Shown here in pieces: positions 1 through 64,000 of a stretch of DNA of 64,000 bases. The stretch spans positions 310,001 to 374,000 of the forward strand of contig FREU01000004.1 in the NCBI GenBank assembly GCA_900143615.1, in the 5' to 3' direction. A program made the translations under genes and the position numbers. Every line of letters begins with the position of its first letter. Within the stretch, counting starts at the first letter, position 1. The notes below the pieces were generated by a model that was given only the letters and a program-made list of their open reading frames with translations, did not search any database and was not told where the DNA came from. The stretch is from Rhodobacteraceae bacterium Alg231-30. GTDB taxonomy: Bacteria; Pseudomonadota; Alphaproteobacteria; Rhodobacterales; Rhodobacteraceae.

Positions 1-45
1 CAGTTTCAACGCGCGCATGATCGCAGTGTGAAGTCTCTGAGGCAT
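1..45 (-). CDS. 5' end of an unidentified gene, cut by the window edge
   Basis: The reverse strand has an ATG at 45-43 preceded by a good ribosome binding site (AGGAG at about 53-57). It reads MPQRLHTAIMRALKL before running off the window. Only 15 residues are visible, which is too few to name the product. The gene is divergent from hemP, so the two share the 258-base region between them. An iron-related function is possible from position alone, but nothing in the residues shows it. Confidence 0.5.
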   Translation of the reverse strand, partial: MPQRLHTAIMRALKL

Positions 46-223
46 ACAAAATCTCCTAACTAAATCGTCCCATCGGTCGTCGTGATGTGGTGACAAAACC
101 GATATGGGGATAACTTTTGCGATTACACCTAGCGCGCCATCACATTGGCGGGAATTCACACAAGGGTGTCGCCTACGCCAAATCCATCACCAGATTGGCC
201 ATATAAAAAAGGGCTTGACTAAC

Positions 224-240
224 CTGACTATTTTAATCAG
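224..240. promoter_or_regulatory. Candidate iron-responsive operator upstream of hemP
   Basis: CTGA, nine bases, TCAG forms a perfect inverted repeat (arms 224-227 and 237-240). It lies just downstream of a TTGACT hexamer (215-220) that could be a -35 element, and about 65 bases before hemP. TGA-N9-TCA symmetry is the general shape of iron-responsive boxes bound by Rrf2-family regulators (RirA, IscR) in alphaproteobacteria. The assignment rests on shape and on hemP being an iron-starvation gene in many bacteria. No -10 element stands out. Confidence 0.4.
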
Positions 241-303
241 ATTAAATCATACCAGCCACCCTCGACTTGGGAAGCCAGAAATATTTCACCCAAGGAGGTT
301 TCC

Positions 304-462
304 ATGACGATGCAAATCACAGGCTTTGACGCTGCTGATACCCTGCCCCAACACGACGCCCGCAATCTTACGGGTGATGATGGTCTCGCCCATATTCGGC
401 TGAACGATCAACTCTACACTCTGCGCATCACCCGCGCCGGCAAACTCCTTCTCACGAAATGA
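304..462 (+). CDS. hemP: Hemin uptake protein HemP
   Basis: This small 52-residue protein is too short for most gene finders. Its C-terminal half reads HIRLNDQLYTLRITRAGKLL and ends in LTK, which is the hallmark of the HemP family (a leucine/tyrosine LRITR core and a lysine-leucine-threonine-lysine tail). HemP is known as a short cytoplasmic protein needed for hemin use in several proteobacteria. An excellent ribosome binding site (AAGGAGG, 292-298) sits five bases before the ATG. The stop overlaps the next start as ATGA at 459-462, so the two genes are probably translationally coupled. A possible iron-responsive operator lies upstream. Confidence 0.85.
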   Translation: MTMQITGFDAADTLPQHDARNLTGDDGLAHIRLNDQLYTLRITRAGKLLLTK

Positions 463-914
463 GCATGGCATCCCATAGCGGCGCGCAGCGCGTCGGCCAT
501 TTAACCGATTTTGGCACGCTCGAACGTATTGCCGTTATGTGCCTGCGTGACTGGAACAGATCACCAGACAGTCCCGCGTCCAGCGCCGCCGTATCCAACA
601 CACGGAGTGCTCAGCACGCCTTTGCCCAGATGATGGAACTCGGCGCCTGTTACGGGCGACGCCCGCTCGCCTGCCATCATTGCAAATGCAAATGTGTGGG
701 CGCGGACGAAGCGGTGTTTGCCTGCCTTGTAAAATCGGCCACTGACGGCGCGCATGAAGATGCCGCCATGTTGGCAGCATTGATCGTGCGCCCCGACATG
801 GCGGGTTGTTTCGCTACGCTTGCTGCCCAGTTTGGCGTCGCGCTCTCCACCGACCTTCGCATCAACCCTATTATGGCGGCCGATCCGACGGTCTATTCAC
901 CCGCGCTGCACTAA
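459..914 (+). CDS. Unrecognised Cys/His-rich protein coupled to hemP
   Basis: A 151-residue protein whose ATG overlaps the hemP stop (ATGA). I do not recognise the family. It is mostly small and apolar residues with a cysteine/histidine cluster near residues 62-75 (ACYGRRPLACHHCKCKCVG), which could bind a metal or heme. A second half of Ala/Leu-rich probable helices follows. No signal peptide or membrane segment is evident. The tight coupling to hemP implies a role in heme or iron handling, but this is inference from position. The reading frame is open throughout and ends seven bases before the convergent neighbour. Confidence 0.65.
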   Translation: MSMASHSGAQRVGHLTDFGTLERIAVMCLRDWNRSPDSPASSAAVSNTRSAQHAFAQMMELGACYGRRPLACHHCKCKCVGADEAVFACLVKSATDGAHEDAAMLAALIVRPDMAGCFATLAAQFGVALSTDLRINPIMAADPTVYSPALH

Positions 915-920
915 GCAGGC

Positions 921-1523
921 TTAGCCGCTGCTGTCCAAAGCACAGCTCATGCTGCCCAACTCCGGTATGGTCAGCATGGCCTCGTTGCCGCTGCTCCAGA
1001 ATTCCGAGCCACGAGCCGCGTATCGCGCACCTGACGCGGCAGCAACAGAGGGCAGCACAACAGCTCCGTCGCGCCAGCTAAGCGTGACCAGCCGCTCTTG
1101 CGTGTTGACAAAAACCACGCTCAGCGGCACGTCCAGCCCATCACAAACATAGGGATAAGGTCCAACCGAAGGCCCTTCTTCGCTACGTGCCCCCGCATAG
1201 CCTGTTCTCAAGTCAGCAATGCGAAAGCCATATTCCGCAGCCACACAGGGCACCAGCCCCAGATCGGACTTCCAACACTCATCACGCCCTTTGATCCAGC
1301 CGCGCTGTGTCGCCTTCAATTCATTCAAACGCTCGGTGGACAGGTCTCCCACCACTGCGAGGCTGTAAATACGCGCCAATTCCTGATCCAGCTCAGCCAA
1401 ACCATCAGAGTCACAAATTGCCTCATCTGCGGAACTGCCCGCTTTCTCACAATCAAAAGACGGCTCACTCGCCATCGCCGTTGCAGCGGAAAACACCCCG
1501 ACCAAAACCCAAAACAAACGCAT
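921..1523 (-). CDS. Periplasmic LprI/MliC-like protein (putative lysozyme inhibitor)
   Basis: A 200-residue secreted protein. Residues 1-19 form a signal peptide ending near AMASE. Residues 24-90 match the LprI-type domain (DUF1311): FDCEKAGSSADEAIC, then a D-ELA-IY segment and a GW-KGRD-C segment with spaced cysteines. Residues 125-200 (YVCDGL through the final SMSCALDSSG) look like the beta-sheet MliC/PliC domain, including the paired cysteines. Both domains are known from inhibitors of C-type lysozyme, so the protein may shield the murein in the periplasm. The ATG at 1523 is chosen because the preceding in-frame codon is only TTG and GAGGG lies upstream. The gene is monocistronic. Confidence 0.7.
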   Translation of the reverse strand: MRLFWVLVGVFSAATAMASEPSFDCEKAGSSADEAICDSDGLAELDQELARIYSLAVVGDLSTERLNELKATQRGWIKGRDECWKSDLGLVPCVAAEYGFRIADLRTGYAGARSEEGPSVGPYPYVCDGLDVPLSVVFVNTQERLVTLSWRDGAVVLPSVAAASGARYAARGSEFWSSGNEAMLTIPELGSMSCALDSSG

Positions 1524-1578
1524 CAAGAACCCTCACCCTAAATGCCAACAGCCTAAGCGAAGTTCTTGTCGTAGCACC

Positions 1579-1612
1579 AATAATAAAGCGCGCCCTCCAT
1601 AAGAAGGCGCGC
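1579..1612 (-). terminator. Rho-independent terminator of the aminotransferase operon
   Basis: Reading the reverse strand, GCGCGCC (1612-1606), an 11-base loop and GGCGCGC (1594-1588) form a 7-bp GC stem. It is followed by TTTATTATT (1587-1579). It lies about 25 bases beyond the stop of the aminotransferase gene, where a terminator for the sseA-aminotransferase pair is expected. Confidence 0.7.
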
Positions 1613-1636
1613 AATCACTTTTGCATGTGGCCGAGC

Positions 1637-2821
1637 TTAGATGCCGGCGTCGACAATCGCCTTGGCCAGCACAGGCACAGTTTGCTCATTCAGCCCAGCA
1701 ATGTTCATACGGCTGTCGCCAACCATATAGATACCGTTGTCCACACGCACTTTTTCCACCAGATCAGGCGTGGTGCCCAACTGGCTGAACATGCCACGGT
1801 GCTCGGCGATAAAGCCAAAGCGGTTCGATCCGCTCAGGGTTTGCAGCTCATCCGCCAACTTTTGACGCAGCCCCAACATGCCCAGACGCATCTCTTCCAG
1901 CTCTGCCATCCAGTCCGCTTTCAGCTCGGGATCGGTGAGGATGGTGGTCACAACCCGCGCGCCGTGGTCCGGCGGAAACGAAAAGTTCTGGCGGTTCAGG
2001 TGGTTCAGGTTGCCCTGTGTCACCGCGGTGCTTTCAGCCTTTGCGCTCAATGCCATCAACAGGCCGGTGCGCTCGCGATATATCCCAAAGTTCTTGGAGC
2101 AGGACGCCGCGATCAGCAACTCAGGCACAGACGACGCCACCAGTCGGGTTGCCGCCGCATCTTCTTCCAGACCATCACCAAAACCCTGATAGGCAATGTC
2201 GATCATCGGCAAACAGCCTTTGTCGTTGATCAGATCGATCACTACCTGCCACTGCGACAGGTTCAGGTTGGCACCCGTCGGATTATGACAGCAGCCGTGC
2301 AGCAGGATCACATCATCCGATGTCGCCTCTGCCAAATCTTCCATCATGCCGTCAAAATCAACCGCACGAGTGGCGGTGTCAAAATAGCGGTATTTGACCA
2401 CTTCGATGCCCAGATAGCCCAGAATACTGACGTGGTTGGGCCATGTCGGATCAGACACAAACACGCGCGCTTTGCGGTTGGCCACTTTGACCAGCTCAAA
2501 CGCCTGACGCACCGCACCGGTACCACCGGGTGTTGCCACTGCCGCCAGACGGGCGCGATCCACGCTGTCTGCCAAAAGCAAATCGGTCATAGCTTCGGCA
2601 TAAGCCGGATCACCGGCTAGGCCCGTGTATGCCTTGGAGATTTGCTCTTCCACGATCTTGCGCTCTGCCGCCTTGACCGCACGCATCACCGGCGTCACGC
2701 CATTGGCATCCTTGTAGACACCAACACCCAAATCCACTTTCGTGGGGCGTGGGTCTTCGCGATACATCGACATAAGACCAAGGATTTTGTCCTTGGGCTG
2801 CTCTTTGAGATTGGTCAGCAT
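1637..2821 (-). CDS. Aspartate/aromatic amino acid aminotransferase (class I, AspC/TyrB type)
   Basis: A 394-residue PLP enzyme that transfers amino groups between aspartate or aromatic amino acids and 2-oxoglutarate. Seen: the N-terminal VDLGVGVYKD motif (29-38), TPGGTGA (98-103), the HNPTG substrate-binding motif (179-183), and the PLP lysine K243 in AASCSKNFGIYRERTG. The length is normal for the AspC/TyrB group. A longer reading frame exists, but the ATG at 2821 is preferred because it matches the family N-terminus and overlaps the sseA stop (TGATG), giving translational coupling. Which keto acid is preferred cannot be told from motifs. Confidence 0.9.
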   Translation of the reverse strand: MLTNLKEQPKDKILGLMSMYREDPRPTKVDLGVGVYKDANGVTPVMRAVKAAERKIVEEQISKAYTGLAGDPAYAEAMTDLLLADSVDRARLAAVATPGGTGAVRQAFELVKVANRKARVFVSDPTWPNHVSILGYLGIEVVKYRYFDTATRAVDFDGMMEDLAEATSDDVILLHGCCHNPTGANLNLSQWQVVIDLINDKGCLPMIDIAYQGFGDGLEEDAAATRLVASSVPELLIAASCSKNFGIYRERTGLLMALSAKAESTAVTQGNLNHLNRQNFSFPPDHGARVVTTILTDPELKADWMAELEEMRLGMLGLRQKLADELQTLSGSNRFGFIAEHRGMFSQLGTTPDLVEKVRVDNGIYMVGDSRMNIAGLNEQTVPVLAKAIVDAGI

Positions 2822-3678
2822 CAGGCTTCTCCGGTAGCTACAGGCACAGTGGGAAAGGCCCCCCACTCTGTCCAGGATCCATCATAAAGCGCGACATCGG
2901 TCTTGCCGAAACGCGCCATCGCAAGGCTCAGGATCGCGGCGGTGACGCCGGATCCGCAAGACGTGATTGCAGGCTTGCTCAGATCAACACCCGCCGCCTC
3001 AAACGTCGCGCGCAGCGCATCAGGCTCTTTCAGAGTGCCGTCTTCATTCAACAAACTCGCGTAATGCACATTGCGCGATCCGGGGATATGTCCGGCGCGC
3101 AATCCTTCACGCGGCTCGGGCGCATCGCCGCGAAAACGGGCTGGTCCGCGCGCATCAATGATCTCGTGATCGCCCAGCTTGCTGGCGCGTGCCACTTGGG
3201 TCACGTCGCGCACCATCTGGTTCTGACGGCGCACCGTCATGTGGCGATCGCGGATCACCGGCGGCAGATCTTCAATCTCGCGACCCTCAGCCAACCATTT
3301 GGGCAGCCCGCCATCCAGCACAGCAACATCGTTCTGCCCCATCAGTTTAAAGAGCCACCACACACGGGCCGCCGAGAAAATGCCGGCCCCGTCATAGATC
3401 ACCACCTGATGTCCGTCACCGACACCCATGGCACGCAGACGTGACATGAATTTTTCAACCGGCGGCACCATATGCGGCAAATCCGAGCGCGCATCAGAGA
3501 CGTCATCAATATCAAAGAACCGCGCACCGGGAATATGCCGCTCGTCATATTCAGCGCGCCCGTCGCGGTTCATATCCGGTAAATACCACGAAGCATCCAA
3601 CACCCGCAGATCGGGATCTTTCAGATGTGCCGCCAGCCATTCTGTGGACACCAGCGTCTTGGGATCGTTCTGTGCCAT
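2821..3678 (-). CDS. sseA: 3-mercaptopyruvate sulfurtransferase
   Basis: A 285-residue tandem rhodanese. The N-terminal inactive rhodanese domain covers about 8-135. The catalytic domain covers about 165-280, with active-site cysteine C241 in the loop CGSGVTA. That loop is the signature of mercaptopyruvate, rather than thiosulfate, sulfurtransferases. It is known to move sulfur from 3-mercaptopyruvate to an acceptor. The downstream aminotransferase, whose start overlaps this stop, could supply mercaptopyruvate by transaminating cysteine, so the pair may form a two-step cysteine-sulfur route (inference). No signal peptide; cytoplasmic. Confidence 0.92.
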   Translation of the reverse strand: MAQNDPKTLVSTEWLAAHLKDPDLRVLDASWYLPDMNRDGRAEYDERHIPGARFFDIDDVSDARSDLPHMVPPVEKFMSRLRAMGVGDGHQVVIYDGAGIFSAARVWWLFKLMGQNDVAVLDGGLPKWLAEGREIEDLPPVIRDRHMTVRRQNQMVRDVTQVARASKLGDHEIIDARGPARFRGDAPEPREGLRAGHIPGSRNVHYASLLNEDGTLKEPDALRATFEAAGVDLSKPAITSCGSGVTAAILSLAMARFGKTDVALYDGSWTEWGAFPTVPVATGEA

Positions 3679-3879
3679 AAGAGCCCCCGTAATAATGTTG
3701 CGTCATGCCTACATCCCGTTCCGATCAGTGGCAAGAGCGGCCATCGGGCAAAAAGCAGCTTAAAGATGCTGATGTTTTTGATCCCGCCCCCGCCCAAAGG
3801 ACGTAAGACCCCTAATAGCTTCACATTGGGCATCACCACGGTCACACTTAAGAAAGACCAAAGTGTCAGGAGACAAGAT

Positions 3880-4620
3880 ATGCCATCTGCGCAAAACATC
3901 GTCCTGATTGTAGGCAGCGGCCCCAACGCACCGCAGGCTGCGGCATGGCCGCGCCGCCACTTTGACGACATCATAGCGCTCAACAACGCATGGCGTATAC
4001 GCCCCGATTGGAGCCATCACATCCACCCCGAAGACTTGCCCCAAGACCGCCGCCCACCCGAGGTGTCGCGCACACAAACCATTGTGACACATCAGGACTA
4101 TGTTCCGGCCAACAACACCTATGGTGGCGTGCTGTTTGCCGGTGCTACCATGGCCTTTAGCGCCGCCTATTGGGCGCTAGCGACACGGCGCCCGAAAATC
4201 CTGGCGATGATGGGCTGCGACATGGTTTATGCGCGCACCGGCAACACGCATTTTTATGGCAAAGGCAGCGCTGATCCTTTGCGCGACGATATCACCTTGC
4301 AATCGCTTGAAGCGAAATCCGCACGGCTTTGGTTGATCGCAGCACAGCAGGGGTGTTTCTGCGTGAACCTGTCCCAAGATCCAAGCCGGCTGCTCTTTCC
4401 TAGGGCACAGATTGAGAGCTGGCCCGAATTGGCGCAACTTACCGATCATGTTCTGTCAAAAATTACGGAGCTGCGCGCTCGCGAACAGGCGCTGGGCTAC
4501 GATGTGCCGTCAGGGCGCTACTGGCATGAGCTTGAGCGGTTTGAGCCGGAAAAACTGGCAGACATCGACCAGCTTTGGCTGGACCTGTATCACCAAGCCT
4601 CAGTCATTGTGCCGCAATAG
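3880..4620 (+). CDS. Unrecognised protein with GT29/GT42-like N-terminus
   Basis: A 246-residue protein that I do not recognise as a named gene. It opens with a hydrophobic strand and glycine loop ([12 protein letters not shown], residues 6-17), then [14 protein letters not shown] and a HIHPEDLP segment. This order (G-x-G-P loop, LNN, W, PD) recalls the N-termini of sialyltransferase-like and DUF115 glycosyltransferase folds. A second core reads [23 protein letters not shown]. The ATG at 3880 is preferred over the longer frame because AGGAG lies eight bases upstream. Its 3' end overlaps the convergent smpB by 21 bases. The substrate is unknown. Confidence 0.65.
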
Positions 4621-5082
4621 GCGCTGCTTCTGGCGCCCCCAGTCACGTTTCGCATCCGAAGCGCGTTTGTCGTGGTTTTTCTTACCCTTAGCGATGCCGA
4701 TCTTGAGTTTCACAAAGCCCTTGTGATTGAAATACATCACCAAAGGTACCAGCGTCATACCTTTGCGCTGCGTGGCATTCCACAGATCGGACAGCTGTTT
4801 GCGCGACACCAGAAGTTTGCGCTTTTGGCGCTCAAGATGGCTGAACATCGCACGCTCGTATGGGGCGATGTAAGAGTTCACCAACCACAACTCACCGTCT
4901 TCAACAGCCGCATAGCTCTCGGCAATATTACCCGAATTTTCCCGCAGGGATTTGACCTCGGATCCGGTCAGGATGATGCCGCATTCGATATCATCCTCGA
5001 TGGCATAATCATAGCGTGCGCGCCGGTTCTCGGCGATCACCTTATAGTTCGGATCAGAGTTCTTTTTGTTTTTGCTGGCCAT
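4600..5082 (-). CDS. smpB: SsrA-binding protein SmpB
   Basis: A 160-residue protein that binds tmRNA and delivers it to stalled ribosomes in trans-translation. The family features are clear: [33 protein letters not shown] at the start (16-48), then [14 protein letters not shown], and the lysine-rich tail [16 protein letters not shown]. The ATG at 5082 starts [10 protein letters not shown] as in homologues; an upstream in-frame extension is rejected. The last 21 bases overlap the convergent neighbouring gene, so the two mRNAs are antisense at their ends. No ssrA gene was seen in this window. Confidence 0.95.
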
Positions 5083-5135
5083 AATGATGTTGAAATACCT
5101 TGGCTGTCCGCCAGTGTCCATGGGCAGAAAGGCAA

Positions 5136-5201
5136 GGGGGCGCTGCCCCCGTCCCAAGCAGGCTTGGGACTCCCCCGAGGTATTTTGAGCACCAAAAAGC
5201 G
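5136..5201 (+). repeat. Intergenic hairpin element, copy 1
   Basis: Two adjacent perfect hairpins, GGGGGC-GCT-GCCCCC (5136-5150) and GTCCCAAGC-AG-GCTTGGGAC (5151-5170), are followed by a tail TCCCCCGAGGTATTTTGAGC and then an A-rich run. The same order and a closely similar tail occur at 14210-14280 (other strand), 30234-30287 and 36981-37051. It lies between the divergent smpB and rRNA methyltransferase genes, so it is not a simple end-of-operon terminator here. Confidence 0.65.
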
Positions 5202-5252
5202 CAAGAGCATCTTCGCGCTACAAGCCCGCGCAAAATCCGTATATGCAGGGGT

Positions 5253-6365
5253 ATGAACGTTCAGAAAAAATTTGAGATCTTTGTGGTCACCGCGCCGGGT
5301 TTGGAAAAACCGCTGGCAGCCGAAATGCAATCCATCGGATTTAAGAAACCCAAGATGATGCCGGGTGGGGTGCGCTTTCGTGGCAACTGGCACGATGTGT
5401 GGCGCGCCAACCTCTGTCTGCGCGGCGCTGTCCGTGTTCTGGCCCGAGTTGCGTCCTTTCAGACCATGCATCTGGAGCATCTGGAAAAGCTCATTCAGGA
5501 TGTCGCCTGGCTGGACCTTTTGCGTCCAGATGTGCCGATCAAGGTTGATGTCACCACACAGAAATCCAAGATCTATCATGCCGGAGCGGCAGAAGAGCGT
5601 ATCGCGCGCGGTTTGCGCGAAGCGATCGGGGTGCAGACAGCGCCCGACGCCGATGTGGTGTTAAAGGCGCGTATCGACAACAATATGGTCACCCTGTCGC
5701 TGGATACATCCGGCGAAAGCCTGCACAAACGCGGCCATAAGGCAGCGGTGGCCAAAGCTCCGATGCGTGAAAATCTGGCGGCAATGTTTCTGCGCCAGAT
5801 GGGCTATGACGGCAGGCAACCAGTGGTCGACCCGATGTGTGGCTCGGGCACTTTTGTCATCGAGGCCGCCGAGATTGCCGCCGGCCTGATGCCAGGCCGG
5901 TCGCGCCATTTCGCCTTTGAGCAACTGGCAAGCTTTGAGCCTGATGTCTGGGCGCAGATGCAGGCCACAGTGTCCGATGCCACCCCATCCGCACAGTATT
6001 ACGGGTCTGACAAAGACGCCGGTGCCGTGCGCATGGCCACGCAAAACGCCGAACGTGCCGCCGTGACCGATTGGGTCAGTTTTGCCCAAACCAGCATTGG
6101 CGATCTGACGCGCCCCAAAGGGCCAGCCGGCATCGTCATCATCAACCCACCTTACGGGGCGCGTATCAGCAACAAGAAGGCGCTGTTTGCGCTACATGCA
6201 AGCCTTGGCAAGGTCCTGTCGGAGCGGTTCTCCGGCTGGCAAGTCGGCATTGTGACCACCGATGGGGGTCTGGCGCGCGCCACAGGCCTGCCACTTGAGG
6301 CGCCTTTTGCCACGGTGGTGCATGGTGGCCTCAAGGTGCGGCTCTACACCTGCAAGATATCTTAG
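5253..6365 (+). CDS. THUMP-domain class I RNA (guanine-N2) methyltransferase, RlmL/RlmK-N type
   Basis: A 370-residue RNA methyltransferase. An N-terminal ferredoxin-like/THUMP region covers about 1-160 (TAPGLEKPLAAEM and the LRGAVRVLARVASF strand). The SAM-dependent catalytic domain follows: PVVDPMCGSGTFVIEAA (motif I, near 195-210) and IVIINPPYGAR (motif IV, near 290-300). NPPY is the amino-N methyltransferase signature, and the family modifies m2G in 23S rRNA. The E. coli RlmL is longer because it is fused to RlmK; here only the RlmL-like half is present, as is usual in alphaproteobacteria. The ATG at 5253 matches the family N-terminus. The next methyltransferase gene follows after 14 bases. 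Confidence 0.85.
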   Translation: MNVQKKFEIFVVTAPGLEKPLAAEMQSIGFKKPKMMPGGVRFRGNWHDVWRANLCLRGAVRVLARVASFQTMHLEHLEKLIQDVAWLDLLRPDVPIKVDVTTQKSKIYHAGAAEERIARGLREAIGVQTAPDADVVLKARIDNNMVTLSLDTSGESLHKRGHKAAVAKAPMRENLAAMFLRQMGYDGRQPVVDPMCGSGTFVIEAAEIAAGLMPGRSRHFAFEQLASFEPDVWAQMQATVSDATPSAQYYGSDKDAGAVRMATQNAERAAVTDWVSFAQTSIGDLTRPKGPAGIVIINPPYGARISNKKALFALHASLGKVLSERFSGWQVGIVTTDGGLARATGLPLEAPFATVVHGGLKVRLYTCKIS

Positions 6366-6379
6366 CAGAAGAGAGCGCC

Positions 6380-7105
6380 ATGACTGACGATTTTTTTGAT
6401 GCACAGGTCGCCGCGAGCTATGACGCGGATCATGGCGGCACCGATCCGGCGCTGATTGCCCAAACCGTGGATGTTCTGGCCGATCTTGCCGAGGGTGGCG
6501 CAGCGCTGGAATTTGCCATTGGCACCGGACGTATTGCGCTGCCTCTTGCGGCGCGCGGCGTCAAAGTCTGCGGAAATGAACTTTCCGCTGCAATGCTGGC
6601 TGAAATGCGCAATAAACCAGGTGGTGCAGACATTCCGGTTGTCCTCGGCGACATGACCCATGTGCGCACCCCGGGCGCGTTCTCCTTGGTGTTTCTGGTG
6701 TTCAACACGCTGGACAACCTGACCACACAAGACGCGCAGGTCGCGTGTTTTGAAAACGCCGCGGCGCATCTGGAACAAGGCGGGCGATTTTTGGTGGAAA
6801 CCCAACTGCCGCCGCTGCAACGCCTGCCCTTTGGCGAAACCCGCCTGCCCTTTGCCCATGATCCGGATCATTGGGGCGTGGATGAGTTTGACGTCACAAC
6901 CCAGAGCTACCACTCGCATCATCTCTGGATGAAAGGCGACAAACCCGAGCATTTGTCGGTGCCGTTTCGCTATGCATGGCCTGCCGAAATGGACCTGATG
7001 GCCCGTATCGCGGGACTGAAACTGGAGCATCGCTGGGCCGACTGGCACCGTGCGCCATTGACCAACACCAGCCTCAGCCACATTTCGGTTTGGCGCAAAC
7101 CCTAG
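6380..7105 (+). CDS. Class I SAM-dependent methyltransferase
   Basis: A 241-residue methyltransferase of the small-molecule type. Motif I reads ALEFAIGTGRIALPLAARG (about 38-56), followed by an acidic strand end (VCGNELSAAML), LGDMTHV (motif II/III) and FSLVFLVFNTLDNL (motif IV/V region). The C-terminal part is a beta-sheet cap (WMKGDKPEHLSVPFRYAW). The substrate cannot be deduced. It lies 14 bases behind the rRNA methyltransferase gene on the same strand and is probably cotranscribed. AAGAGAG precedes the start. Confidence 0.8.
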   Translation: MTDDFFDAQVAASYDADHGGTDPALIAQTVDVLADLAEGGAALEFAIGTGRIALPLAARGVKVCGNELSAAMLAEMRNKPGGADIPVVLGDMTHVRTPGAFSLVFLVFNTLDNLTTQDAQVACFENAAAHLEQGGRFLVETQLPPLQRLPFGETRLPFAHDPDHWGVDEFDVTTQSYHSHHLWMKGDKPEHLSVPFRYAWPAEMDLMARIAGLKLEHRWADWHRAPLTNTSLSHISVWRKP

Positions 7106-7153
7106 CCACACTCTGGCAAACCAAGATCTCCGGTTTCAAAATCTGGAGGGATG

Positions 7154-7582
7154 TCACCAGCCGTAGCTGGTAATAGCCTTGCGCATCAGCGCCACCAAAG
7201 TGTCCCGTTCCTGTTGCGTGAACTGCGCCAGTCCGGCGTCATTCTCGGCCATCGCCGCCTCTATGGCGGGTGCTTGCAAGGCCCGTCCCTTCTCACTCAG
7301 CCAATTGCGCCTAATGCGCCCGTCATCAGGGTCGGCCAGCCGCTGGATTAATCCGTCGCGCTCCATCCGTGCCAATGTGTTGGCCATTGTCGCCTGTTCA
7401 ATCCCGACCTGAGCCACCAGCTCTTTTTGCGTCAGCCCATCTTTTTGCCACAGACACAACATGACCGGAAAAACTCCGGTGGTTAACCCCAAGGGCTTGA
7501 TGCGCGCCTGCAGGCCAGCCGCGAACAATCGGGCAAGGTGGTTGATCAGATATCCGGGCGAGTCGTCGGTAGAAAAATCCAT
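7154..7582 (-). CDS. MarR-family transcriptional regulator
   Basis: A 142-residue winged-helix regulator. After an N-terminal helix (SPGYLINHLARLFAAGLQARI) comes the HTH (GLTQKELVAQVGIEQATMANTLARMERDGLI, about 58-88) and the wing (ADPDDGRIRRNWLSEKG). The wing has the conserved DxRxR-type pattern of MarR proteins, which usually repress and are released by small aromatic or oxidising ligands. The start at 7582 is chosen to give the family N-terminus. Three related palindromic sites lie in the divergent region upstream, so it probably controls itself and the membrane protein on the other strand. Confidence 0.88.
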   Translation of the reverse strand: MDFSTDDSPGYLINHLARLFAAGLQARIKPLGLTTGVFPVMLCLWQKDGLTQKELVAQVGIEQATMANTLARMERDGLIQRLADPDDGRIRRNWLSEKGRALQAPAIEAAMAENDAGLAQFTQQERDTLVALMRKAITSYGW

Positions 7583-7598
7583 GTCGCATGTTAACAAA

Positions 7599-7694
7599 TA
7601 TAGCACGCTATACAATATAAATACAGCTTGCTATGTAAATGTTCTCCCGAGTCGATTCTCTGAGCCGACTTTGCCCAAAAACATAGCTTACTAT
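7599..7694. promoter_or_regulatory. Three related palindromes between the MarR gene and a membrane-protein gene
   Basis: Site 1 is TATAGC-AC-GCTATA (7599-7612), two perfect 6-bp arms. Site 2 is an imperfect palindrome around ACAGC-TT-GCTATGT (about 7623-7635). Site 3 is ATAG-CTTA-CTAT (7684-7695). All share an (A)TAGC/GCTAT core. They fill the divergent promoter region, as expected for MarR operators. The match to any particular MarR subfamily was not tested. Confidence 0.55.
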
Positions 7695-7733
7695 TTAAGT
7701 TCACCACCCTCGCCCTGCAAAAGGACTGCTCAC

Positions 7734-8174
7734 ATGACAAAATTTCTCCACCCCGTCGCGGGCACTTTTGCCCTACTGATGATCGCCACCTTCTGGTCTG
7801 CCTCGTTTGTCAGCGAACTCTTTGGCAACCATGCCCAGATAACGGCGGTGAAAACCGCCATCCCCTATGGCTTCCTCATCCTGATCCCCGCCCTCGCCAT
7901 TGCCGGCGGCACTGGTTTTACGCGCGCGGGTAAGCGACGTGGCGGCGTCCTTGGCGTCAAAATCCGGCGCATGCCCGTTCTGGCTGCCAACGGCGTGCTG
8001 ATCCTGATCCCGGCTGCCCTGTTTCTATCTTGGAAAGCCCGTCACGGGCAGTTCGACTCCCTCTTTTACGGGGTACAGCTCATCGAGCTGGCTGCCGGAG
8101 GCGTGAACCTCTTCCTCTTGGGGTGCAATATGCGGGATGGCTTTCGCCTGACCGGACGGTTTCGCCGCCGCTGA
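7734..8174 (+). CDS. Four-helix integral membrane protein, function unknown
   Basis: A 146-residue protein with four hydrophobic segments at about 8-28, 44-62, 80-100 and 112-132 (FALLMIATFWSASFV; IPYGFLILIPALAIAGG; VLAANGVLILIPAALFL; IELAAGGVNLFLLGC). Basic loops RAGKRRGG and a basic tail lie between and after them. I do not recognise the family. The ATG at 7734 follows AAAGGA. It is transcribed away from the MarR gene behind three palindromes, so it is the likely target of that regulator. Such pairs often involve small-molecule stress or export, but nothing here shows a substrate. Confidence 0.7.
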   Translation: MTKFLHPVAGTFALLMIATFWSASFVSELFGNHAQITAVKTAIPYGFLILIPALAIAGGTGFTRAGKRRGGVLGVKIRRMPVLAANGVLILIPAALFLSWKARHGQFDSLFYGVQLIELAAGGVNLFLLGCNMRDGFRLTGRFRRR

Positions 8175-8180
8175 CAGGCT

Positions 8181-8216
8181 GTCGTCCTGACGCAACGCGC
8201 TATGGGTTAGGACGAC
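8181..8216. terminator. Possible bidirectional hairpin between convergent genes
   Basis: GTCGTCCT (8181-8188) and AGGACGAC (8209-8216) are perfectly complementary with a 20-base loop. They lie just past the membrane-protein stop and before the dnaE2 stop on the other strand. There is no U-run, so it is a weak terminator candidate. Confidence 0.35.
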
Positions 8217-8294
8217 ACCGCGCAAAATCGCTCCAACGCAATACCGACGGGAGACAGCCGCGTTACCGACGTGGTTTTTAACCAAACCAGCCTG

Positions 8295-11207
8295 TTAACC
8301 CTGCTTTGGCATACCCGGCGTCAGGATATGGCGCAGCAAGGCCACCGGATGCTGGCGCAGGGTCAGACGCATCGCGACATAATCCTCCACCACCTGCTCG
8401 CCTGCTGTCATCTCGGGTAACAGGGCCGCCGGCTCGACAATACCTTCGCCATCCATATCCCCCGCAAACAGCGGCAGCGGTTTTTCTGAATGGATTGCCT
8501 TGGCTTCCCACAGGGCCTCGCGTCGCGTCAGACCTAGCGAAGCAAAGGCATCCGCCTCGGCCATGCGCGTCAGAACATACGGGGCCACGCCTGCGCGTCG
8601 CCAAACATCCTCAACCGTCAGATAGCCATTGCCGCGTGCGGCTGTGATCCATGCGGCATCCTCTTCCCGCAGACGCCGGATTTGGCGAAATCCCAGACGC
8701 AGCGCCAACCCGCCGCGCCCGTCCGGCTCCATCACATTGTCCCAATAGCTTTCGTTGATATCGACCCCGCGCACTTCGACACCATGTTCGCGCGCATCCC
8801 TAACGATCTGGGCAGGCGCATAAAATCCCATCGGCTGACTATTGAGCAGCGCACAGGCAAAGATGCCCGGATAGTGGCATTTGATCCACGCGCTGGCATA
8901 GACCAACAGCGCAAAACTGGCCGCGTGGCTTTCGGGAAAGCCATAAGACCCAAAGCCCTCGATCTGGGAAAAACAGCGGGCAGAGAACTCTTCATCATAA
9001 CCGTTGGCCTTCATGCCACGCATGAAACGGCCCTGAAATTCACTAACATTGCCGTGTTTCTTAAACGTCGCCAACGAGCGACGCAGCCGGTCGGCCTCCT
9101 CGGGTGAAAACCCCGCCCCGATGATGGCAATCTGCATCGCCTGCTCCTGAAACAGCGGCACGCCAAGGGTTTTCCCCAACACCTCCCCCAAAGCATCAGA
9201 GGGAAAGCTCACCTTTTCCTCGCCATTGCGGCGCCGGATATAGGGATGCACCATGTCGCCCTGAATGGGACCGGGACGGATGATCGCCACCTCGATCACC
9301 AGATCATAGAAATTGCGTGGGCGCATACGCGGCAGGAAATTCATCTGCGCCCGACTTTCCACCTGAAACACCCCGATGCTGTCAGCCTTGCACAGCATGT
9401 CATAGACCTTGGGGTCCTCGGGCGGGATCGTGGCCAACGACAGATGCTGGCCGTGGTGACGTGCCAACAGGTCAAACCCTTTGCGGATGCAAGTCAGCAT
9501 GCCGAGGCTCAGCACATCGACCTTGAGAATGCCAAGGCTATCAATGTCATCCTTATCCCAGCAGATGACTGTGCGATCCTCCATGCTGGCGTTTTCTATT
9601 GGCACCAGCTCATCCAGCCGCCCTTCGGTCATGATAAAACCGCCGACGTGCTGGCTCAGATGACGCGGAAAGCCGATGATCTCATGCACCAGATCCATGG
9701 TCAGACGCAGCCGGCGATCTGTCGGGTCCAGACCAATTTCGCGCATCCGCTCGTCCTGTACGGCATCAACAGAGAAGAACCCCCAAAGCTGCGAGGACAA
9801 CGCCGAAATAGTATCTTCGGCCAACCCCATGGCGCGACCGACCTCGCGAATCGCCCGTTTACCACGATAATGCACCACCGTGGCGCATAGCCCAGCCCGA
9901 TGGCGTCCATACCGCTCATAGATATGCTGGATCACCTCTTCGCGGCGCTCATGTTCAAAATCCACATCAATATCAGGCGGCTCATCGCGCGCCTCGCTCA
10001 CAAAGCGCTCAAACACCATGGTGCCGATCTCGGGGCTCACCGAGGTCACACCCAGACAGTAGCAGACCACAGAATTGGCCGCACTGCCCCGTCCCTGACA
10101 CAGGATGTCACGGCCGCGCGCAAAAGCCACCACATCACGCACGGTCAGAAAATACGGCTCATATCCAAGCTTGCCAATGAGCGCCAACTCATGCTCCAAC
10201 ATGGCGCGCACCCTCTCGGGCGCCCCATGCGGATAGCGCCAGCGCAGCCCGCTATAGGCCAGTCGCGCCAACCGCTCCGAAACCGTTTCCCCCTGCGCCA
10301 CCTCGCTGGGATACTCATAGCGCAGATCATCCAGCGAAAAGACGCAGCGTGACACCACATGATCGGTCTGCGCCAGCGCGCCCTCATAGCCTTGAAACAA
10401 GCGCTGCATTTCATCCGCACTGCGCAGCCTCTGCTCACCATTGGCCAGCGCCTGACGCCCCAACGTCTCGACACGGCACCCCAGCCGCACCGCACTTAAT
10501 ACATCCGCCAGCCGCCGCCGTTTGCCGTGATGCATCAATGGCGCACTGCTGGCGACCAACGGCAAATCAAACTGCGCGCCCTCAGCGGCAATCGCCGCAA
10601 ACCGCGCGCTATCTTCCCCGTCATATCGCGGCACCAAGGCAAGCTGCATCCGCCCGCCAAAGCGGCGCGTCAACCGCCCTATATGCCGCCCCCATCCATC
10701 CGCGCCGCACTGCTCCCGATGCGCGTGAGGCAATGGATGCAGGATCAACTGCAACCCCTGTGCAAAATCAATCAGATCACCCAGACTGAGAACACAGCGG
10801 CCCTTTTGCGCCCGCAAACGCCCCTTAGAGAGAATGCGACACAGGTTTGCCCACCCCTGCCGGTCCTGCGCAATCACTGTCACCGATGGCGCATCCTCAA
10901 ATTCCAGCCGCGCCGCCGGAATCAACCGCGGCGTCGCGTAAATCGGCGCACTCACAGGCGCCGCAATCCCCTCCGGTCGCGGCGGCCCAATCAGCCCCAC
11001 CTCGTCATCAAACCGCCGCCGCGCCGCCACCAAACGCGCAATCTCGCGCGCCTCGGTGTGCGCCCGCACAATCCCCGCCACGCTGTTCACATCGGCAATC
11101 GCCACGGCCTCTAATCCTGCCATCGCAGCACGACGCATATATTCCTCCGGATGCGACGCTCCGGTGAGAAAGGTGAAATTCGACGTGATACAAAGCTCGG
11201 CAACCAT
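8295..11207 (-). CDS. dnaE2: Error-prone DNA polymerase III alpha subunit DnaE2, apparently lacking the C-terminal domain
   Basis: A 970-residue C-family polymerase used in SOS mutagenesis. Seen: the N-terminal PHP domain (AELCITSNFTFLTGASHPEEY, 3-23), the palm with catalytic aspartates in PDIDVDF (411-417), and the fingers/HhH region up to about 930. The sequence stops at HPVALLRHILTPGMPKQG, where family members continue for roughly 100-150 more residues with an OB-fold domain. Only 120 bases remain before the convergent gene, and no OB motif is visible there in any frame. It is an orphan: the usual partners imuA and imuB are not adjacent. A LexA-like box lies at 11224-11238. Confidence 0.9.
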   Translation of the reverse strand: MVAELCITSNFTFLTGASHPEEYMRRAAMAGLEAVAIADVNSVAGIVRAHTEAREIARLVAARRRFDDEVGLIGPPRPEGIAAPVSAPIYATPRLIPAARLEFEDAPSVTVIAQDRQGWANLCRILSKGRLRAQKGRCVLSLGDLIDFAQGLQLILHPLPHAHREQCGADGWGRHIGRLTRRFGGRMQLALVPRYDGEDSARFAAIAAEGAQFDLPLVASSAPLMHHGKRRRLADVLSAVRLGCRVETLGRQALANGEQRLRSADEMQRLFQGYEGALAQTDHVVSRCVFSLDDLRYEYPSEVAQGETVSERLARLAYSGLRWRYPHGAPERVRAMLEHELALIGKLGYEPYFLTVRDVVAFARGRDILCQGRGSAANSVVCYCLGVTSVSPEIGTMVFERFVSEARDEPPDIDVDFEHERREEVIQHIYERYGRHRAGLCATVVHYRGKRAIREVGRAMGLAEDTISALSSQLWGFFSVDAVQDERMREIGLDPTDRRLRLTMDLVHEIIGFPRHLSQHVGGFIMTEGRLDELVPIENASMEDRTVICWDKDDIDSLGILKVDVLSLGMLTCIRKGFDLLARHHGQHLSLATIPPEDPKVYDMLCKADSIGVFQVESRAQMNFLPRMRPRNFYDLVIEVAIIRPGPIQGDMVHPYIRRRNGEEKVSFPSDALGEVLGKTLGVPLFQEQAMQIAIIGAGFSPEEADRLRRSLATFKKHGNVSEFQGRFMRGMKANGYDEEFSARCFSQIEGFGSYGFPESHAASFALLVYASAWIKCHYPGIFACALLNSQPMGFYAPAQIVRDAREHGVEVRGVDINESYWDNVMEPDGRGGLALRLGFRQIRRLREEDAAWITAARGNGYLTVEDVWRRAGVAPYVLTRMAEADAFASLGLTRREALWEAKAIHSEKPLPLFAGDMDGEGIVEPAALLPEMTAGEQVVEDYVAMRLTLRQHPVALLRHILTPGMPKQG

Positions 11208-11223
11208 AGCGATTCCCGATAAT

Positions 11224-11238
11224 ATTCACCTTTTGTTC
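11224..11238 (-). promoter_or_regulatory. Candidate SOS (LexA) box of dnaE2
   Basis: On the reverse strand GAAC-N7-GAAT differs by one base from the alphaproteobacterial LexA consensus GAAC-N7-GAAC (GTTC-N7-GTTC). It ends 17 bases before the dnaE2 start codon. Position and gene type agree with SOS control. Confidence 0.55.
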
Positions 11239-11325
11239 TCATTGCGAGTCACAATCTCAAAACCCGCAACGCCCCAGCTTCTTCTCTGCTACAATACTTC
11301 CGCCGGAGGCTCCCGCCCTTGCGTC

Positions 11326-11979
11326 TTAAAACAAGGCTTTGGCGCGAAAGCTCATGCCTTTCCCGCTCTCCGGATGGCTCACGCGCAATTCCTCAGAGTG
11401 CAGCATCAAGCGGTCAAACTGCGCCGCATCCCCCGTCGCATAAAGCGGATCTCCCAGCATCACATGCCCCAGCGCCAACATATGCACCCGCAGCTGATGG
11501 GTCCGCCCCGTCTTGGGTATCAACCGCACGCGGGTTTCGGCCTCCCCGTACTTGAGCACCCGCCAATCGGTCTGCGCTGGCTTGCCATTTTCATGGTCCA
11601 CCATCTGCAAAGGCCGGTTCGGCCAATCCACAATCAACGGCAAATCCACCGTGCCAGCCTTGGGCTCCAGATGCCCCCAGACCCGCGCCACATAGGTTTT
11701 CTTGGTCTTGCGCTGCTCAAATTGCATCGACAAATGGCGCTGCGCATGTGGCGTGAGCGCAAAGACCATCACACCAGAGGTGTCGCGATCCAGACGATGC
11801 ACCACCAAGGCCATCGGAAAGACCTCCTGCAGCCGCGTGATTAGACAATCCGCCAACTCTTCACCACGCCCCGGCACCGACAACAGCCCCGCAGGTTTGT
11901 TCACAACAACAATGTCGCTGTCCTCATGCAGAATCACCAGCGGGTCATTGGGCGGGGTATAGGGGGTGCTTATGCTCAT
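11326..11979 (-). CDS. RluA-family pseudouridine synthase
   Basis: A 217-residue RNA pseudouridine synthase. The catalytic motif HRLDRDTSG lies at 61-69, with the catalytic aspartate at D64. Other family motifs: IVVVNKPAGLLSVPGRG (23-39) and KTGRTHQLRVHM near 170. There is no N-terminal S4 domain, and the length fits the short RluA type that modifies U746 of 23S rRNA and U32 of tRNAs. The target here is not proven. The ATG at 11979 is preferred to the longer frame because GAGGG lies just upstream. Separate from dnaE2 by about 120 bases. Confidence 0.9.
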   Translation of the reverse strand: MSISTPYTPPNDPLVILHEDSDIVVVNKPAGLLSVPGRGEELADCLITRLQEVFPMALVVHRLDRDTSGVMVFALTPHAQRHLSMQFEQRKTKKTYVARVWGHLEPKAGTVDLPLIVDWPNRPLQMVDHENGKPAQTDWRVLKYGEAETRVRLIPKTGRTHQLRVHMLALGHVMLGDPLYATGDAAQFDRLMLHSEELRVSHPESGKGMSFRAKALF

Positions 11980-12088
11980 CTGGCCCTCATATGACCTTCC
12001 CGCGCGCGCCACAACCCGACGTCATGCTTGAGTTGCGCGCCGCTTTGGGCACGCTAGCGCCACTATCCACGAGGGAGGACCAACCACA

Positions 12089-12499
12089 ATGCACCCCACA
12101 ATCGCCACCATGCAGGACGTTGTCGCCAAAGGCGACGAGGCCGCCATTCATCCACTGCTGGCCGAAGACGTCGCCTTCAGCCCCCCCACCTATTGGGCCA
12201 CATGGACCGGCCGCGCGCCCGTCGCCGCAGTCCTTGGACACGTCGGTCAGGTCTTCTCCGAGTTCAAATACCGCCGCATCATGGGCGAGGGCAACGACTG
12301 GGCGCTGGAGTTTCAGTGCAAAATTGGCGATCTGGATGCCGTCGGCGTCGATCTGATCACCCTGAATGACGAGGGCCTGATCCAGACCTTCGAAGTGGTC
12401 ATGCGCCCCTATAAATCTGTCGGCGCGCTGCGCGAAGCAATGAATGCCCGCGTCATGACAGACCCGCGTTTTCTCAAATTCAAAGACGCGCTGTCCTGA
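12089..12499 (+). CDS. NTF2-like (SnoaL-type) protein
   Basis: A 136-residue protein of the cone-shaped NTF2 fold: an N-terminal helix pair (ATMQDVVAKGDEAAIHPLLAEDVAFSPPTYW) followed by strands ending in DLITLNDEGLIQTFEVVMRPYKSVGALREAM. The arrangement is typical of small SnoaL-like proteins that act as isomerases, hydrolases or binding subunits. No catalytic residue can be assigned. GGGAGG precedes the start. The next gene begins two bases after the stop, so they form a pair. Confidence 0.75.
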   Translation: MHPTIATMQDVVAKGDEAAIHPLLAEDVAFSPPTYWATWTGRAPVAAVLGHVGQVFSEFKYRRIMGEGNDWALEFQCKIGDLDAVGVDLITLNDEGLIQTFEVVMRPYKSVGALREAMNARVMTDPRFLKFKDALS

Positions 12500-12500
12500 C

Positions 12501-13208
12501 ATGATTGCGGCCGATCAACTCCTGCGCATTCCGCTCGCGCCGCTGCTGATCGCGCAAGGGCTCGGTGTGCGCCGCCGCGCCCACACACTCTCTGAACCAC
12601 CGGGCCAACGCCACGGCAGCACGGGCACAGGCCCGCAACTGCGTCTGCTAATCATCGGCGACAGCGCCGCCGCCGGTGTCGGCGCCAGCCACCAGAACAC
12701 CGCCCTCGCAGGCCAACTTGTCGCCGAGCTCTCCCAAAGCCACAGCGTCACTTGGCAACTTGAGGCCGCCACCAGCGCCACCACCCCCATCGCCATCCGA
12801 CATCTTGAAACCATCGCCCCGTTTCAGGCCGACGTTGTGGTCTCCTCGCTGGGTGTCAACGACACCACTCGCGGCTTCTCGCACACCACTTGGCGCACTA
12901 ATCAATCCGCGCTGCTGGACCTGCTCACCGCCAAATTCGGCGCACGCCACGTCATCGCCTCCGGCTTGCCCCCAATGGGCGCCTACCCCAAGATCCCGCA
13001 ACCGCTGCGCTGGGTGATCGGACAACAGGCCGCCCGCCTTGACGCCGCCCTTGCCGATCTCGCCACCCAGTATCCGACGCTGGAGCACCTCGCCTTAGAC
13101 ATTCCGTTTGAGCCGCGTTTTCAAGCCACAGATGGCTACCACCCCAGCGAAGCCGCCTACACGCTCTGGGCCAAACTGCTCGCGCCCCGCATCCGCGCAG
13201 CGCTTTAG
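12501..13208 (+). CDS. SGNH/GDSL-family hydrolase
   Basis: A 235-residue lipase/esterase-like protein. Block I is LLIIGDSAAAGVGA (about 50-63) with the nucleophile serine in GDS. Block III is VVVSLGVNDTTRG (the catalytic-site Asn in GVND). Block V is DGYHPSEAAYTLWA (the Asp/His pair). These four blocks define SGNH enzymes, which deacylate or de-esterify lipids, peptides or sugars. No convincing signal peptide is present. The stop overlaps the convergent rarD stop by four bases. Confidence 0.88.
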   Translation: MIAADQLLRIPLAPLLIAQGLGVRRRAHTLSEPPGQRHGSTGTGPQLRLLIIGDSAAAGVGASHQNTALAGQLVAELSQSHSVTWQLEAATSATTPIAIRHLETIAPFQADVVVSSLGVNDTTRGFSHTTWRTNQSALLDLLTAKFGARHVIASGLPPMGAYPKIPQPLRWVIGQQAARLDAALADLATQYPTLEHLALDIPFEPRFQATDGYHPSEAAYTLWAKLLAPRIRAAL

Positions 13209-14107
13209 GACCGCGCCGCGCGCAAGCCGCGCAGCATCGACACCGAATAGATCACCAGCGCCGCCCAGATCATTGGAAACGCCACCACCCGCGCGCCTTC
13301 AAAAGGCTCCTTGAACACCACCACAGCCATCAGAAAGATCATCGTCGGCGCGATGTATTGCAAAATACCAATGGTGGACAACTTCAACAGCTTCGCTCCA
13401 TTGGCATAGACCAGTAGCGGCACCGCCGTGATCACCCCACAAGCCATCAACAATCCCGTGTCCCACGTCGTGCCGCCAAAATGCCCCTGCCCATGTGCGG
13501 CCAGCCAAGCCAAATACCCCAAGGCTGGCGGCGTCAGGAGCAACACTTCAAGCAGAAACCCCTGATTGGGCCCGATCGGCAGCATCTTCTTGAAAAACGC
13601 ATAAAATCCCCAAGACACGGTCAGAACCACCGCCACCCACGGCAGCCGTCCCGCTTCAAGCCACAATAAAACCACCGCACCAGCCGCCAGCGCCACCGCC
13701 ACCATCTGTGCGCCACTCAACCGCTCTTTGAGAACCAGCGCCCCCAAGGCCACGCTAAAAATCGGATTGATGTAATAGCCCAGCGCCGCATCCAATGTCC
13801 GCTCCACCGAAATCGCCCAGACATAGACGCCCCAGTTCACCGAAATCAGCGCCGCCGTGACACAGCCCATGGCCAACATGCGCGGTGTTTTAAAGGCTGC
13901 CACCAAATCATTGGTACGTCCCAAATAGATCAGAACCACACCAGCCAACGGCACCGACCACAACACCCGATGCGCAATCACTTCCGCCGCCGGTATATGC
14001 GCAACAGCTTTCATGAAAATCGGTAACATGCCCCAAATCACATAGGCCGTAATCGCAAAGGCCAAGCCGCGCGGGGAATCGTGATTCTCAATCTCTGTGA
14101 CAGCCAT
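13205..14107 (-). CDS. rarD: RarD-type EamA/DMT-family permease
   Basis: A 300-residue membrane protein with about ten transmembrane segments made from two EamA repeats. Seen: AFAITAYVIWGMLPIFMKAV at the N-terminus, the ISVNWGVYVWAI segment and ALGYYINPIFSVALG, which are typical of RarD. RarD relatives are predicted exporters; a general substrate is not established. The ATG at 14107 follows GGAGAGG; a longer in-frame start is less likely. It is convergent with the SGNH gene. Confidence 0.88.
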   Translation of the reverse strand: MAVTEIENHDSPRGLAFAITAYVIWGMLPIFMKAVAHIPAAEVIAHRVLWSVPLAGVVLIYLGRTNDLVAAFKTPRMLAMGCVTAALISVNWGVYVWAISVERTLDAALGYYINPIFSVALGALVLKERLSGAQMVAVALAAGAVVLLWLEAGRLPWVAVVLTVSWGFYAFFKKMLPIGPNQGFLLEVLLLTPPALGYLAWLAAHGQGHFGGTTWDTGLLMACGVITAVPLLVYANGAKLLKLSTIGILQYIAPTMIFLMAVVVFKEPFEGARVVAFPMIWAALVIYSVSMLRGLRAARS

Positions 14108-14209
14108 CGCGCCTCTCCATTGATCCCCCGATCTAGTCCAGCGCATACCCAAAAGAAAACCAGTATTCCGTGATCGCCCCCATCACGACCGGTGATGCCA
14201 AGCCCCCAA

Positions 14210-14280
14210 CTTCCTCTTGCCTTAATTATCCCGGAGCGCGAGGCAGCGCCTCGCAACTTGTAAGGGCTTTATGCCCTTAC
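14210..14280 (-). repeat. Intergenic hairpin element, copy 2 (reverse orientation)
   Basis: Read on the reverse strand: hairpin GTAAGGGC-ATAAA-GCCCTTAC (14280-14260), then hairpin GCGAGGC-GCT-GCCTCGC (14254-14238), then the tail GCTCCGGGATAATTAAGGC and AAGAGGAAG (14237-14210). This matches copies at 5136, 30234 and 36981 in layout and tail. It lies between the RND pump stop and the rarD start, so it could also end the pump transcript. Confidence 0.65.
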
Positions 14281-14306
14281 GCATCCAGCGCGCGCCGCAG
14301 GTGCGC

Positions 14307-17300
14307 TCAACTGATCTTCTCAAGCTGGACCTCACCACCCTCCTCCCTTGCGCCAAACTTCGCAGCCCATTTCTGCACCCCAAAGATGTCAAAATAGATG
14401 CTCAGCAACGAGGGCAACACCAAGGTGACCAAGATCATCGACGCGGTCAGCCCTGCCGCCACCGACACAGCGAGGGGTACCATAGTCTGCACATGCGGCG
14501 AGGTATTGGCGATCAGCGGCAGCAATCCGGCCACCGTTGTGCTGGTCGACAACAAAATCGGTCGAAATCGTGCGCGCACTGCATCCAGTGTCGCCGCCAG
14601 ATGATCATCGCCGCGCAAATGGGTCTGGAAAAACGACAAAAAAAGGATCGCGTTATTGACCACAATGCCTGCCAGCGACGCAAATCCGATCAGACTGGGC
14701 ATCGATAGGTCCAACCCCATCGCCCAATGGCCCAGAATTGTCCCAATCAACGCAAAAGGGATCGACAACATCACAATCACTGGCAGCGTATAACTACGGA
14801 ACTGAAACGCCAGAACCATATAGACCCCCAGCAATCCCAGCAAAAGTTTGGTCCCCATGGACGACTGCGATTTCTGCTGTTCCTCGGCAGCTCCACGGAT
14901 GGACACAGTCACGTCGGGATACAAAGCCGCCAATTCCGGCACGACCTCTTCAAGCACGTAATTCGAAATGACCGTTGATGTTGTTGCCGCTCGATCAATC
15001 TGGCCCACAATATTGGCCACAACACGCCCGTTTTTGCGGGTGATCGTCGGATAGCTGTCCTCCAGAACAATATCAGCCACGGCCATCAATGCGGTCTGCT
15101 GCCCGTTACCAACAATTATCGGAAACTGTTCCAATTCAGTCAGGCTCGACACCGTGTCTCCCAACTGAACCTGCACATTTACATTCGAGGCACCCACGCG
15201 AAATGTGTCGGTTTCCGAGCCTTCAAAAGCCTGCCGAAGCTGTCCTGCAAGCCCCTGAGGTGTTAACCCCACCGAATAGCCGTACTCCTTGAGCGTCAGC
15301 CGCACTTCCTGTCGCCCGCCGTAGAAATCGGAATAGGCTTCTTTGACATCAATTCGCGCCAGCAAGCGTTGCAAAATCTGCGCAGCCGCGGCTTCTATCT
15401 GCACAGGCTCACGCCCTGAGACATCGATATCGATATCATTGCCACCTGGACCCATTTCGTTCTGACCAAAGCTCACTTGTTGGATATCCGCCATCGGCCC
15501 GGACAGATCGCGCCAGGCAATGACCACCTCATCGGCTGATACATTGCGGGAGGCAGCCTCCCTCAAATCAACCGTAATCGTGGCAGTGTTTGATCCATTG
15601 TCATTCACATTGGAATTGGCCCCATAGCGTACCAGAACCCGCTCCACCAACGGTTGGCCGCCTTGAGTGAAGGGGGTAAACTGTGCATCCACTTGATCAA
15701 GCGCCACCAATATTTGCTCCACCGTTGTCACGGTACGCTCTCGTGAAATACCGGTGGTCATCGACAGTTTCGCTTCAATCGTGTCACCTTCCACAACCGG
15801 AAAGCCCACAACTTTGATCTGCCCCGAAGCGATCAACCCCACCGACAGGATCAGTGCCCCAAAAACACACCCGATTGTCAGATAGCGCACCCGCGCCAGT
15901 GCCGCCGCCAATGGCACCACCACATTTTCGGTGAACCGCTCCAACAGACGAGATGCCATACGCGGCTTTGGTGGCTCCTTGGTGGCAATTTTTACGTGGC
16001 TCAAATGGTGTGGCAGGATCAGAAACCCTTCCACCAACGACAGCGCCAGCGTCAACAACAGCACCATCGGAATAAACTTGAGAGTCTCGCCCAAATCGCC
16101 TTCGATGAACATCAGCGGGCCAAATACACAGGCCGTGGTCAGAAACGACGACAACACACCGGGCATGATTTCTACCGTGCCGCGCCACGCCGCCTCTTTG
16201 GGACCAACCCGACGGCGCCACTTGTCGATATTTTCGGCAATCACAATGGAATCGTCCATGATCAGACCTACCGCGATCAGCAAGGCAATCAGGGTGATCA
16301 TATTAATGGTCAGCCCAAAGCTTTGCATCAAGAACAGACCACCAAGAAAGGACACAGGCAAAGCCGCCGATATCCAAAGGGCTTCCTTCAACGAAAAAAA
16401 CAGCCACATCACCGCAAACACCAGCGCCAGACCAAGCACGATATTGCCAATAATCAGGCTCAGGCGTTCTTCGATGATTTCGGACAAATTGTTGATGATG
16501 GTCAACTGAAACGGGGCCGGATAAGCCGCGTGCTCGGCTTTGATAATCGCATCCACCTTATCAAAAATGCGAATAGAATCCCCGTCTGTTGCCTTGAGAA
16601 TTTGGATAATCGCGGCCTGTTCGCCGTTTACAAAACTCTGCGTGTTTTCGTCGCTGTCCACGATCCGCACCGTAGCTAGGTTGCTCAGCCGCACAATGCC
16701 TCCGTCACCGTTTTGCAAGATGATCAGATCTTCCAATTCGGTAATGGAGCGACGCGCATCCGAATACCGCAGCACAAGACTTTTGTCGTCGGTCGACACC
16801 TCGCCCAAGGGCTGCTGCAGCGAGCGCGCATTGATCGCATCGACCACGCTCTGACTGCTCAGACCGTGACGGCGCAAGACATCTTCGTCAAAAGTGACCT
16901 GCAATTCACGATCAGTTAGCCCGGTGACATTGGCTTCACTGATCCCGTCCAACGCCTGAAACTTCTCGGCCAACTCGTCCGTGTATTCCAGCAGCCCCTT
17001 TTTGCCGTCAATCCCCGACACCACCACCATCGCGATCAATTCTGAGCGCCCGCCCAGCTCAACCGCCGGAGTTTCTGCAGAGCTCGGGAAATCATTTACC
17101 CCTGATGTGGCGGAAAATATATCGTTGTAAAACTGAATGATGCTGCCACCAACTTGCATCTCTGCTGTGGCTGCGGCGCGCCCATCCATGGATAGGCATT
17201 CAAACTCTTCTAACGCATCCGTGCCCGAAATTGCGTCTTCAAGACGGGTACAGATTTCCTCATCCACATCCACCGCCGACGCGCCGGGATAGACCACGGA

Positions 17301-17435
17301 CACAGCCACGGTCGAGGCGGTGATATCGGGAAACGTCTCACGCTCAAGCTCTGGGATTGTCGCCAACCCCAAAATGCAGATCAGCGCCATTAACAAATTG
17401 GCGGCAACCGGATGGCGGACAAACCATTCAATCAT
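14307..17435 (-). CDS. RND efflux pump inner-membrane permease (AcrB-like)
   Basis: A 1042-residue proton-driven transporter with the usual RND layout: TM1 near 10-30, a large periplasmic loop, TM2-6 at about 330-530, a second loop, and TM8-12 at about 850-1030. The proton-relay aspartates are in VGLIMDDSIVIAEN (TM4). The second-half signature SLAGIVVNNAILFLSF (TM10) is present. It works with the adaptor encoded one base upstream; no outer-membrane channel gene is adjacent. Such pumps export drugs, dyes or lipids. The substrate is unknown. Confidence 0.92.
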   Translation of the reverse strand: MIEWFVRHPVAANLLMALICILGLATIPELERETFPDITASTVAVSVVYPGASAVDVDEEICTRLEDAISGTDALEEFECLSMDGRAAATAEMQVGGSIIQFYNDIFSATSGVNDFPSSAETPAVELGGRSELIAMVVVSGIDGKKGLLEYTDELAEKFQALDGISEANVTGLTDRELQVTFDEDVLRRHGLSSQSVVDAINARSLQQPLGEVSTDDKSLVLRYSDARRSITELEDLIILQNGDGGIVRLSNLATVRIVDSDENTQSFVNGEQAAIIQILKATDGDSIRIFDKVDAIIKAEHAAYPAPFQLTIINNLSEIIEERLSLIIGNIVLGLALVFAVMWLFFSLKEALWISAALPVSFLGGLFLMQSFGLTINMITLIALLIAVGLIMDDSIVIAENIDKWRRRVGPKEAAWRGTVEIMPGVLSSFLTTACVFGPLMFIEGDLGETLKFIPMVLLLTLALSLVEGFLILPHHLSHVKIATKEPPKPRMASRLLERFTENVVVPLAAALARVRYLTIGCVFGALILSVGLIASGQIKVVGFPVVEGDTIEAKLSMTTGISRERTVTTVEQILVALDQVDAQFTPFTQGGQPLVERVLVRYGANSNVNDNGSNTATITVDLREAASRNVSADEVVIAWRDLSGPMADIQQVSFGQNEMGPGGNDIDIDVSGREPVQIEAAAAQILQRLLARIDVKEAYSDFYGGRQEVRLTLKEYGYSVGLTPQGLAGQLRQAFEGSETDTFRVGASNVNVQVQLGDTVSSLTELEQFPIIVGNGQQTALMAVADIVLEDSYPTITRKNGRVVANIVGQIDRAATTSTVISNYVLEEVVPELAALYPDVTVSIRGAAEEQQKSQSSMGTKLLLGLLGVYMVLAFQFRSYTLPVIVMLSIPFALIGTILGHWAMGLDLSMPSLIGFASLAGIVVNNAILFLSFFQTHLRGDDHLAATLDAVRARFRPILLSTSTTVAGLLPLIANTSPHVQTMVPLAVSVAAGLTASMILVTLVLPSLLSIYFDIFGVQKWAAKFGAREEGGEVQLEKIS

Positions 17436-17436
17436 G

Positions 17437-18777
17437 TCAGCTCTCCGCGCCGGCCATCAATACCTGCAATGCCATCCCGATCACCGGTGGAGACGGCTCG
17501 CTCAACACCACAATATCACCCTGCTCCAACCCGTCGCGCACCAAAATGCTCTGCCCCATGGCTGGCCCTTTGGTGATCTCGCGCTTGGACAATCGCTGCT
17601 CGGCATCAGCCAAATACACAAATGACGTGCCATCGTCGTTGTAGCGAACCGCCGTGCGCGGGATGGTGATCCACCCGTCCACCGGTGGGGTTTCAAACAC
17701 CACTGACACATAGGCGCCCACATCCAAACGCGGACGGTTTAGCATCGGCATCCCAATCAGTGGATCGTCAACCCGCACGGCGATGCCCATAGTCGCGGTG
17801 TCCGTGTCCAAAGTTCCGCGCACACGTACCAAGTCTGCGGGCCAAACCGCATCCAGATCCCCCAGAGAAAACCGGACCTCGGCAGTGACACCTGCGTTTT
17901 TCAACATCGAGATCACAGCCGATGTGTCGACGCCGCCTTCAGGAAATTCTATTTCCGGCCGGACAGCTAACAAAACCGGGAAAAACGAACTCGGTTGCAG
18001 CTCGACCATCACTTCAACCGCCGATGTATCCTCAAGAGACAATAGCTCGCTGCCCACACTTATGGACTGACCCACTTCCGCATTTACCGTCGCCACGCGC
18101 GCTCTGAATGGCGCGGTTATCACAGCTTTCTCAATTGAGCGCTCAGCTTCGCGCAACTCGGCTTCGCGCACTGCACGCGTGGCCTTCAAAGAATCTGTTT
18201 GGGCCGGATAAAGAGCCATCGCGTTTTGCAGATTCAACACTGCATTTTGCTGCGCCAAAAGTGTCTTTTGCGTGGTGTCCAACGTGGCCTGCGTTGCGGC
18301 CCCGCGCTCTACAAGCTCTGAAATCCGGTCAAATTCCGCTTGTGCCACTTCCAGGGTGCGTTGTTCCAAAAGCAGCGAGCGTTGGGTGTTTTCGCTCTGG
18401 CGCGCGATTTCACGGATCTGCGCCTCAACCGCTGCGATATTGGCCTGCGCCTTCTGTCGCGCCAACTCGTAATCAGTCACATCAATTTTGAACAGCACAT
18501 CGCCTTGCTCAACGATACTACCCTCCGCCAGCGCCCCCGGAATCTCTTCGATTCGGGCTGCCACCTCAGACACCGCCAACCAATCCCGCACCGTTTGAAC
18601 CCGCCCAAAGCCGGTCGCTGTGGCACGCACAGGCTCGATTTCAATCTCCATGGCGCGCACGGTCAGTTGCGTTTCTTCCTGCCGCGTGACGTCTTCGGGG
18701 CGCTCGCGGGTCATCCAGTTAAAACCCAACATGGCGATCACAATGGGTGGCAGAATGAGAAGGGGGCGCAGGTTCAT
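17437..18777 (-). CDS. RND pump periplasmic adaptor (HlyD/MFP family)
   Basis: A 446-residue adaptor anchored by an N-terminal signal/TM (LLILPPIVIAMLGF, 6-20). A lipoyl half-motif follows (AARIEEIPGALAEGSIVEQGDVLFKID), then a long helical hairpin (about 110-215, rich in Gln/Glu/Ala heptads), the second lipoyl half (ITAPFRARVATVNAEVGQSISVG) and beta-barrel domains. The ATG at 18777 is chosen over a GTG two codons upstream. The permease start lies one base after this stop. The 237 bases upstream contain no recognisable regulator gene or clear operator. Confidence 0.9.
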   Translation of the reverse strand: MNLRPLLILPPIVIAMLGFNWMTRERPEDVTRQEETQLTVRAMEIEIEPVRATATGFGRVQTVRDWLAVSEVAARIEEIPGALAEGSIVEQGDVLFKIDVTDYELARQKAQANIAAVEAQIREIARQSENTQRSLLLEQRTLEVAQAEFDRISELVERGAATQATLDTTQKTLLAQQNAVLNLQNAMALYPAQTDSLKATRAVREAELREAERSIEKAVITAPFRARVATVNAEVGQSISVGSELLSLEDTSAVEVMVELQPSSFFPVLLAVRPEIEFPEGGVDTSAVISMLKNAGVTAEVRFSLGDLDAVWPADLVRVRGTLDTDTATMGIAVRVDDPLIGMPMLNRPRLDVGAYVSVVFETPPVDGWITIPRTAVRYNDDGTSFVYLADAEQRLSKREITKGPAMGQSILVRDGLEQGDIVVLSEPSPPVIGMALQVLMAGAES

Positions 18778-19014
18778 AGTCACTCACCAACTTTGTTAGT
18801 TAAATCAAGAAAATCAGCCCCCACAAGGCCAACTTCCAGCACTCTTCAACGACCAACTTTTACACCTGCAAAGACGTGAAATCTGGGCAATCATTCACTT
18901 CAGGATCATGTGGCAAAATCGTTTAGTCAATGCAACATTTGAGGCAGGCATCCAGAATTACATGCTCACCTACCTGTGTCTACACCACCTGTACGTAGCT
19001 TTGTTCGAAATCAT

Positions 19015-20691
19015 TTAGGCGCATAAATCACCATCCAAGCCTGTGCCATCCGGTGAGACGTCAGCGCCACTTTTCGCTGCCGAGGGATCCTCCATCAGCG
19101 ACTTGATCACGCCCCATGCCATCATCACCACCAAGACCGAGATCGGCAGTGCAGCGGCGATGGCGGCGGTTTGTAGCGCGGCCAACCCTCCGGCAAACAA
19201 CAGCACAGCCGCCACCAATCCCTGCGCGGCCCCCCAGATAACGCGGTGACGTTTGGGGGGATGCGGATTGCCCATTGATAGGATTGTGGTCACCACCAAC
19301 GTGCCTGAATCCGAGCTGGTGATGAACCATGTCGCAAGCAAGAGTGTGGTCAGCGCCGACACCAGCCAAGCCATTGTGCCACCATGGGTCAACAGCTCGA
19401 TTGTCCCGAACAAAGTGCCACCAAGGTTCCAGTTGTTGACCATGTCAATCAACCCCGCCGTGCCGACGCCTCCCACCGCATTCATTTCCAAAAACAGCGC
19501 ATTGCCGCCAAATATGGTGATCCAGACAAAGGCCATCGTGGTCGGCACCAGCATCGCGCCAAACATATACTCACGAATGGTACGCCCTTTGGAAATACGG
19601 GCGAAAAACATACCCACAAACGGCGCCCAACTGAGCCACCAGCCCCAATAAAACATAGTCCAGCCGCCCTGCCAGGCAACATCGCCTGGGGCTGAGGCCG
19701 TCCAAAACCCCATCGACAGAAATTGCGTAAGATAGTCGCCTGTGGCGGTGAGGAAGAACCCCATCAACCACTGACTTGGACCCGCTATGAAGAAAAACAC
19801 GATCAAGGCAGCGGTTAGCAATATATTCCATTCCGACAGCAGCTTAATGCCCCGCCCAATACCGGATACGGCGGTCAATGTGGCAACAATCGAAATCACA
19901 ACCACCAAGACCACCTGCGTGCCAACACCGGGATCGACACCAAACAACACGTTCATGCCCTGCGCCATTTGGGTTGCGCCCAACCCCATCGAGGTTGCAA
20001 TCCCAAAGATCGTTCCAAACACCGCCAACAGATCCACCGCATGACCAGCGGGGCCGTAAATCCTGTCCCCTAAAATCGGATAAAGTGCCGAGCGAAACGT
20101 CAGAGGCAGCTTTTTGCGAAAGGCAAAATACCCCAACGCCAATCCCGTCAGCGTATAAACTGCCCAGCCATGCAGCCCCCAATGAAAATTAGTCACCCGC
20201 ACCGCATCCACCGCGCGTTGCATATCCATGTCGTGATGTCCCGCCGCATCAGCAAACGGATTGTTGGGATAGCCCCATCCCGCCGAATTATCGAAATAAA
20301 ACAGCGGCTCAGCCACGCCAAAGAACATAATACCAATCGACACCGACGCCGAAAACAACATCGCATACCACGAAAACCGGCTGAATTCGGGCTTAGCGTC
20401 ATCATCCCCCAATCGCACCGATCCAAAGCGGCTGAACATAAGATAGAGACTGGCAAAGAGGATTATGATGATCGAGCTGATGTAATACCAACTCAACGCA
20501 CCTTCGACCCACGCACGAATGCCCCCATATAGAGCCCCCGCATATTCCAAATTCAGGATTGTGAAGACCACAAAAGCCGCCACCATCGCTTTTGAGGCGA
20601 TGCTCATCCCGCTGTGCAGGCCTTTAAATGGCCCTTGGCCCGCAACCGATAGGGTTGCGGTCGATCTGGGGGTTTTGCGTGTCACGGTCAC
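19015..20691 (-). CDS. BCCT-family betaine/carnitine/choline-type transporter
   Basis: A 558-residue secondary transporter with about twelve transmembrane segments. Seen: MFFGVAEPLFYF near 115-125, and the diagnostic tryptophan-rich stretch FYWGWWLSWAPFVGMFFARISKGRTIREY near 340-370. This family moves compounds with a quaternary or fully substituted nitrogen. A GTG start at 20691 is used because AGGAGA lies four bases before it and no ATG is well placed. It is the last gene of the catabolic operon below, so the substrate is probably the compound that the operon breaks down, rather than an osmolyte. Confidence 0.9.
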   Translation of the reverse strand: MTVTRKTPRSTATLSVAGQGPFKGLHSGMSIASKAMVAAFVVFTILNLEYAGALYGGIRAWVEGALSWYYISSIIIILFASLYLMFSRFGSVRLGDDDAKPEFSRFSWYAMLFSASVSIGIMFFGVAEPLFYFDNSAGWGYPNNPFADAAGHHDMDMQRAVDAVRVTNFHWGLHGWAVYTLTGLALGYFAFRKKLPLTFRSALYPILGDRIYGPAGHAVDLLAVFGTIFGIATSMGLGATQMAQGMNVLFGVDPGVGTQVVLVVVISIVATLTAVSGIGRGIKLLSEWNILLTAALIVFFFIAGPSQWLMGFFLTATGDYLTQFLSMGFWTASAPGDVAWQGGWTMFYWGWWLSWAPFVGMFFARISKGRTIREYMFGAMLVPTTMAFVWITIFGGNALFLEMNAVGGVGTAGLIDMVNNWNLGGTLFGTIELLTHGGTMAWLVSALTTLLLATWFITSSDSGTLVVTTILSMGNPHPPKRHRVIWGAAQGLVAAVLLFAGGLAALQTAAIAAALPISVLVVMMAWGVIKSLMEDPSAAKSGADVSPDGTGLDGDLCA

Positions 20692-20749
20692 AAGTCTCCT
20701 GCGGAGTTGCGGATCGCAACAAACTCAGAGCCTTAGAGCAGAAGACGTG

Positions 20750-22216
20750 TCAGCGCATCACAAATGGGTCGGGAATGGGTGTATCGGCGGTTCGCAGCCA
20801 CACGGCCTTGACCTTGGTGTAATCCAGCGCCGCCTCAATCCCGCCTTCGCGCCCGTGTCCTGACAAACCATGGCCGCCAAACGGCGCAATCGGGCTGACC
20901 GCGCGATAGGTGTTCACCCAGACGATGCCGGCCCGAATGGCGCGGATCATCCGATGCGCCCGCGTCAGGTTTTGCGTGAACACGCCGGACGCCAGACCAA
21001 ACTCGGTATCATTGGCAATCGCAACTGCTTCCGCCTCGGTCTCAAAGCTGACCACAGACAACACTGGCCCAAAGAACTCGTGGGAAAGACATTCAGCATC
21101 CTGCGCCCCATCGCAATCCAGAATGGTCGGTGGGAAATAAAATCCCTCCCGATCCAACGCCTGCCCACCAGTCACAAGCTTGGCCCCTTGCGCAACCGAA
21201 CGCTCTATCACCGCAACTGCCGTGTCACGCTGCCGTTTGGTGCATAGCGGCCCAACTTCGGTGGCCATATCATCAGGCTCCCCGATGACCACCGCCTCCG
21301 CCTTCTCTTTCAGCCGTGCCAAAAACGCGTCCTTGATCTTGGCATGCACCACAAGGCGCGAGCCGGACACACAGCTTTGGCCTGTGGCGGCAAACACACC
21401 GGACACCTGCGCGTTCACAGCACTTTCCAGATCCGCATCGTCAAACACGATGAACGGCGATTTGCCCCCCAACTCCAACGATGTGGACGCCAGATTTTCT
21501 GCCGAATTGCGCAAAATATGGCGCGCAGTTTCAGGCCCGCCGGTAAAGGCCACATGCGCCACCTTGGCATGGCTGCTCAGCGCCGCGCCCACCTCGGCCC
21601 CGCCAGTCAGCACATTCAGAACCCCCTTGGGAAAGCCCGCCTGATCAAAAATGCGCGCAAATTCCAAAAGCGGCGCAGGTCCTTCTTCGCTGGCTTTCAA
21701 CACCACGGTGCAGCCGGCCGCCAAAGCAGGCCCGATCTTCACAGCCGACAGAAACAGCTGCGAATTCCACGGGACCACAGCGGCCACCACACCAATCGGC
21801 TCGCGCCGCAGCCAGACTTCCATATCCGGCTTATCAATCGGCAGATGCGCGCCCTCGATCTTGTCTGCCAGCCCTGCGTAATAGCGATAATACTCCGCGA
21901 CATAGGCAATCTGCGCGCTGGTTTCGCGAATGATCTTGCCGGTGTCGCGTGTTTCCAGCTCCGCCAACCGTGGCGCATTTTCAGCAATCAAATCCGCCAG
22001 CCGAAGCAACAGCTTGCCGCGCGCAGTCGCTGTCATCAACGCCCACTCGGGCGACAGAAACGCCCGATCCGCAGCGTCTACAGCGCGATCAACATCCGCC
22101 ACCGAGGCCGCAGGCATCTCTGCCCATGCTGACCCAGTGGCCGGATCAAGGCTGTCAAACCGGCTGGCTCCGTCATCAAAGGCGCCGTCGATATACTGCT
22201 GAAAATTTTGCATCAT
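20750..22216 (-). CDS. NAD(P)-dependent aldehyde dehydrogenase
   Basis: A 488-residue class of the ALDH superfamily. Catalytic cysteine C282 lies in GQSCVSGSR and the general base E248 in STSLELGGKSP. The Rossmann region includes VVPWNSQL and TGGAEVGAAL. It oxidises an aldehyde to an acid in the cytoplasm. It lies between a BCCT transporter gene and LLM monooxygenase genes, and so likely oxidises an aldehyde or lactol made by the ring-opening monooxygenase. The closest functional parallel is TgnC of trigonelline breakdown, but ALDH substrate cannot be read from motifs. Confidence 0.88.
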   Translation of the reverse strand: MMQNFQQYIDGAFDDGASRFDSLDPATGSAWAEMPAASVADVDRAVDAADRAFLSPEWALMTATARGKLLLRLADLIAENAPRLAELETRDTGKIIRETSAQIAYVAEYYRYYAGLADKIEGAHLPIDKPDMEVWLRREPIGVVAAVVPWNSQLFLSAVKIGPALAAGCTVVLKASEEGPAPLLEFARIFDQAGFPKGVLNVLTGGAEVGAALSSHAKVAHVAFTGGPETARHILRNSAENLASTSLELGGKSPFIVFDDADLESAVNAQVSGVFAATGQSCVSGSRLVVHAKIKDAFLARLKEKAEAVVIGEPDDMATEVGPLCTKRQRDTAVAVIERSVAQGAKLVTGGQALDREGFYFPPTILDCDGAQDAECLSHEFFGPVLSVVSFETEAEAVAIANDTEFGLASGVFTQNLTRAHRMIRAIRAGIVWVNTYRAVSPIAPFGGHGLSGHGREGGIEAALDYTKVKAVWLRTADTPIPDPFVMR

Positions 22217-22234
22217 AATTTCCTTGACTGCCTC

Positions 22235-23272
22235 TTAGGCGAAGGCTGGCATAACCTCGTTGATAAACCGCTCAAGCGAAGCTTTCTTGCGCTCAAACGG
22301 CATCGAACTGTCGATCCAGAACGAATATTCATCATAGCCCAGTGTCTCATAAACCTTGAGCCGTTCAATCACTTTGTCCGGCGTGCCGATCACCAGATCG
22401 CGCTCCATGCCTTCGGGCGAATACATCGGGTGGGCCGCGATTTCTTCTTCGCTCAACGTCGCGATCTGCCCCTGATTGACGTCGCGCTTGTTCATGAACC
22501 ACGCGCCGAAATAGCAATAGAACTGGTTCAGCTCGACAGCCCCCTGTTTCGCATCCGCCTCACTGTCCGCCACATAGGTATGCAGCAGCAACATGATCTT
22601 GGGGCGCGGTTGCTCCGGGTATTTCGCACAGGCATCGTTGAACTTGCCCATCAAGTCGGCAATTTCACCCTCGCCATTCCACAGTGGCGTTACCTGTACG
22701 TTGCAGCCCTGCTCCACCGCAAACTCGTGGCTGCTGGGATCACGCGCCGCAATCCACATCGGCGGGCCGCCCGCCTGAATGGGCTGCGGAGACGATGTGG
22801 TTTTGGGGAACTGATGGAATTCGCCCTCATGGGCATAATCGCCTCTCCACAATTCCTTGACCGCGGGCACCAACTCACGCATGCGCTGCCCTGCTTCCCA
22901 GGCATCCATGCCCGGCATCAACCGCTCATACTCATAGGAATAGGCGCCGCGCGCGATGCCGATATCCAACCGCCCGTCGGTGATGATATCCGTCATCGCC
23001 GCCTCGCCTGCCAAGCGGATTGGATGCCAGAACGGCGCAATCACCGTGCCCGTCCCCAGACGCACATTTTTCGTCTGGCGCGCCACATCCACAAGGCTGA
23101 TGAACGGGTTTGGCGCAATGGTGAAATTCATCCCGTGATGTTCACCCGTCCAAACTGCATGCATCCCGCCTTCATCGGCGATTTTGCACAGCGCGATGAA
23201 CTCCTCGTACATCTGCTTCTGATCCTGATCTGCGGAAATGCGCTCCATATGCGCAAAAAGCGAGAACTTCAT
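22235..23272 (-). CDS. LLM-class flavin-dependent monooxygenase (oxygenase component)
   Basis: A 345-residue luciferase-like TIM barrel using reduced FMN and oxygen. Typical parts: EFIALCKIADEGGMHAVWTGEHHG (23-47), NVRLGTGTVIAPFWHPIRLAGEAAMTDIITDGRLDIGIARG, and the C-terminal IGTPDKVIERLKVYE. It lacks its own flavin reductase domain; that partner is the adjacent gene, making a two-component system. In the tgn pathway such an enzyme opens the pyridinium ring of trigonelline. The position of this gene between an ALDH, a reductase and a hydrolase fits this. Start chosen for family N-terminus. Confidence 0.85.
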   Translation of the reverse strand: MKFSLFAHMERISADQDQKQMYEEFIALCKIADEGGMHAVWTGEHHGMNFTIAPNPFISLVDVARQTKNVRLGTGTVIAPFWHPIRLAGEAAMTDIITDGRLDIGIARGAYSYEYERLMPGMDAWEAGQRMRELVPAVKELWRGDYAHEGEFHQFPKTTSSPQPIQAGGPPMWIAARDPSSHEFAVEQGCNVQVTPLWNGEGEIADLMGKFNDACAKYPEQPRPKIMLLLHTYVADSEADAKQGAVELNQFYCYFGAWFMNKRDVNQGQIATLSEEEIAAHPMYSPEGMERDLVIGTPDKVIERLKVYETLGYDEYSFWIDSSMPFERKKASLERFINEVMPAFA

Positions 23273-23275
23273 GCC

Positions 23276-24193
23276 TCAACTCCCTGATGTCATCGGGCGC
23301 ACCTGTCCCGCGACGTGGTTGCCGTAATAAACTCCGAAATTGCCCATCCGGCTTTCTTCTGCGAACCGCTCTAACATCGTGCAGACAGCAGGGTCTGTGA
23401 TGTCCATCAAGGTTGTCGCATTCAGCTCGGTAAACGCACCATAGGTGGCGCTCTCCCCGCTGGCTTGGCACAAAAACGAAATATGATGCGTGTCGCGCGC
23501 GTCATCCTGGTAAACGGAATAGACAAATCCGGGCTCTGCCGTAACGCCGCTCTGCGCGATCAACCGCGTCAGTGCCGCGCTGGCGCCATCTTTGGACACT
23601 TTGGCCTCGGGCAGGCGCAACCCGCCGCCACCATCGTCCACAAGCAACACCTTGCCCTGATGTTCGATCAAGGCTGAGACTGTCAGATTGGCGCTATTGC
23701 TCAGGGCTTCTGCCTCAGCCGCCGGCGTCACATAGGCCCCACGCGCATATCCCAACCCCGGATGGGTGAAGTTTTCAAAGGCTTCCACCTTGCCGATCAG
23801 GATCAAGTGATCCCCCGCCGGCACAGTCTTGTGCATCGAACAATCAAACCACGCCGAGACCCCGTCAAACACCGGCGATCCATGCGGCCCCGCGCGCCAG
23901 TTTACTGCCGCAAACCGATCCTCCACAGGCCGCGCAAAGGTGTTGGAAACATCCTTTTGGTTTTCCGCCAGCACATTCACTGCAAACCCCTTGGCCTGCG
24001 CCAGCGCATCATAATTGCTGGAGCCATTGGCCAGACAGACCAAGACCAGCGGCGGATCAAGCGACACCGACGTAAACGAATTCGCGGTAAACCCGATTGG
24101 CGCGCCGTCCTCATCCTGTGCAGTCACAACCGTCACTCCGGTCATGAAGGCGCCAAAGGCATTGCGCAATTCGCGTGGATCAATCTCACTCAT
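23276..24193 (-). CDS. Flavin reductase fused to a Nudix-like C-terminal domain
   Basis: A 305-residue two-domain protein. Residues 1-160 are a DIM6/NTAB-type flavin reductase (LRNAFGAFMTGVTVVTA, FTANSFTSVSLDPPLVLVCL), which supplies reduced flavin to the neighbouring LLM oxygenase. Residues about 165-300 resemble a Nudix fold (LIEHQGKVLLVDDGGGGLRLPEA), but the catalytic GX5EX7REUXEE helix is not conserved (SKDGASAALTRLIAQSGV), so it is probably non-catalytic and sensory or structural. The stop of the hydrolase gene upstream overlaps this start (ATGA). Confidence 0.8.
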   Translation of the reverse strand: MSEIDPRELRNAFGAFMTGVTVVTAQDEDGAPIGFTANSFTSVSLDPPLVLVCLANGSSNYDALAQAKGFAVNVLAENQKDVSNTFARPVEDRFAAVNWRAGPHGSPVFDGVSAWFDCSMHKTVPAGDHLILIGKVEAFENFTHPGLGYARGAYVTPAAEAEALSNSANLTVSALIEHQGKVLLVDDGGGGLRLPEAKVSKDGASAALTRLIAQSGVTAEPGFVYSVYQDDARDTHHISFLCQASGESATYGAFTELNATTLMDITDPAVCTMLERFAEESRMGNFGVYYGNHVAGQVRPMTSGS

Positions 24194-24999
24194 GCCGACA
24201 CTCCCTCTGCTGTGCTGTGCAACCAGTTTAGCAGGATTTGCGAGACCACCTCAGGCGCGGTCAGGTTGATCATGTGGCGATGATCTTCAATCACCACCGC
24301 TTGCCCCAAAGGAGCGGCCTCCGCCATGGCTTGCGACATGGCAGGTGTGGAATTCAAATCGCCATCTCCGGTGAGGGCCAACAACGGGCAGCGAATGTCG
24401 CCAAAGCGGTCCGCATAGGTGGCATCGCCCCGCGCAAACGCGCCATAGGCTGTGGCGTAGCCCCGCAAATCCACAGCCTGCAACCAACCGGCCACATCGG
24501 CCCGCGCCGCCTGCTCGGCTGCACTATCACCAAACCAGCGCGCCAGCGGAGTTTCCAGATCCACCGACCCCGCGCCGATCTCTGCAGCGCGCAACTCAAC
24601 GGCGGCGCGCGCGTCTTCGGTCCGGCGATACACACCGTTCAGCAACGCCACCCGCGCCAACATCTCGGAATGCCCCACGGCATATCCGGCAGCGATCAAC
24701 GCCCCCATCGAATGCCCCACAAGGCTCACATCCCGCAGCTCCAAAGCCACAAGCGCCGCCTGCAGCCAATCTACATAATCTTCAAGCGTCGCCCCTTTGG
24801 GCAAAGCAGACGAGCCACCATGCCCCGGCATATCCAACGCGATCACCTTATGTGTCGCCGACAAAGCCGCCAACTGCGGCCCCCACGCCGCAGATTGCAG
24901 ACCCACCCCATGGATCAACACCACCGGCGCACCCGCACCTGCATGGCGATAGGCCAGCGTGCCGTAAGGCTCAGACAGCTGCAGGGTTGTCAACGTCAT
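24190..24999 (-). CDS. Alpha/beta-fold hydrolase
   Basis: A 269-residue hydrolase. The nucleophile is S97 in GHSMGA. HGVGLQSAAW (oxyanion strand, 30-39) and DMPGHGGSS (56-64) are the usual loops. The catalytic Asp/His are probably in LLALTGDGDLNST and IEDHRHMINL. It would cleave an ester, amide or C-C bond of the ring-opened product; TgnD of trigonelline breakdown is of this fold. It starts 29 bases inside the preceding DUF1185 gene and overlaps the flavin reductase start by four bases. Confidence 0.85.
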   Translation of the reverse strand: MTLTTLQLSEPYGTLAYRHAGAGAPVVLIHGVGLQSAAWGPQLAALSATHKVIALDMPGHGGSSALPKGATLEDYVDWLQAALVALELRDVSLVGHSMGALIAAGYAVGHSEMLARVALLNGVYRRTEDARAAVELRAAEIGAGSVDLETPLARWFGDSAAEQAARADVAGWLQAVDLRGYATAYGAFARGDATYADRFGDIRCPLLALTGDGDLNSTPAMSQAMAEAAPLGQAVVIEDHRHMINLTAPEVVSQILLNWLHSTAEGVSA

Positions 25000-25573
25000 G
25001 GCCCAATTCCTTCAGATCCTGATAACGATCGCCAATACGATGATGCGGCCGCCCGCCAATCGACGCGCCCAGCGCGATCACGATCTCATCCGGCCCCGGC
25101 GCATCCGCCACTTGCAACTGAATGGTCAGGTAATGACTGCGCCGCCCGCCATCGTTTTTATCCATCAAAGGGATCTGCAACGGCGCATTCGCCGGCCCGC
25201 GCGTGTTGGTGAACGCCAGATAGGATTTTGCCCCCACGGCCTCGCGATAATGGTTTCCAAACCGCAACGTGTGGATCAGAGCCGATCCATGCTCCACCTC
25301 ACCGTTCACGCCAACAATGGCTGACTTTCCATAGCCTTCAACATTGTCGCCACCACCGGCGGCCTCCAAAATCATGCGGGTCAACAACGCGCCCAAAGGC
25401 GAGGCACAATCATGGATTTCAGGACGCAGGTCTTCGACAAATCCACGCCCCGCCCAGGGGTTTTTGATCACCGCCACCGCCGCAATCATTTTCAAAGGCT
25501 GGGCCGCAGCTTTACCCCCTTCAATCAGGGTCTCTTCAACATGCAGCAGGGTTTTGCGGATTTCGGCAGGCAT
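24971..25573 (-). CDS. DUF1185 (amino acid synthesis family) protein
   Basis: A 200-residue protein of the DUF1185 family: VVAVIKNPWAGRGFVEDLRPEIHD-type stretch near 30-55, GGGDNVEGYGKSAIVGVNGE, RFGNHYREAVGAKSYLAFTNTRG, and SIGGRPHHRIGDRYQDLKE. The fold is known; the function is not well established, although the family often lies in amine and pyrimidine catabolic operons. The ATG at 25573 is chosen. It is the first gene of the minus-strand operon, behind the palindrome at 25608. Confidence 0.8.
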   Translation of the reverse strand: MPAEIRKTLLHVEETLIEGGKAAAQPLKMIAAVAVIKNPWAGRGFVEDLRPEIHDCASPLGALLTRMILEAAGGGDNVEGYGKSAIVGVNGEVEHGSALIHTLRFGNHYREAVGAKSYLAFTNTRGPANAPLQIPLMDKNDGGRRSHYLTIQLQVADAPGPDEIVIALGASIGGRPHHRIGDRYQDLKELGHDVDNPAAV

Positions 25574-25607
25574 AGGACATCTCTCATCTGAGTCGTTTTT
25601 CTGTACG

Positions 25608-25627
25608 ATGGTATACCAACATACCAT
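25608..25627. promoter_or_regulatory. Palindromic GntR operator in the divergent promoter
   Basis: ATGGTAT-ACCAAC-ATACCAT has two perfect 7-bp arms (25608-25614 and 25621-25627). The inner TGGTATACCA is itself palindromic. TGGTATACCA-like sites are typical of FadR/VanR-type GntR regulators. It lies between the DUF1185 start (25573, minus) and the GntR start (25677, plus), the right place to control both. Confidence 0.65.
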
Positions 25628-25676
25628 ATGTCAATCATACTTGCGCACCTGTCTCCGGACGGCTATCAACATTTCC

Positions 25677-26363
25677 ATGAGCACATCCCGTCTTTCCAAG
25701 ATCGAACAACCCCCAATGACCCTGCGCGATATGGTGCAGGAACGCATGCGCGACGCCATTATCGAAGGCCATTTTCAACCCGGCGAACGTCTGGTGGAAC
25801 GCCCGCTCTGTGATCAGCTTGGCGTTAGCCGCACCGTGGTGCGCGAAACCATCCGCTATCTCGAAGCCGAGGGTCTGGTGGAAATCCTGCCCGGTCATGG
25901 CCCGATCGTGGCGCGTATGGACTGGGACAATGCGCGGCAAATCTATGACATCCGCCGCATGCTGGAAACGGCTGCCGCGCGCGACTGTGCCAACAACATC
26001 ACCGACGCGCGTGCCAAAAAGCTCATTGCGGCGCTTGGCCGCCTCAAACGCACGTCTTCCGGCGCAGCCCCGGGCGCAATGTTTCGCGCAACCTCGGATT
26101 TTTACGATGAAATCTTCCAAGGTGCGGGGCATCACGTCGCATGGGAAGTGGTGCAACGTCTCAATGGCCGCATCAGCCGTCTGCGTATGATGACCCTCTC
26201 TTCTACGGAACGCGACCGTCCCGGCCCCGAACATATGCAAGCCATTTGCGATGCGATTGTTTCAGGCGATGGCGAGGCCGCCGCTGCCGCCGTCAACCAA
26301 CACCTGCAGGACACAGCCCGCATCGCCGAGCGGCTGCTGGCTCAGGATCAAAACGGGGAATAG
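25677..26363 (+). CDS. GntR-family (FCD) transcriptional regulator
   Basis: A 228-residue regulator with a winged-helix domain at about 15-85 (MVQERMRDAIIEGHFQPGERLVERPLCDQLGVSRTVVRETIRYLEAEGLVE) and an all-helical FCD ligand domain (YDIRRMLETAAARDCANN; a metal-ligand histidine cluster is weak, with HH and NQH). The family senses small acids or amines. It is divergent from the BCCT/LLM operon across the palindrome at 25608 and first in a three-gene plus-strand unit. It is the likely repressor or activator of both. Confidence 0.88.
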   Translation: MSTSRLSKIEQPPMTLRDMVQERMRDAIIEGHFQPGERLVERPLCDQLGVSRTVVRETIRYLEAEGLVEILPGHGPIVARMDWDNARQIYDIRRMLETAAARDCANNITDARAKKLIAALGRLKRTSSGAAPGAMFRATSDFYDEIFQGAGHHVAWEVVQRLNGRISRLRMMTLSSTERDRPGPEHMQAICDAIVSGDGEAAAAAVNQHLQDTARIAERLLAQDQNGE

Positions 26364-26365
26364 CC

Positions 26366-26653
26366 ATGCCCAAAGCCTATTGGATCGCAAATGTCACCGT
26401 TACCGACCCCGAGGCCTATCAAGGCTATCAGGCCATCGCACCCGAGGCCTTTGCCGAATTTGGCGCGCGCTTCTTGGCGCGCGGCGAGGCGCAAACGCTG
26501 GAAGGTCGCGACTGGCAACGCCGCGTGGTGATCGAATTTGACAACGTGGCACAAGCTCAAGCCTGCTACGACTCCGCCACCTACCGCGCCGCACGCGCCC
26601 GTCGCGCCAATGCGTGCGAAGCGGACATCGCCATTATCGAGGGGCTTGCATGA
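26366..26653 (+). CDS. DUF1330 protein
   Basis: A 95-residue ferredoxin-like (dimeric alpha/beta barrel) protein. It opens KAYWIANVTVTDPEAYQGY and continues EFGARFLARGEAQTLEG and RRVVIEFDNVAQAQACYDSATYRAARARR, all DUF1330 signatures. The family is often found in catabolic operons; no reaction is proven. It begins two bases after the GntR stop, so it is cotranscribed. Confidence 0.85.
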   Translation: MPKAYWIANVTVTDPEAYQGYQAIAPEAFAEFGARFLARGEAQTLEGRDWQRRVVIEFDNVAQAQACYDSATYRAARARRANACEADIAIIEGLA

Positions 26654-26678
26654 ACCGCGCCCCTCAGAAGGTGTCGCC

Positions 26679-27095
26679 ATGATAGCCTATGTCACCGTCG
26701 GCGCAGACGACATCGCACGTGCAGAACGGTTCTATTCGGCATTCCTGCCGGCCCTTGGCTACGGGTTAGAACACTATCACGGAGATCTCAGCTATATTTT
26801 GCCTCCGTCAACAGACCAGTCCTCCGCTTTGCCGGACTTCTATGTCAAATCCCCTGCGAATGGAGGCCCGGCCTCTGCGGGCAATGGCTCTATGGTGGCC
26901 TTTCAGGCGCGCAATCAACACCAGGTGCGCTCCCTGCATGCCGCAGCACTGGCCGCCGGTGGCACAGATGAAGGCGCACCCGGCTTTCGTGCAAACTATG
27001 GACCGCAATTCTACGTCGGCTATCTTCGCGACCCGCAGGGAAACAAAATCGCCCTCTTTTCAAGCAATCCAAACGATCCCGGACGCGACGACTAA
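26679..27095 (+). CDS. VOC-family (glyoxalase/bleomycin-resistance fold) protein
   Basis: A 138-residue VOC protein: VTVGADDIARAERFYSAFLPALGYG at the N-terminus, HHAAALAAGG-type helix (HAAALAAGGTDEG), and FYVGYLRDPQGNKIALFSS at the end, which includes the family DPxGN turn and a conserved metal-ligand glutamate position replaced by Ala. It may therefore be a binding or isomerase-like member. It follows DUF1330 with a 25-base gap and AGAAGG upstream; cotranscribed with gntR. Confidence 0.8.
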   Translation: MIAYVTVGADDIARAERFYSAFLPALGYGLEHYHGDLSYILPPSTDQSSALPDFYVKSPANGGPASAGNGSMVAFQARNQHQVRSLHAAALAAGGTDEGAPGFRANYGPQFYVGYLRDPQGNKIALFSSNPNDPGRDD

Positions 27096-27144
27096 TCCCG
27101 CGCGCAGCGCGCCACACCTGAAAGGGAATGCGCAACGCCCCGCC

Positions 27145-27192
27145 GCACGGGGGCCGTCCCCGTGCTCATCCTGTGCGCGCCCAACGGGCGCG
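27145..27192. terminator. Tandem hairpins between convergent transcription units
   Basis: GCACGGGG-GCCGT-CCCCGTGC (27145-27165) and CGCGCCC-AAC-GGGCGCG (27176-27192) are two perfect hairpins between the VOC gene (plus) and the GNAT gene (minus). No U-run follows, so termination is likely but not classic. The tail seen in the repeats at 5136, 14210, 30234 and 36981 is absent here. Confidence 0.5.
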
Positions 27193-27218
27193 TTCCGCTG
27201 AATTGACGACGCCTTGCG

Positions 27219-27758
27219 CTAGTCCAAGGTCAACGCCCGCCAACTCTGTTTTGTCAGGCAAAAGCGTTTCCAGACCAGCGCACCAGACCCAAGATCAACC
27301 ATCGTATCTTCCATAACATCCACTCCCAGCTTTCGGGTTGCCTTCTGCGACCGCAGATTGCTGGGATCAATGTGAAACCAGACACGCTCAAAGCTTGTGA
27401 ATGCATGATCCAACATGAGTTTTTTCAACTCGCGGTTCACCACCCCACCCCAAAAACTGTGATGCACAAAGGTAAAGCCGATGCCGATATCGCCAGCAAT
27501 GTCTGGACTGTCATAATAACGTGAACAGCCGATAACCTGACCATTGCTGCGGGTGATCACCACAAGCGTGCCACCCGCATTCATCAGAAAGTCAAAGTAG
27601 GCATCAAAGACCTCAGGCTTCCAACGATCCTTTGAGGGATGCCCCGCCCAGTTTTCCGGCGCGCTGGCCGCCCTAAAAAGCGCCGCGCGATCACTCTCAC
27701 GCAGCCCTCTTAGGAAAAGCGTCGGGCCCGTCAACTCAGGTTGTTTCTCAAAGCTCAC
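27219..27758 (-). CDS. GNAT-family N-acetyltransferase (RimJ/RimL-like)
   Basis: A 179-residue acetyltransferase: LFLRGLRESDRAALFRAASAPE at the start, GCSRYYDSP, IGFTFVHHSFWGGVVNRELKKLML (acetyl-CoA binding region) and IDPSNLRSQKATRKLGVD, the Asn-x-x-S pattern typical of RimJ/RimL relatives. The target is unknown. It uses a GTG start that overlaps the stop of the preceding gene (GTGA at 27755-27758), so it is the last gene of the one-carbon operon. Confidence 0.85.
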   Translation of the reverse strand: MSFEKQPELTGPTLFLRGLRESDRAALFRAASAPENWAGHPSKDRWKPEVFDAYFDFLMNAGGTLVVITRSNGQVIGCSRYYDSPDIAGDIGIGFTFVHHSFWGGVVNRELKKLMLDHAFTSFERVWFHIDPSNLRSQKATRKLGVDVMEDTMVDLGSGALVWKRFCLTKQSWRALTLD

Positions 27759-30205
27759 ACCTTCACCCGCTCCGATTTGGGATCATACATCGGGCGCAAT
27801 GACGCCTCGGCTTTCACCCGTGTGCCCATGACGTCGATCTCGAAAGATGAGGCCAGCACATCCGCCGCACTCTCACCTTTACAAGGCACATAGCCCAGCC
27901 CGATCGCAGCACCTAAAGTGTGGCCATAGTTGCCTGAACTCAGATACCCGACAATCTCTCCATCCCGCAGCACCGGCTCGTTGTGATAGAGCAGTGGCTC
28001 GGGATCAGTCAGCTTGAACTGCAGCATACGGTTTTCCGGCCCGCTTTCCTTGCGTGCAATCACCGCCGCCTTGCCGATGAAATCAGCCTTATCCGTCTTC
28101 ACCGCAAAGCCCAGCCCCGCATCCACCACATGATCTTCGCAGGTGATGTCATGGCCAAAATGGCGAAAGCCTTTTTCGATCCGGCAACTGTCCATCATAT
28201 GCATGCCGCACAGCTTCAGCCCCATGTCCTGCCCCGCCGCGTGCAAGGTCTCAAAGGCATGGCCGGCCATGTCCGAAGAAACATAAATCTCCCAGCCCAG
28301 CTCACCCACATAGGTCACCCGATGTGCCCGCGCCAATCCCATGCCCAGCTCGATCTCTTGGGCTGTGCCAAAAGAATTGCTGGCATTTGAGAAATCCGCC
28401 GGCGACACCCGCTCCAGCAAGGCTCGTGAATTTGGTCCCATGATAGCCAACACACCTTCGCCAGCGGTCACATCGGTAATCACCACATTAAACGCGCCTA
28501 TGTTGCGCATCATCCACGTCTGATCCGCCAGCCTCGTGGCTGCCGGTGTCACCACCAGATAGGCGGTTTCGCTCAGCCGCGTGACCGTCACATCCGCCTC
28601 GATCCCACCGCGCGTGTTCAGAAACTGCGTATAGACGATCTTGCCCACAGGCACCGAGTAATCCCCGCCGCCCACATAGTTCAAAAACGCTTCCGCGTCT
28701 GGCCCTTCGACACGGATTTTGCCAAAGGAGGTCATGTCATACATGCCGACGTTTTCACGCACCGCACGATGCTCGGCTGCGGAATTTTCAAACCAGTTCT
28801 GCCGCTTCCACGTGTAGTGGTACTCGCGCTCTTGCCCTTCATTGGCAAACCAGTTCGCCCGCTCCCAGCCTGCCAATTCGCCAAACACAGCCCCCTGCTC
28901 TTTCAGGTGGTGATGGAACGGCGTGCGCCGCACACCCCGCGCGGTGGCCTTTTGACGGTAGGGGTAATGGTCCGCATAAAGCAGCCCCAGCGTCTCCTTA
29001 GAGCGTTCAAACAGATAGGTTTTATTACCCTGAAACCTCTGCATCCGGCTGATATCCACATCGCCCAGATCAAAGGGCTTCTGCCCGTCCTCCATCCACT
29101 GCGCCAGCGCCATGCCAGCGCCGCCTGCGGATTGAATGCCGATGGAATTGAACCCAGCTGCCACCCAGACATTGTCCATCTCAGGTGCGAGGCCCAAATG
29201 ATAGGCATCATCCGGCGTGAAACTTTCCGGTCCGTTGAAAAACGTGTGAATCCCCGCTTCGCCCAACATCGGCATACGTTCCACCGCCCACTCTAAGATC
29301 GGCTCAAAGTGGTCGAAATCCTCGGGCAGCTGATCAAACTCAAAGCTCTCGGGGATGCCCTTCATCGCCCAAGGTTTGGCGTTGGGCTCAAAAGCGCCCA
29401 GCATCATCTTGCCCGCATCTTCTTTGTAGTAGGCACATTCATCCGGCACCCGCAGCACCGGCATCTGCGTGAGGCCCTTGATCGGCTCAGACACGATATA
29501 GAAATGCTCACAAGCATGCAGCGGCACGTTCACACCCGCCATGCGGCCCACTTCGTGCCCCCACATGCCCGCACAGTTCACCACCATATCCGCCGCGATA
29601 TGCCCCTGCGCAGACCCATCATCCGATTGCCAATCCACGCCGGTCACACGGCGTCCGCTCTTGGCAATCCCCGTCACTTTGACGCGTTCCTTGACCACAG
29701 CCCCACGTTGGCGCGCGCCTTTGGCCAGCGCCAGCGCGATATTGGCCGGATCGCCCTGACCATCCTTGGGCAGGTACACACCGCCTGTGACACCTTCGAT
29801 ATTGAGGTGTTCATAGCGCGCCTTGACCTCGGCTGGGTCGATTTCCTCAACATCCACCCCAAAGGCCCGCGCCATCGCCGCCTGACGGTAAATCTCCTCG
29901 CGGCGCTCTTCCGTGAGGGCCACAGTGATCGAGCCCACCCGCTTGAACCCTGTCGCCACGCCGGTCTCTGCTTCCAGATTGCCGTAGAGTTCTTGGGAAT
30001 ACTTCGCCAGCTTGGTCATATTCGCCGTGGCGCGCAGTTGGGCAATCAGACCTGCGGCGTGCCATGTGGTGCCGGAGGTCAGCTGTTTGCGTTCCAGCAG
30101 CATCACGTCCTGCCAGCCAAGTTTGGTCAAATGATAGGCCACCGAGCAGCCGACAACGCCGCCGCCGATAATGACCACGCGGGCTTTGGTTGGGAGATCA
30201 GTCAT
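27755..30205 (-). CDS. Dimethylglycine dehydrogenase-like FAD/GcvT protein (paralogue B)
   Basis: An 816-residue two-domain enzyme. Residues 1-390 are an FAD oxidoreductase (VVIIGGGVVGCSVAYHL at 10-26, then TTWHAAGL near 48-55, the region of covalent FAD linkage in the family). Residues about 430-816 are GcvT/aminomethyltransferase-like domains (IRVEGPDAEAFLNYVGGGDYSVPVGK, HDITCEDHVVDAGLGFAVK). Family members oxidatively demethylate dimethylglycine, sarcosine or related N-methyl amines and pass the methyl group to tetrahydrofolate. Same length as paralogue A at 32252. Which N-methyl substrate each uses is unknown. Confidence 0.88.
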   Translation of the reverse strand: MTDLPTKARVVIIGGGVVGCSVAYHLTKLGWQDVMLLERKQLTSGTTWHAAGLIAQLRATANMTKLAKYSQELYGNLEAETGVATGFKRVGSITVALTEERREEIYRQAAMARAFGVDVEEIDPAEVKARYEHLNIEGVTGGVYLPKDGQGDPANIALALAKGARQRGAVVKERVKVTGIAKSGRRVTGVDWQSDDGSAQGHIAADMVVNCAGMWGHEVGRMAGVNVPLHACEHFYIVSEPIKGLTQMPVLRVPDECAYYKEDAGKMMLGAFEPNAKPWAMKGIPESFEFDQLPEDFDHFEPILEWAVERMPMLGEAGIHTFFNGPESFTPDDAYHLGLAPEMDNVWVAAGFNSIGIQSAGGAGMALAQWMEDGQKPFDLGDVDISRMQRFQGNKTYLFERSKETLGLLYADHYPYRQKATARGVRRTPFHHHLKEQGAVFGELAGWERANWFANEGQEREYHYTWKRQNWFENSAAEHRAVRENVGMYDMTSFGKIRVEGPDAEAFLNYVGGGDYSVPVGKIVYTQFLNTRGGIEADVTVTRLSETAYLVVTPAATRLADQTWMMRNIGAFNVVITDVTAGEGVLAIMGPNSRALLERVSPADFSNASNSFGTAQEIELGMGLARAHRVTYVGELGWEIYVSSDMAGHAFETLHAAGQDMGLKLCGMHMMDSCRIEKGFRHFGHDITCEDHVVDAGLGFAVKTDKADFIGKAAVIARKESGPENRMLQFKLTDPEPLLYHNEPVLRDGEIVGYLSSGNYGHTLGAAIGLGYVPCKGESAADVLASSFEIDVMGTRVKAEASLRPMYDPKSERVKV

Positions 30206-30233
30206 GGGTCAGGCTCCTAGTCAGCGAAGGCAA

Positions 30234-30287
30234 GCGAGGGGCCAGCCCCTCGCGCTCCCCGGGATATTTTTGGCAAGAGGAAATGAA
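30234..30287 (+). repeat. Intergenic hairpin element, copy 3
   Basis: Hairpin GCGAGGGG-CCAG-CCCCTCGC (30234-30253) is followed by GCTCCCCGGGATATTTTTGGC and AAGAGGAAATGAA (30254-30287). It lies in the 86-base gap between two genes transcribed from the minus strand, so relative to transcription it is reversed. Only one hairpin is present here, whereas the other copies have two. Confidence 0.65.
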
Positions 30288-30291
30288 TTGG

Positions 30292-31188
30292 TCATAGTAT
30301 TGTATGGCCTGCGCCAGTGAGGCGGCGGGCCAGTTCGGCGATATGCGCGGGGCCAACTTCGCAGCAGCCGCCCACAAATGTCAGGCCATCCTCAACCCAG
30401 CCCATGGCGAAATCGGCATAGGCAGCGGGGGTCAGATCGTGGCGTGCGGCCAGCACATCGACGGTGCCGCCAATGCCCAGCGCCGCGATACCTGTGAAGC
30501 CATTGGCATAGGCCCCCACAGGTTTGTCCTGCCGCAGCAGCGCGGGTAGATTGGACGAGATGATTTCGGGTTTGGAGCAATTCAGGCCGATGCCCGCGAC
30601 GCCAAACCCGCTAAGCGCCTCAACAGCGTCCTGTAGCGGTTCGCCTGAGCGCAACGTGGCGCTGTCATCATCACTTAGGGTCATGAAAACCCAAGTCGGC
30701 ACGCCTGTTTCCACCGCTGCCTGTGCTGCGGCTGTCACCTCGGAAATCGCGCTCATGGTTTCACATAAAATCACGTCGCTGGCCGCGATCTGGCCGGAGA
30801 TGATATCGCGATAAAGCGGTAAAAGATCGTCATGGCGCATGGCCATATCAGGTCGGTAGGAGCCATGCAGTGGCGACAGGCATCCGGCGATGCGCACGCC
30901 ATCAATGCCAACTTCGTCACGTGCCGCGCGCGCAAGCTCGATGGCTTTGGCCTGCAGCGGATGAAACAACTCTGGCACGCCTTCGCGCGCCAGCCTCTCA
31001 GGCGTGGCGGCATAGGTGTTGAGTGTGATCAGTTTGGCGCCCGCGCGGATATAGTCGGCATGCACGCCCTGCACGATGTGGCCTTCTTCCATCATCACTT
31101 TGGCAGACCACAGAGGGTGCGGCGCCATCGTGGAGCGCGCCAATAGCTCTTGGCCTGTGCCGCCATCTTTGAGAATGATTTCTGCCAT
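30292..31188 (-). CDS. Homocysteine S-methyltransferase family protein (betaine-homocysteine methyltransferase-like)
   Basis: A 298-residue zinc enzyme of the Pfam S-methyl_trans family. Zinc-ligand cysteines C204 (GLNCSKPE) and C275/C276 (GGCCEVGP) are present, and the N-terminus ILKDGGTGQELLAR gives the homocysteine-binding loop. The family methylates homocysteine to methionine with a methyl donor such as betaine or S-methylmethionine. It lies between two dimethylglycine-dehydrogenase-like genes: betaine would give dimethylglycine, the substrate of the neighbours (inference). Start overlaps the previous stop by one base (TAATG). Confidence 0.88.
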   Translation of the reverse strand: MAEIILKDGGTGQELLARSTMAPHPLWSAKVMMEEGHIVQGVHADYIRAGAKLITLNTYAATPERLAREGVPELFHPLQAKAIELARAARDEVGIDGVRIAGCLSPLHGSYRPDMAMRHDDLLPLYRDIISGQIAASDVILCETMSAISEVTAAAQAAVETGVPTWVFMTLSDDDSATLRSGEPLQDAVEALSGFGVAGIGLNCSKPEIISSNLPALLRQDKPVGAYANGFTGIAALGIGGTVDVLAARHDLTPAAYADFAMGWVEDGLTFVGGCCEVGPAHIAELARRLTGAGHTIL

Positions 31189-32237
31189 TATATGGCCTCC
31201 TGTGGTGGGATCAGCACCAGCTTGCCGGGCAGCTTTTTCTCCATGAACTCTGCCTGCGCGATCGCAATGTCCTGCATAGGATAGGTCTTGGAAATCAACG
31301 GCTTGATCTCACCTGCGTTCATCAAGTCGACCAACCGGGCAAACACCTCGTCGGGCTGATAGGTGCAGCCGTGAATGGTGATATCTGGCAGATAAATCTC
31401 GCGCAGATCGGCGTTGACCATCGGGCCTGCGATGGCACCCGACACCGCATAGTGCCCACCTGGTTTGAGGCCACGAATAAGGTCGGGCCAGACATCTCCA
31501 CCAACCACATCGATAACCACATCAAAGCTGGCCTTTGCGGGCGCTGCACCTCGTTCCAGAATATCCGCCGCGCCCGCAGCACGCACGATGTCTGTCTTGG
31601 ACGCCGCCGTTTGTCCTGTGACCTCTGCGCCCCGCAGTTTCGCAAGCTGCACGGCGGCCAGCCCAACGCCACCCGATGCGCCCGTGATCAACACCTTTTG
31701 TCCGGCTTTGACGCCTGCGCGGGTCAACAGGTTCTCAGCTGTCCCAAAGGCACAGGGAATGGCCGCAATTTCCACGTCGCTCAGCGGCGAGGCTGTGACG
31801 TCATAGATATCCGCGACCTCAACCAGGCAATACTGTGCAAACGCCCCGTCAACCTCAGAGCCAAGCGCGATATAGGTCATGCTATTCGCATCACTTGGGC
31901 GAGGGAGATTGATTGGGCTTGTTATTCTGGTGCCCACGATTGGCCCAACGCCGTCGCCCACAGCGACCACGCGCCCGCATAAATCCCCGCCCTGAATGCG
32001 TGGAAACTGCATCGCGCCTGCGTGGCCGCCTGCCGCGACCTCTTGATCCACGTCCTCGGTCGCGCCGGTCACCTCGGACGCATACCAGCCGATGCGCGTG
32101 TTGATATCGGTGTTGTTCACACCCGCCGCCAGCACGCGCGCCAGCGCCTGACCGGGACCGGGGGATGGCACAGCAATATCGTCGCGCCATTCCAATGCCT
32201 CTGGCCCACCATGACGGGTGAGCCAAATGCCTTTCAT
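31188..32237 (-). CDS. MDR-family zinc-type or quinone oxidoreductase
   Basis: A 349-residue medium-chain oxidoreductase. The GroES-like catalytic domain (GPGQALARVLAAGVNNTDINTRIGWY) is followed by the Rossmann domain with LITGASGGVGLAAVQLA (about 180-196). Zinc ligands of true alcohol dehydrogenases are not seen, so it is more like the NAD(P)H:quinone reductase branch. ATG at 32237 is chosen; a GTG at 32255 that overlaps the preceding stop (GTGA) is a strong alternative giving six more residues. The substrate is unknown; it is cotranscribed in the one-carbon operon. Confidence 0.82.
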   Translation of the reverse strand: MKGIWLTRHGGPEALEWRDDIAVPSPGPGQALARVLAAGVNNTDINTRIGWYASEVTGATEDVDQEVAAGGHAGAMQFPRIQGGDLCGRVVAVGDGVGPIVGTRITSPINLPRPSDANSMTYIALGSEVDGAFAQYCLVEVADIYDVTASPLSDVEIAAIPCAFGTAENLLTRAGVKAGQKVLITGASGGVGLAAVQLAKLRGAEVTGQTAASKTDIVRAAGAADILERGAAPAKASFDVVIDVVGGDVWPDLIRGLKPGGHYAVSGAIAGPMVNADLREIYLPDITIHGCTYQPDEVFARLVDLMNAGEIKPLISKTYPMQDIAIAQAEFMEKKLPGKLVLIPPQEAI

Positions 32238-32251
32238 ATGGGTCGGCAGTG

Positions 32252-34702
32252 TCACGCCCGCAGTCTTTCGTTGGCCGGATCCCACAGCGGTTGATCTTTT
32301 TGCACCACAGCGCGGCATTTCTGCCCGTAGATTTCGACCTCAAGCTCGGTGCCAGGCGTGGCCGCATCGATTTGCACCATGCCCAGCGCGATGGATGCAT
32401 TGACCCGATGCCCCCAGCCGCCAGAGGTGGTCTCTCCTACGATCTGATCCCCCTGCCAGATGCAGGACATATAGGGCGCATCAGCCTCAGCCGCGTCCAC
32501 AACCAGCGTCACAAACCGCTTGGCCACGCCCTGTTGCTTTTCGCTCAGCAGCGCCGCCTTGCCGGGGAAGTCCTGTGGCTTGTCAAGCTTCACAAACCGA
32601 TCCAAGCCGCCTTCTAGTAGGGAATAATCCGTACTCAGATCGCCTTTCCATGCCCGATAGCCTTTCTCAAGACGCAGCGAATTCAGCGCAAACATGCCAA
32701 AGGGTTTCGCCCCCGCCGCCAGCACCGCATCATAAATTGTCGGCATGTCAGCATTGAGCGCATGTATTTCCCAGCCCAGCTCTCCGGCAAAGCTCACCCG
32801 CACAAGCATCACATCACGCCCCGCCACTTTGGCAGGTTGATGGGTCAGCCAGCCAAGGCTGAGATCACCATCCGTCAGCCCCGACAGAACCTCACGCGAC
32901 GTGGGGCCGGTGACAATCAAGGTGGACTGATCGCGGGTCTTGTCGATCAACGTCAAACCTTCGGGCAGGTTGTTGCGCAAAAGATCCCCATCATGCCACT
33001 GCGCCGTCGCTGCGGTGATCAACGAGAACGTATCTTCGCCAAAGCGCTGCACCGACATCTCGGTCAGAATACGCCCCCGAACATCGGCGAAATAGGCCAG
33101 ATTCATCCGCCCTACCTTGGGCAGACCACCGGTGATCATGCCGCGCAGCCATTCCGCCGCGCCGTCACCTTTCAAATCAAACCGCGAGAAGCCGGGCAAA
33201 TCCAGCACGCCACAGCCGTCGCGCACCGCTTCGCATTCCTCGCGAACCCGCACCTCCCAAGGGCCGCTGCGTCCCCAAGTATGGGTTGCCGCCTCCGAGG
33301 TATCATCGCCCTCCTGCGCGTACCAATTGGCGCGTTCCCATCCGTTGTAGGCCCCCATAACACCGCCTTGTGCAACAACCCGGTCATGGACAGGCGAGAG
33401 CTTTTTGTTGCGAGCGGCGGGCCATTCGTGCTGCGGGAAATGCATGGCGTATTCGTTGCCGTAAACTTCCATGCCTTTCTTCACGCAATAATCGTGATCG
33501 GTGTAATCGGTGTAGCGACGCGGATCGACCGCCCACATATCCCATTCGGTGGCGCCATCGATGATCCACTCGGCCAACACCTTGCCTGCGCCGCCGCCTT
33601 GGGCGATGCCAAAGGTGAAGACACAGTTCTCAAAGGCATTTTTCACTCCGGGCATCGGGCCAATAAGGGGCAGCCCGTCAGGCGCATAAGGGATCGGCCC
33701 GTTGATCACGCTGCTGACGCCCGATGTCTGCATCAGCGGCACGCGCTCCATCGCGTCGGTCACGATATCCTCGATCCGGTCCAGATCGTCCTGCCACAGC
33801 TGAAAGCTGAAATCATCCGGCATCACGTCCTCGTCGGTCTCCCAATGCGCCTTACAGTTGGGCTCATAGGGGCCAAGGTTATAGCCGTGCTTTTCCTGAC
33901 GCAGATAATAGGACACATCCACATCACGGATCAGCGGCAGCTTGACCCCGCCATTTGCCTTGGACCACGCTTCGACCTCTGGGATTTGCTCGGTGAGCAA
34001 ATACTGGTGGCTCATCACCATCATCGGCACTGTGCGCCCGCCATAAGGTTTGAACCACTCGCCCACACGCTGCGCATAATAACCGGCGGCATTGACCACA
34101 TAGTCACAGGCAATGTCGCCCTTTTCAGTGTGCACCACCCAAGTGTCATCCGCCTGCTGCGTCACACCCGTCGCGGGGGTAAAGCGCAAAATCTTGGCCC
34201 CCATATCGCGCGCACCTTTGGCCAAGGCCTGCGTGAGCTGCGCGGGATCAATATCGCCATCCGTGGGGTCATACAGAATGCCCTCAAGGTCATGTGTCTC
34301 AAGGAAGGGATAGTTCTCCTTGGCCTGCTCAGCGGTCCACATCTCCATCTCGATGCCCTGATAGCGGCCCATCGACATGGCGCGCTCAAACTCTTGCATC
34401 CGCTCTTTGGTATGGGCCAGCCGGATCGATCCCGACTGATGGTAATTCATCGGATAATCCACCTCTTCGCCGAGGCGCGCATAGAGCTCGGTAGAATAGC
34501 GCTGCATGTTCATGATCGCCCAGCTGGTCGAGAACGTCGGCACGTTTCCGGCGGCATGCCATGTCGATCCGGCGGTCAGCTCGTTCTTTTCAAGCAACAC
34601 ACAGTCGCTCCAGCCGCGCTTGGCCAGATGATAGAGGCTGGAAGCGCCAACAACACCGCCGCCAATGATGACCACACGGGCCTTGGTTGGAAAATCAGAC
34701 AT
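32252..34702 (-). CDS. Dimethylglycine dehydrogenase-like FAD/GcvT protein (paralogue A)
   Basis: An 816-residue paralogue of the gene at 27755: PTKARVVIIGGGVVGASSLYHLAKRG at the N-terminus (FAD), STWHAAGNVPTF near 48, an FAD domain up to about 390, and GcvT-type domains to the end (VRVREECEAVRDGCGVLDLPGFSRFDLKG; HRVNASIALGMVQIDAATPGTELEVEI). ATG at 34702 follows GAGG; the longer frame is not used. It probably demethylates a different N-methyl compound from paralogue B, because only about half of residues look alike by eye. Confidence 0.88.
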   Translation of the reverse strand: MSDFPTKARVVIIGGGVVGASSLYHLAKRGWSDCVLLEKNELTAGSTWHAAGNVPTFSTSWAIMNMQRYSTELYARLGEEVDYPMNYHQSGSIRLAHTKERMQEFERAMSMGRYQGIEMEMWTAEQAKENYPFLETHDLEGILYDPTDGDIDPAQLTQALAKGARDMGAKILRFTPATGVTQQADDTWVVHTEKGDIACDYVVNAAGYYAQRVGEWFKPYGGRTVPMMVMSHQYLLTEQIPEVEAWSKANGGVKLPLIRDVDVSYYLRQEKHGYNLGPYEPNCKAHWETDEDVMPDDFSFQLWQDDLDRIEDIVTDAMERVPLMQTSGVSSVINGPIPYAPDGLPLIGPMPGVKNAFENCVFTFGIAQGGGAGKVLAEWIIDGATEWDMWAVDPRRYTDYTDHDYCVKKGMEVYGNEYAMHFPQHEWPAARNKKLSPVHDRVVAQGGVMGAYNGWERANWYAQEGDDTSEAATHTWGRSGPWEVRVREECEAVRDGCGVLDLPGFSRFDLKGDGAAEWLRGMITGGLPKVGRMNLAYFADVRGRILTEMSVQRFGEDTFSLITAATAQWHDGDLLRNNLPEGLTLIDKTRDQSTLIVTGPTSREVLSGLTDGDLSLGWLTHQPAKVAGRDVMLVRVSFAGELGWEIHALNADMPTIYDAVLAAGAKPFGMFALNSLRLEKGYRAWKGDLSTDYSLLEGGLDRFVKLDKPQDFPGKAALLSEKQQGVAKRFVTLVVDAAEADAPYMSCIWQGDQIVGETTSGGWGHRVNASIALGMVQIDAATPGTELEVEIYGQKCRAVVQKDQPLWDPANERLRA

Positions 34703-34712
34703 CTTCGCCTCC

Positions 34713-35336
34713 TCAGTCGAAAACCAGCTTGGCCGCCAAGCCGCCAAAAACAATTGCAGAAATCTTGTTCATCACCCCGCCTGCCTGCCGCAGCGCAGTG
34801 CCTGCAAAGCCAGCCGCCGCGCCATAGGCGGCGGTGATGAAAAATACGGTGATCGTGAAAAGCACGCCCAAAATCAGGATCTGATGCCAGACAGGCCCCA
34901 CCTCCAAAACAGTGAATTGAGGCAGAAATGCCAACACAAACAACGCCACCTTAGGGTTCGTCAGGTTGGTCAAGAACCCGCGTTTGATCGCTTGGCTTAC
35001 GTCCTTTGCACCCTCTGCGTCCCCCATGGCGGTCGAAGCACGCCATGACTTCACCGCCAGATAGGCCAGATAAGCCGCCCCCAAATAGCGGATCGCATCA
35101 TAGGCCCAAGGAAGCGCCATAATCGCCGCCGACAGCCCCACAGCGGCCAAGGTGATATGCACAAGCGCGCCCAGCGCGACGCCGAAAGCGGCAGCCACGC
35201 CATAACGCCACCCACCCGAGATGCCGCTCGCTGTGGCAAACACCACATCCGCACCGGGCGTCAGGTTCAGCACAATCCCCGCCGTCATAAAGGTGAGGAT
35301 CATCACCGGGTCCATATTGAGAAGGGTCTCGATCAT
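34713..35336 (-). CDS. LysE/RhtB-family amino acid exporter
   Basis: A 207-residue membrane protein with five to six transmembrane segments. The family signature NLTPGADVVFATASGISGGWRYGVAAAFGVALGA lies near 20-55 (LTPG-D is diagnostic). The family exports amino acids and related small molecules. Here it may export excess glycine, sarcosine or another product of the demethylation enzymes (inference). ATG at 35336 is preferred; a GTG one codon before is possible. It is five bases downstream of the GFA stop. Confidence 0.88.
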   Translation of the reverse strand: MIETLLNMDPVMILTFMTAGIVLNLTPGADVVFATASGISGGWRYGVAAAFGVALGALVHITLAAVGLSAAIMALPWAYDAIRYLGAAYLAYLAVKSWRASTAMGDAEGAKDVSQAIKRGFLTNLTNPKVALFVLAFLPQFTVLEVGPVWHQILILGVLFTITVFFITAAYGAAAGFAGTALRQAGGVMNKISAIVFGGLAAKLVFD

Positions 35337-35341
35337 CACAT

Positions 35342-35710
35342 TCAATCCTTCTGAGGCAGACCGTCAGCGATAGTGTAATAATCGCCTTTGTCCGCCACAA
35401 AGATGTGCTTCTCCAAACTCAACCCCGTTGGCCCGTCAATCGCGCCCAAGGCAAAGCTGGTGGTGTCTTCCTCATGGGCTTTCCAGAACAGGAACGATCC
35501 ACATCGTGGACAGCTACCGCGTTTGGCGACGGGGCTGGCCTCATACCAAGTGACCTCACCTGTGATGGCAAGCTCTCCATCATTCACAAACGCCGAGGAC
35601 CATACGCCACCGGATTGTTTGCGGCACTGACCACAATGACACATCGAAACCCCTTGCGGCGTGCCTGTCACCTCAAACTGGACATCTCCACACAAACAGC
35701 TGCCCTTCAT
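35342..35710 (-). CDS. GFA-family (glutathione-dependent formaldehyde-activating enzyme-like) protein
   Basis: A 122-residue zinc-cysteine protein: GSCLCGDVQFEV at the start (C5, C7), CHCGQCRKQSG near 24-30 and SCPRCGSFLFW near 67-76, the cysteine sets of the GFA/CENP-V fold. Members were named for formaldehyde-glutathione adduct formation, but many have unproven activity. The context (demethylases that can release formaldehyde) makes a formaldehyde link plausible. AGGAG is eight bases before the ATG. Confidence 0.85.
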   Translation of the reverse strand: MKGSCLCGDVQFEVTGTPQGVSMCHCGQCRKQSGGVWSSAFVNDGELAITGEVTWYEASPVAKRGSCPRCGSFLFWKAHEEDTTSFALGAIDGPTGLSLEKHIFVADKGDYYTIADGLPQKD

Positions 35711-35720
35711 GCCACTCTCC

Positions 35721-36293
35721 TTAGTAAACCGGTGGCGCGATCACCCAGATCGCAACACAAGGCTCATCATGCGGATTGCTCCAGTGGAATTCTTCGTGAC
35801 GAATACGAAAACTGTCCCCCGGCCCGACACTGAATTGCCGCGTGCCGATCCGCAGCTCCAACTGGCCCGACACCACATAACCCACTTCCTGCGTGGGGCG
35901 GTTCGCGGGCATCTGCATTTCGGAGCGCGCCGCAAAGGTCGAATGCACCATCTCGAAATCATCAGTCAAATCCGGCGAGAGCAACTCTTCCACCAGACCC
36001 TCTTCGCTGCCGCCCATCGCGCGACGCGCCCCTGCGCGTACGATATATCCCTGCTCTGGCGCGGGGACATTGCCATGCCCAAACAGCATCGACATCGGCA
36101 CGCCCAGAACACCGGCGATCTGGCGCAAATCCGAAATCGTGGGCTCGCTCATGTCGCGCTCCACTTGGCTGAGCCACCCGACCGAGCGGCCCAATGTGTC
36201 GGCAATTTCGCTAAGCGTCAGCCCACGCGCCTTGCGCAGGGCGCGCAAGTCGGCACCAAGGGTTTGTGGAGAGGGGATTTGCTGCTGCAACAC
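35721..36293 (-). CDS. XRE-family regulator with C-terminal cupin domain
   Basis: A 190-residue regulator. The HTH is at about 12-66 (LRALRKARGLTLSEIADTLGRSVGWLSQVERDMSEPTISDLRQIAGVLGV). The cupin beta-barrel covers 110-185 (EVGYVVSGQLELRIGTRQFSVGPGDSFRIRHEEFHWSNPHDEPC), with His/Glu candidates for metal or ligand binding. It is the first gene of the eight-gene operon ending in the GNAT gene, ten bases before the GFA gene. A GTG start (36293) is used. A perfect 9-bp inverted repeat lies just upstream, fitting autoregulation. Relatives PuuR-like regulators control polyamine or amine use. Confidence 0.85.
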   Translation of the reverse strand: MLQQQIPSPQTLGADLRALRKARGLTLSEIADTLGRSVGWLSQVERDMSEPTISDLRQIAGVLGVPMSMLFGHGNVPAPEQGYIVRAGARRAMGGSEEGLVEELLSPDLTDDFEMVHSTFAARSEMQMPANRPTQEVGYVVSGQLELRIGTRQFSVGPGDSFRIRHEEFHWSNPHDEPCVAIWVIAPPVY

Positions 36294-36304
36294 GGCACAA
36301 CCTT

Positions 36305-36331
36305 CGTGAAAAAACTATCCTGTTTTTCACG
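36305..36331. promoter_or_regulatory. Inverted-repeat operator upstream of the XRE-cupin gene
   Basis: CGTGAAAAA and TTTTTCACG are perfect 9-bp arms (36305-36313, 36323-36331) separated by nine bases. A further half-site TTTTTTCACG lies at 36361-36370, with GGTGAAA in between. Repeated GTGAAA/TTTCAC units upstream of an HTH regulator are the expected form of an autoregulatory operator. Confidence 0.6.
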
Positions 36332-36421
36332 CTGGGACGGTTTGGTGAAATTATCAAGCATTTTTTCACGCAAAGTCGCGCAACAGCCGTACGGTGGCTT
36401 AATTCACCGGATTTCGCGAAA

Positions 36422-36454
36422 AATACCGACGCAATACCGTCGTAATACCGACGC
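36422..36454. repeat. Three tandem 11-bp repeats
   Basis: AATACCGACGC, AATACCGTCGT and AATACCGACGC follow one another without gaps. A single related unit AATACCGACGG occurs at 8240-8250, near CGTTACCGACG. Both places lie close to a GTTAAC sequence. No function can be assigned. Confidence 0.6.
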
Positions 36455-36506
36455 GCTGCAGCCTGTGGTTTTGGCCGTTAACGAATGAAACGAATCGCTG
36501 GTTGGC

Positions 36507-36962
36507 TCAGAGCTTGCCGAACACATTGGCCAAGATTGCGGCCATTTCATCGGCATCCGTTTGGGTGAATGCGTCCGGTAAATCACTGTCGATATCAAAC
36601 ACGCCCAACAGCTCTCCAGCGGCATTTTTCACCGGCAAAACCAGCTCGGATTGGGTTGAGGTTGCACAGGCGATATGGCCGGCAAAGGCGTTTACATCCG
36701 CCACCAGTTGTGTTTCTCCCGTCCGAGCTGCCGCCCCGCAAACCCCTCTGGAAAAAGGAATTTTCAGGCATCCGTGCCCGCCTTGGTAAGGCCCGATCTT
36801 GAGCATCTCGGGCGCTGTGACCCGATAAAAACCCGTCCAGTCAAAACGCGCATCGCTATGATGTACTTCGCAGGCGACAGTGGCCATCAAAGCCACAACA
36901 TCGTCCTCACCATCGGTGAGCGCGGCAATGGTTTTTCCCAGCGTTTCATAATCAAGAGTCAT
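36507..36962 (-). CDS. msrC: GAF-domain free methionine-(R)-sulfoxide reductase
   Basis: A 151-residue single GAF domain. The catalytic-type cysteines are in GCLKIPFSRGVCGAA (two) and GHIACATSTQSELVLPV (one), the same three as in the E. coli fRMsr. The enzyme reduces free methionine-R-sulfoxide. ATG at 36962 follows GGAGG; a longer frame is rejected. It is a single gene between the regulator operon and the thiolase gene. Confidence 0.88.
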   Translation of the reverse strand: MTLDYETLGKTIAALTDGEDDVVALMATVACEVHHSDARFDWTGFYRVTAPEMLKIGPYQGGHGCLKIPFSRGVCGAAARTGETQLVADVNAFAGHIACATSTQSELVLPVKNAAGELLGVFDIDSDLPDAFTQTDADEMAAILANVFGKL

Positions 36963-36980
36963 GTGTGCCTCCAAGGGGTT

Positions 36981-37051
36981 AGGGGGCTTTCTGCCCCCTC
37001 TTGACCCAAAAGGTCAATTCACCCCAGAGGATATTTTCAGCAAGAGGAAAC
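36981..37051 (+). repeat. Intergenic hairpin element, copy 4
   Basis: Hairpins AGGGGGC-TTTCT-GCCCCCT (36981-36999) and TTGACC-CAAAA-GGTCAA (37001-37017) are followed by TCACCCCAGAGGATATTTTC and AGCAAGAGGAAACC. The order matches copy 1 at 5136. It lies between the thiolase stop and the msrC start, both on the minus strand, so here the tail is upstream of the hairpins in the direction of transcription. Confidence 0.65.
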
Positions 37052-38224
37052 CTAGCCCCGCTCAATCGCAATCGCTGTGCCCTCTCCACCGCCGATACAG
37101 ATGGCTGCGACGCCACGCTTAAGGCCGCGTTTTTCCAAGGCATTCAAAAGGGTTACCATGATCCGCGCGCCTGACGCTCCGATCGGATGGCCCAATGCAC
37201 AGGCGCCTCCGTTGACGTTTACTATCTCACGCGACAAACCCATTTCTTGCATGAACGCCATTGGCACCACAGCGAAGGCTTCGTTGACTTCCCAAAGGTC
37301 GACGTCCTCTTTGGCCCAGCCGATTTTCGCCAGCAATTTTTGCGCTGCAGGCACTGGAGCTGTGGTAAACAATCCAGGCGCTTGGGCATGGCTGGCATGG
37401 CCCAGAATGCGGGCGCGAATTTGCAGGTTTTGCGCCTTTGCAGCCTCCTCTGAAGCAATCACAAGCGCCGCGGCTCCATCCGAAATAGATGAGGAATTTG
37501 CCGGAGTTACCGTGCCGTCCTTGCGGAAGGCCGGCTTGAGATGGGGTATTTTCTCAGGACGCGCATTGCCAGGCTGTTCATCGACGGAAATCTCGACATC
37601 CCCTTTGCGGGACGAGATTGTGACCGTGGTTATCTCATCAGCAAAGGCACCAGAGTTCTGCGCCTCAAGCGCGTTGGACAACGAGCGCAAGGCGTACTCG
37701 TCTTGTGCCTCGCGCGTGAACTGAAAGCTCTCGGCGCAATCTTCTGCAAATGTGCCCATCAAGCGGCCTTTGTCATAGGCATCCTCAAGACCGTCGAGGA
37801 ACATATGATCAATCACTTGGTTGTGGCCGATCCGCGCCCCAGAGCGCATTTTTGGCAACAAATACGGAGCGTTGGTCATGCTTTCCATGCCGCCCGCAAT
37901 CATCGTGTCACGCGCGCCCAAGGCCACAGCATCATAAGCCATCATTGCAGCCTGCATGCCTGAACCACACATCTTGTTCAGCGTGGTCGCTGGCACGTCT
38001 TCTCCCAAGCCACCCTTGAAACCAGCCTGCCGGGCCGGGGCTTGACCTTGACCAGCAGGAAGAACGCAGCCCATAAGGACTTCGTCAACTGTCTCAGCCC
38101 CTGCGCCTTTGAGTGCTGCCTTAATCGCAGCGCCCCCCAATTCAGCAGCTTCAACTCCGTCAAAGGCTCCCTGAAACCCTCCCATCGGAGTTCGGGCAGC
38201 CCCTGCGATTATAACCTTCCTCAT
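37052..38224 (-). CDS. Acetyl-CoA acetyltransferase (thiolase II type)
   Basis: A 390-residue thiolase. The nucleophilic cysteine C86 is in NKMCGSGMQAAMMA. The other catalytic residues are in VNGGACALGHPIGASGAR (His) and CIGGGEGTA (second Cys near 370). It condenses two acetyl-CoA or cleaves acetoacetyl-CoA; this biosynthetic-type family is common with polyhydroxybutyrate or ketone metabolism. No phaB neighbour is present. ATG at 38224 follows GGAGGG. Monocistronic. Confidence 0.9.
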   Translation of the reverse strand: MRKVIIAGAARTPMGGFQGAFDGVEAAELGGAAIKAALKGAGAETVDEVLMGCVLPAGQGQAPARQAGFKGGLGEDVPATTLNKMCGSGMQAAMMAYDAVALGARDTMIAGGMESMTNAPYLLPKMRSGARIGHNQVIDHMFLDGLEDAYDKGRLMGTFAEDCAESFQFTREAQDEYALRSLSNALEAQNSGAFADEITTVTISSRKGDVEISVDEQPGNARPEKIPHLKPAFRKDGTVTPANSSSISDGAAALVIASEEAAKAQNLQIRARILGHASHAQAPGLFTTAPVPAAQKLLAKIGWAKEDVDLWEVNEAFAVVPMAFMQEMGLSREIVNVNGGACALGHPIGASGARIMVTLLNALEKRGLKRGVAAICIGGGEGTAIAIERG

Positions 38225-38408
38225 CTCTATCCCTCCTCTAACATCTGCTCTTTTGTCGACTTTGGACACTGCCTTACAAGAAATCTTTGCAAGGATATTT
38301 CAACCAAATTTAGTCCTCTTTTATACGCGCATCTATCGCTCTGCTCACGGAATAGTAATAAATGGACCATAGAAAGCTTTGACGCGTGTCACCAAAGGAG
38401 GTTGTCAT

Positions 38409-38738
38409 ATGAACTTGTCGAGTAAGGCGGAAGGCAACACCCTCGTCGTGAGCGTACATGAGCCGCGCATTGACGCAGCCGTCGCAATCCAGTTCAAAGA
38501 TCGGATGCGTGAGGAAACCGATGCCGCGACTGGCCGCGTTGTGCTTAATCTTATCGAAGTGGACTTCATTGATTCTAGCGGTTTGGGCGCAATTGTTGCG
38601 GCGATGAAACAACTTGGCAAAGAACACCAACTTGACTTGTCCGGTCTCAATGAAAACGTAGACAAGGTGTTTCGCTTGACCCGCATGGACACGGTCTTTC
38701 AAATTCACAACACGGTAGACGACGCGCTGGCGATCTAG
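38409..38738 (+). CDS. STAS-domain anti-sigma factor antagonist
   Basis: A 109-residue single STAS domain: TLVVSVHEPRIDAAVAIQFKDRM, and the phosphorylation-site motif DFIDSSGLGAIVAAMKQLGK (DSSG; the second Ser is the usual phospho-site). It normally binds and frees a cognate HATPase anti-sigma factor. Ribosome binding site AGGAGG precedes the ATG. It begins the pair with the HATPase gene four bases downstream. No PP2C phosphatase or sigma factor gene is adjacent. Confidence 0.88.
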   Translation: MNLSSKAEGNTLVVSVHEPRIDAAVAIQFKDRMREETDAATGRVVLNLIEVDFIDSSGLGAIVAAMKQLGKEHQLDLSGLNENVDKVFRLTRMDTVFQIHNTVDDALAI

Positions 38739-38741
38739 CCA

Positions 38742-39215
38742 ATGGCATCAATCTCTAAGGAGGCAAGCCGGAAAGTGGCAGATGCGACTTCGCAAATCGA
38801 AATTGAATTGAGCGGCACGCCCGAAGACGTACGCGCGACCTTGCTCAAGATTCGCATATTTCTGGAAGAAAAGTCCCTGCAAAAATTTGAGGCCGGCACT
38901 TTGGAAATTGTCTTGGCAGAGGTTTTGAATAACGTCGTTGAGCACGCGCTAACGGATCAAGCAAGCGGGCGTATTTCCGTAAGCTGTCGTTATCATGGGT
39001 CTAATTGGCATGTACGTGTTCGCGACAATGGACGGGCAATGCCAAACCTGAAGCTACCAGAGGGCAACTTGCCAGACGCAAGTGGCGCTCTAAGTGATCT
39101 TCCAGAAGGCGGGTTCGGATGGTCAATGGTTCACACTCTGGCCCACGACATCCACTATTCCCGCAAAAATGAGAGCAACTGTCTGAGCTTCAAGCTGAGC
39201 GGCCTATCAACCTAG
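38742..39215 (+). CDS. HATPase anti-sigma factor / serine-protein kinase (RsbW-like)
   Basis: A 157-residue GHKL ATPase. N-box LAEVLNNVVEHAL (about 66-78), G1 box VRDNGRAMPN (93-100) and G2 box GGFGWSMVH (near 124). RsbW-like kinases bind a sigma factor and phosphorylate a STAS antagonist. The paired STAS protein is directly upstream, so the two probably form a partner switch. The sigma factor is not in this window. Confidence 0.85.
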   Translation: MASISKEASRKVADATSQIEIELSGTPEDVRATLLKIRIFLEEKSLQKFEAGTLEIVLAEVLNNVVEHALTDQASGRISVSCRYHGSNWHVRVRDNGRAMPNLKLPEGNLPDASGALSDLPEGGFGWSMVHTLAHDIHYSRKNESNCLSFKLSGLST

Positions 39216-39267
39216 TTGGCAAATGTGAGCAGCATCACTAAGCTTTGCGTTGAGCAGGGAGTAATAA

Positions 39268-40845
39268 ATGCGCGATTTTCACTTGCCGGGCCGGTCCTCG
39301 GTTTTGGCCTCCGACGGGATGTGTGCAACATCTCATCCACTTGCGGCACAGGCCGCACTAGATATCTTGAAACGCGGCGGAACAGCAATGGACGCGGCCA
39401 TCGCAGGGGCGGTGCTGCTCGGGATTTGCGAGCCGCAATCCACCGGCATTGGCGGGGATTGTTTCGCCTTGGTTTCGCCAGCTGGAAGTGACGACATTTT
39501 TGCGTTCAACGGCTCTGGCCGCGCTCCGCAGACTGCGTCTGCAGCAGAGCTGCGTGCGCAAGGTCTGTCAAAAATTCCGCTGTATGATGTTAATGCCATA
39601 ACAATTCCGGGCGCGATTGACTCATTTTGCACACTGTCGGAACGCTTTGGCAAACTCGGTCTGGACGCCAGCCTCGCACCTGCAATCCATTACGCCGAGG
39701 AGGGTGTGCCAATTGCTCCTCGGGTTGCTTTTGATTGGGCCAATCATTCAGACCACCTTCAAGGGCACGCAGTAAATCACTTTATGGATGGCGGTAAGCC
39801 ACTGAGTAGGGGGCAAGTTTTCCGCGCACCAGGTCAAGCAGAAGTCCTTCGTCGCGTCGCGCGTGACGGGCGGGATGCATTTTACAGCGGTGAAATCGCA
39901 GACGATATGCTCGCCATATTAACCTCTATGGGCGGCAAACATCAGAGCGACGATTTTGCAGCTACTGCCGGAAATGAGACCCCACCAATATCTGGGCAAT
40001 ACAAGACAGTAGAGTTGGTCGAACATCCCCCCAACGGGCAGGGCGCAACCGCGATTTTGTTGTTGAATATCCTGAAGCATTTCGACATCGCCAACATGGA
40101 CCCGTTTGGTGCAGAGCGGGCGCATATCGAAACCGAAGCGTCCAAGTTGGCGTATGACGCGCGCAATCGGTTTATCGCCGATCCGGACATGACTTCTCGC
40201 CTGGATCACATGTTGTCGAGTGAGACCGCCGCAAAGCTGGCCGCGTTGATTGATCCAAAACGTGCGATGCTAGCCGCCGCGTCACTAAGTGAAGCCGCAC
40301 ACAAAGACACAGTTTATATTACAGTGGTCGACAAGGATCGGATGGCCGTTTCTCTGATTTATTCTATTTTCTATGGATTTGGCTCCGGAATTGCGTCCGA
40401 AAAATTCGGCATTCTGTTTCAAAACCGAGGCGCGGGCTTCAATCTAACATCCGGTCATCCAAACGAATTGGGCGGCGGCAAACGCCCGATGCATACGATC
40501 ATTCCGGGCATGATCCGGCGTGAAGGTCGGGTAGAGATGCCATTTGGCGTAATGGGCGGGCAATACCAACCTAACGGCCATGCTAGAGTGCTGTCTAACA
40601 TCGAAGATTTCGGAATGGATCCGCAGGCTGCGATTGATGCACCGCGCGCCTTTAGCGAAGATGGCGAGCTGCGCGTGGAACGCGGATATTCAAATGCCGT
40701 TCGCCAGCAACTTGCTGATTTGGGGCACAAAGTCGTTGTCCCGCAAACACCGATAGGCGGAGCGCAAGCTATCCATATCCACAAAAACGGCGTCCTTGAA
40801 GGAGCTTCGGATCCGCGCAAAGATGGCGCAGCCATGGGATATTGA
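39268..40845 (+). CDS. ggt: Gamma-glutamyltransferase family protein
   Basis: A 525-residue N-terminal nucleophile hydrolase precursor. The probable self-processing threonine is T348 in HKDTVYITVVDKD. Upstream, DGMCATSHPLAAQAALDILKRGGTAMDAAIAGA and EPQSTGIGGDCFAL give the glutamate pocket. No signal peptide, so it may be cytoplasmic. GGTs remove gamma-glutamyl groups from glutathione or other amides. A rhodanese gene follows after three bases. ATG at 39268 after AGGGAG. Confidence 0.88.
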   Translation: MRDFHLPGRSSVLASDGMCATSHPLAAQAALDILKRGGTAMDAAIAGAVLLGICEPQSTGIGGDCFALVSPAGSDDIFAFNGSGRAPQTASAAELRAQGLSKIPLYDVNAITIPGAIDSFCTLSERFGKLGLDASLAPAIHYAEEGVPIAPRVAFDWANHSDHLQGHAVNHFMDGGKPLSRGQVFRAPGQAEVLRRVARDGRDAFYSGEIADDMLAILTSMGGKHQSDDFAATAGNETPPISGQYKTVELVEHPPNGQGATAILLLNILKHFDIANMDPFGAERAHIETEASKLAYDARNRFIADPDMTSRLDHMLSSETAAKLAALIDPKRAMLAAASLSEAAHKDTVYITVVDKDRMAVSLIYSIFYGFGSGIASEKFGILFQNRGAGFNLTSGHPNELGGGKRPMHTIIPGMIRREGRVEMPFGVMGGQYQPNGHARVLSNIEDFGMDPQAAIDAPRAFSEDGELRVERGYSNAVRQQLADLGHKVVVPQTPIGGAQAIHIHKNGVLEGASDPRKDGAAMGY

Positions 40846-40848
40846 GCC

Positions 40849-41235
40849 ATGCCGATCACCCCAGTTAAAGCACTTGTTGCCGATGCCAAGCGGCAAATAT
40901 CAAGCCTACCCCCAGAAGAGGCACAGGCGCTTGTGGCCGCTGGAAAGGCCCTCTTGGTTGATATCCGAGACCCACGCGAGCTTTCGCGAGAGGGCCGCAT
41001 TCCCGGCGCCTTTCACGCACCACGCGGAATGCTGGAATTCTGGATCGATCCTCAAAGCCCTTATCACAAAACTGCGTTAGCCGAGGCAACCTCGCTCATC
41101 CTGTTCTGTGCCAGCGCATGGCGCTCCGCACTTTCGGTCAAAACGCTGCAAGACATGGGCGTTGAGAATATCGCTGAAATGGAGGGGGGATTCTCGGCGT
41201 GGAAATCACGCGGAGGCCCTATTGAAAAAGACTGA
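40849..41235 (+). CDS. Single-domain rhodanese-like protein
   Basis: A 128-residue rhodanese: LLVDIRDPRELSREGRIPGAFHAPRG and the active-site loop with cysteine in FCASAWRSALS, then GFSAWKSRGG at the end. The loop has the Cys-x-x-x-x-R form of single-domain sulfurtransferases. Three bases after the gamma-glutamyltransferase stop, so cotranscribed; together they may act in glutathione or sulfane-sulfur use (inference). Confidence 0.88.
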   Translation: MPITPVKALVADAKRQISSLPPEEAQALVAAGKALLVDIRDPRELSREGRIPGAFHAPRGMLEFWIDPQSPYHKTALAEATSLILFCASAWRSALSVKTLQDMGVENIAEMEGGFSAWKSRGGPIEKD

Positions 41236-41273
41236 AAGTATTGCCCCAAATCCGGACAGAGCACCGAAGCGCC

Positions 41274-41600
41274 TTAGTTCAGGTTGAGATCAACCGGATA
41301 AGATCCGTCCTCAAACGGACCGAACATATCATCCAAGTCAGGATGACCGACCGGTTCGCCGGAATAATCTGCGATCAGGTTTTGCTCCGACACATAAGCC
41401 ACATAATAGCTTTGGTCGTTTTCTGCCAACAAATGATAGAACGGCTGCTCCTTAGGGGGACGACTATCTTCGGGAATGGCTTCATACCATTCCTGCGTAT
41501 TGGAAAACTCTGGATCCACATCGAAAACGACACCTCGAAACGGGTGTTTTCTGTGCCGTACAACTTGGCCAAGGTAATATTTTGCGCGCGTTTTAAGCAT
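41274..41600 (-). CDS. hspQ: Heat shock protein HspQ (YccV-like)
   Basis: A 108-residue protein. HspQ is a small hemimethylated-DNA-binding protein and modulator of Lon proteolysis. Family text: AKYYLGQVVRHRKHPFRGVVFDVDPEFSNTQEWYEA and YHLLAENDQSYYVAYVSEQNLIADYSGEPVGHPD. Monocistronic and divergent from the AEC gene with 83 bases between them. Confidence 0.93.
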   Translation of the reverse strand: MLKTRAKYYLGQVVRHRKHPFRGVVFDVDPEFSNTQEWYEAIPEDSRPPKEQPFYHLLAENDQSYYVAYVSEQNLIADYSGEPVGHPDLDDMFGPFEDGSYPVDLNLN

Positions 41601-41683
41601 TTAGTTCCGCCTCTACGCCTCTAGACTAACGCCTTCATGGGGTATTTGTCCAATTTTTGACACATTTTAACAGGAAACAGTTT

Positions 41684-42565
41684 GTGAGCCTTTTCATAAC
41701 AGTACTCGAAATTGTCGCCCCAGTGTTCCTGTTGGCGAGCATAGGCTTTGCTTGGATCAAGGCTGGTTTTGAATACCACATCGCTTTTGTAACTCGGCTT
41801 GCAATGACGTTTGCAGTGCCTTGCTTGGTGTTCACCGCATTGATGAAATCTCAAGCTGACATGGCGAGCCTCGGACAACTCGCCATCGCCGGAACGATTT
41901 GCTATGCCATCGTCGGAGTGATTGGCTGGGTGCTGTTGCGCGGGGCAGGTCTGCGGCGGGATACTTACCTTGCCCCCTTTATATTCGGGAATACTGGCAA
42001 CCTTGGCATTCCCTTAGCCTTTTTTGCATTTGGCCAAACTGGATTGGACGCCGCAGTTGTCATGCTTGCCGTGTCGATTGTCTTGTCCTTTTCCATTGGC
42101 ATCTGGCTTGTCGCAGGAGAGGGCGCCCTAGGAAAAATCCTTAAAGAACCAATCGTGGCTGCGTCATTTTTGGGTGCACTATTCATGTGGCGTGGCTGGG
42201 AAACTCCGAAGTTTTTAACCAATACGCTCGAGCTTATCGGTCAAATGGCGATCCCGCTGATGCTGATCACATTGGGCGTCGCAGTTGCGCGCCTTACCCC
42301 TGAACGCGTGAGCGTTGCGATTTGGCTCTCTGTCGTCAAACTCATCCTTTGCGCAGCTGTCGCTTGGGGCATTGGCCATATGCTAGGCCTAGATGGCATT
42401 GTCTTTGGCGTGCTGGTGTTACAGCTCACCACACCAGTGGCCGTCACGGCCTACCTGATTGCCGAAAAATACAATGCAGATGCCCCTTCGGTGGCAGGCT
42501 TTTCCGTGGTTTCTACTCTCATTTCTATCGGCGGCCTGCCGCTCTTACTGGCCCTCTTGCTGTGA
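41684..42565 (+). CDS. AEC-family (auxin efflux carrier) transporter
   Basis: A 293-residue membrane protein of about ten transmembrane segments. The AEC signature PFIFGNTGNLGIPLAFF appears near 105-121, and the C-terminal half repeats the fold (PVAVTAYLIAEKYNADAPSVAGFSVVSTL). The family moves small carboxylates or acids. A GTG start at 41684 is used because AGGAAA lies eight bases before it and upstream TTG is unlikely. Substrate unknown. Confidence 0.88.
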   Translation: MSLFITVLEIVAPVFLLASIGFAWIKAGFEYHIAFVTRLAMTFAVPCLVFTALMKSQADMASLGQLAIAGTICYAIVGVIGWVLLRGAGLRRDTYLAPFIFGNTGNLGIPLAFFAFGQTGLDAAVVMLAVSIVLSFSIGIWLVAGEGALGKILKEPIVAASFLGALFMWRGWETPKFLTNTLELIGQMAIPLMLITLGVAVARLTPERVSVAIWLSVVKLILCAAVAWGIGHMLGLDGIVFGVLVLQLTTPVAVTAYLIAEKYNADAPSVAGFSVVSTLISIGGLPLLLALLL

Positions 42566-42645
42566 TGGAAAGATTGTGATTTCCCCTACTGCCCAAATTC
42601 CTGTAATCTTACAAAAAAACGAGCATAAAAAATTGTGAGAGGCAG

Positions 42646-43233
42646 ATGAAAAGAGTCTTCTACGCGCTGGCGTTGCTGGTGCTTGTGGCGGCATGTGGTG
42701 CAAGGGACAAACAAGCGCCCAGCAATATGAACAACGCATGTTCCATCCTATCAGAGCGCAAGCATTTTGAACGTGCTTTCCGAAATACAGAACGACGGTG
42801 GGGCGTCCCCGCCAGCGTGCAAATGGCTATGATCTATCAAGAGAGTAAATTCATCTCCAACGCCCGCACACCACACAAATACGTGCTGGGTGTTCTACCA
42901 ATGGGGCGCCACAGCAGCGCTTATGGCTATGCTCAGGCACTGGACGGAACTTGGGATGATTACCGCAAAGCCACTGGCAAACGTACAGCCAAACGCGACA
43001 ACATCAACGATGCGACCGATTTCATGGGCTGGTACATGAACAATTCACGGGATCGCAACGGGATCGCGCTGGGTGATGCGCGCAATCAATATCTGGCCTA
43101 CCATGAAGGCAACACAGGCTATGCCCGCGGCACATACAAGAGCAAATCTTGGCTGATCCGCGTAGCAGATGACGTCAACAGCCGCGCCGCCACATACCAT
43201 CGCCAGCTACAAAGCTGCTCGCGTCTAAACTAG
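42646..43233 (+). CDS. Lytic transglycosylase-like lipoprotein
   Basis: A 195-residue lipoprotein. Signal segment with lipobox LVAAC (Cys about 17) followed by an SLT-like domain: RWGVPASVQMAMIYQESKF has the catalytic Glu in YQESKF. SSAYGYAQALDGTWDDYRKATG and the YLAYHEGNTGYARGTYKSKSWL region are as in YgfZ-independent SLT proteins. It would cut murein glycan strands from the periplasmic side of a membrane. GAGAGG precedes the start. Confidence 0.88.
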   Translation: MKRVFYALALLVLVAACGARDKQAPSNMNNACSILSERKHFERAFRNTERRWGVPASVQMAMIYQESKFISNARTPHKYVLGVLPMGRHSSAYGYAQALDGTWDDYRKATGKRTAKRDNINDATDFMGWYMNNSRDRNGIALGDARNQYLAYHEGNTGYARGTYKSKSWLIRVADDVNSRAATYHRQLQSCSRLN

Positions 43234-43245
43234 AAACGGATTGGC

Positions 43246-43265
43246 GAGCCCGCAAATGCGGGCTC
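43246..43265. terminator. Hairpin between convergent transglycosylase and lolA genes
   Basis: GAGCCCGC-AAAT-GCGGGCTC is a perfect 8-bp GC stem with a 4-base loop. It lies between two convergent genes and may stop transcription from both sides. Only TTCC follows on the plus strand. Confidence 0.6.
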
Positions 43266-43273
43266 TTCCAACA

Positions 43274-43876
43274 CTATTTTCCTTGCTGAATGCGCTGACG
43301 TTCAATGTCAAAAAACGAATTCGGAAGATCCTTATCCATCTCCATTGCGCCTAAAATAATGGTGGTTTGACCGCCATTTCCATCATTGATCACCCACTGG
43401 CGCAATTCAACGGGGTCTGCGGTGAACTTCAACTGAATATTGCCGTACTCGGGATGTTCCGGATCTTGTGCAGTCACCACCGTGGCGGTGCCGTCAAAGT
43501 CATGCCCCACAACCATATTGGCTTGTCCCAGATTAACATCCCGCGCCAGAATGATGGACAGCGGCGTGCGGCGCAGCGGATAGGTCTCTGGCGGCATGTT
43601 TGAGCGACCATCAAAGATCGCGACCGCATTGTTGCTTGCCAAAACCACCGATTTTTCCGGCGGGCTGTATTCAAACCGCATCCGTCCTGGACGTTTGATC
43701 GACAATTGCCCCGTTTGCACCGAGCCATCACCTGATATCTGGGTAAAGCTGGATTGCACGGTCGTCATGGAATTCAGATAGGCCGAGATCTCGTTCAGCG
43801 AGAGCTTCTCGGCCAGCGCAGGCGCTGCGGTCACAGCCAGCATCGCGGGCACAAGCAGGATTTGTTTCAACATCAT
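43274..43876 (-). CDS. lolA: Outer-membrane lipoprotein carrier protein LolA
   Basis: A 200-residue periplasmic chaperone. Signal peptide 1-22 (AVTAAPALAEKLS, cleavage near ALA). Mature part: YLNSMTTVQSSFTQISGDGSVQTGQLSIKRPGRMRFEYSPPEKSVVLASNN, the typical LolA beta-sheet. It carries lipoproteins to LolB at the outer membrane. It is on the same strand as ftsK, which precedes it by 81 bases. Confidence 0.93.
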   Translation of the reverse strand: MMLKQILLVPAMLAVTAAPALAEKLSLNEISAYLNSMTTVQSSFTQISGDGSVQTGQLSIKRPGRMRFEYSPPEKSVVLASNNAVAIFDGRSNMPPETYPLRRTPLSIILARDVNLGQANMVVGHDFDGTATVVTAQDPEHPEYGNIQLKFTADPVELRQWVINDGNGGQTTIILGAMEMDKDLPNSFFDIERQRIQQGK

Positions 43877-43890
43877 TCTCTCTACCTAAG

Positions 43891-43920
43891 CAAAAATCGC
43901 CGGGATTTCAGCCCCGGCGA
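43891..43920 (-). terminator. Rho-independent terminator of ftsK
   Basis: Read on the reverse strand, TCGCCGGG, eight loop bases, CCCGGCGA, then TTTTTG (43896-43891). It lies 38 bases after the ftsK stop and before the lolA start, so it separates the two genes. Confidence 0.7.
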
Positions 43921-43957
43921 CGATCACATTCCTGCGCAAATTCTGTTATCGCCACAT

Positions 43958-46843
43958 TTATTGTTCCGGCACCAGAATTTCGCGTTTTCCAACGTGGTTG
44001 GCAGCACTCACCAAACCTTCGTCTTCCATCTGCTCCACCAACCGCGCGGCTTTGTTGTATCCAATCGCCAGCTTACGCTGGATGTAGGAGGTTGAGCACT
44101 TGCGATCTTGGATCACAATTGCCACAGCGGAGTCATAGAGCGCGTCTTCACCGTTGGTATTGCCGCCAGTGGACAGACCAAGTACCGCATCAATATTGTC
44201 TGCTTTGCCTTCCTCAGGGCCTTCGACCACGCCCCCGATATAGGACGGCGGTCCAAAGCTCTTAAGGTGGTTGACGATTTCTTCGACTTCTTCATCACTG
44301 ACAAACGGGCCATGACAACGGGTGATTTTAGACCCGCCCGCCATGTACAGCATGTCTCCCATGCCCAAGAGCTGTTCGGCACCCATTTCACCGAGGATGG
44401 TGCGGCTGTCGATCTTGGAGGTCACCTGGAACGAAATCCGAGTGGGGAAGTTTGCCTTAATGGTGCCTGTAATGACGTCCACCGAGGGACGCTGCGTGGC
44501 CATAATCAAGTGGATGCCGCTGGCCCGCGCCATTTGTGCAAGGCGCTGAATACAAGCCTCAATCTCTTTGCCGGCAACCATCATCAGGTCAGCCATCTCA
44601 TCGACAACCACGACGATATAGGGCATTTTCTCAGGCATGATCTCTTCGGTTTCAAACACCGGCTCGCCCGTTGTGTCATCAAAACCGGTCTGAACAGTTC
44701 TCGAGAAGGTCTCGTTTTTGCTCAGCGCATCTTCAACGCGGCTGTTATAGCCATCGATATTGCGCACGCCCATTTTGGACATCTTGCGATAACGTTCTTC
44801 CATCTCGCCGACGACCCATTTCAGCGCGACAACCGCCTTCTTAGGGTCCGTCACAACAGGTGACAGCAGGTGCGGAATGCCGTCATAGACAGACAGTTCC
44901 AACATCTTGGGATCGATCATGATCAAGCGGCACTCATCCGGTGTCAGACGATACAGCAGCGACAGGATCATCGTGTTGATCGCGACAGATTTACCCGACC
45001 CCGTGGTCCCCGCGATCAGCAAATGTGGCATCTTGGACAGGTTGGCGACAACCGGATCACCACCGATATCCTTGCCCAGCGCCAATGGCAGCTTCATGTT
45101 GCTGTCGCCAAAATCACGCGCCGCTAGAATTTCACGCAGCACCACTTTTTCGCGGTTTTCATTGGGCAACTCGATGCCAATCACACTGCGACCCGGCACG
45201 GTCGAGACACGCGCCGAAAGCGCGGCCATTGAGCGCGCGATATCATCGGCCAGACCGATCACACGGCTGGCTTTCAAACCTGGTGCCGGTTCAAGCTCAT
45301 ACATCGTGACCACCGGACCGGGACGCACACTGACAATTTCGCCTTTGACACCATAGTCATCCAGCACGTTTTCCAACATGCGGGCGTTTTCCTCCAAAGC
45401 ATCATCGCTTAGATGATGGCGCTGGATATCCAAGGGATTGGCCAACAGGTTCAATGGGGGAAGCTCATATTCAATTCGGCTTTCCTCAAATGCCAGCGAG
45501 GGCTGCGCTTCTGCCTTGGCGCGCGCCGAAGGTTGAACAGTCTTATGAACGCGTGGCTGAACAACCTTTTTAGGTTCCGCCACCGGAATAGACGGCATCG
45601 CCGCCTCAGGAATTTCCGGCATTGGCAGCGGATGCGCCTCAGTCACCTCAGCGGGGGCATCATAACCCGTTTGGACATTGGGTTGCGCGGTCAGCCCAGC
45701 CGAAAGCGGCGGCTCGGCGCGCAAACCCATGCCAGCAGTCAGCGGTGGCTCGGAGGGCACCTCGGCGACCGCTGATTGCGGACCATCAGCCAGCACCAAA
45801 GGTGCCGGACCACGGCCACGGCCTTTGGTCAACGGCTTGTCAGGATGCAATTCCGGCGGTGAAATCACGGCGCCTTGGCGCACGCGGTTGCGCATGGCAT
45901 CCGCGATTTTGGCGCTGATACGATCTTCGCCGGGTTGTTCTTCGATTTCATCAGCAAAGATGTTTTCAACCAACTCAGGCTCAGGCATCTCGACCGGCTC
46001 CGGAGCGCGCTTGATCAACGCCGGTATACGCAGGCGAGGTTTGGCTGGCGCAGCTTGCGTCTGCGGCATTGGATCACTTTCGATCACCGCATCATTCCAT
46101 CCGGCTTCGGCCGCGGCCGTAACCCGGGCTTCGGCGTCTGCACGACGCTCCTGACGGCGATCTTGCACCACCTTGATGGCATGAACAACCGCCGCAACCC
46201 CACGCCCCAAAAGTCCCATCAACCCTGCGTAGCCAAGGACGGTCCCAACAACCAGCGCGCGCGACATCCGGCGCAACTCATCGCGTGTAAAGCCCAGCAC
46301 GAACAACGCCATCACAACAAAAGACAGCCCCATCAAAAGGGACATCACTTTGACTCCTGCCTGCGCGCCAAACGGCAGGATCGTCAGCAAGGCACCGGTC
46401 ACGGTGTCGCCAAACAGCCCGCCCAATCCGTAATTTTGCGTCCAAGTGTCACTCGGCACCAAAGTCGAAGCATAGACTGACCCCATTGCCAGCATAATCG
46501 GCGAAAAAATGATCCGGCTCTGAACGCGGTCTTCGCCGATATGTAGCGCAAACCGCAGCCCCCAAGCGCCCAGCACCATAGCCAACCCCCAACTACCCCA
46601 GCCAATGATGGTGAACAGAGGTGCCGCGATAGACGCACCAATTCGGCCCATCCAGTTTTGCACAGGCGCATCCGTCACCGACATCCAGCTGGGATCCGTG
46701 GGAGAGTAAGAAATGATCATCGCACCCGACATCAACGCCAGAAGGATCAGGACAATCCCGATCAACTCCTTGCCCCGTTTTTCAATCGCCGCTTGTGTCT
46801 TGCTATCCAAAAGCGGATCCCGTCCACGCGCCTGATATGCCAT
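43958..46843 (-). CDS. ftsK: DNA translocase FtsK
   Basis: A 961-residue septal DNA pump. An N-terminal domain with four transmembrane helices covers about 20-200, then a long Pro/Ala-rich linker and the motor: Walker [13 protein letters not shown] (near 617) and Walker [16 protein letters not shown] (near 735). The C-terminal winged-helix gamma domain ([30 protein letters not shown]) reads KOPS. It drives chromosome dimer resolution at the division septum. Confidence 0.96.
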
Positions 46844-46861
46844 GTGTTTCCCTCGTCATTC

Positions 46862-48043
46862 TTATCCGAATAAACAATCACGCAGGGTCACCAGCGCGTC
46901 TGCTACTTCGGTTTTTGGAGCCACCAAGGCGACTCGAATATATTTTTTACCGGGGTTTTCCCCGTTTACGTCTCTGCTCAAATAAGCGCCCGGCAACACT
47001 CGTACACCGGTCTCAGTCCACAACTTCACAGCCGCCTGCTCACCGTCGTCCACCGGCAACCATAGGAAAAATCCCGCAGTTGGGCTTGTGTAGCCCGGCA
47101 CGTCTGAAAAAACCTCATCCGCCAAAGCGAATTTTTCTGCATAGAGCGCGCGGTTCTCGACCACATGCGCCTCATCCGCCCAGACCTGAGCGGCTGCACG
47201 TTGTAAAGGCAGTGGCAAAGGCGCACCCGAGTAGGCCCGCAACTGCTTGATCCGCTTCATGCACTCCGGCCCACTTGCCACAAAACCCGACCGCAGCCCG
47301 GGCAGGTTGGATCGCTTGGACAGTGAATGGAAAATCACCACGCGCTCGGGATCCGCATCAACTTCTTTGGCGACCTGCAACGCGCCTTTCGGTGGCGCGC
47401 CGCGATAGATTTCCGAATAGCATTCATCCGCAAAGATGCGGAAATCGTACTTTTCAGCCAAGGCGATCAAATCACGCCAATAGGCTTGATCCGCCACAGC
47501 CCCCTGCGGATTACCCGGAGAGCAGATATAGGCAATTGCCACGCGCTTCAAAACGTCCTCAGACAGCTGTGTGTAGTCCGGCAGAAAGCCGTTTTCAGCC
47601 ACGGCCGACACAAACACTGGCTCAGCCCCCACAGCCACAGTCGCCACAGCGTAGACCTGATAAAACGGATTTGGCATCAAGATGATAGGCGTTTCTCCGC
47701 CCTTGGTTTCAGGGCACAGAGCCATGGCGGCATTATACAACCCCTCACGCGTCCCGTTCAGCGCCATAACCTGAGTCGCAGAATCTAGTGCCACGTCATA
47801 ACGCCGTTCGATCCAATCGGTAATCGCCGCCAAAAGCTCGGGCGATCCGTCGTTGGGAGGATAGCGGTTAAACTCGTGAGAATGCTGCGCGATAATGTCC
47901 GATACCCAGCTTGGAAAGGCGTGCTTGGGCTCACCGATGGTCATATGCACAACATCGCCACCTGGATCCAAATGATCCAGCAACGCGCGCAAACGCGGAA
48001 ACGCATAGGCCGGTAGGTTCGAAAACCGCTCGGGAAACATCAT
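46862..48043 (-). CDS. PLP aminotransferase class I/II (DapC-like)
   Basis: A 393-residue fold-type I transaminase: MTIGEPKHAFPSWV near 30-43, CSPGNPQGAV (substrate Asn), DECYSEIYRG (PLP-binding Asp) and the PLP lysine in SLSKRSNLPGLRSGF. Relatives include succinyldiaminopimelate transaminase (DapC), and this locus beside ftsK is usual in related genomes. The exact acceptor is not shown. ATG at 48043 (an adjacent ATG at 48040 is equally good) after GAGG. The TTG at 48058 is not used. Confidence 0.82.
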   Translation of the reverse strand: MMFPERFSNLPAYAFPRLRALLDHLDPGGDVVHMTIGEPKHAFPSWVSDIIAQHSHEFNRYPPNDGSPELLAAITDWIERRYDVALDSATQVMALNGTREGLYNAAMALCPETKGGETPIILMPNPFYQVYAVATVAVGAEPVFVSAVAENGFLPDYTQLSEDVLKRVAIAYICSPGNPQGAVADQAYWRDLIALAEKYDFRIFADECYSEIYRGAPPKGALQVAKEVDADPERVVIFHSLSKRSNLPGLRSGFVASGPECMKRIKQLRAYSGAPLPLPLQRAAAQVWADEAHVVENRALYAEKFALADEVFSDVPGYTSPTAGFFLWLPVDDGEQAAVKLWTETGVRVLPGAYLSRDVNGENPGKKYIRVALVAPKTEVADALVTLRDCLFG

Positions 48044-48716
48044 CTTCAACTGCCTCAATTACGGGATCATTACGCCCCGTTTGCAGACAGAGTACCCAAT
48101 GGTCTTCTATGCGTCCAGAAAAATGCCTTTAAAAAGGCAGCTTGTGGCCGTTACGCCACCCGATCTGGATCGTGCGTCAAACTTTTGGGTGCTCCCAAAT
48201 ACCGGAGTACAATCGCAGCTCTGCAGCAATGGGTCTCGCCGCCGACACGACAGTGCTCAAACACCGTCGGTTCGCGGGTAACCGCAACGACAAGCTTCAA
48301 TCACCATCCCCAAGACAGAACTAGCTACGGATAGTCGGCGTCTGAGACCGTGTGAAAATTATCCGAGATCAACGCAATGCCGCCTAAAAGCACAACACCC
48401 GCCCCGACTTAGCCAATCGATTTGGACGTGGCTTCGACGCTAATGAACAACTGGTTAAGTCTGTGGGCACATTTCGCTCCGCCGGCTCCAGATCGTCTTG
48501 GGCTCTAGGCAAAACATGGCAGCCCGCACAACAGGGCGTTTTACCCTCAGGCGCTTGTTTCTTTGCCTTCTACTACCTGTTTAGCCTGGAACAGCCCTAT
48601 GCTAGCCAACCGGAGTGCGACGAATTCGCCAATTCGGTCGAACTTGATTGATGTCAGTTCGTCGAACGATGGGAAGGCTAACCTATCCCTCGTAAATAGT
48701 TCCCAACACGCCCGAT

Positions 48717-49113
48717 GTGATTTTGTGTCACGTAAGCGCCTCGTCGGTAAAAATGTCCTTGCTGAGTTGTACGTTGGATCAGCTCGCCGCCACCAGCCAG
48801 GGCCAGGATGTGGATGGCAGCATCGGACAGTTGATTGAAGAACAGATGTTAGAGCTGTTGGCTTTGGCCATTCAGTTGGATGAATGCATGCCAATCTCGG
48901 ATGAAACGAGCCTTCGTTTCGCGCATCGGGCCTTTCTCTTATGCAGACAATACGTGAGCTGCAGTTAGAAAAAGCAAAATCCCTGCTTGCGTCCAGATGT
49001 CAGTCAAAACTGAGCATGGAGAGATTGCGTTCCAATGCGGATTTGCGTCTCACTCTTCAATTACCCATGATTTTAGCAAGAATTTCGGCAAGTCACCCAA
49101 AGACATGAAATAG
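48717..49113 (+). pseudogene. Frameshifted remnant of an AraC-family regulator
   Basis: Three pieces in three frames are seen in order. Piece 1 (48717-48968) is helical and reads LDQLAATSQGQDVDGSIGQL through EEQMLELLALAIQLDE, like the linker of AraC regulators. Piece 2 (from 48941) reads IRELQLEKAKSLLASR, like the RLERARRLL helix. Piece 3 (49003-49113) reads GEIAFQCGFASHSSITHDFS and KNFGKSPKDMK, then TAG, which is the classical second HTH of AraC proteins. Two frame changes are needed to join them. The first HTH is not recognisable. Confidence 0.6.
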
Positions 49114-49163
49114 CACAGATAGGGCTAACGCCCGTCAAAGCGTCAAAAACTCTTTGTAGCAGG

Positions 49164-49189
49164 GATCAAAAATTTCAACTTTTTTGATC
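49164..49189. repeat. Perfect 9-bp inverted repeat in the decayed region
   Basis: GATCAAAAA and TTTTTGATC are perfect arms (49164-49172 and 49181-49189) with an 8-base spacer. It lies 50 bases after the AraC remnant and may be its old terminator, or an operator. Confidence 0.4.
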
Positions 49190-49459
49190 GCTAGATTTTG
49201 CATGGAGCAATCAGATAAATTCCCCAGCTTTCAAATAGGCAGGGATATGTCCTGCCTAGCCAAGGCAAATTGATGTAGCCAACAGCGCATCAGGACAGCG
49301 AAATGACGGGCATCGATGATCCCGTTGATCAACGGGTTGAGCGTAGACGCGAAGTCTACTTCGAAGACGAAATGATTGCAGGTTACAAAGAAGACCCGAA
49401 CAAATTCTCCTCCAAATCTGCCTGGCAGGTTTCAAGCTGCCCAATCGGGATCCGCAATC

Positions 49460-49780
49460 ATGGCCATTGAATCCGACGCACTTGTTCCCGAACCCGCAAA
49501 AGACGATGTGGTCTCCATGTATTTAGGGATGGTCCTTGCCACAAGCCCACAAACCAACTCGATTGTTTCTGTGCTGCTACAGACCCAAGATGTGGCGCCA
49601 GTCTTGAGTGACGGCGGTTTCGTCAGCCTGGACATGCGCACATAGACCACGGCGCTTTCGCAAACAGGCGAAATTGTCGTGATAGATGCCGCCGCCGGGA
49701 AGATCGGCGCGACAATTGAGGCCGGAATATCCGGATTGAGCGGTATTCAGATCGGGGCGTCCCACAACATTAACCACTAA
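49460..49780 (+). pseudogene. Unidentified frame broken by an in-frame TAG
   Basis: From ATG 49460 the frame encodes 61 residues (AIESDALVPEPAKDDVVSMY through VSLDMRT) up to a TAG at 49643-49645. The same frame continues without another stop for 44 more residues (SQTGEIVVIDAAAGKIGATI through GASHNINH) to TAA at 49778-49780. The two parts look like one protein. I do not recognise the family. No good ribosome binding site is seen. Either the gene is dead, or the TAG is read through. Confidence 0.4.
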
Positions 49781-49858
49781 GATTTGCGCAGACGCCCTAT
49801 ACGAATATCCAAAATCTCAACCGCCTTCGTGCGGCTTAGCAGCCCCGCCTTTGTGTTT

Positions 49859-51196
49859 TCAGCTAGGCTGTGCCAAAGCTCGCTCGGCCGCTGCCGCCAT
49901 CCGCAACAATCGCGCCTCGCCCATGGGGCGACCCAACATCATCAAACCGCAACTTGGCACACCGGTTGGCAGGCTCACCCCACAGCTATTCATCAGGTTC
50001 CCAATCCGCGTATTGCGCAACGCCAGCAAGTTTTCGGTGACGTAATACTCCTGATCCTGCATCAAACGCGCCGCATCCGGCGGCAGAATCGGAGATGTTG
50101 GCAACAACACCGCATCATAACGCGCAATCCGTGCGTTCCAACGCTGCCTATGTTCTTCCAGCCAGTACCAGCTTTTGACAAAATCCGGTCCAGAAAAAGT
50201 GTTACCCGCTCGAAAACGCTCAAGAATTTGGTCAAACATAAGATGAGGCGCGGCTTCTATTTCTTCGCGCCACTCGCCATAAGCTTCTGATGTGAACAAT
50301 ACCCCACTTAACTCCAGCGCGCGGGTAACCTCATCCGCCTTGATCACTTCCAGCCGCGCACCTGCCGCTTGCAACGCCTTGGCGGCACGCTCAAACCCCT
50401 CGGCTGGTCCATCGCGTAAATCCTCAAGCGCCACTGTCTCCAACACTGCAAACCGCGCGCCCTGAAGGCTGGCACCGCGCAAATCAATCGCTGGCTTTCC
50501 CTCCAGCACCGACAACATTAATGCGGCGTCCTCAACCGTGCGACACAACGGTCCCACCGTGTCAAAGCTGCGGCACAGAGGCACCACGCCTGCGTTTGAA
50601 ACCCGCCCCGACGTGGTTTTCAGCCCCACCAAATCGTTCCACGCTGACGGGATACGGACCGAGCCGCCTGTGTCCGATCCAACCGCAGCCGCCGCCAAGC
50701 CAAAAGCGACCGATGCCGCAGCGCCTGACGATGACCCGCCCGGCACGGCCTTTGGATCGTTGATACAGGGCGGCGTCGCCGTCATCGGGTTGAGACCTAA
50801 ACCTGAAAATGCCAGCTCGGACATGTGGGTCTTACCCAGACACACCAACCCTAGGGCCGTCGCATTGGCCAAGACTTCCGCATCCCGCCCCGGCACACGG
50901 TCCTTTAACAAAGCCGACCCCGCCTCGGTCTCAACACCCGCACTGTCAAACAGGTCTTTCCAGCTGACCGGAACCCCGTCCAAAGCAGACAGCCGCACAC
51001 CGGCACGCGCTCGTTCTGCGGCGGCCTCAGCCTCTGCCAACGCGCGCTCGGGCGTGACCTTTGAATAAATCCGGTCGCGGTGATTATGGCTGTCGATTGC
51101 GCCCAAAAACGCCTGTGTCAGCGCGACAGGATCAATTGTCCCGTCCCCGATACCGCGTCCTAACTGTGCCGCGCTCATTTCCAGCCAATCAAACAT
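49859..51196 (-). CDS. Amidase (amidase signature family)
   Basis: A 445-residue amidase with the Ser-cisSer-Lys triad: K80 in VSWKDLFD, S155-S157 in GGSSSGAAAS, and the nucleophile S179 in GSDTGGSVRIPSAWNDLVGLK. It hydrolyses amides in the cytoplasm. It is similar to GatA but is alone, so a tRNA amidotransferase role is unlikely. The gene has no obvious operon partner; the next minus-strand gene is 1.8 kb away across the decayed region. Confidence 0.88.
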   Translation of the reverse strand: MFDWLEMSAAQLGRGIGDGTIDPVALTQAFLGAIDSHNHRDRIYSKVTPERALAEAEAAAERARAGVRLSALDGVPVSWKDLFDSAGVETEAGSALLKDRVPGRDAEVLANATALGLVCLGKTHMSELAFSGLGLNPMTATPPCINDPKAVPGGSSSGAAASVAFGLAAAAVGSDTGGSVRIPSAWNDLVGLKTTSGRVSNAGVVPLCRSFDTVGPLCRTVEDAALMLSVLEGKPAIDLRGASLQGARFAVLETVALEDLRDGPAEGFERAAKALQAAGARLEVIKADEVTRALELSGVLFTSEAYGEWREEIEAAPHLMFDQILERFRAGNTFSGPDFVKSWYWLEEHRQRWNARIARYDAVLLPTSPILPPDAARLMQDQEYYVTENLLALRNTRIGNLMNSCGVSLPTGVPSCGLMMLGRPMGEARLLRMAAAAERALAQPS

Positions 51197-51284
51197 TGCT
51201 TGTCACCTCGTTCAGATCGTTGCATTGGACGGTAACGGCGGTTACGCCCATGGACAATCCCGAAGCACAGGTCATAGTAATCTC

Positions 51285-52511
51285 ATGTCTATAGAAAGCA
51301 GCTTTGACAGCGATATTCTGATTGCAGGTGGTGGCTTAAACGGTCCTGCCCTTGCTTTGGCGCTGGCGCAGGCCGGCTTTTCCGTCACTGTCGCCGACGC
51401 CCGTCCCTCCCCTGCCCGCGCAGGAGCCAATTTTGACGGACGCGGATATGCGCTCGCCCTCGCCTCGCAACGGCTGCTGGCCGCGATTGGCATCTGGCCA
51501 GCAGTTGCCGACCACGCGCAGCCGATGCTAGAGATCAAGGTTTCCGATGGGCGCGTCGGCCAAGGCCCCGCCCCGTTCTTTCTGCATTTTGATCACGCTG
51601 AACTGGAAGAAGGCCCTATGGGCTACATGCTTGAGGATCGATTTCTCTACGCAGCTTTCCTTGCCGCGATGCAGTCCAACCCCAACATTACCCTGCTGTC
51701 TGACATTGCTGTAACCGATCAGGTTATCGATCCCAGCGGCGTAACCGCCAGACTGTCAAACAACACAGCTTTACGCGCCCGTCTGCTGGTTGGCTGTGAC
51801 GGGCGCAGCAGCGGTGTGGCGCAACGTGCCGGTATTCGCCGCACAGGCTGGGGCTATGGCCAAACCGCACTGGTCTGCGCCATCGCACACGAATTGCCCC
51901 ACAACGGCATTGCCCATCAGTTCTTCATGCCCCCTGGCCCGCTGGCGATCCTGCCCTTGCCCGGCAATATGTCCTCAATCGTTTGGTCGGAGACCGAGAC
52001 CAACGCAGAGCGTATTCACTCGCTGTCTGACACCGAATACCTCGACGTTTTGCGACCACGTTTTGGAAATTTCCTTGGCGACATAACTCTGGCTGGGAAC
52101 CGGTTCACCTACCCGCTTAGCCTCAGTCTCGCCAATGCCTTTGTCGCAGACCGCGTCGCACTTGTGGGCGATGCGGCGCACGGGTTGCACCCGATCGCAG
52201 GCCAAGGCCTGAACGCCGGACTGCGCGATGTGGCTGCGCTGACGCAGGTCTTGTCTGAGGCCCGCAATCGCGGCGACGATTTTGCCTCGCCCTTTGTGCT
52301 AGAGTCCTATCAACAATGGCGTCGCTTCGACACGGCCACGCTGGTTGCCGCCACAGACCTCACCAACAAACTGTTTTCAAACGACAATCCTTTACTTCGT
52401 CTTGGGCGGGATATCGGAATGGGTATAATCAACACCTTACCCGGACTGCGACGCACTTTCATTCGCGAAGCCGCAGGCCTGACCGGAGAGCTGCCAAATC
52501 TGATGCGATAA
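51285..52511 (+). CDS. FAD-dependent monooxygenase, UbiH/UbiF/Coq6 family
   Basis: A 408-residue flavoprotein hydroxylase. FAD dinucleotide motif ILIAGGGLNGPALALALAQAG (11-30), and the UbiH signature VALVGDAAHGLHPIAGQGLNAGLRDVAALT near 295. These enzymes hydroxylate the ubiquinone ring. The particular ring position cannot be read. ATG at 51285 is chosen; a longer frame upstream is poor. Divergent from the amidase with 88 bases between. Confidence 0.87.
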   Translation: MSIESSFDSDILIAGGGLNGPALALALAQAGFSVTVADARPSPARAGANFDGRGYALALASQRLLAAIGIWPAVADHAQPMLEIKVSDGRVGQGPAPFFLHFDHAELEEGPMGYMLEDRFLYAAFLAAMQSNPNITLLSDIAVTDQVIDPSGVTARLSNNTALRARLLVGCDGRSSGVAQRAGIRRTGWGYGQTALVCAIAHELPHNGIAHQFFMPPGPLAILPLPGNMSSIVWSETETNAERIHSLSDTEYLDVLRPRFGNFLGDITLAGNRFTYPLSLSLANAFVADRVALVGDAAHGLHPIAGQGLNAGLRDVAALTQVLSEARNRGDDFASPFVLESYQQWRRFDTATLVAATDLTNKLFSNDNPLLRLGRDIGMGIINTLPGLRRTFIREAAGLTGELPNLMR

Positions 52512-52903
52512 TGGGTGCTCTAAGAACGCAGCTGGTTTCTACATCGCGTATTAACTGATCACTTCTCGTTGATGGCGCACAATTTCTAGCACGGCTTGCG
52601 AGAACAAACATATGGCACCCGCCTTTGCGCGGAATACCGCCGAATACCAAGGCGGCATTTTCGGCGCGCTTGAAACAAAATTGTTTATCTGGCCTGTTAT
52701 TGAAACAGTTGTTGCCCTCAGCGCCAGCAAACGCCACTTGGCGCGCTAGTTCTCTCAATACTCATGCCCGTGATCCGCGGCATGCAGTTTGGATGTTGCA
52801 CACGAAAAACCACCGCTTCTTCGCGCTATTTGACCAACAGATTTGGGGATGAACATCCCCATTTGGAAAAACTGCAGAGCGACAAAAAACGTTAGGACAG
52901 GAC
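52512..52903. other. 392-base gap upstream of the TRAP operon
   Basis: No gene is supported here. Short frames on both strands lack good start sites and recognisable motifs. It holds a 16-bp palindrome (listed separately) and should carry the promoter of the TRAP operon. AT-rich stretches (about 52680-52710) could hold the -10 and -35 elements, but no clear match was seen. Confidence 0.5.
52845..52860. promoter_or_regulatory. Palindrome upstream of the TRAP operon
   Basis: GGGGATG-AA-CATCCCC has perfect 7-bp arms. It lies 44 bases before dctP, so it is a candidate operator or mRNA hairpin. No specific regulator could be matched. Confidence 0.45.
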
Positions 52904-53914
52904 ATGAAATTCACCCTTATCGCAGCCACATCAGCCATCATGCTGCCAGCTGCCCTTTTTGCCCAATCGCAAACTATTAATCTGGGGTACAACGGTCCAG
53001 CAGACGCCGAGAAAAACTCGGTGCATTTCTTTGCAAGCACATTGCAAGAGTTGGTCCAAGAGCGCAGCGACTTTGAAATCAGCCTCTATCCCAACTCGCA
53101 GTTGGGTGGCGAGCAAGAGCGCATGGAAAACACATTGGCAACGCCTTCGTTGAACATCGCCAGCTTTGCCGGTCTCTCGCCGATCGTGCCCGAAGTCTTT
53201 GTCGCCAACACGCCTTTCATGTTTGCCGATGCTGCGGAAGCTCGCGAGTTCTTTGACGAGGGCGCCTATTGGACCATGGTTGAGGACGCATTCCGTCAGC
53301 GTACCGGCTCGGAAATTCTGGCTGTCGTAGAAGAAGGTGGCTTCCTTGCGTTCACCTCCAAAAGCAAAGCAATCCATGAGCCAGCAGACTTTCAAGGCAT
53401 GCGTTTCCGCGCAATGGATCCCTCTCAGGTCGCTCTGTACGAAGCCATGGGCGCCTCTGGCACGCCAATTCCATGGACCGAAGTTTACTCTGCTCTGCAA
53501 ACCGGTGTTGCTGACGGTCAGATGAACCCGCCAGCCTATATTATTATGGGCTCTTTGAACGAGGTTCAGCAGTATATGACGGACGCCAAAGTTCAGTATT
53601 CCATGCAATTTTTGATCGGCAACGGGTCTTGGTTTAACGGCCTGTCTGAAGCCGACCAAGCGATGCTGACCGAGGCTGTGGCAGAAGCCAACACCCTGAC
53701 CCGCGCTGATGTCGAGGCAAGCGTGTCCGGCCGTGTTCAGTGGCTTACTGAAAACGGAATGGAAGTCATCACACCGACCGCAGACCAGATGGTTGAGTTC
53801 CAGAAAGTTGGCCAACCCTCCTTTATCGACTGGCTTAGCGGACAGCGGATTGATCAAAGCTTCATCGACGCCGCATTTGACGACCTTGGAAAGTCTGAAC
53901 TGCTTACCCAATGA
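52904..53914 (+). CDS. dctP: TRAP transporter solute-binding protein (DctP family)
   Basis: A 336-residue periplasmic binding protein. Signal peptide 1-20 (FTLIAATSAIMLPAALFAQS). Mature DctP features: NLGYNGPADAEKNSVHFFA, YPNSQLGGEQERMENTLATPS and the ligand-binding arginine region GMRFRAMDPSQVALYEAMG. TRAP systems carry carboxylates and similar anions by a sodium-coupled route. The co-encoded D-Ala-D-Ala dipeptidase suggests a peptide or D-amino acid ligand, but this is inference. The stop overlaps dctQ (ATGA). Confidence 0.92.
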   Translation: MKFTLIAATSAIMLPAALFAQSQTINLGYNGPADAEKNSVHFFASTLQELVQERSDFEISLYPNSQLGGEQERMENTLATPSLNIASFAGLSPIVPEVFVANTPFMFADAAEAREFFDEGAYWTMVEDAFRQRTGSEILAVVEEGGFLAFTSKSKAIHEPADFQGMRFRAMDPSQVALYEAMGASGTPIPWTEVYSALQTGVADGQMNPPAYIIMGSLNEVQQYMTDAKVQYSMQFLIGNGSWFNGLSEADQAMLTEAVAEANTLTRADVEASVSGRVQWLTENGMEVITPTADQMVEFQKVGQPSFIDWLSGQRIDQSFIDAAFDDLGKSELLTQ

Positions 53915-54396
53915 TAGCATCCCTACGTACGTGGATTGCGCGGCTGACACTAGGAGTGTCAGCCGCGCTTGTCGCATGGGTGACCTTGCTAATCCTCTAT
54001 GGGGTTGCAAGCCGCTATTTTCTGGGCTCCTCGCCCATTTGGTTTGATGAATTGGCGCGCTATTCCATCATCGGCGCGGCGATGATTGGCATAGGCGCCG
54101 TCTGGATCGAAGGGGGTCACATGCGGGTGGGGATTTTGGAAACCAAAGCCCCGAAACAGCTCCGCCAAGCGATCATTTTTTACCAATGGTGCCTGACCGT
54201 TGCACTTGCCGCAGCTATGACATGGTTTTCTTATAAATACGTCGGGCAAGTCGGGTTTTTCCGCACACAAGGCCTGCAAATCTCGCGCTCTTGGCCGGTT
54301 TCCGTCATGCCGGTTGGCTTTGGCTTGTTGTGCCTCCTCGCCTTTCTCAAAGGTCCTTACCCCCTACGCCAGCCCAACGAGGATGCTGAGATATGA
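53911..54396 (+). CDS. dctQ: TRAP transporter small permease DctQ
   Basis: A 161-residue four-helix membrane protein: IARLTLGVSAALVAWVTLLILYGVASRYFLGSSPIWFDELARYSII (first helices), and GIGAVWIEGGHMRVGIL and QGLQISRSWPVSVMPVGFGLL. The pattern is that of DctQ subunits. It bridges the binding protein and the large permease. Overlaps dctP by ATGA at its start and dctM by ATGA at its end. Confidence 0.92.
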   Translation: MIASLRTWIARLTLGVSAALVAWVTLLILYGVASRYFLGSSPIWFDELARYSIIGAAMIGIGAVWIEGGHMRVGILETKAPKQLRQAIIFYQWCLTVALAAAMTWFSYKYVGQVGFFRTQGLQISRSWPVSVMPVGFGLLCLLAFLKGPYPLRQPNEDAEI

Positions 54397-55670
54397 TCGC
54401 CACCTTGCTTATTGTTATGCTGGTCCATGTATTGATCGGCGTCCCGCTGTTTCTAAGCCTTATGGCAACCGCTGTGGTCGGCTTTGCTTTTGTTGGATTT
54501 GACCAGATCGCCCGCATTATGCCGCAGCAGGCGTTTGGCGGCATGGATGTGTTTTCGCTCATGGCGATCCCTTTATTCATTCTGGCAGGCCATCTGATGA
54601 ACCGCGGGAAAATGACCCCGCGCCTGATGGGGTTTGCTGACAGTCTAGTGGGCCACCTGCGCGGCGGTATTGGACACGTCAATGTTGTCGGCAGCGTGTT
54701 CTTCGCAGGGGTCAACGGCTCTGCCGTCGCGGACACCTCAGCCCTTGGCACCTTGCTGATCCCCGGCATGCGCAAAGCCGGATTTCCCGGGCCTTATGCG
54801 GCGGGACTTACGGCCGCCAGCTCGCTGATCGGTCCGATCATTCCGCCGTCGATCTTTATGATCCTCTACGCCAGCCTGACCGCCACATCGGTCGGCAGCC
54901 TCTTTCTTGGCGGCATTGTCCCGGGCTTGTTGTTGGGTGCGGCGTTTATGGCGATGAATGTCTATTTCTCGCGCCTTTACGGGGTCGAAAAACGCGACCG
55001 TCGCGCACGGCTGGTGGAAATTGCGCGTGCTGCTTGGGGCGCATTGCCTGCCCTTCTGGCGCCCGTCATCATCGTGGCAGGCATCGTGTTTGGCGTTGTG
55101 ACCCCTACGGAATCCGGCGCAATTACAGTGGCTTATGTTGCGGCTTGGGGGTTGCTGTCAGGCAATCTGAACCTCAAAGGCCTTTGGGTGTCGCTCAAGG
55201 AAACTGCCATGCTGACCTCGGCGATTTTTGCGATCATCGCAATTTCGGCGATCATCTCATGGCAGTTGTCCTACGCCAAAGCGCCCGAAGGCTTCATGTG
55301 GTTGTTGCAGCCTCTGGCTGACAATCCGATGGCCACATTGTTTGTGATCTCAGGGATCACCTTCATCACCGGCATGTTTATGGAAGAAGTTTCAGCTTTA
55401 ATGCTGCTAACCCCGATCTTTTTGCCCGTGGCGCATGTTGCCGGAATCGATCCGATCCATTTAGGTATTGTGATGACACTCAACATTACCATCGCTTTGA
55501 TCACACCGCCAATGGGCGCCTGCGTGTTTGTCGCCTCGGCAGTTGGCAAGGTTGATATCGCACAGCTCTTCTTTGCAATCTGGCCGTTTATCCTAGTCGC
55601 TCTGTCCGTGCTGTCGATCCTGATCGCCGTTCCGAGCCTTGTGACATGGCTGCCCTCTCTTCTGATCTAA
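54393..55670 (+). CDS. dctM: TRAP transporter large permease DctM
   Basis: A 425-residue membrane protein of about twelve transmembrane segments. DctM signatures: PLFILAGHLMNRGKMTPRLMGFADSLVGHLRGG, GSVFFAGVNGSAVADTSALG (the G-S-x-A-x-T region), and VTPTESGAITVAYVAAWG. It forms the sodium-coupled transport path. The dipeptidase gene starts one base after its stop, so it is cotranscribed. Confidence 0.93.
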   Translation: MIATLLIVMLVHVLIGVPLFLSLMATAVVGFAFVGFDQIARIMPQQAFGGMDVFSLMAIPLFILAGHLMNRGKMTPRLMGFADSLVGHLRGGIGHVNVVGSVFFAGVNGSAVADTSALGTLLIPGMRKAGFPGPYAAGLTAASSLIGPIIPPSIFMILYASLTATSVGSLFLGGIVPGLLLGAAFMAMNVYFSRLYGVEKRDRRARLVEIARAAWGALPALLAPVIIVAGIVFGVVTPTESGAITVAYVAAWGLLSGNLNLKGLWVSLKETAMLTSAIFAIIAISAIISWQLSYAKAPEGFMWLLQPLADNPMATLFVISGITFITGMFMEEVSALMLLTPIFLPVAHVAGIDPIHLGIVMTLNITIALITPPMGACVFVASAVGKVDIAQLFFAIWPFILVALSVLSILIAVPSLVTWLPSLLI

Positions 55671-55671
55671 A

Positions 55672-56373
55672 ATGAAACACCACCTCACCAAACCACCGGA
55701 CCGCGTTGCTGCGCGGTCCATCCTCCCCGGCACAAGTACCGAGCCATTGATCGCGGCCTCACACTACAGTGGCTGGATCGTGCGGCCGGTCTACCACGAA
55801 GTGGGCATTTCAGGGGCTGTCCCGGAGATCTGGCTACGCAAAGGCGTGGCGCGGCGGCTTCAATATGCAGCAAACCTTCTTGCACCAAACTATCAAATGG
55901 TTCTGCTGGACGGTTGGCGCTCGGAGCATGTGCAACGAGAGCTCTACCATTCAATCCGCGCACAAACTGCTTTGAATTATCCAGACCAGACAAGTGATCA
56001 GATTGACCAGCTGGCGCTCAATTTTGTGTCCTTGCCCGATGCGGACCCGGTGCAACCAAGCCCGCATTTGACCGGTGGGTCTGTTGATGTAACTTTGGCA
56101 GGCCACAACGGGCGCGTTTTGAACATGGGCAGCGACTTTGACGAGGCCAGCGATCGAAGCTGGACCCATGCCATATCTGAGGGTCCCGCAGCTGAGCGAC
56201 GCCAGCATCTTCTTCACGCAATGACCTCGGCTGGGTTTACAAATTTGGCCAGCGAATGGTGGCATTTTGATTATGGCAATTGGCTTTGGGCTTGGTATGG
56301 GCAAAAGAGAGAGGCTATTTATGGTCCGATTCAAAGCCTAAGTGCCGATCAAAAATTGTCGGTGGCAGAGTAA
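55672..56373 (+). CDS. D-alanyl-D-alanine dipeptidase (VanX/DdpX family)
   Basis: A 233-residue zinc peptidase of M15D type. Zinc ligands His and Asp appear in PSPHLTGGSVDVTL (H, then D), and the catalytic Glu and third ligand His in SEWWHFDYGN. VanX-type enzymes cut D-Ala-D-Ala and related dipeptides. No signal peptide, so it acts in the cytoplasm on imported dipeptides. Starts one base after dctM, which suggests that the transporter supplies its substrate. Confidence 0.85.
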   Translation: MKHHLTKPPDRVAARSILPGTSTEPLIAASHYSGWIVRPVYHEVGISGAVPEIWLRKGVARRLQYAANLLAPNYQMVLLDGWRSEHVQRELYHSIRAQTALNYPDQTSDQIDQLALNFVSLPDADPVQPSPHLTGGSVDVTLAGHNGRVLNMGSDFDEASDRSWTHAISEGPAAERRQHLLHAMTSAGFTNLASEWWHFDYGNWLWAWYGQKREAIYGPIQSLSADQKLSVAE

Positions 56374-56467
56374 AACCATGTGGCCGCGTCAAAGCGTTCG
56401 TGCAACCTGTGTGAAACCGATCATCGGATTACCCATCGTTGGTTTAGAGTCTTAGAAAGGCAAGAGA

Positions 56468-57400
56468 ATGGACATAGCCCAACTGCGCACACTGTTGCAT
56501 GTTGCCGAGCTGGGCAGCCTTTCCAAGGCGGCGGATCGATTGAATATCGCCCAGCCGGCGCTGAGCCGTCAGGTCCGATTATTGGAAGAAGAGCTCGGTG
56601 TACGTCTTTTTGATCGCCATGGACGGGGCATGGCCGTGACCCAGGCCGGCCAGGATGTCTTGCGCCACGCGCAGCGTATCATGGTCGAGATGGAAGAGAT
56701 CCGCGCCACGGTCTCTGATCAGGATGCGCCGCTGCGCGGACACGTCGCGATTGGCATGCCCCCCACAGTCGCTGACATCTTATCCGTACCGCTGGTGTCG
56801 GCTTTTCAAGCCCGCCATCCCAAAGCAACATTGCGCATTGTCAGCGCCTACTCTGGCTACATACTGGACTGGCTGCATCGAGGTCAGATCGACGTCGCTA
56901 TCCTGTTTGAAAGCCGCTCGTCACGATCTCTGAGATCGGTACATTTTCTAGAAGAAGAGCTGCATCTCATTGGACCTCCCAAAAGTGGTTTGCAGTGCCA
57001 AACGCCCATAGATTTTCAGGACCTTCCTGATTTCCGGCTGTTACTTCCCAGCACGGGGCACGGGTTGCGCAATGTTGTTGATGACTGCGCAACTAGCATG
57101 CATGTCGTGCTTCAGACGGGCGTAGAAGCCGACAGTTACTCCACTCTCAAGAGCCTTGTAAGCTCAGGCCACGGCTACACAATCTTGCCGCTTGCCCCGC
57201 TTCACGAGGAAATTTCTGCGGGTAAATTGTCCTATGCGCCTCTCAAAAACCCTACTCCAAAACGGCGTTTGATGATGTCATATCCCGCCGACAAACCGAC
57301 TCCGCGGCTCGCGAAATTTGCGGGTGACGTTTTGATTGAGACGGCTCAGGTGCTCATTGAACAAGGCCATTGGCCGGGCAGGATGTTGCAAGACGACTAG
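56468..57400 (+). CDS. LysR-family transcriptional regulator
   Basis: A 310-residue LysR protein: HTH ADRLNIAQPALSRQVRLLEEELGVRLFDRHGRGM (about 22-55) and a periplasmic-binding-like ligand domain (GHVAIGMPPTVADILSVPLVSAFQARHP, then GYTILPLAPLHEE). It lies between the TRAP/dipeptidase operon and the acyl-CoA operon, all on the plus strand, so it could regulate either. Position in front of the acyl-CoA operon across a 104-base gap is the more usual arrangement. Ribosome binding site AAGGCAAGAG. Confidence 0.88.
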   Translation: MDIAQLRTLLHVAELGSLSKAADRLNIAQPALSRQVRLLEEELGVRLFDRHGRGMAVTQAGQDVLRHAQRIMVEMEEIRATVSDQDAPLRGHVAIGMPPTVADILSVPLVSAFQARHPKATLRIVSAYSGYILDWLHRGQIDVAILFESRSSRSLRSVHFLEEELHLIGPPKSGLQCQTPIDFQDLPDFRLLLPSTGHGLRNVVDDCATSMHVVLQTGVEADSYSTLKSLVSSGHGYTILPLAPLHEEISAGKLSYAPLKNPTPKRRLMMSYPADKPTPRLAKFAGDVLIETAQVLIEQGHWPGRMLQDD

Positions 57401-57431
57401 TGCAAGATATACAAATAAAGAATAGCTGATC

Positions 57432-57494
57432 ACAAAGCCTTATCTTTGTTTTATTGCAGCTAAGAAGGTATCACATCATCACCCTATGATGATG
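57432..57494. promoter_or_regulatory. Two inverted repeats before the acyl-CoA operon
   Basis: ACAAAG-CCTTAT-CTTTGT (57432-57449) has two perfect 6-bp arms; CATCATC-ACCCTAT-GATGATG (57474-57494) has perfect 7-bp arms. Both fall in the 104 bases between the LysR gene and the acyl-CoA dehydrogenase gene. They are candidate regulator sites; the first has the T-N11-A shape of LysR sites. Confidence 0.45.
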
Positions 57495-57504
57495 GAGCCC
57501 GCAA

Positions 57505-58665
57505 ATGTCTGGTCAGACCGAATCCTTTTCCGATATCCGTGACGGCGTGCGCGCGCTGTGCGCTCAATTCCCCGCCGAATACCACCGCAAGGTTGATGAA
57601 GAGCGTGCTTATCCCGAGGAATTTGTGGATGCCCTCTCGCGCGAAGGTTGGATGGCGGCACTTATCCCCGAAGAATACGGCGGATCGGGTTTGGGATTGA
57701 CCGAAGCCAGCGTGATCATGGAAGAAATCAATCGCGCGGGCGGCAACTCGGGGGCTTGTCACGGTCAGATGTACAATATGAACACGCTGGTGCGCCACGG
57801 TTCTGAGGAACAACGCCAGCGTTTCCTCCCATTGATTGCCGAAGGCAAATTGCGCCTTCAATCGATGGGGGTGACTGAGCCAACCACAGGCACAGACACC
57901 ACCAAAATCAAAACCACCGCGATCAAAAAGGGCGACAAATACGTCGTCAACGGTCAGAAGGTCTGGATCAGCCGCGTGCAGCATTCCGACTATATGATCC
58001 TTTTGGCGCGCACCACGCCGCTGTCTGAGGTCAAAAAGAAATCCGAAGGGTTGTCGATCTTCCTCGTCGACGTCAAAGACGCGATGACGTCGGGTATGGA
58101 AGTGCGACCGATCCCCAATATGGTCAACCACGAAACCAACGAACTGTTTTTTGACAATCTGGAAATCCCCGAGGAAAACCTGATTGGCGAAGAAGGCAAA
58201 GGCTTTAAATACATCCTCACTGGTCTCAATGCCGAGCGCACTCTGATTGCTGCGGAATGTATTGGCGATGGCTATTGGTTCACCGACAAAGTGACGGACT
58301 ATGTCAACGAGCGCACCGTGTTTGGTCGCCCGATTGGGCAAAACCAAGGGGTGCAGTTCCCGATTGCCGAAGCCTATATCGAAGTCGAAGCCGCAAACCT
58401 AATGCGCTACAAAGCCTGCGAGCTCTATGACGCAGGCGCACCTTGTGGGGCGGAGGCCAATATGGCCAAATATCTCGCTGCCAAAGCCAGCTGGGAAGCC
58501 GCCAATGCCTGTATTCAATTTCATGGCGGCTTTGGTTTTGCCAATGAATACGACATTGAACGCAAGTTCCGCGAGACCCGACTCTATCAGGTGGCTCCGA
58601 TTTCAACCAACCTGATCCTATCTTATGTCGGCGAGCATATCCTTGGTATGCCGAGGTCGTTCTGA
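57505..58665 (+). CDS. Acyl-CoA dehydrogenase family protein
   Basis: A 386-residue flavoenzyme: N-terminal helical domain (ALSREGWMAALIPEEYGGSGLGLTEASVIMEEINRAGGNSG), FAD-binding middle (LQSMGVTEPTTGTDTTKIKTTA, KVWISRVQHSDYMILLARTT) and C-terminal helices (QFHGGFGFANEYDIERKFRETRLYQVAPISTNLI). The usual -GT- end loop is replaced by QVAPIS. In this operon it probably desaturates a branched C4/C5-CoA, such as methylsuccinyl-CoA. Its stop shares a base with the next ATG (TGATG). Confidence 0.87.
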   Translation: MSGQTESFSDIRDGVRALCAQFPAEYHRKVDEERAYPEEFVDALSREGWMAALIPEEYGGSGLGLTEASVIMEEINRAGGNSGACHGQMYNMNTLVRHGSEEQRQRFLPLIAEGKLRLQSMGVTEPTTGTDTTKIKTTAIKKGDKYVVNGQKVWISRVQHSDYMILLARTTPLSEVKKKSEGLSIFLVDVKDAMTSGMEVRPIPNMVNHETNELFFDNLEIPEENLIGEEGKGFKYILTGLNAERTLIAAECIGDGYWFTDKVTDYVNERTVFGRPIGQNQGVQFPIAEAYIEVEAANLMRYKACELYDAGAPCGAEANMAKYLAAKASWEAANACIQFHGGFGFANEYDIERKFRETRLYQVAPISTNLILSYVGEHILGMPRSF

Positions 58666-59762
58666 TGCGTCCGCTTGAGGGGCTGACCGTCGTGGCCGTT
58701 GAGCAGGCAGTGGCCGCGCCGTTTGCGTCGGCCCGCCTGGCGGATGCCGGTGCGCGGGTGATCAAAATTGAACGACCCGAAGGCGATTTCGCCCGTGGAT
58801 ACGACGATGTGGCCCTTGGGCAGTCGAGCTACTTTGTCTGGCTAAATCGCGGCAAGGAAAGCATAACACTGGATCTGCGCAGCGACGCGGACAAAGGCGC
58901 GCTGGCGGCGCTATTGTCAGAGGCAGATGTGTTGATCCAGAACCTCAAGCCCGGTGCGCTTGCACGGCTTGGGTTTGCTCCGCAAGATCTGCGTCGAGAC
59001 AATCCGGCTTTGATCACTTGTTCAATCTCGGGCTACGGCGAAACCGGCCCGATGGCGGACCGCAAAGCCTATGATTTATTGATTCAGGCGGAAAGCGGGC
59101 TGTGTTCACTGACCGGTGGGCCAACCGAGCCATCACGCGTGGGGGTATCTGTTGTGGATATCGCCACCGGCGCAGCCGCCCATGCTGCGATCCTCGAAGC
59201 ATTGATCCAGCGCGGTATTACTGGCAAAGGCGCCGAGATTTCGGTATCGATGTTTGATGTTATGGCGGATTGGCTGACAGTGCCTTTGCTAAATCACGAA
59301 GGCGGCAAGACGCCCAAACGTGTCGGATTGGCGCATCCGTCCATTGCACCCTATGGAATTTTTGAAACCAAATCAGGTGCGCCCGTGTTGATCTCCATTC
59401 AGTCGGATCGGGAATGGCGCGACTTGTGCTCTGCGCTGATGGGCGACGCTGGACTTGGCACTGATGCTCGGTTTGCCACCAATGTTGCCCGTGTCGGCAA
59501 CAGGGCGGAAACCGACGGGCTGGTCGGCGCAGCTTTTGCCGGACTTACGACGCAAGAAGCTGTTCAGATTTTGTCGCGGGCAAACATCGCATTTGCAATG
59601 GTCAACGACATGGCCGGCCTGGCAGTACACCCACATCTACGCAAAGTGACGGTTGATACGCCGAACGGTCCGGTAAGTTATCCGGGCCCCGGCGCGCAAT
59701 TCGTCGGACAAGACCGCGATTTCGGCGCGGTTCCGGATCTGGCGGCGAGGTGCACATCATGA
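58665..59762 (+). CDS. Class III (CaiB/BaiF) CoA-transferase
   Basis: A 365-residue CoA-transferase. The catalytic aspartate D137 is in RKAYDLLIQAESGLCSLTGG, matching formyl-CoA transferase type. Start MRPLEGLTVVAVEQAVAAPFASARLADAGARVIKIERPEGD. It would move CoA from one acid (for example succinyl-CoA) to the dicarboxylate substrate. It overlaps the hydratase start (ATGA at 59759). With the hydratase and lyase below, it matches itaconate/mesaconate CoA-transferase modules. Confidence 0.87.
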   Translation: MRPLEGLTVVAVEQAVAAPFASARLADAGARVIKIERPEGDFARGYDDVALGQSSYFVWLNRGKESITLDLRSDADKGALAALLSEADVLIQNLKPGALARLGFAPQDLRRDNPALITCSISGYGETGPMADRKAYDLLIQAESGLCSLTGGPTEPSRVGVSVVDIATGAAAHAAILEALIQRGITGKGAEISVSMFDVMADWLTVPLLNHEGGKTPKRVGLAHPSIAPYGIFETKSGAPVLISIQSDREWRDLCSALMGDAGLGTDARFATNVARVGNRAETDGLVGAAFAGLTTQEAVQILSRANIAFAMVNDMAGLAVHPHLRKVTVDTPNGPVSYPGPGAQFVGQDRDFGAVPDLAARCTS

Positions 59763-60601
59763 CAGACCCAATGCAAAACGACTTCGCCGACTGGGTGGGC
59801 CGCACAGATACGTCACCGCCCGACATCATAACACCACGCCTACAGGCCAGCTTTGACGCCACCCTAGGCGCAGCATCCGCAAAGCTAACAGGCGCACCTG
59901 CCGGCGTGCATTGGTGCCTTGCGCCGCCCATCGAAAGTCCCGAAAAGCTTGGCCCCGACGGACACCCCGAAAAGGGTGGATTTTTGCCGCCTGTGCCACT
60001 GCCGCGGCGCATGTGGGCAGGCGGGCATATCGAGTTTATTGCACCTCTAGCGGTTGGGGATGAGGTGTTCAAAACCTCATCCATCAAAAGTGTTCAGTGG
60101 AAGACCGGCAAAACCGGACGCATGTGTTTTGTCATCGTCAGCCACGAGTACGCCACCACACGAGGGCTGGCCATTCGTGAAGACCACAACATTGTCTATC
60201 GCGCCGCCGCCGAGGGCCCTTCTCAGCTGCCGCCACCCAATGCGTGTGACACCGTGTTTGAGCGCCAAACCACAGTAGACGTCGATGCCGTACAGTTGTT
60301 TCGCTATTCCGCTCTCACCTTTAACGGCCACAGAATTCACTATGATGTACCCTATGTGCGCGATGTCGAATTCTATCCCGATCTGGTGATCCACGGACCC
60401 CTGCAGGCCACTCTGCTTTTGAACTTCGCAGCAAAACAGCGCGGCGCCTTGCCAAAAACCTTCTCCTATCGCGGTCTTTCTCCGGCCACAGGCGCCCAAC
60501 AGTTGACCCTTGGTGCAAACAATCAGGACGACGGGTCATGTACTGGCTCGGTGATTGCTCAAAACGGCGTGGAAACAATGCGGAGTACCGCGACATGGTG
60601 A
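59759..60601 (+). CDS. MaoC/FAS1-like hydratase (mesaconyl- or itaconyl-CoA hydratase-like)
   Basis: A 280-residue hotdog-fold hydratase. N-terminal FAS1-type dehydratase domain (HWCLAPPIESPEKLGPDGHPEKGGFLPPVPLPRRMWAGG) and a C-terminal hotdog with RYSALTFNGHRIHYDVPYVRDVEFYPDLVIHGPLQATLLL (His in FNGHRIHYD, catalytic-type N and H). Close in layout to mesaconyl-C4-CoA hydratase and itaconyl-CoA hydratase. It would make (S)-citramalyl-CoA. The lyase gene starts six bases before its stop. Confidence 0.83.
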   Translation: MTDPMQNDFADWVGRTDTSPPDIITPRLQASFDATLGAASAKLTGAPAGVHWCLAPPIESPEKLGPDGHPEKGGFLPPVPLPRRMWAGGHIEFIAPLAVGDEVFKTSSIKSVQWKTGKTGRMCFVIVSHEYATTRGLAIREDHNIVYRAAAEGPSQLPPPNACDTVFERQTTVDVDAVQLFRYSALTFNGHRIHYDVPYVRDVEFYPDLVIHGPLQATLLLNFAAKQRGALPKTFSYRGLSPATGAQQLTLGANNQDDGSCTGSVIAQNGVETMRSTATW

Positions 60602-61404
60602 CCTTTCGCCCCTTGATTGCCCCCCTCTTTGTTCCGGCAAACCGAGCCGAGCGCATTGCCAAGGCTGCCGCCAGCGGCGCGGATGCAATCATCGTGGACC
60701 TCGAGGATGCTGTTCCTGTTCAAGATAAGGAAGCCGCGCGTCAGGCTTTGATGCCCTATCTTGAAAACGTAACGGTTCCCGTGATTTTGCGGATCAACCC
60801 CCGTGGGACACAATGGTTTGACGAGGATTTGGCTTTTGCCAAATCCGCCCCCCTCGCCGGTGTCATGTTGCCTAAAGCTGAGACAGCCGAAGACGTGCGC
60901 CTTATGGCCGAAACAGAGTGTGATTTGGCGGTGATTGCGCTGGTGGAAACGGCTCTGGGTCTGGCCAATCTTCAGGACATATGCAGCGCCAGTCAGCTGT
61001 CCCAAATTGCCTTTGGCTCAATTGACTATGCACTCGATTTGAACTGCGGGGAACATCGCGAAGCACTGTGTCACGCGCGCAGCGAAATTGTATTGCGCTC
61101 GCGCGTCGCTGATTTACCCGCCCCAATTGATGGCGTCACAACCGACCTGACGACCCCAAGCGTTCTGGAAAGCGATTGCGCTTATGCCAAGGGCTTAGGG
61201 TTTGGCGGAAAACTGGCAATCCATCCACGTCAGATCGAATGGATTCGCGCCGGATTTGCACCGTCCCAAGACACGTTAGACTGGGCAGCTCGGGTGGTGG
61301 ACGCCAATGCCAAGTCACGCGGCGCAGCAGTGCAAGTTGATGGGAAAATGATCGATACACCTGTTGTCGCCAAAGCCCAACGTATTTTGGCGAGTGTAAC
61401 CTAA
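60595..61404 (+). CDS. CitE-like HpcH/HpaI-family CoA-ester lyase (citramalyl-CoA lyase-like)
   Basis: A 269-residue TIM-barrel lyase: RPLIAPLFVPANRAERIAKAAASGADAIIVDLEDAV (metal-binding Glu/Asp in VDLEDAV), ILRINPRGTQWFDED (substrate Arg), and QIAFGSIDYALDL. This CitE-like family cleaves citramalyl-CoA or malyl-CoA to acetyl-CoA plus pyruvate or glyoxylate. It is the last step of the predicted C5 route. ATG 60595 is preferred; a GTG at 60598 would also fit the overlap. Stands at the end of the operon. Confidence 0.83.
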   Translation: MVTFRPLIAPLFVPANRAERIAKAAASGADAIIVDLEDAVPVQDKEAARQALMPYLENVTVPVILRINPRGTQWFDEDLAFAKSAPLAGVMLPKAETAEDVRLMAETECDLAVIALVETALGLANLQDICSASQLSQIAFGSIDYALDLNCGEHREALCHARSEIVLRSRVADLPAPIDGVTTDLTTPSVLESDCAYAKGLGFGGKLAIHPRQIEWIRAGFAPSQDTLDWAARVVDANAKSRGAAVQVDGKMIDTPVVAKAQRILASVT

Positions 61405-61456
61405 GACATACCCACTCTAATGCACTCTGGCACGAGATCTCATGCGCTCAAGTCCC

Positions 61457-61482
61457 AACCCAGCCTAATCTGCGACTGGGTT
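61457..61482. terminator. Hairpin after the acyl-CoA operon
   Basis: AACCCAG (61457-61463) and CTGGGTT (61476-61482) are perfect 7-bp arms with a 12-base loop. It lies between two convergent genes (lyase on plus, methyltransferase-like on minus). No U-run follows. Confidence 0.4.
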
Positions 61483-61502
61483 GAACGAGGGCCACAATTT
61501 GC

Positions 61503-62207
61503 TTAGGACGATTTTTCAAAAACCAGAACCCGCGCGCGGTATTCCTTGTTTTGTTTGCGGGTATCAATTGCGTCTTTGAGCTCACCATAGTCGCCAAAGC
61601 GCTCTTCAAAAAACTGAACCAGACGCTCAAATGTAATGCCAAACGGGTCTAGCGGATTGGCGGCGTCAGGGCTCTGGCCCTTGGAATGATCCAGCAGCAA
61701 CAGCCCGCCGGGCCGTAACGCATCGATCCATGCCAAAAACGCTTTTTCAGGCTCAAACGCGTGATCCCAAGAGTTCGAGTAGATGAAATCCGCTTGGTTT
61801 GACCACTCTGGATTTGTCTCGTGAAAGTCCCACTGTACAGTGTTCGCAAACTGGCTGGCAGTGTCGGAAATTTCGGTTCCAATCACATTTGCGGAATCAT
61901 TCAGATTATCTCGGAACCAAGCCTGCTCTGCGCCACGGCGGGTCCCATGACAGATCGCAAATGAAACTTCTCCCAAATTTTGTGTGATGTAATCGGAGAG
62001 AATCACGATGTGCGATTCTTTGACGAATTGCATGCGCAACTTGGCTTTGTTGCCGCTGATCTGCACATCCTTGTAGGCCTCATAGCCCGAATATTTGTAC
62101 AGAACCATGCCGTCTTCTTCGGTTCTCACCGCCCCAGACCGCTCTGTCGCTTCTAGAACGGCGCGCTTGTAAGGGCCGAGTTTCTTTTTGCGCTCAGTTT
62201 CAGTCAT
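61503..62207 (-). CDS. Methyltransferase-like protein of unknown target
   Basis: A 234-residue protein. Middle and end resemble SAM methyltransferases (VSFAICHGTRRGAEQAWFRDN in the motif I place, DFHETNPEWSNQADFIYSNSWDHA and FLAWIDALRPGGLLLLDHS, the post-motif strand). The glycine-rich motif I is weak. The N-terminus is basic and Lys-rich (TERKKKLGPYKRAVLEATER). I cannot name the family or substrate. ATG at 62207 follows AGGAGG. Alone, convergent with the lyase gene. Confidence 0.65.
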   Translation of the reverse strand: MTETERKKKLGPYKRAVLEATERSGAVRTEEDGMVLYKYSGYEAYKDVQISGNKAKLRMQFVKESHIVILSDYITQNLGEVSFAICHGTRRGAEQAWFRDNLNDSANVIGTEISDTASQFANTVQWDFHETNPEWSNQADFIYSNSWDHAFEPEKAFLAWIDALRPGGLLLLDHSKGQSPDAANPLDPFGITFERLVQFFEERFGDYGELKDAIDTRKQNKEYRARVLVFEKSS

Positions 62208-62604
62208 CTGCCTACCTCCTTTACAGCGTTGCACACGCTGCACACTTTCGTACTTCACCCACTCGTGGGTCGGATCATCTATATTGAGGTTGTTCTTGTC
62301 ACCCCTTCAATTCACGTTTCGTAGCTTTGAGCGTGCCACAAAGGGAGACAAGAGGCGTTTGGCTCCTACAAAATTAGCGCTATGCTCCAATTCTCAACAT
62401 CCCGTCACGCTTCGCAGTATTTTCAGATACCTAAGAAGTAATCAGAGACCTTCGATATATTTCGATGGGCCACGCGATTGCGCACTCAATCGCCACGTCA
62501 AATCACTTTCTGAGGAAGCATACCGAGAAATAAAGCGCATCACAGCTGCCCGCCATGGGCACCGCGCATCACCAACTTCTTGGATATTTATCGCATAAGA
62601 GAAG
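62208..62604. other. 397-base gap between a methyltransferase-like gene and tRNA-Lys
   Basis: No gene is supported. It holds a 14-bp palindrome ACCCAC-TC-GTGGGT (62257-62270), repeated GCACAC units (about 62231-62243), and a plus-strand frame at 62188-62598 that has no motif or good start site. The promoter of the minus-strand methyltransferase-like gene must lie here. Confidence 0.5.
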
Positions 62605-62680
62605 TGGTGAGCCGTGATGGGTTCGAACCATCGACCTACTGATTAAAAGTCAGTTGCTCTACCAACTGAGCTAACGGCCC
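62605..62680 (-). tRNA. tRNA-Lys (anticodon TTT)
   Basis: The reverse strand folds as a 76-nt cloverleaf. Acceptor GGGCCGT pairs with ACGGCTC (ending in CCA encoded at 62607-62605). D-arm TAGCTCAGTTGGTAGAGC, anticodon stem ACTGA/TCAGT with loop CTTTTAA, and T-arm GGTTCGAACC are all present. The anticodon TTT reads lysine codons AAA and AAG. A matching promoter lies upstream at 62697-62725. Confidence 0.97.
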
Positions 62681-62696
62681 ACTGTCTGTGAGGGGC

Positions 62697-62725
62697 TATC
62701 TATGGTGAGAGTCGGAGGGGGTCAA
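62697..62725 (-). promoter_or_regulatory. Sigma-70 promoter of tRNA-Lys
   Basis: On the reverse strand, -35 TTGACC (62725-62720), a 17-base spacer and -10 TAGATA (62702-62697) are near the sigma-70 consensus. The tRNA 5' end (62680) lies 17 bases downstream of the -10. This is a strong-looking stable-RNA promoter. Confidence 0.85.
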
Positions 62726-62780
62726 GCCGATTCTTAAGAAAAATGTTCAACCCCTAGAAACCTTATTCCAACAGGCGTAT

Positions 62781-63623
62781 ATGCGCTCAATGAACATACG
62801 CCAGAACACCACTTTGCCCTTTATGAAAATGCACGGGCTGGGAAACGACTTTGTTGTCGTGGATTCGCGTACGCGCGCGTTTGATCTCACGAAATCCCAG
62901 ATCACAGCCATCGCGCGACGCCACCAAGGTGTGGGGTTTGATCAGCTTGCGGTAATCACAAATGGCGACGCCGATGCGCATCTGACGTTTTACAATGCTG
63001 ACGGTTCGACCTCTGCGGCTTGCGGCAATGCCACGCGATGTATCGCGCGTCATCTGATGGATGAGACCGGCCTAGATGCGCTGACTCTAACCACGGATCG
63101 CGGCACATTGTATGCGCGAGAGGCGGGCAACGGGCTGACGTCGGTGAACATGGGACATCCGCAATTAAACTGGCACGAGGTCCCGCTGGCGCGTGAGATG
63201 GACACTCTGGAGCTTCCAATCGACGGAGCCCCCACCGCGACGGGCATGGGCAATCCCCATTGCACGTTCTTTGTGGACGATGTTTCGAGTATCGATCTGC
63301 CAACGTTCGGAGCTGCGCACGAACATCATCCGCTGTATCCGGAACGCACCAACGTGCAGGTCGCCAAACTCATTGGCCCCGACCATGTTCGCATGCGCGT
63401 CTGGGAGCGCGGAGTGGGCATCACGCTGGCCTCTGGCTCATCGTCTTGCGCCACGGCTGTCGCTGCCGCGCGACGTGGCCTGACGGGCCGCAAGGTCCAG
63501 ATCGACCTTGATGGTGGTACGCTGTGGATCGAGTGGGCAGAAGAGGGCGTCTGGATGACTGGCGCCACTGAGCATGTCTTTACAGGTCACTTTACCCATG
63601 AATTCCTTGAGGCCGCGAAATGA
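62781..63623 (+). CDS. dapF: Diaminopimelate epimerase
   Basis: A 280-residue PLP-independent racemase that converts LL- to meso-diaminopimelate for lysine and murein synthesis. The two catalytic cysteines are C81 in SAACGNATRC and C223 in SGSSSCATAV, with the two halves of the fold repeated. N-terminal MKMHGLGNDFVVVDS is typical. The first ATG is used; ATG at 62790 is possible. The stop overlaps the next start (ATGA). Confidence 0.95.
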   Translation: MRSMNIRQNTTLPFMKMHGLGNDFVVVDSRTRAFDLTKSQITAIARRHQGVGFDQLAVITNGDADAHLTFYNADGSTSAACGNATRCIARHLMDETGLDALTLTTDRGTLYAREAGNGLTSVNMGHPQLNWHEVPLAREMDTLELPIDGAPTATGMGNPHCTFFVDDVSSIDLPTFGAAHEHHPLYPERTNVQVAKLIGPDHVRMRVWERGVGITLASGSSSCATAVAAARRGLTGRKVQIDLDGGTLWIEWAEEGVWMTGATEHVFTGHFTHEFLEAAK

Positions 63624-64000
63624 CTGCCGCTCCACCGAAATTCACCACACTGGGATGCCGTCTGAACGCCTATGAAACCGAGGCGATGAAGAAGATGTCC
63701 CAAGAGGCCGGATTGGGCGACGCTGTCATTGTGAACACCTGCGCCGTCACCGCCGAGGCTGTGCGCAAATCCCGTCAGGAAATCCGCCGTCTACGCCGAG
63801 AAAATCCTTCCGCACGGATCATCGTGACAGGTTGCGCCGCACAAACCGAACCGGAAACTTTCGCCGCCATGACTGAGGTCGACAAGGTCATCGGCAACAC
63901 CGAGAAGATGATGCCGGGCACATGGAACGGCATGGCTGCCGATTTTATTGGCGAGAGCGAAAAGGTACAGGTCGACGACATCATGTCAGTGACCGAAACC
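63620..64000 (+). CDS. mtaB: MtaB-type tRNA methylthiotransferase, 5' part
   Basis: The first 127 residues of a gene cut by the window edge. N-terminal TTLGCRLNAYETEAMKKM has the first Cys of the N-terminal Fe-S cluster, and VIVNTCAVTAEAVRKSRQEIRR has the second (NTC). IIVTGCAAQTEPE has the third (GCAAQ). The radical SAM CxxxCxxC lies beyond the window. The LGC, NTC and GC-AQ order is that of the MiaB/MtaB family; MtaB-type LGCRLN rather than the LGCQMN of MiaB points to MtaB, which makes ms2t6A37. Starts within dapF (ATGA). Confidence 0.9.
   Translation, partial: MTAAPPKFTTLGCRLNAYETEAMKKMSQEAGLGDAVIVNTCAVTAEAVRKSRQEIRRLRRENPSARIIVTGCAAQTEPETFAAMTEVDKVIGNTEKMMPGTWNGMAADFIGESEKVQVDDIMSVTET

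Follow-up and report, generated by a model that had tools for sequence, protein, structure and literature searches.

Trigonelline (N-methylnicotinate) is a small nitrogen-ring compound that occurs widely in plants and algae as an osmolyte. The chemistry of its degradation in Acinetobacter baylyi, the species of strain ADP1, was reportedly elucidated by Perchat et al. 2018; the A. baylyi tgn cluster is represented here by locus L016 of strain DSM 14961. Glycine betaine, choline and carnitine are the usual substrates of BCCT-family transporters, and we know of none previously assigned to an aromatic pyridinium betaine. TgnF of A. baylyi is described as an accessory to succinate-semialdehyde oxidation that stimulates the TgnE dehydrogenase (PMC7913881). 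Of the marine bacterium R. pomeroyi, better growth on trigonelline than on homarine is reported (PMC8269262).

The 64-kb window, i.e., the whole stretch of DNA that we analyzed, contains a gene cluster (Table 1) which, judged from its sequence, very probably serves the utilization of trigonelline. We consider trigonelline the likely substrate because the cluster matches tgn gene for gene and because a joint protein tree places it with the copies of A. baylyi and Sinorhizobium meliloti. The pathway is the known tgn pathway, found here in a new carrier and with an exchanged transporter.

Table 1 Features of the predicted trigonelline locus, with positions in the window; the starts of the DUF1185, GntR, DUF1330 and VOC genes were corrected partly from homologues.
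Feature	Position	Strand	Evidence
BCCT transporter, predicted trigonelline importer	19015..20691	-	BCCT E=1.6e-163
tgnC, aldehyde dehydrogenase, predicted MFMB dehydrogenase	20750..22216	-	Aldedh E=1e-163
tgnB, luciferase-like flavin monooxygenase, predicted pyridinium ring opener	22235..23272	-	Bac_luciferase E=1.9e-55
tgnA, flavin reductase component, with the C-terminal domain usual in TgnA	23276..24193	-	Flavin_Reduct E=4.7e-43
tgnD, alpha/beta hydrolase, predicted (E)-2-((N-methylformamido)methylene)succinate hydrolase	24190..24999	-	Pfam Abhydrolase_6
tgnF (DUF1185/AA_synth, PF06684), 200 aa	24971..25573 (corrected start)	-	Pfam E=3.7e-70
Palindrome TGGTATACCA, predicted operator of the GntR regulator	25609..25618	strand-neutral	conserved in canonical tgn promoters
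TTGACA, possible -35 element, 10 bp before the operator	25629..25634	-	recurrent spacing in canonical loci
GntR/FCD regulator (tgnR-like)	25677..26363 (corrected start)	+	PF00392, PF07729
DUF1330 protein	26366..26653 (corrected start)	+	PF07045 E=6.5e-31
VOC/glyoxalase-like protein, probable bystander	26679..27095 (corrected start)	+	PF00903 E=2.3e-5

The sequence-only reading that preceded this analysis had described a tight minus-strand unit of BCCT, aldehyde dehydrogenase, LLM monooxygenase, reductase, hydrolase and DUF1185 genes, divergent from GntR, DUF1330 and VOC genes across a perfect palindrome, and all of these genes, as well as the palindromic 10-mer, were found where it had placed them. 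On the minus strand, tgnF and tgnD overlap by 29 bp and tgnD and tgnA by 4 bp, followed by a 3-nt gap between tgnA and tgnB, 18 nt between tgnB and tgnC and 58 nt between tgnC and the BCCT gene. The proposal of a tgn-type catabolism of a pyridinium betaine is borne out by five catabolic orthologues in the A. baylyi order together with the same type of regulator; orthologues of TgnA to TgnD are all present at about 50-71% identity to A. baylyi (TgnB 70.7%, 345 aa; TgnC 69.9%; TgnD 51.3%; TgnA 50.2%, full length), and TgnF is 67.3% identical. The suggested choice of trigonelline, homarine or a similar substrate could be narrowed, with trigonelline favored by orthology, gene order and regulator type and homarine disfavored by the joint tree. 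A substrate shift is conceivable given that TgnA and TgnD are just about 50% identical to their A. baylyi counterparts. The aldehyde dehydrogenase shares 70% identity with A. baylyi TgnC versus 36% with A. baylyi TgnE. The PK01 plasmid carries genes annotated tgnA, tgnB and tgnC in an arrangement matching that of the window (72.5% identity for TgnB), and TgnD also matches PDB 3kxp, an alpha-(N-acetylaminomethylene)succinic acid hydrolase (E=3.8e-13).

Linkage was scored in 100 of 108 canonical loci and in 11 of 13 other loci (10 sister loci and the mixed locus L167), leaving out those with short flanks (8 canonical, 2 other), and five distant loci (L168-L172) had been set aside beforehand. Near-copies are among these loci, many of them in Acinetobacter or Burkholderia, and at least one genome entered the set twice (as L068 and L152), which is why the counts do not represent independent events. 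Relatives of TgnF and TgnC lie within 9 kb of TgnB in 100/100 canonical tgnB loci with enough flank, which argues that the grouping is not due to chance; the other sampled species of the window's genus (G210) gave no match at the cut-off.

The palindrome TGGTATACCA, a perfect 10-mer present as a single copy in the 64-kb window, is a conserved operator, predicted to be that of the GntR regulator. An exact copy occurs in 84/107 canonical tgnF upstream regions, and neither a copy nor a near variant was detected in the 11/11 sister-clade upstream regions; it is also absent at the mixed locus L167. For these counts, one canonical locus and the sister locus L156 were left out for want of a usable upstream region, and the shuffle control kept base composition and nothing more. 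TTGACN precedes the operator by 5-20 bp in 43/107 canonical loci (with a 10-bp spacing in 41 of them and an 11-bp spacing in the other two), consistent with the TTGACA of the window being a possible -35 element, and the -10 element is weak. The regulator itself shares 51% identity with the one found at the equivalent place in A. baylyi, and a relative accompanies 93/100 canonical loci.

A tree of TgnB alone failed to separate canonical from sister proteins at its deepest forks and did not resolve which of the two, the A. baylyi subgroup or the sister clade, lies closer to the subgroup of the window; TgnB, TgnC and TgnF from 43 loci were therefore combined in a joint tree. In this tree, which carries a long-branch warning on one outgroup row, the window shares a clade of 27 rows with A. 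baylyi and S. meliloti (SH-aLRT 99), and the sister clade is separate (11 rows, SH-aLRT 100). At all of the 38 listed near-fixed differences between canonical and sister proteins the window, itself among the 41 canonical rows, has the canonical residue. The sister operon, found in the window's family (L153, L154, L156-L163, L165 and L166), has a TgnF-D-A-B-C-like organization with TgnB 64-69%, TgnC 54-59%, TgnD 38-47% and TgnA 40-44% identical to the window (TgnA was not found in 4/12), but it differs in having a LysR gene close by in 10/12 cases (a different GntR gene in L154) and in lacking both DUF1330 and the operator. This LysR-linked clade could act on another pyridinium, such as homarine. 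Short GXGXG (mgsB-like) proteins occur in 10/14 sister-operon genomes versus 6/16 canonical ones, two sister genomes without one being just 77-81% complete, and the co-occurrence is suggestive only. A search of plasmids for the sister operon brought up nothing close, 69% being the highest value among the best 30 of 1045 matches.

Where other tgn operons are adjoined by NCS1-type or ABC transporters, the window has the BCCT transporter instead. The expectation of a betaine transporter in a tgn pathway thus holds here, where the BCCT gene follows tgnC, but is branch-specific, since A. baylyi has a permease-type gene (87% identical to a PK01 gene annotated cytosine permease). A BCCT gene is linked to tgn in 9/100 other canonical loci, none of these nine having a gene for an NCS1 protein or an ABC binding protein in the vicinity, and none of the three transporter types was seen near 29/100 scored canonical loci. 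It is unlikely that the protein (545 bits over 504 aa to the BCCT family) is an unrelated importer of an osmolyte such as glycine betaine, next to tgnC by accident, as could be argued from the usual substrates of the family, from dimethylglycine/sarcosine dehydrogenase-like genes in the vicinity and from the trimethylamine transporter 8zw8, the best solved relative, with which its HWGLH and WWLSW segments align. Against this, BCCTs with 75-85% identity follow tgnC, without the other transporter types, in five other genomes of the family and at four Pseudovibrio loci, and among 295 family genomes a BCCT of at least 75% identity was found in six (the window's included), every one beside tgnB. 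We lean slightly towards a dedicated trigonelline transporter, which would make BCCT a third, unrelated family drawn into this pathway, here in Alphaproteobacteria, with DUF1330 as a further, undescribed part of the pathway.

Turning to the substrate, it appears extremely improbable that the cluster degrades homarine (N-methylpicolinate) instead of trigonelline. Similar enzymes could conceivably open the homarine ring, the compound is called a high-abundance metabolite in PMC8269262, and the TgnB-only tree does not clearly place the sister clade farther from the window than A. baylyi; however, the joint tree puts the window with A. baylyi and S. meliloti and the sister clade apart, PMC8269262 argues that TgnA/TgnB would be sterically hindered on homarine, and the homarine route is said to use Mgd (PMC13390433). 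Moreover, a GXGXG search of the genome returned a single protein, which at 1543 aa has the size of GltB, and neither a typical subunit of N-methylglutamate synthase nor a short mgsB-like protein; the three SoxA-type operons of the genome, whose substrate is unassigned, lack mgs/gmaS-like neighbors as judged by eye. That the substrate is some other related pyridine carboxylate, N-methylated or not but neither trigonelline nor homarine, with a BCCT recruited to match, is likewise improbable: the divergence of TgnA and TgnD and a transporter class unlike that of A. baylyi would fit it, but TgnB, TgnC and TgnF remain 67-71% identical to A. baylyi, the residues at the 38/38 canonical/sister differences are canonical, and the operator is common to the window and Acinetobacter.

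Several neighbors had been suggested as yet unassigned steps. DUF1185 is not among them, being TgnF, the reported stimulator of TgnE (PMC7913881), and tgnF is the sole DUF1185 gene found in the genome. In positions 13001-36000 of the window, the only match to TgnE was TgnC itself (36%), and the best candidate of the genome lies on another contig (56%); TgnE is not a constant tgn feature, as a relative lies within 9 kb in only 41/100 canonical loci. DUF1330 proved to be a conserved member (77/100 canonical loci, 0/11 of the sister-clade and L167 loci) whose step is unassigned. The VOC gene, with relatives in 0/100 canonical and 0/11 other loci, is probably a bystander outside the pathway. The GNAT gene was rejected as a member (relatives in 0/100 canonical loci), as were the adjoining GcvT-fused dehydrogenases, whose relatives covering more than half of the protein occur at two tgn loci only (L008 and L079; 31-33%); partial matches were seen at further tgn loci. 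A PF02975 profile search on methylamine use found nothing, and its control was equally silent. The longer reductase is not peculiar to this genome, since TgnA proteins normally have such a C-terminal extension (A. baylyi; SMa0793 of S. meliloti). The window TgnA matches PDB 3rh7, which is SMa0793, over its full length, and its AlphaFold model (pLDDT 77.6, pTM 0.53) has a full-length match to 3rh7 only, among the best 50 matches listed. A NUDIX-like fold of the C-terminal domain, suspected by eye, was dropped as Pfam gave no match with E up to 10.

Carrying each reaction over from the published A. baylyi pathway, we infer that trigonelline would be imported by the BCCT protein and its ring cleaved between C5 and C6 by TgnB with O2 and reduced flavin from TgnA. 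The resulting aldehyde/hydroxylactone would be oxidized by TgnC, and the N-formyl enamine acid hydrolyzed by TgnD to CO2, formate, methylamine and succinate semialdehyde. Succinate would then reach the TCA cycle through a succinate-semialdehyde dehydrogenase from elsewhere in the genome (candidate G000:C9:285917-287335), aided by TgnF, and the GntR protein may keep the operon repressed through TGGTATACCA as long as neither trigonelline nor an intermediate is present. The canonical TgnB-C-F clade together with the operator offers a genetic marker for likely bacterial trigonelline use, and gene surveys need not confuse this operon with the sister operon, which may act on another pyridinium. In addition, a new assignment, BCCT for trigonelline, is predicted, and the orphan crystal structure 3rh7 is now tied to a trigonelline monooxygenase reductase.

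The organization resembles that of A. baylyi in the TgnF-D-A-B-C order, the divergent GntR gene with DUF1330 and the presence of GTATACCA in the promoter, but there tgnC is followed by a cytosine-permease (NCS1) type gene, a porin-like gene (judged by eye), TgnE and a carboxymuconolactone-decarboxylase (CMD)-like gene, whereas the window has the BCCT gene only. S. meliloti carries all five genes, identically ordered, on pSymA (L006), between nod genes and nifT, at 49-77% identity (TgnF 77%), with a NIPSNAP gene and an ABC transporter downstream in place of the BCCT gene. A regulator-like match precedes them on the same strand, no DUF1330 gene was found, and the operator is present only as a near copy. 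In the Pseudovibrio loci (L070-L072 and L090), tgnF-D-A-B-C is followed by a BCCT gene as in the window (78% identity), accompanied by DUF1330 in 4/4 and GntR in three (a partial match in L090), and differs in that TgnE and a CMD-like gene lie downstream of the BCCT gene.

Lying on contig C7 of a 4.54 Mb genome, the locus comprises a minus-strand run that encodes, in order, a DUF1185 protein, an alpha/beta hydrolase, a flavin reductase, a luciferase-like monooxygenase, an aldehyde dehydrogenase and a BCCT transporter, with overlaps or gaps of at most 29 bp except for 58 nt ahead of the BCCT gene. A plus-strand run of GntR/FCD, DUF1330 and VOC genes begins 103 bp away. No NCBIfam profile reached its cut-off for the five catabolic proteins (for two of them, among the best 25 matches), and a comparison with characterised loci was therefore needed. 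The trigonelline (tgn) pathway was reportedly worked out in Acinetobacter baylyi strain ADP1, by Perchat and colleagues in 2018. A search of genome contigs (559 relatives, 80 loci kept) supplied the locus of A. baylyi DSM 14961, to which the window proteins are 70.7% (TgnB, monooxygenase), 69.9% (TgnC, aldehyde dehydrogenase), 67.3% (TgnF, DUF1185), 51.3% (TgnD, hydrolase), 50.2% (TgnA, reductase), 51% (GntR) and 50% (DUF1330) identical. With 70% identity to A. baylyi TgnC versus 36% to TgnE, the window aldehyde dehydrogenase can be assigned as TgnC, and its identification as TgnE is ruled out; TgnE itself is absent from the window. The locus is real and well conserved and, judged from sequence, likely serves trigonelline catabolism.

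The sequence-only reading had regarded DUF1185, DUF1330 and VOC as possible unassigned steps. A passage in PMC7913881 describes the DUF1185 protein HcdD as homologous to TgnF and TgnF as stimulating TgnE in A. baylyi; going by that passage, the DUF1185 protein is therefore a known component of the pathway and not an unassigned step. DUF1330 is a frequent tgn-locus member. The VOC gene sits in a comparable position beyond DUF1330, but none of the scored loci carries an equivalent, and it is probably a bystander. Of 100 canonical loci (those grouping with the window, A. baylyi and Sinorhizobium meliloti), 49 carry a carboxymuconolactone-decarboxylase-like gene, but none was found in window 13001-36000.

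Coordinates of features in the window and in compared loci
Location	Feature	Remark
Window 14307-18783	AcrB-type RND pump (PF00873, E=8.8e-137); likely HlyD-like partner (weak match, E=2.2e-9)	downstream of BCCT gene
Window 25609-25618	palindrome TGGTATACCA	
Window 27755-34753	two GcvT-fused FAD dehydrogenases (dimethylglycine/sarcosine type); homocysteine S-methyltransferase-like and quinone-oxidoreductase-like genes	one minus-strand run beside tgn locus
G000:C9:285917-287335	best TgnE candidate in the window's genome	56% to A. baylyi TgnE
L005:1453-8407 (Acinetobacter sp. PK01 plasmid)	sarcosine-oxidase-like genes with folD and purU	directly upstream of tgn cluster; annotated
L016:308-6412 (A. 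baylyi)	sarcosine-oxidase-like genes with folD	directly upstream of tgn cluster; by similarity and eye
L006:11066-12004 (S. meliloti pSymA)	reductase SMa0793	structure 3rh7
L008:675-4817 (Ruegeria sp. SCSIO 43209 plasmid)	trimethylamine-methyltransferase-family gene, FAD-dependent oxidoreductase	near tgn operon
L167 (G153), 0.5-4.5 kb and 8-10.5 kb	canonical-type TgnF, TgnD, TgnC and GntR, no operator; TgnA/TgnB with sister-type LysR gene	several kb apart

The palindrome noticed between the two runs is real and conserved in tgn promoters. The exact 10-mer occurs in 84 of 107 canonical tgnF upstream regions, and the 150 bp ahead of tgnF contain GTATAC or TGGTNNACCA in 93 of the 107 (4.3 expected from base shuffles); all 121 loci pooled (2.40 Mb) hold only 94 exact copies. 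TTGACN precedes this predicted operator by 5-20 bp in 43/107 canonical loci, the distance being exactly 10 bp in 41, the window among them. Such a layout would fit a -35 element followed directly by the binding site of a GntR repressor of the FCD type; the window promoter shows no good -10 element.

In the window's family, 77 of the 295 genomes carry TgnB relatives, of whatever degree (E <= 1e-60). A TgnB-only tree of 60 proteins split off a distant group of five loci (L168-L172, 35-43% identical), which have an ALDH nearby, joined at some of them by DUF1185 and hydrolase relatives. The tree also set apart a sister clade with 12 members (SH-aLRT 89), inside which the mixed locus L167 falls; the sister clade, the window subgroup and the A. 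baylyi/S. meliloti subgroup formed three branches of unresolved order. That branching was settled by a joint TgnB, TgnC and TgnF tree (43 loci, rooted on the distant group, with a program warning of one long outgroup branch, L168), in which the window shares a single clade of 27 canonical loci with A. baylyi and S. meliloti (SH-aLRT 99), and 11 sister loci make up a separate one (SH-aLRT 100).

Trigonelline and homarine had both been considered as substrates. Passages in PMC8269262 hold that steric hindrance makes TgnA/TgnB action on homarine unlikely, and that growth of Ruegeria pomeroyi is better on trigonelline than on homarine; in PMC13390433, a passage has Mgd taking part in homarine catabolism. 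No short mgsB-like GXGXG protein was found in the window's genome. Between 41 canonical sequences, the window among them, and up to 12 sister sequences, 38 positions differ in a near-fixed manner (2 in TgnB, A137L and C190F; 3 in TgnD, just past the His taken as catalytic; 29 in TgnC; 4 in TgnF), and the window has the canonical residue at all of them. A LysR gene (by Pfam for one member) neighbours the sister operon at 10 of its 12 loci and also lies beside L167; at canonical loci there is no match to it above 38% identity; sister locus L154 has instead a GntR/FCD gene of another kind beside its tgnC end. The operator, exact or as GTATAC/TGGTNNACCA, is absent from 11 sister loci and L167. DUF1330, a window-type GntR within 9 kb and the three transporter types, present in 77, 93 and 71 (any type) of 100 scorable canonical loci, are found in 0/11 scorable others (10 sister, L167). 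The sister operon (L153, L154, L156-L163, L165, L166, all from genomes of the window's family) is a candidate for another pyridinium betaine, perhaps homarine.

The window has a BCCT where many other tgn loci have other transporters. Of the 100 canonical loci scored, 9 have a BCCT relative of at least 60% identity after tgnC (5 from the window's family, 4 from Pseudovibrio); tgnE comes next in 8 of these, and none has a gene for an NCS1 permease or an ABC solute-binding protein close by. NCS1-type permeases lie beside 45 and an ABC binding protein beside 32 of the 100; 15 have both, and 29 none of the three types. Across the family's 295 genomes, 10 BCCT matches (E <= 1e-190) were obtained in 9 genomes. 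Six of them, counting the window, reach 75% identity or more and are all within 3 kb of tgnB; the four of 59-67% lie elsewhere. Aligned with the trimethylamine transporter 8zw8, the window BCCT retains the Trp-rich segments of quaternary-amine BCCTs. In papers that mention both trigonelline and BCCT, the trigonelline passages checked assign no BCCT to its uptake.

A plasmid tblastn with the window monooxygenase (1,130 records, 60 listed) returned, among the matches listed, a gene of Acinetobacter sp. PK01 of 72.5% identity annotated as tgnB, 'flavin-dependent trigonelline monooxygenase oxygenase component'. Its plasmid has the window's gene order, with annotated tgnA, tgnB and tgnC and divergent GntR and DUF1330 genes. 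The sarcosine-oxidase-like and folD genes of both Acinetobacter clusters possibly handle methylated by-products. On pSymA of S. meliloti, an operon lying between nod genes and nifT contains all five of these catabolic genes (compare Goldmann et al. 1991, by title), and its reductase SMa0793, whose solved structure is filed as a putative oxidoreductase, can be assigned by orthology as the S. meliloti TgnA. The pathway of the window is already known and the locus is a new member, in which a BCCT replaces the other transporters.
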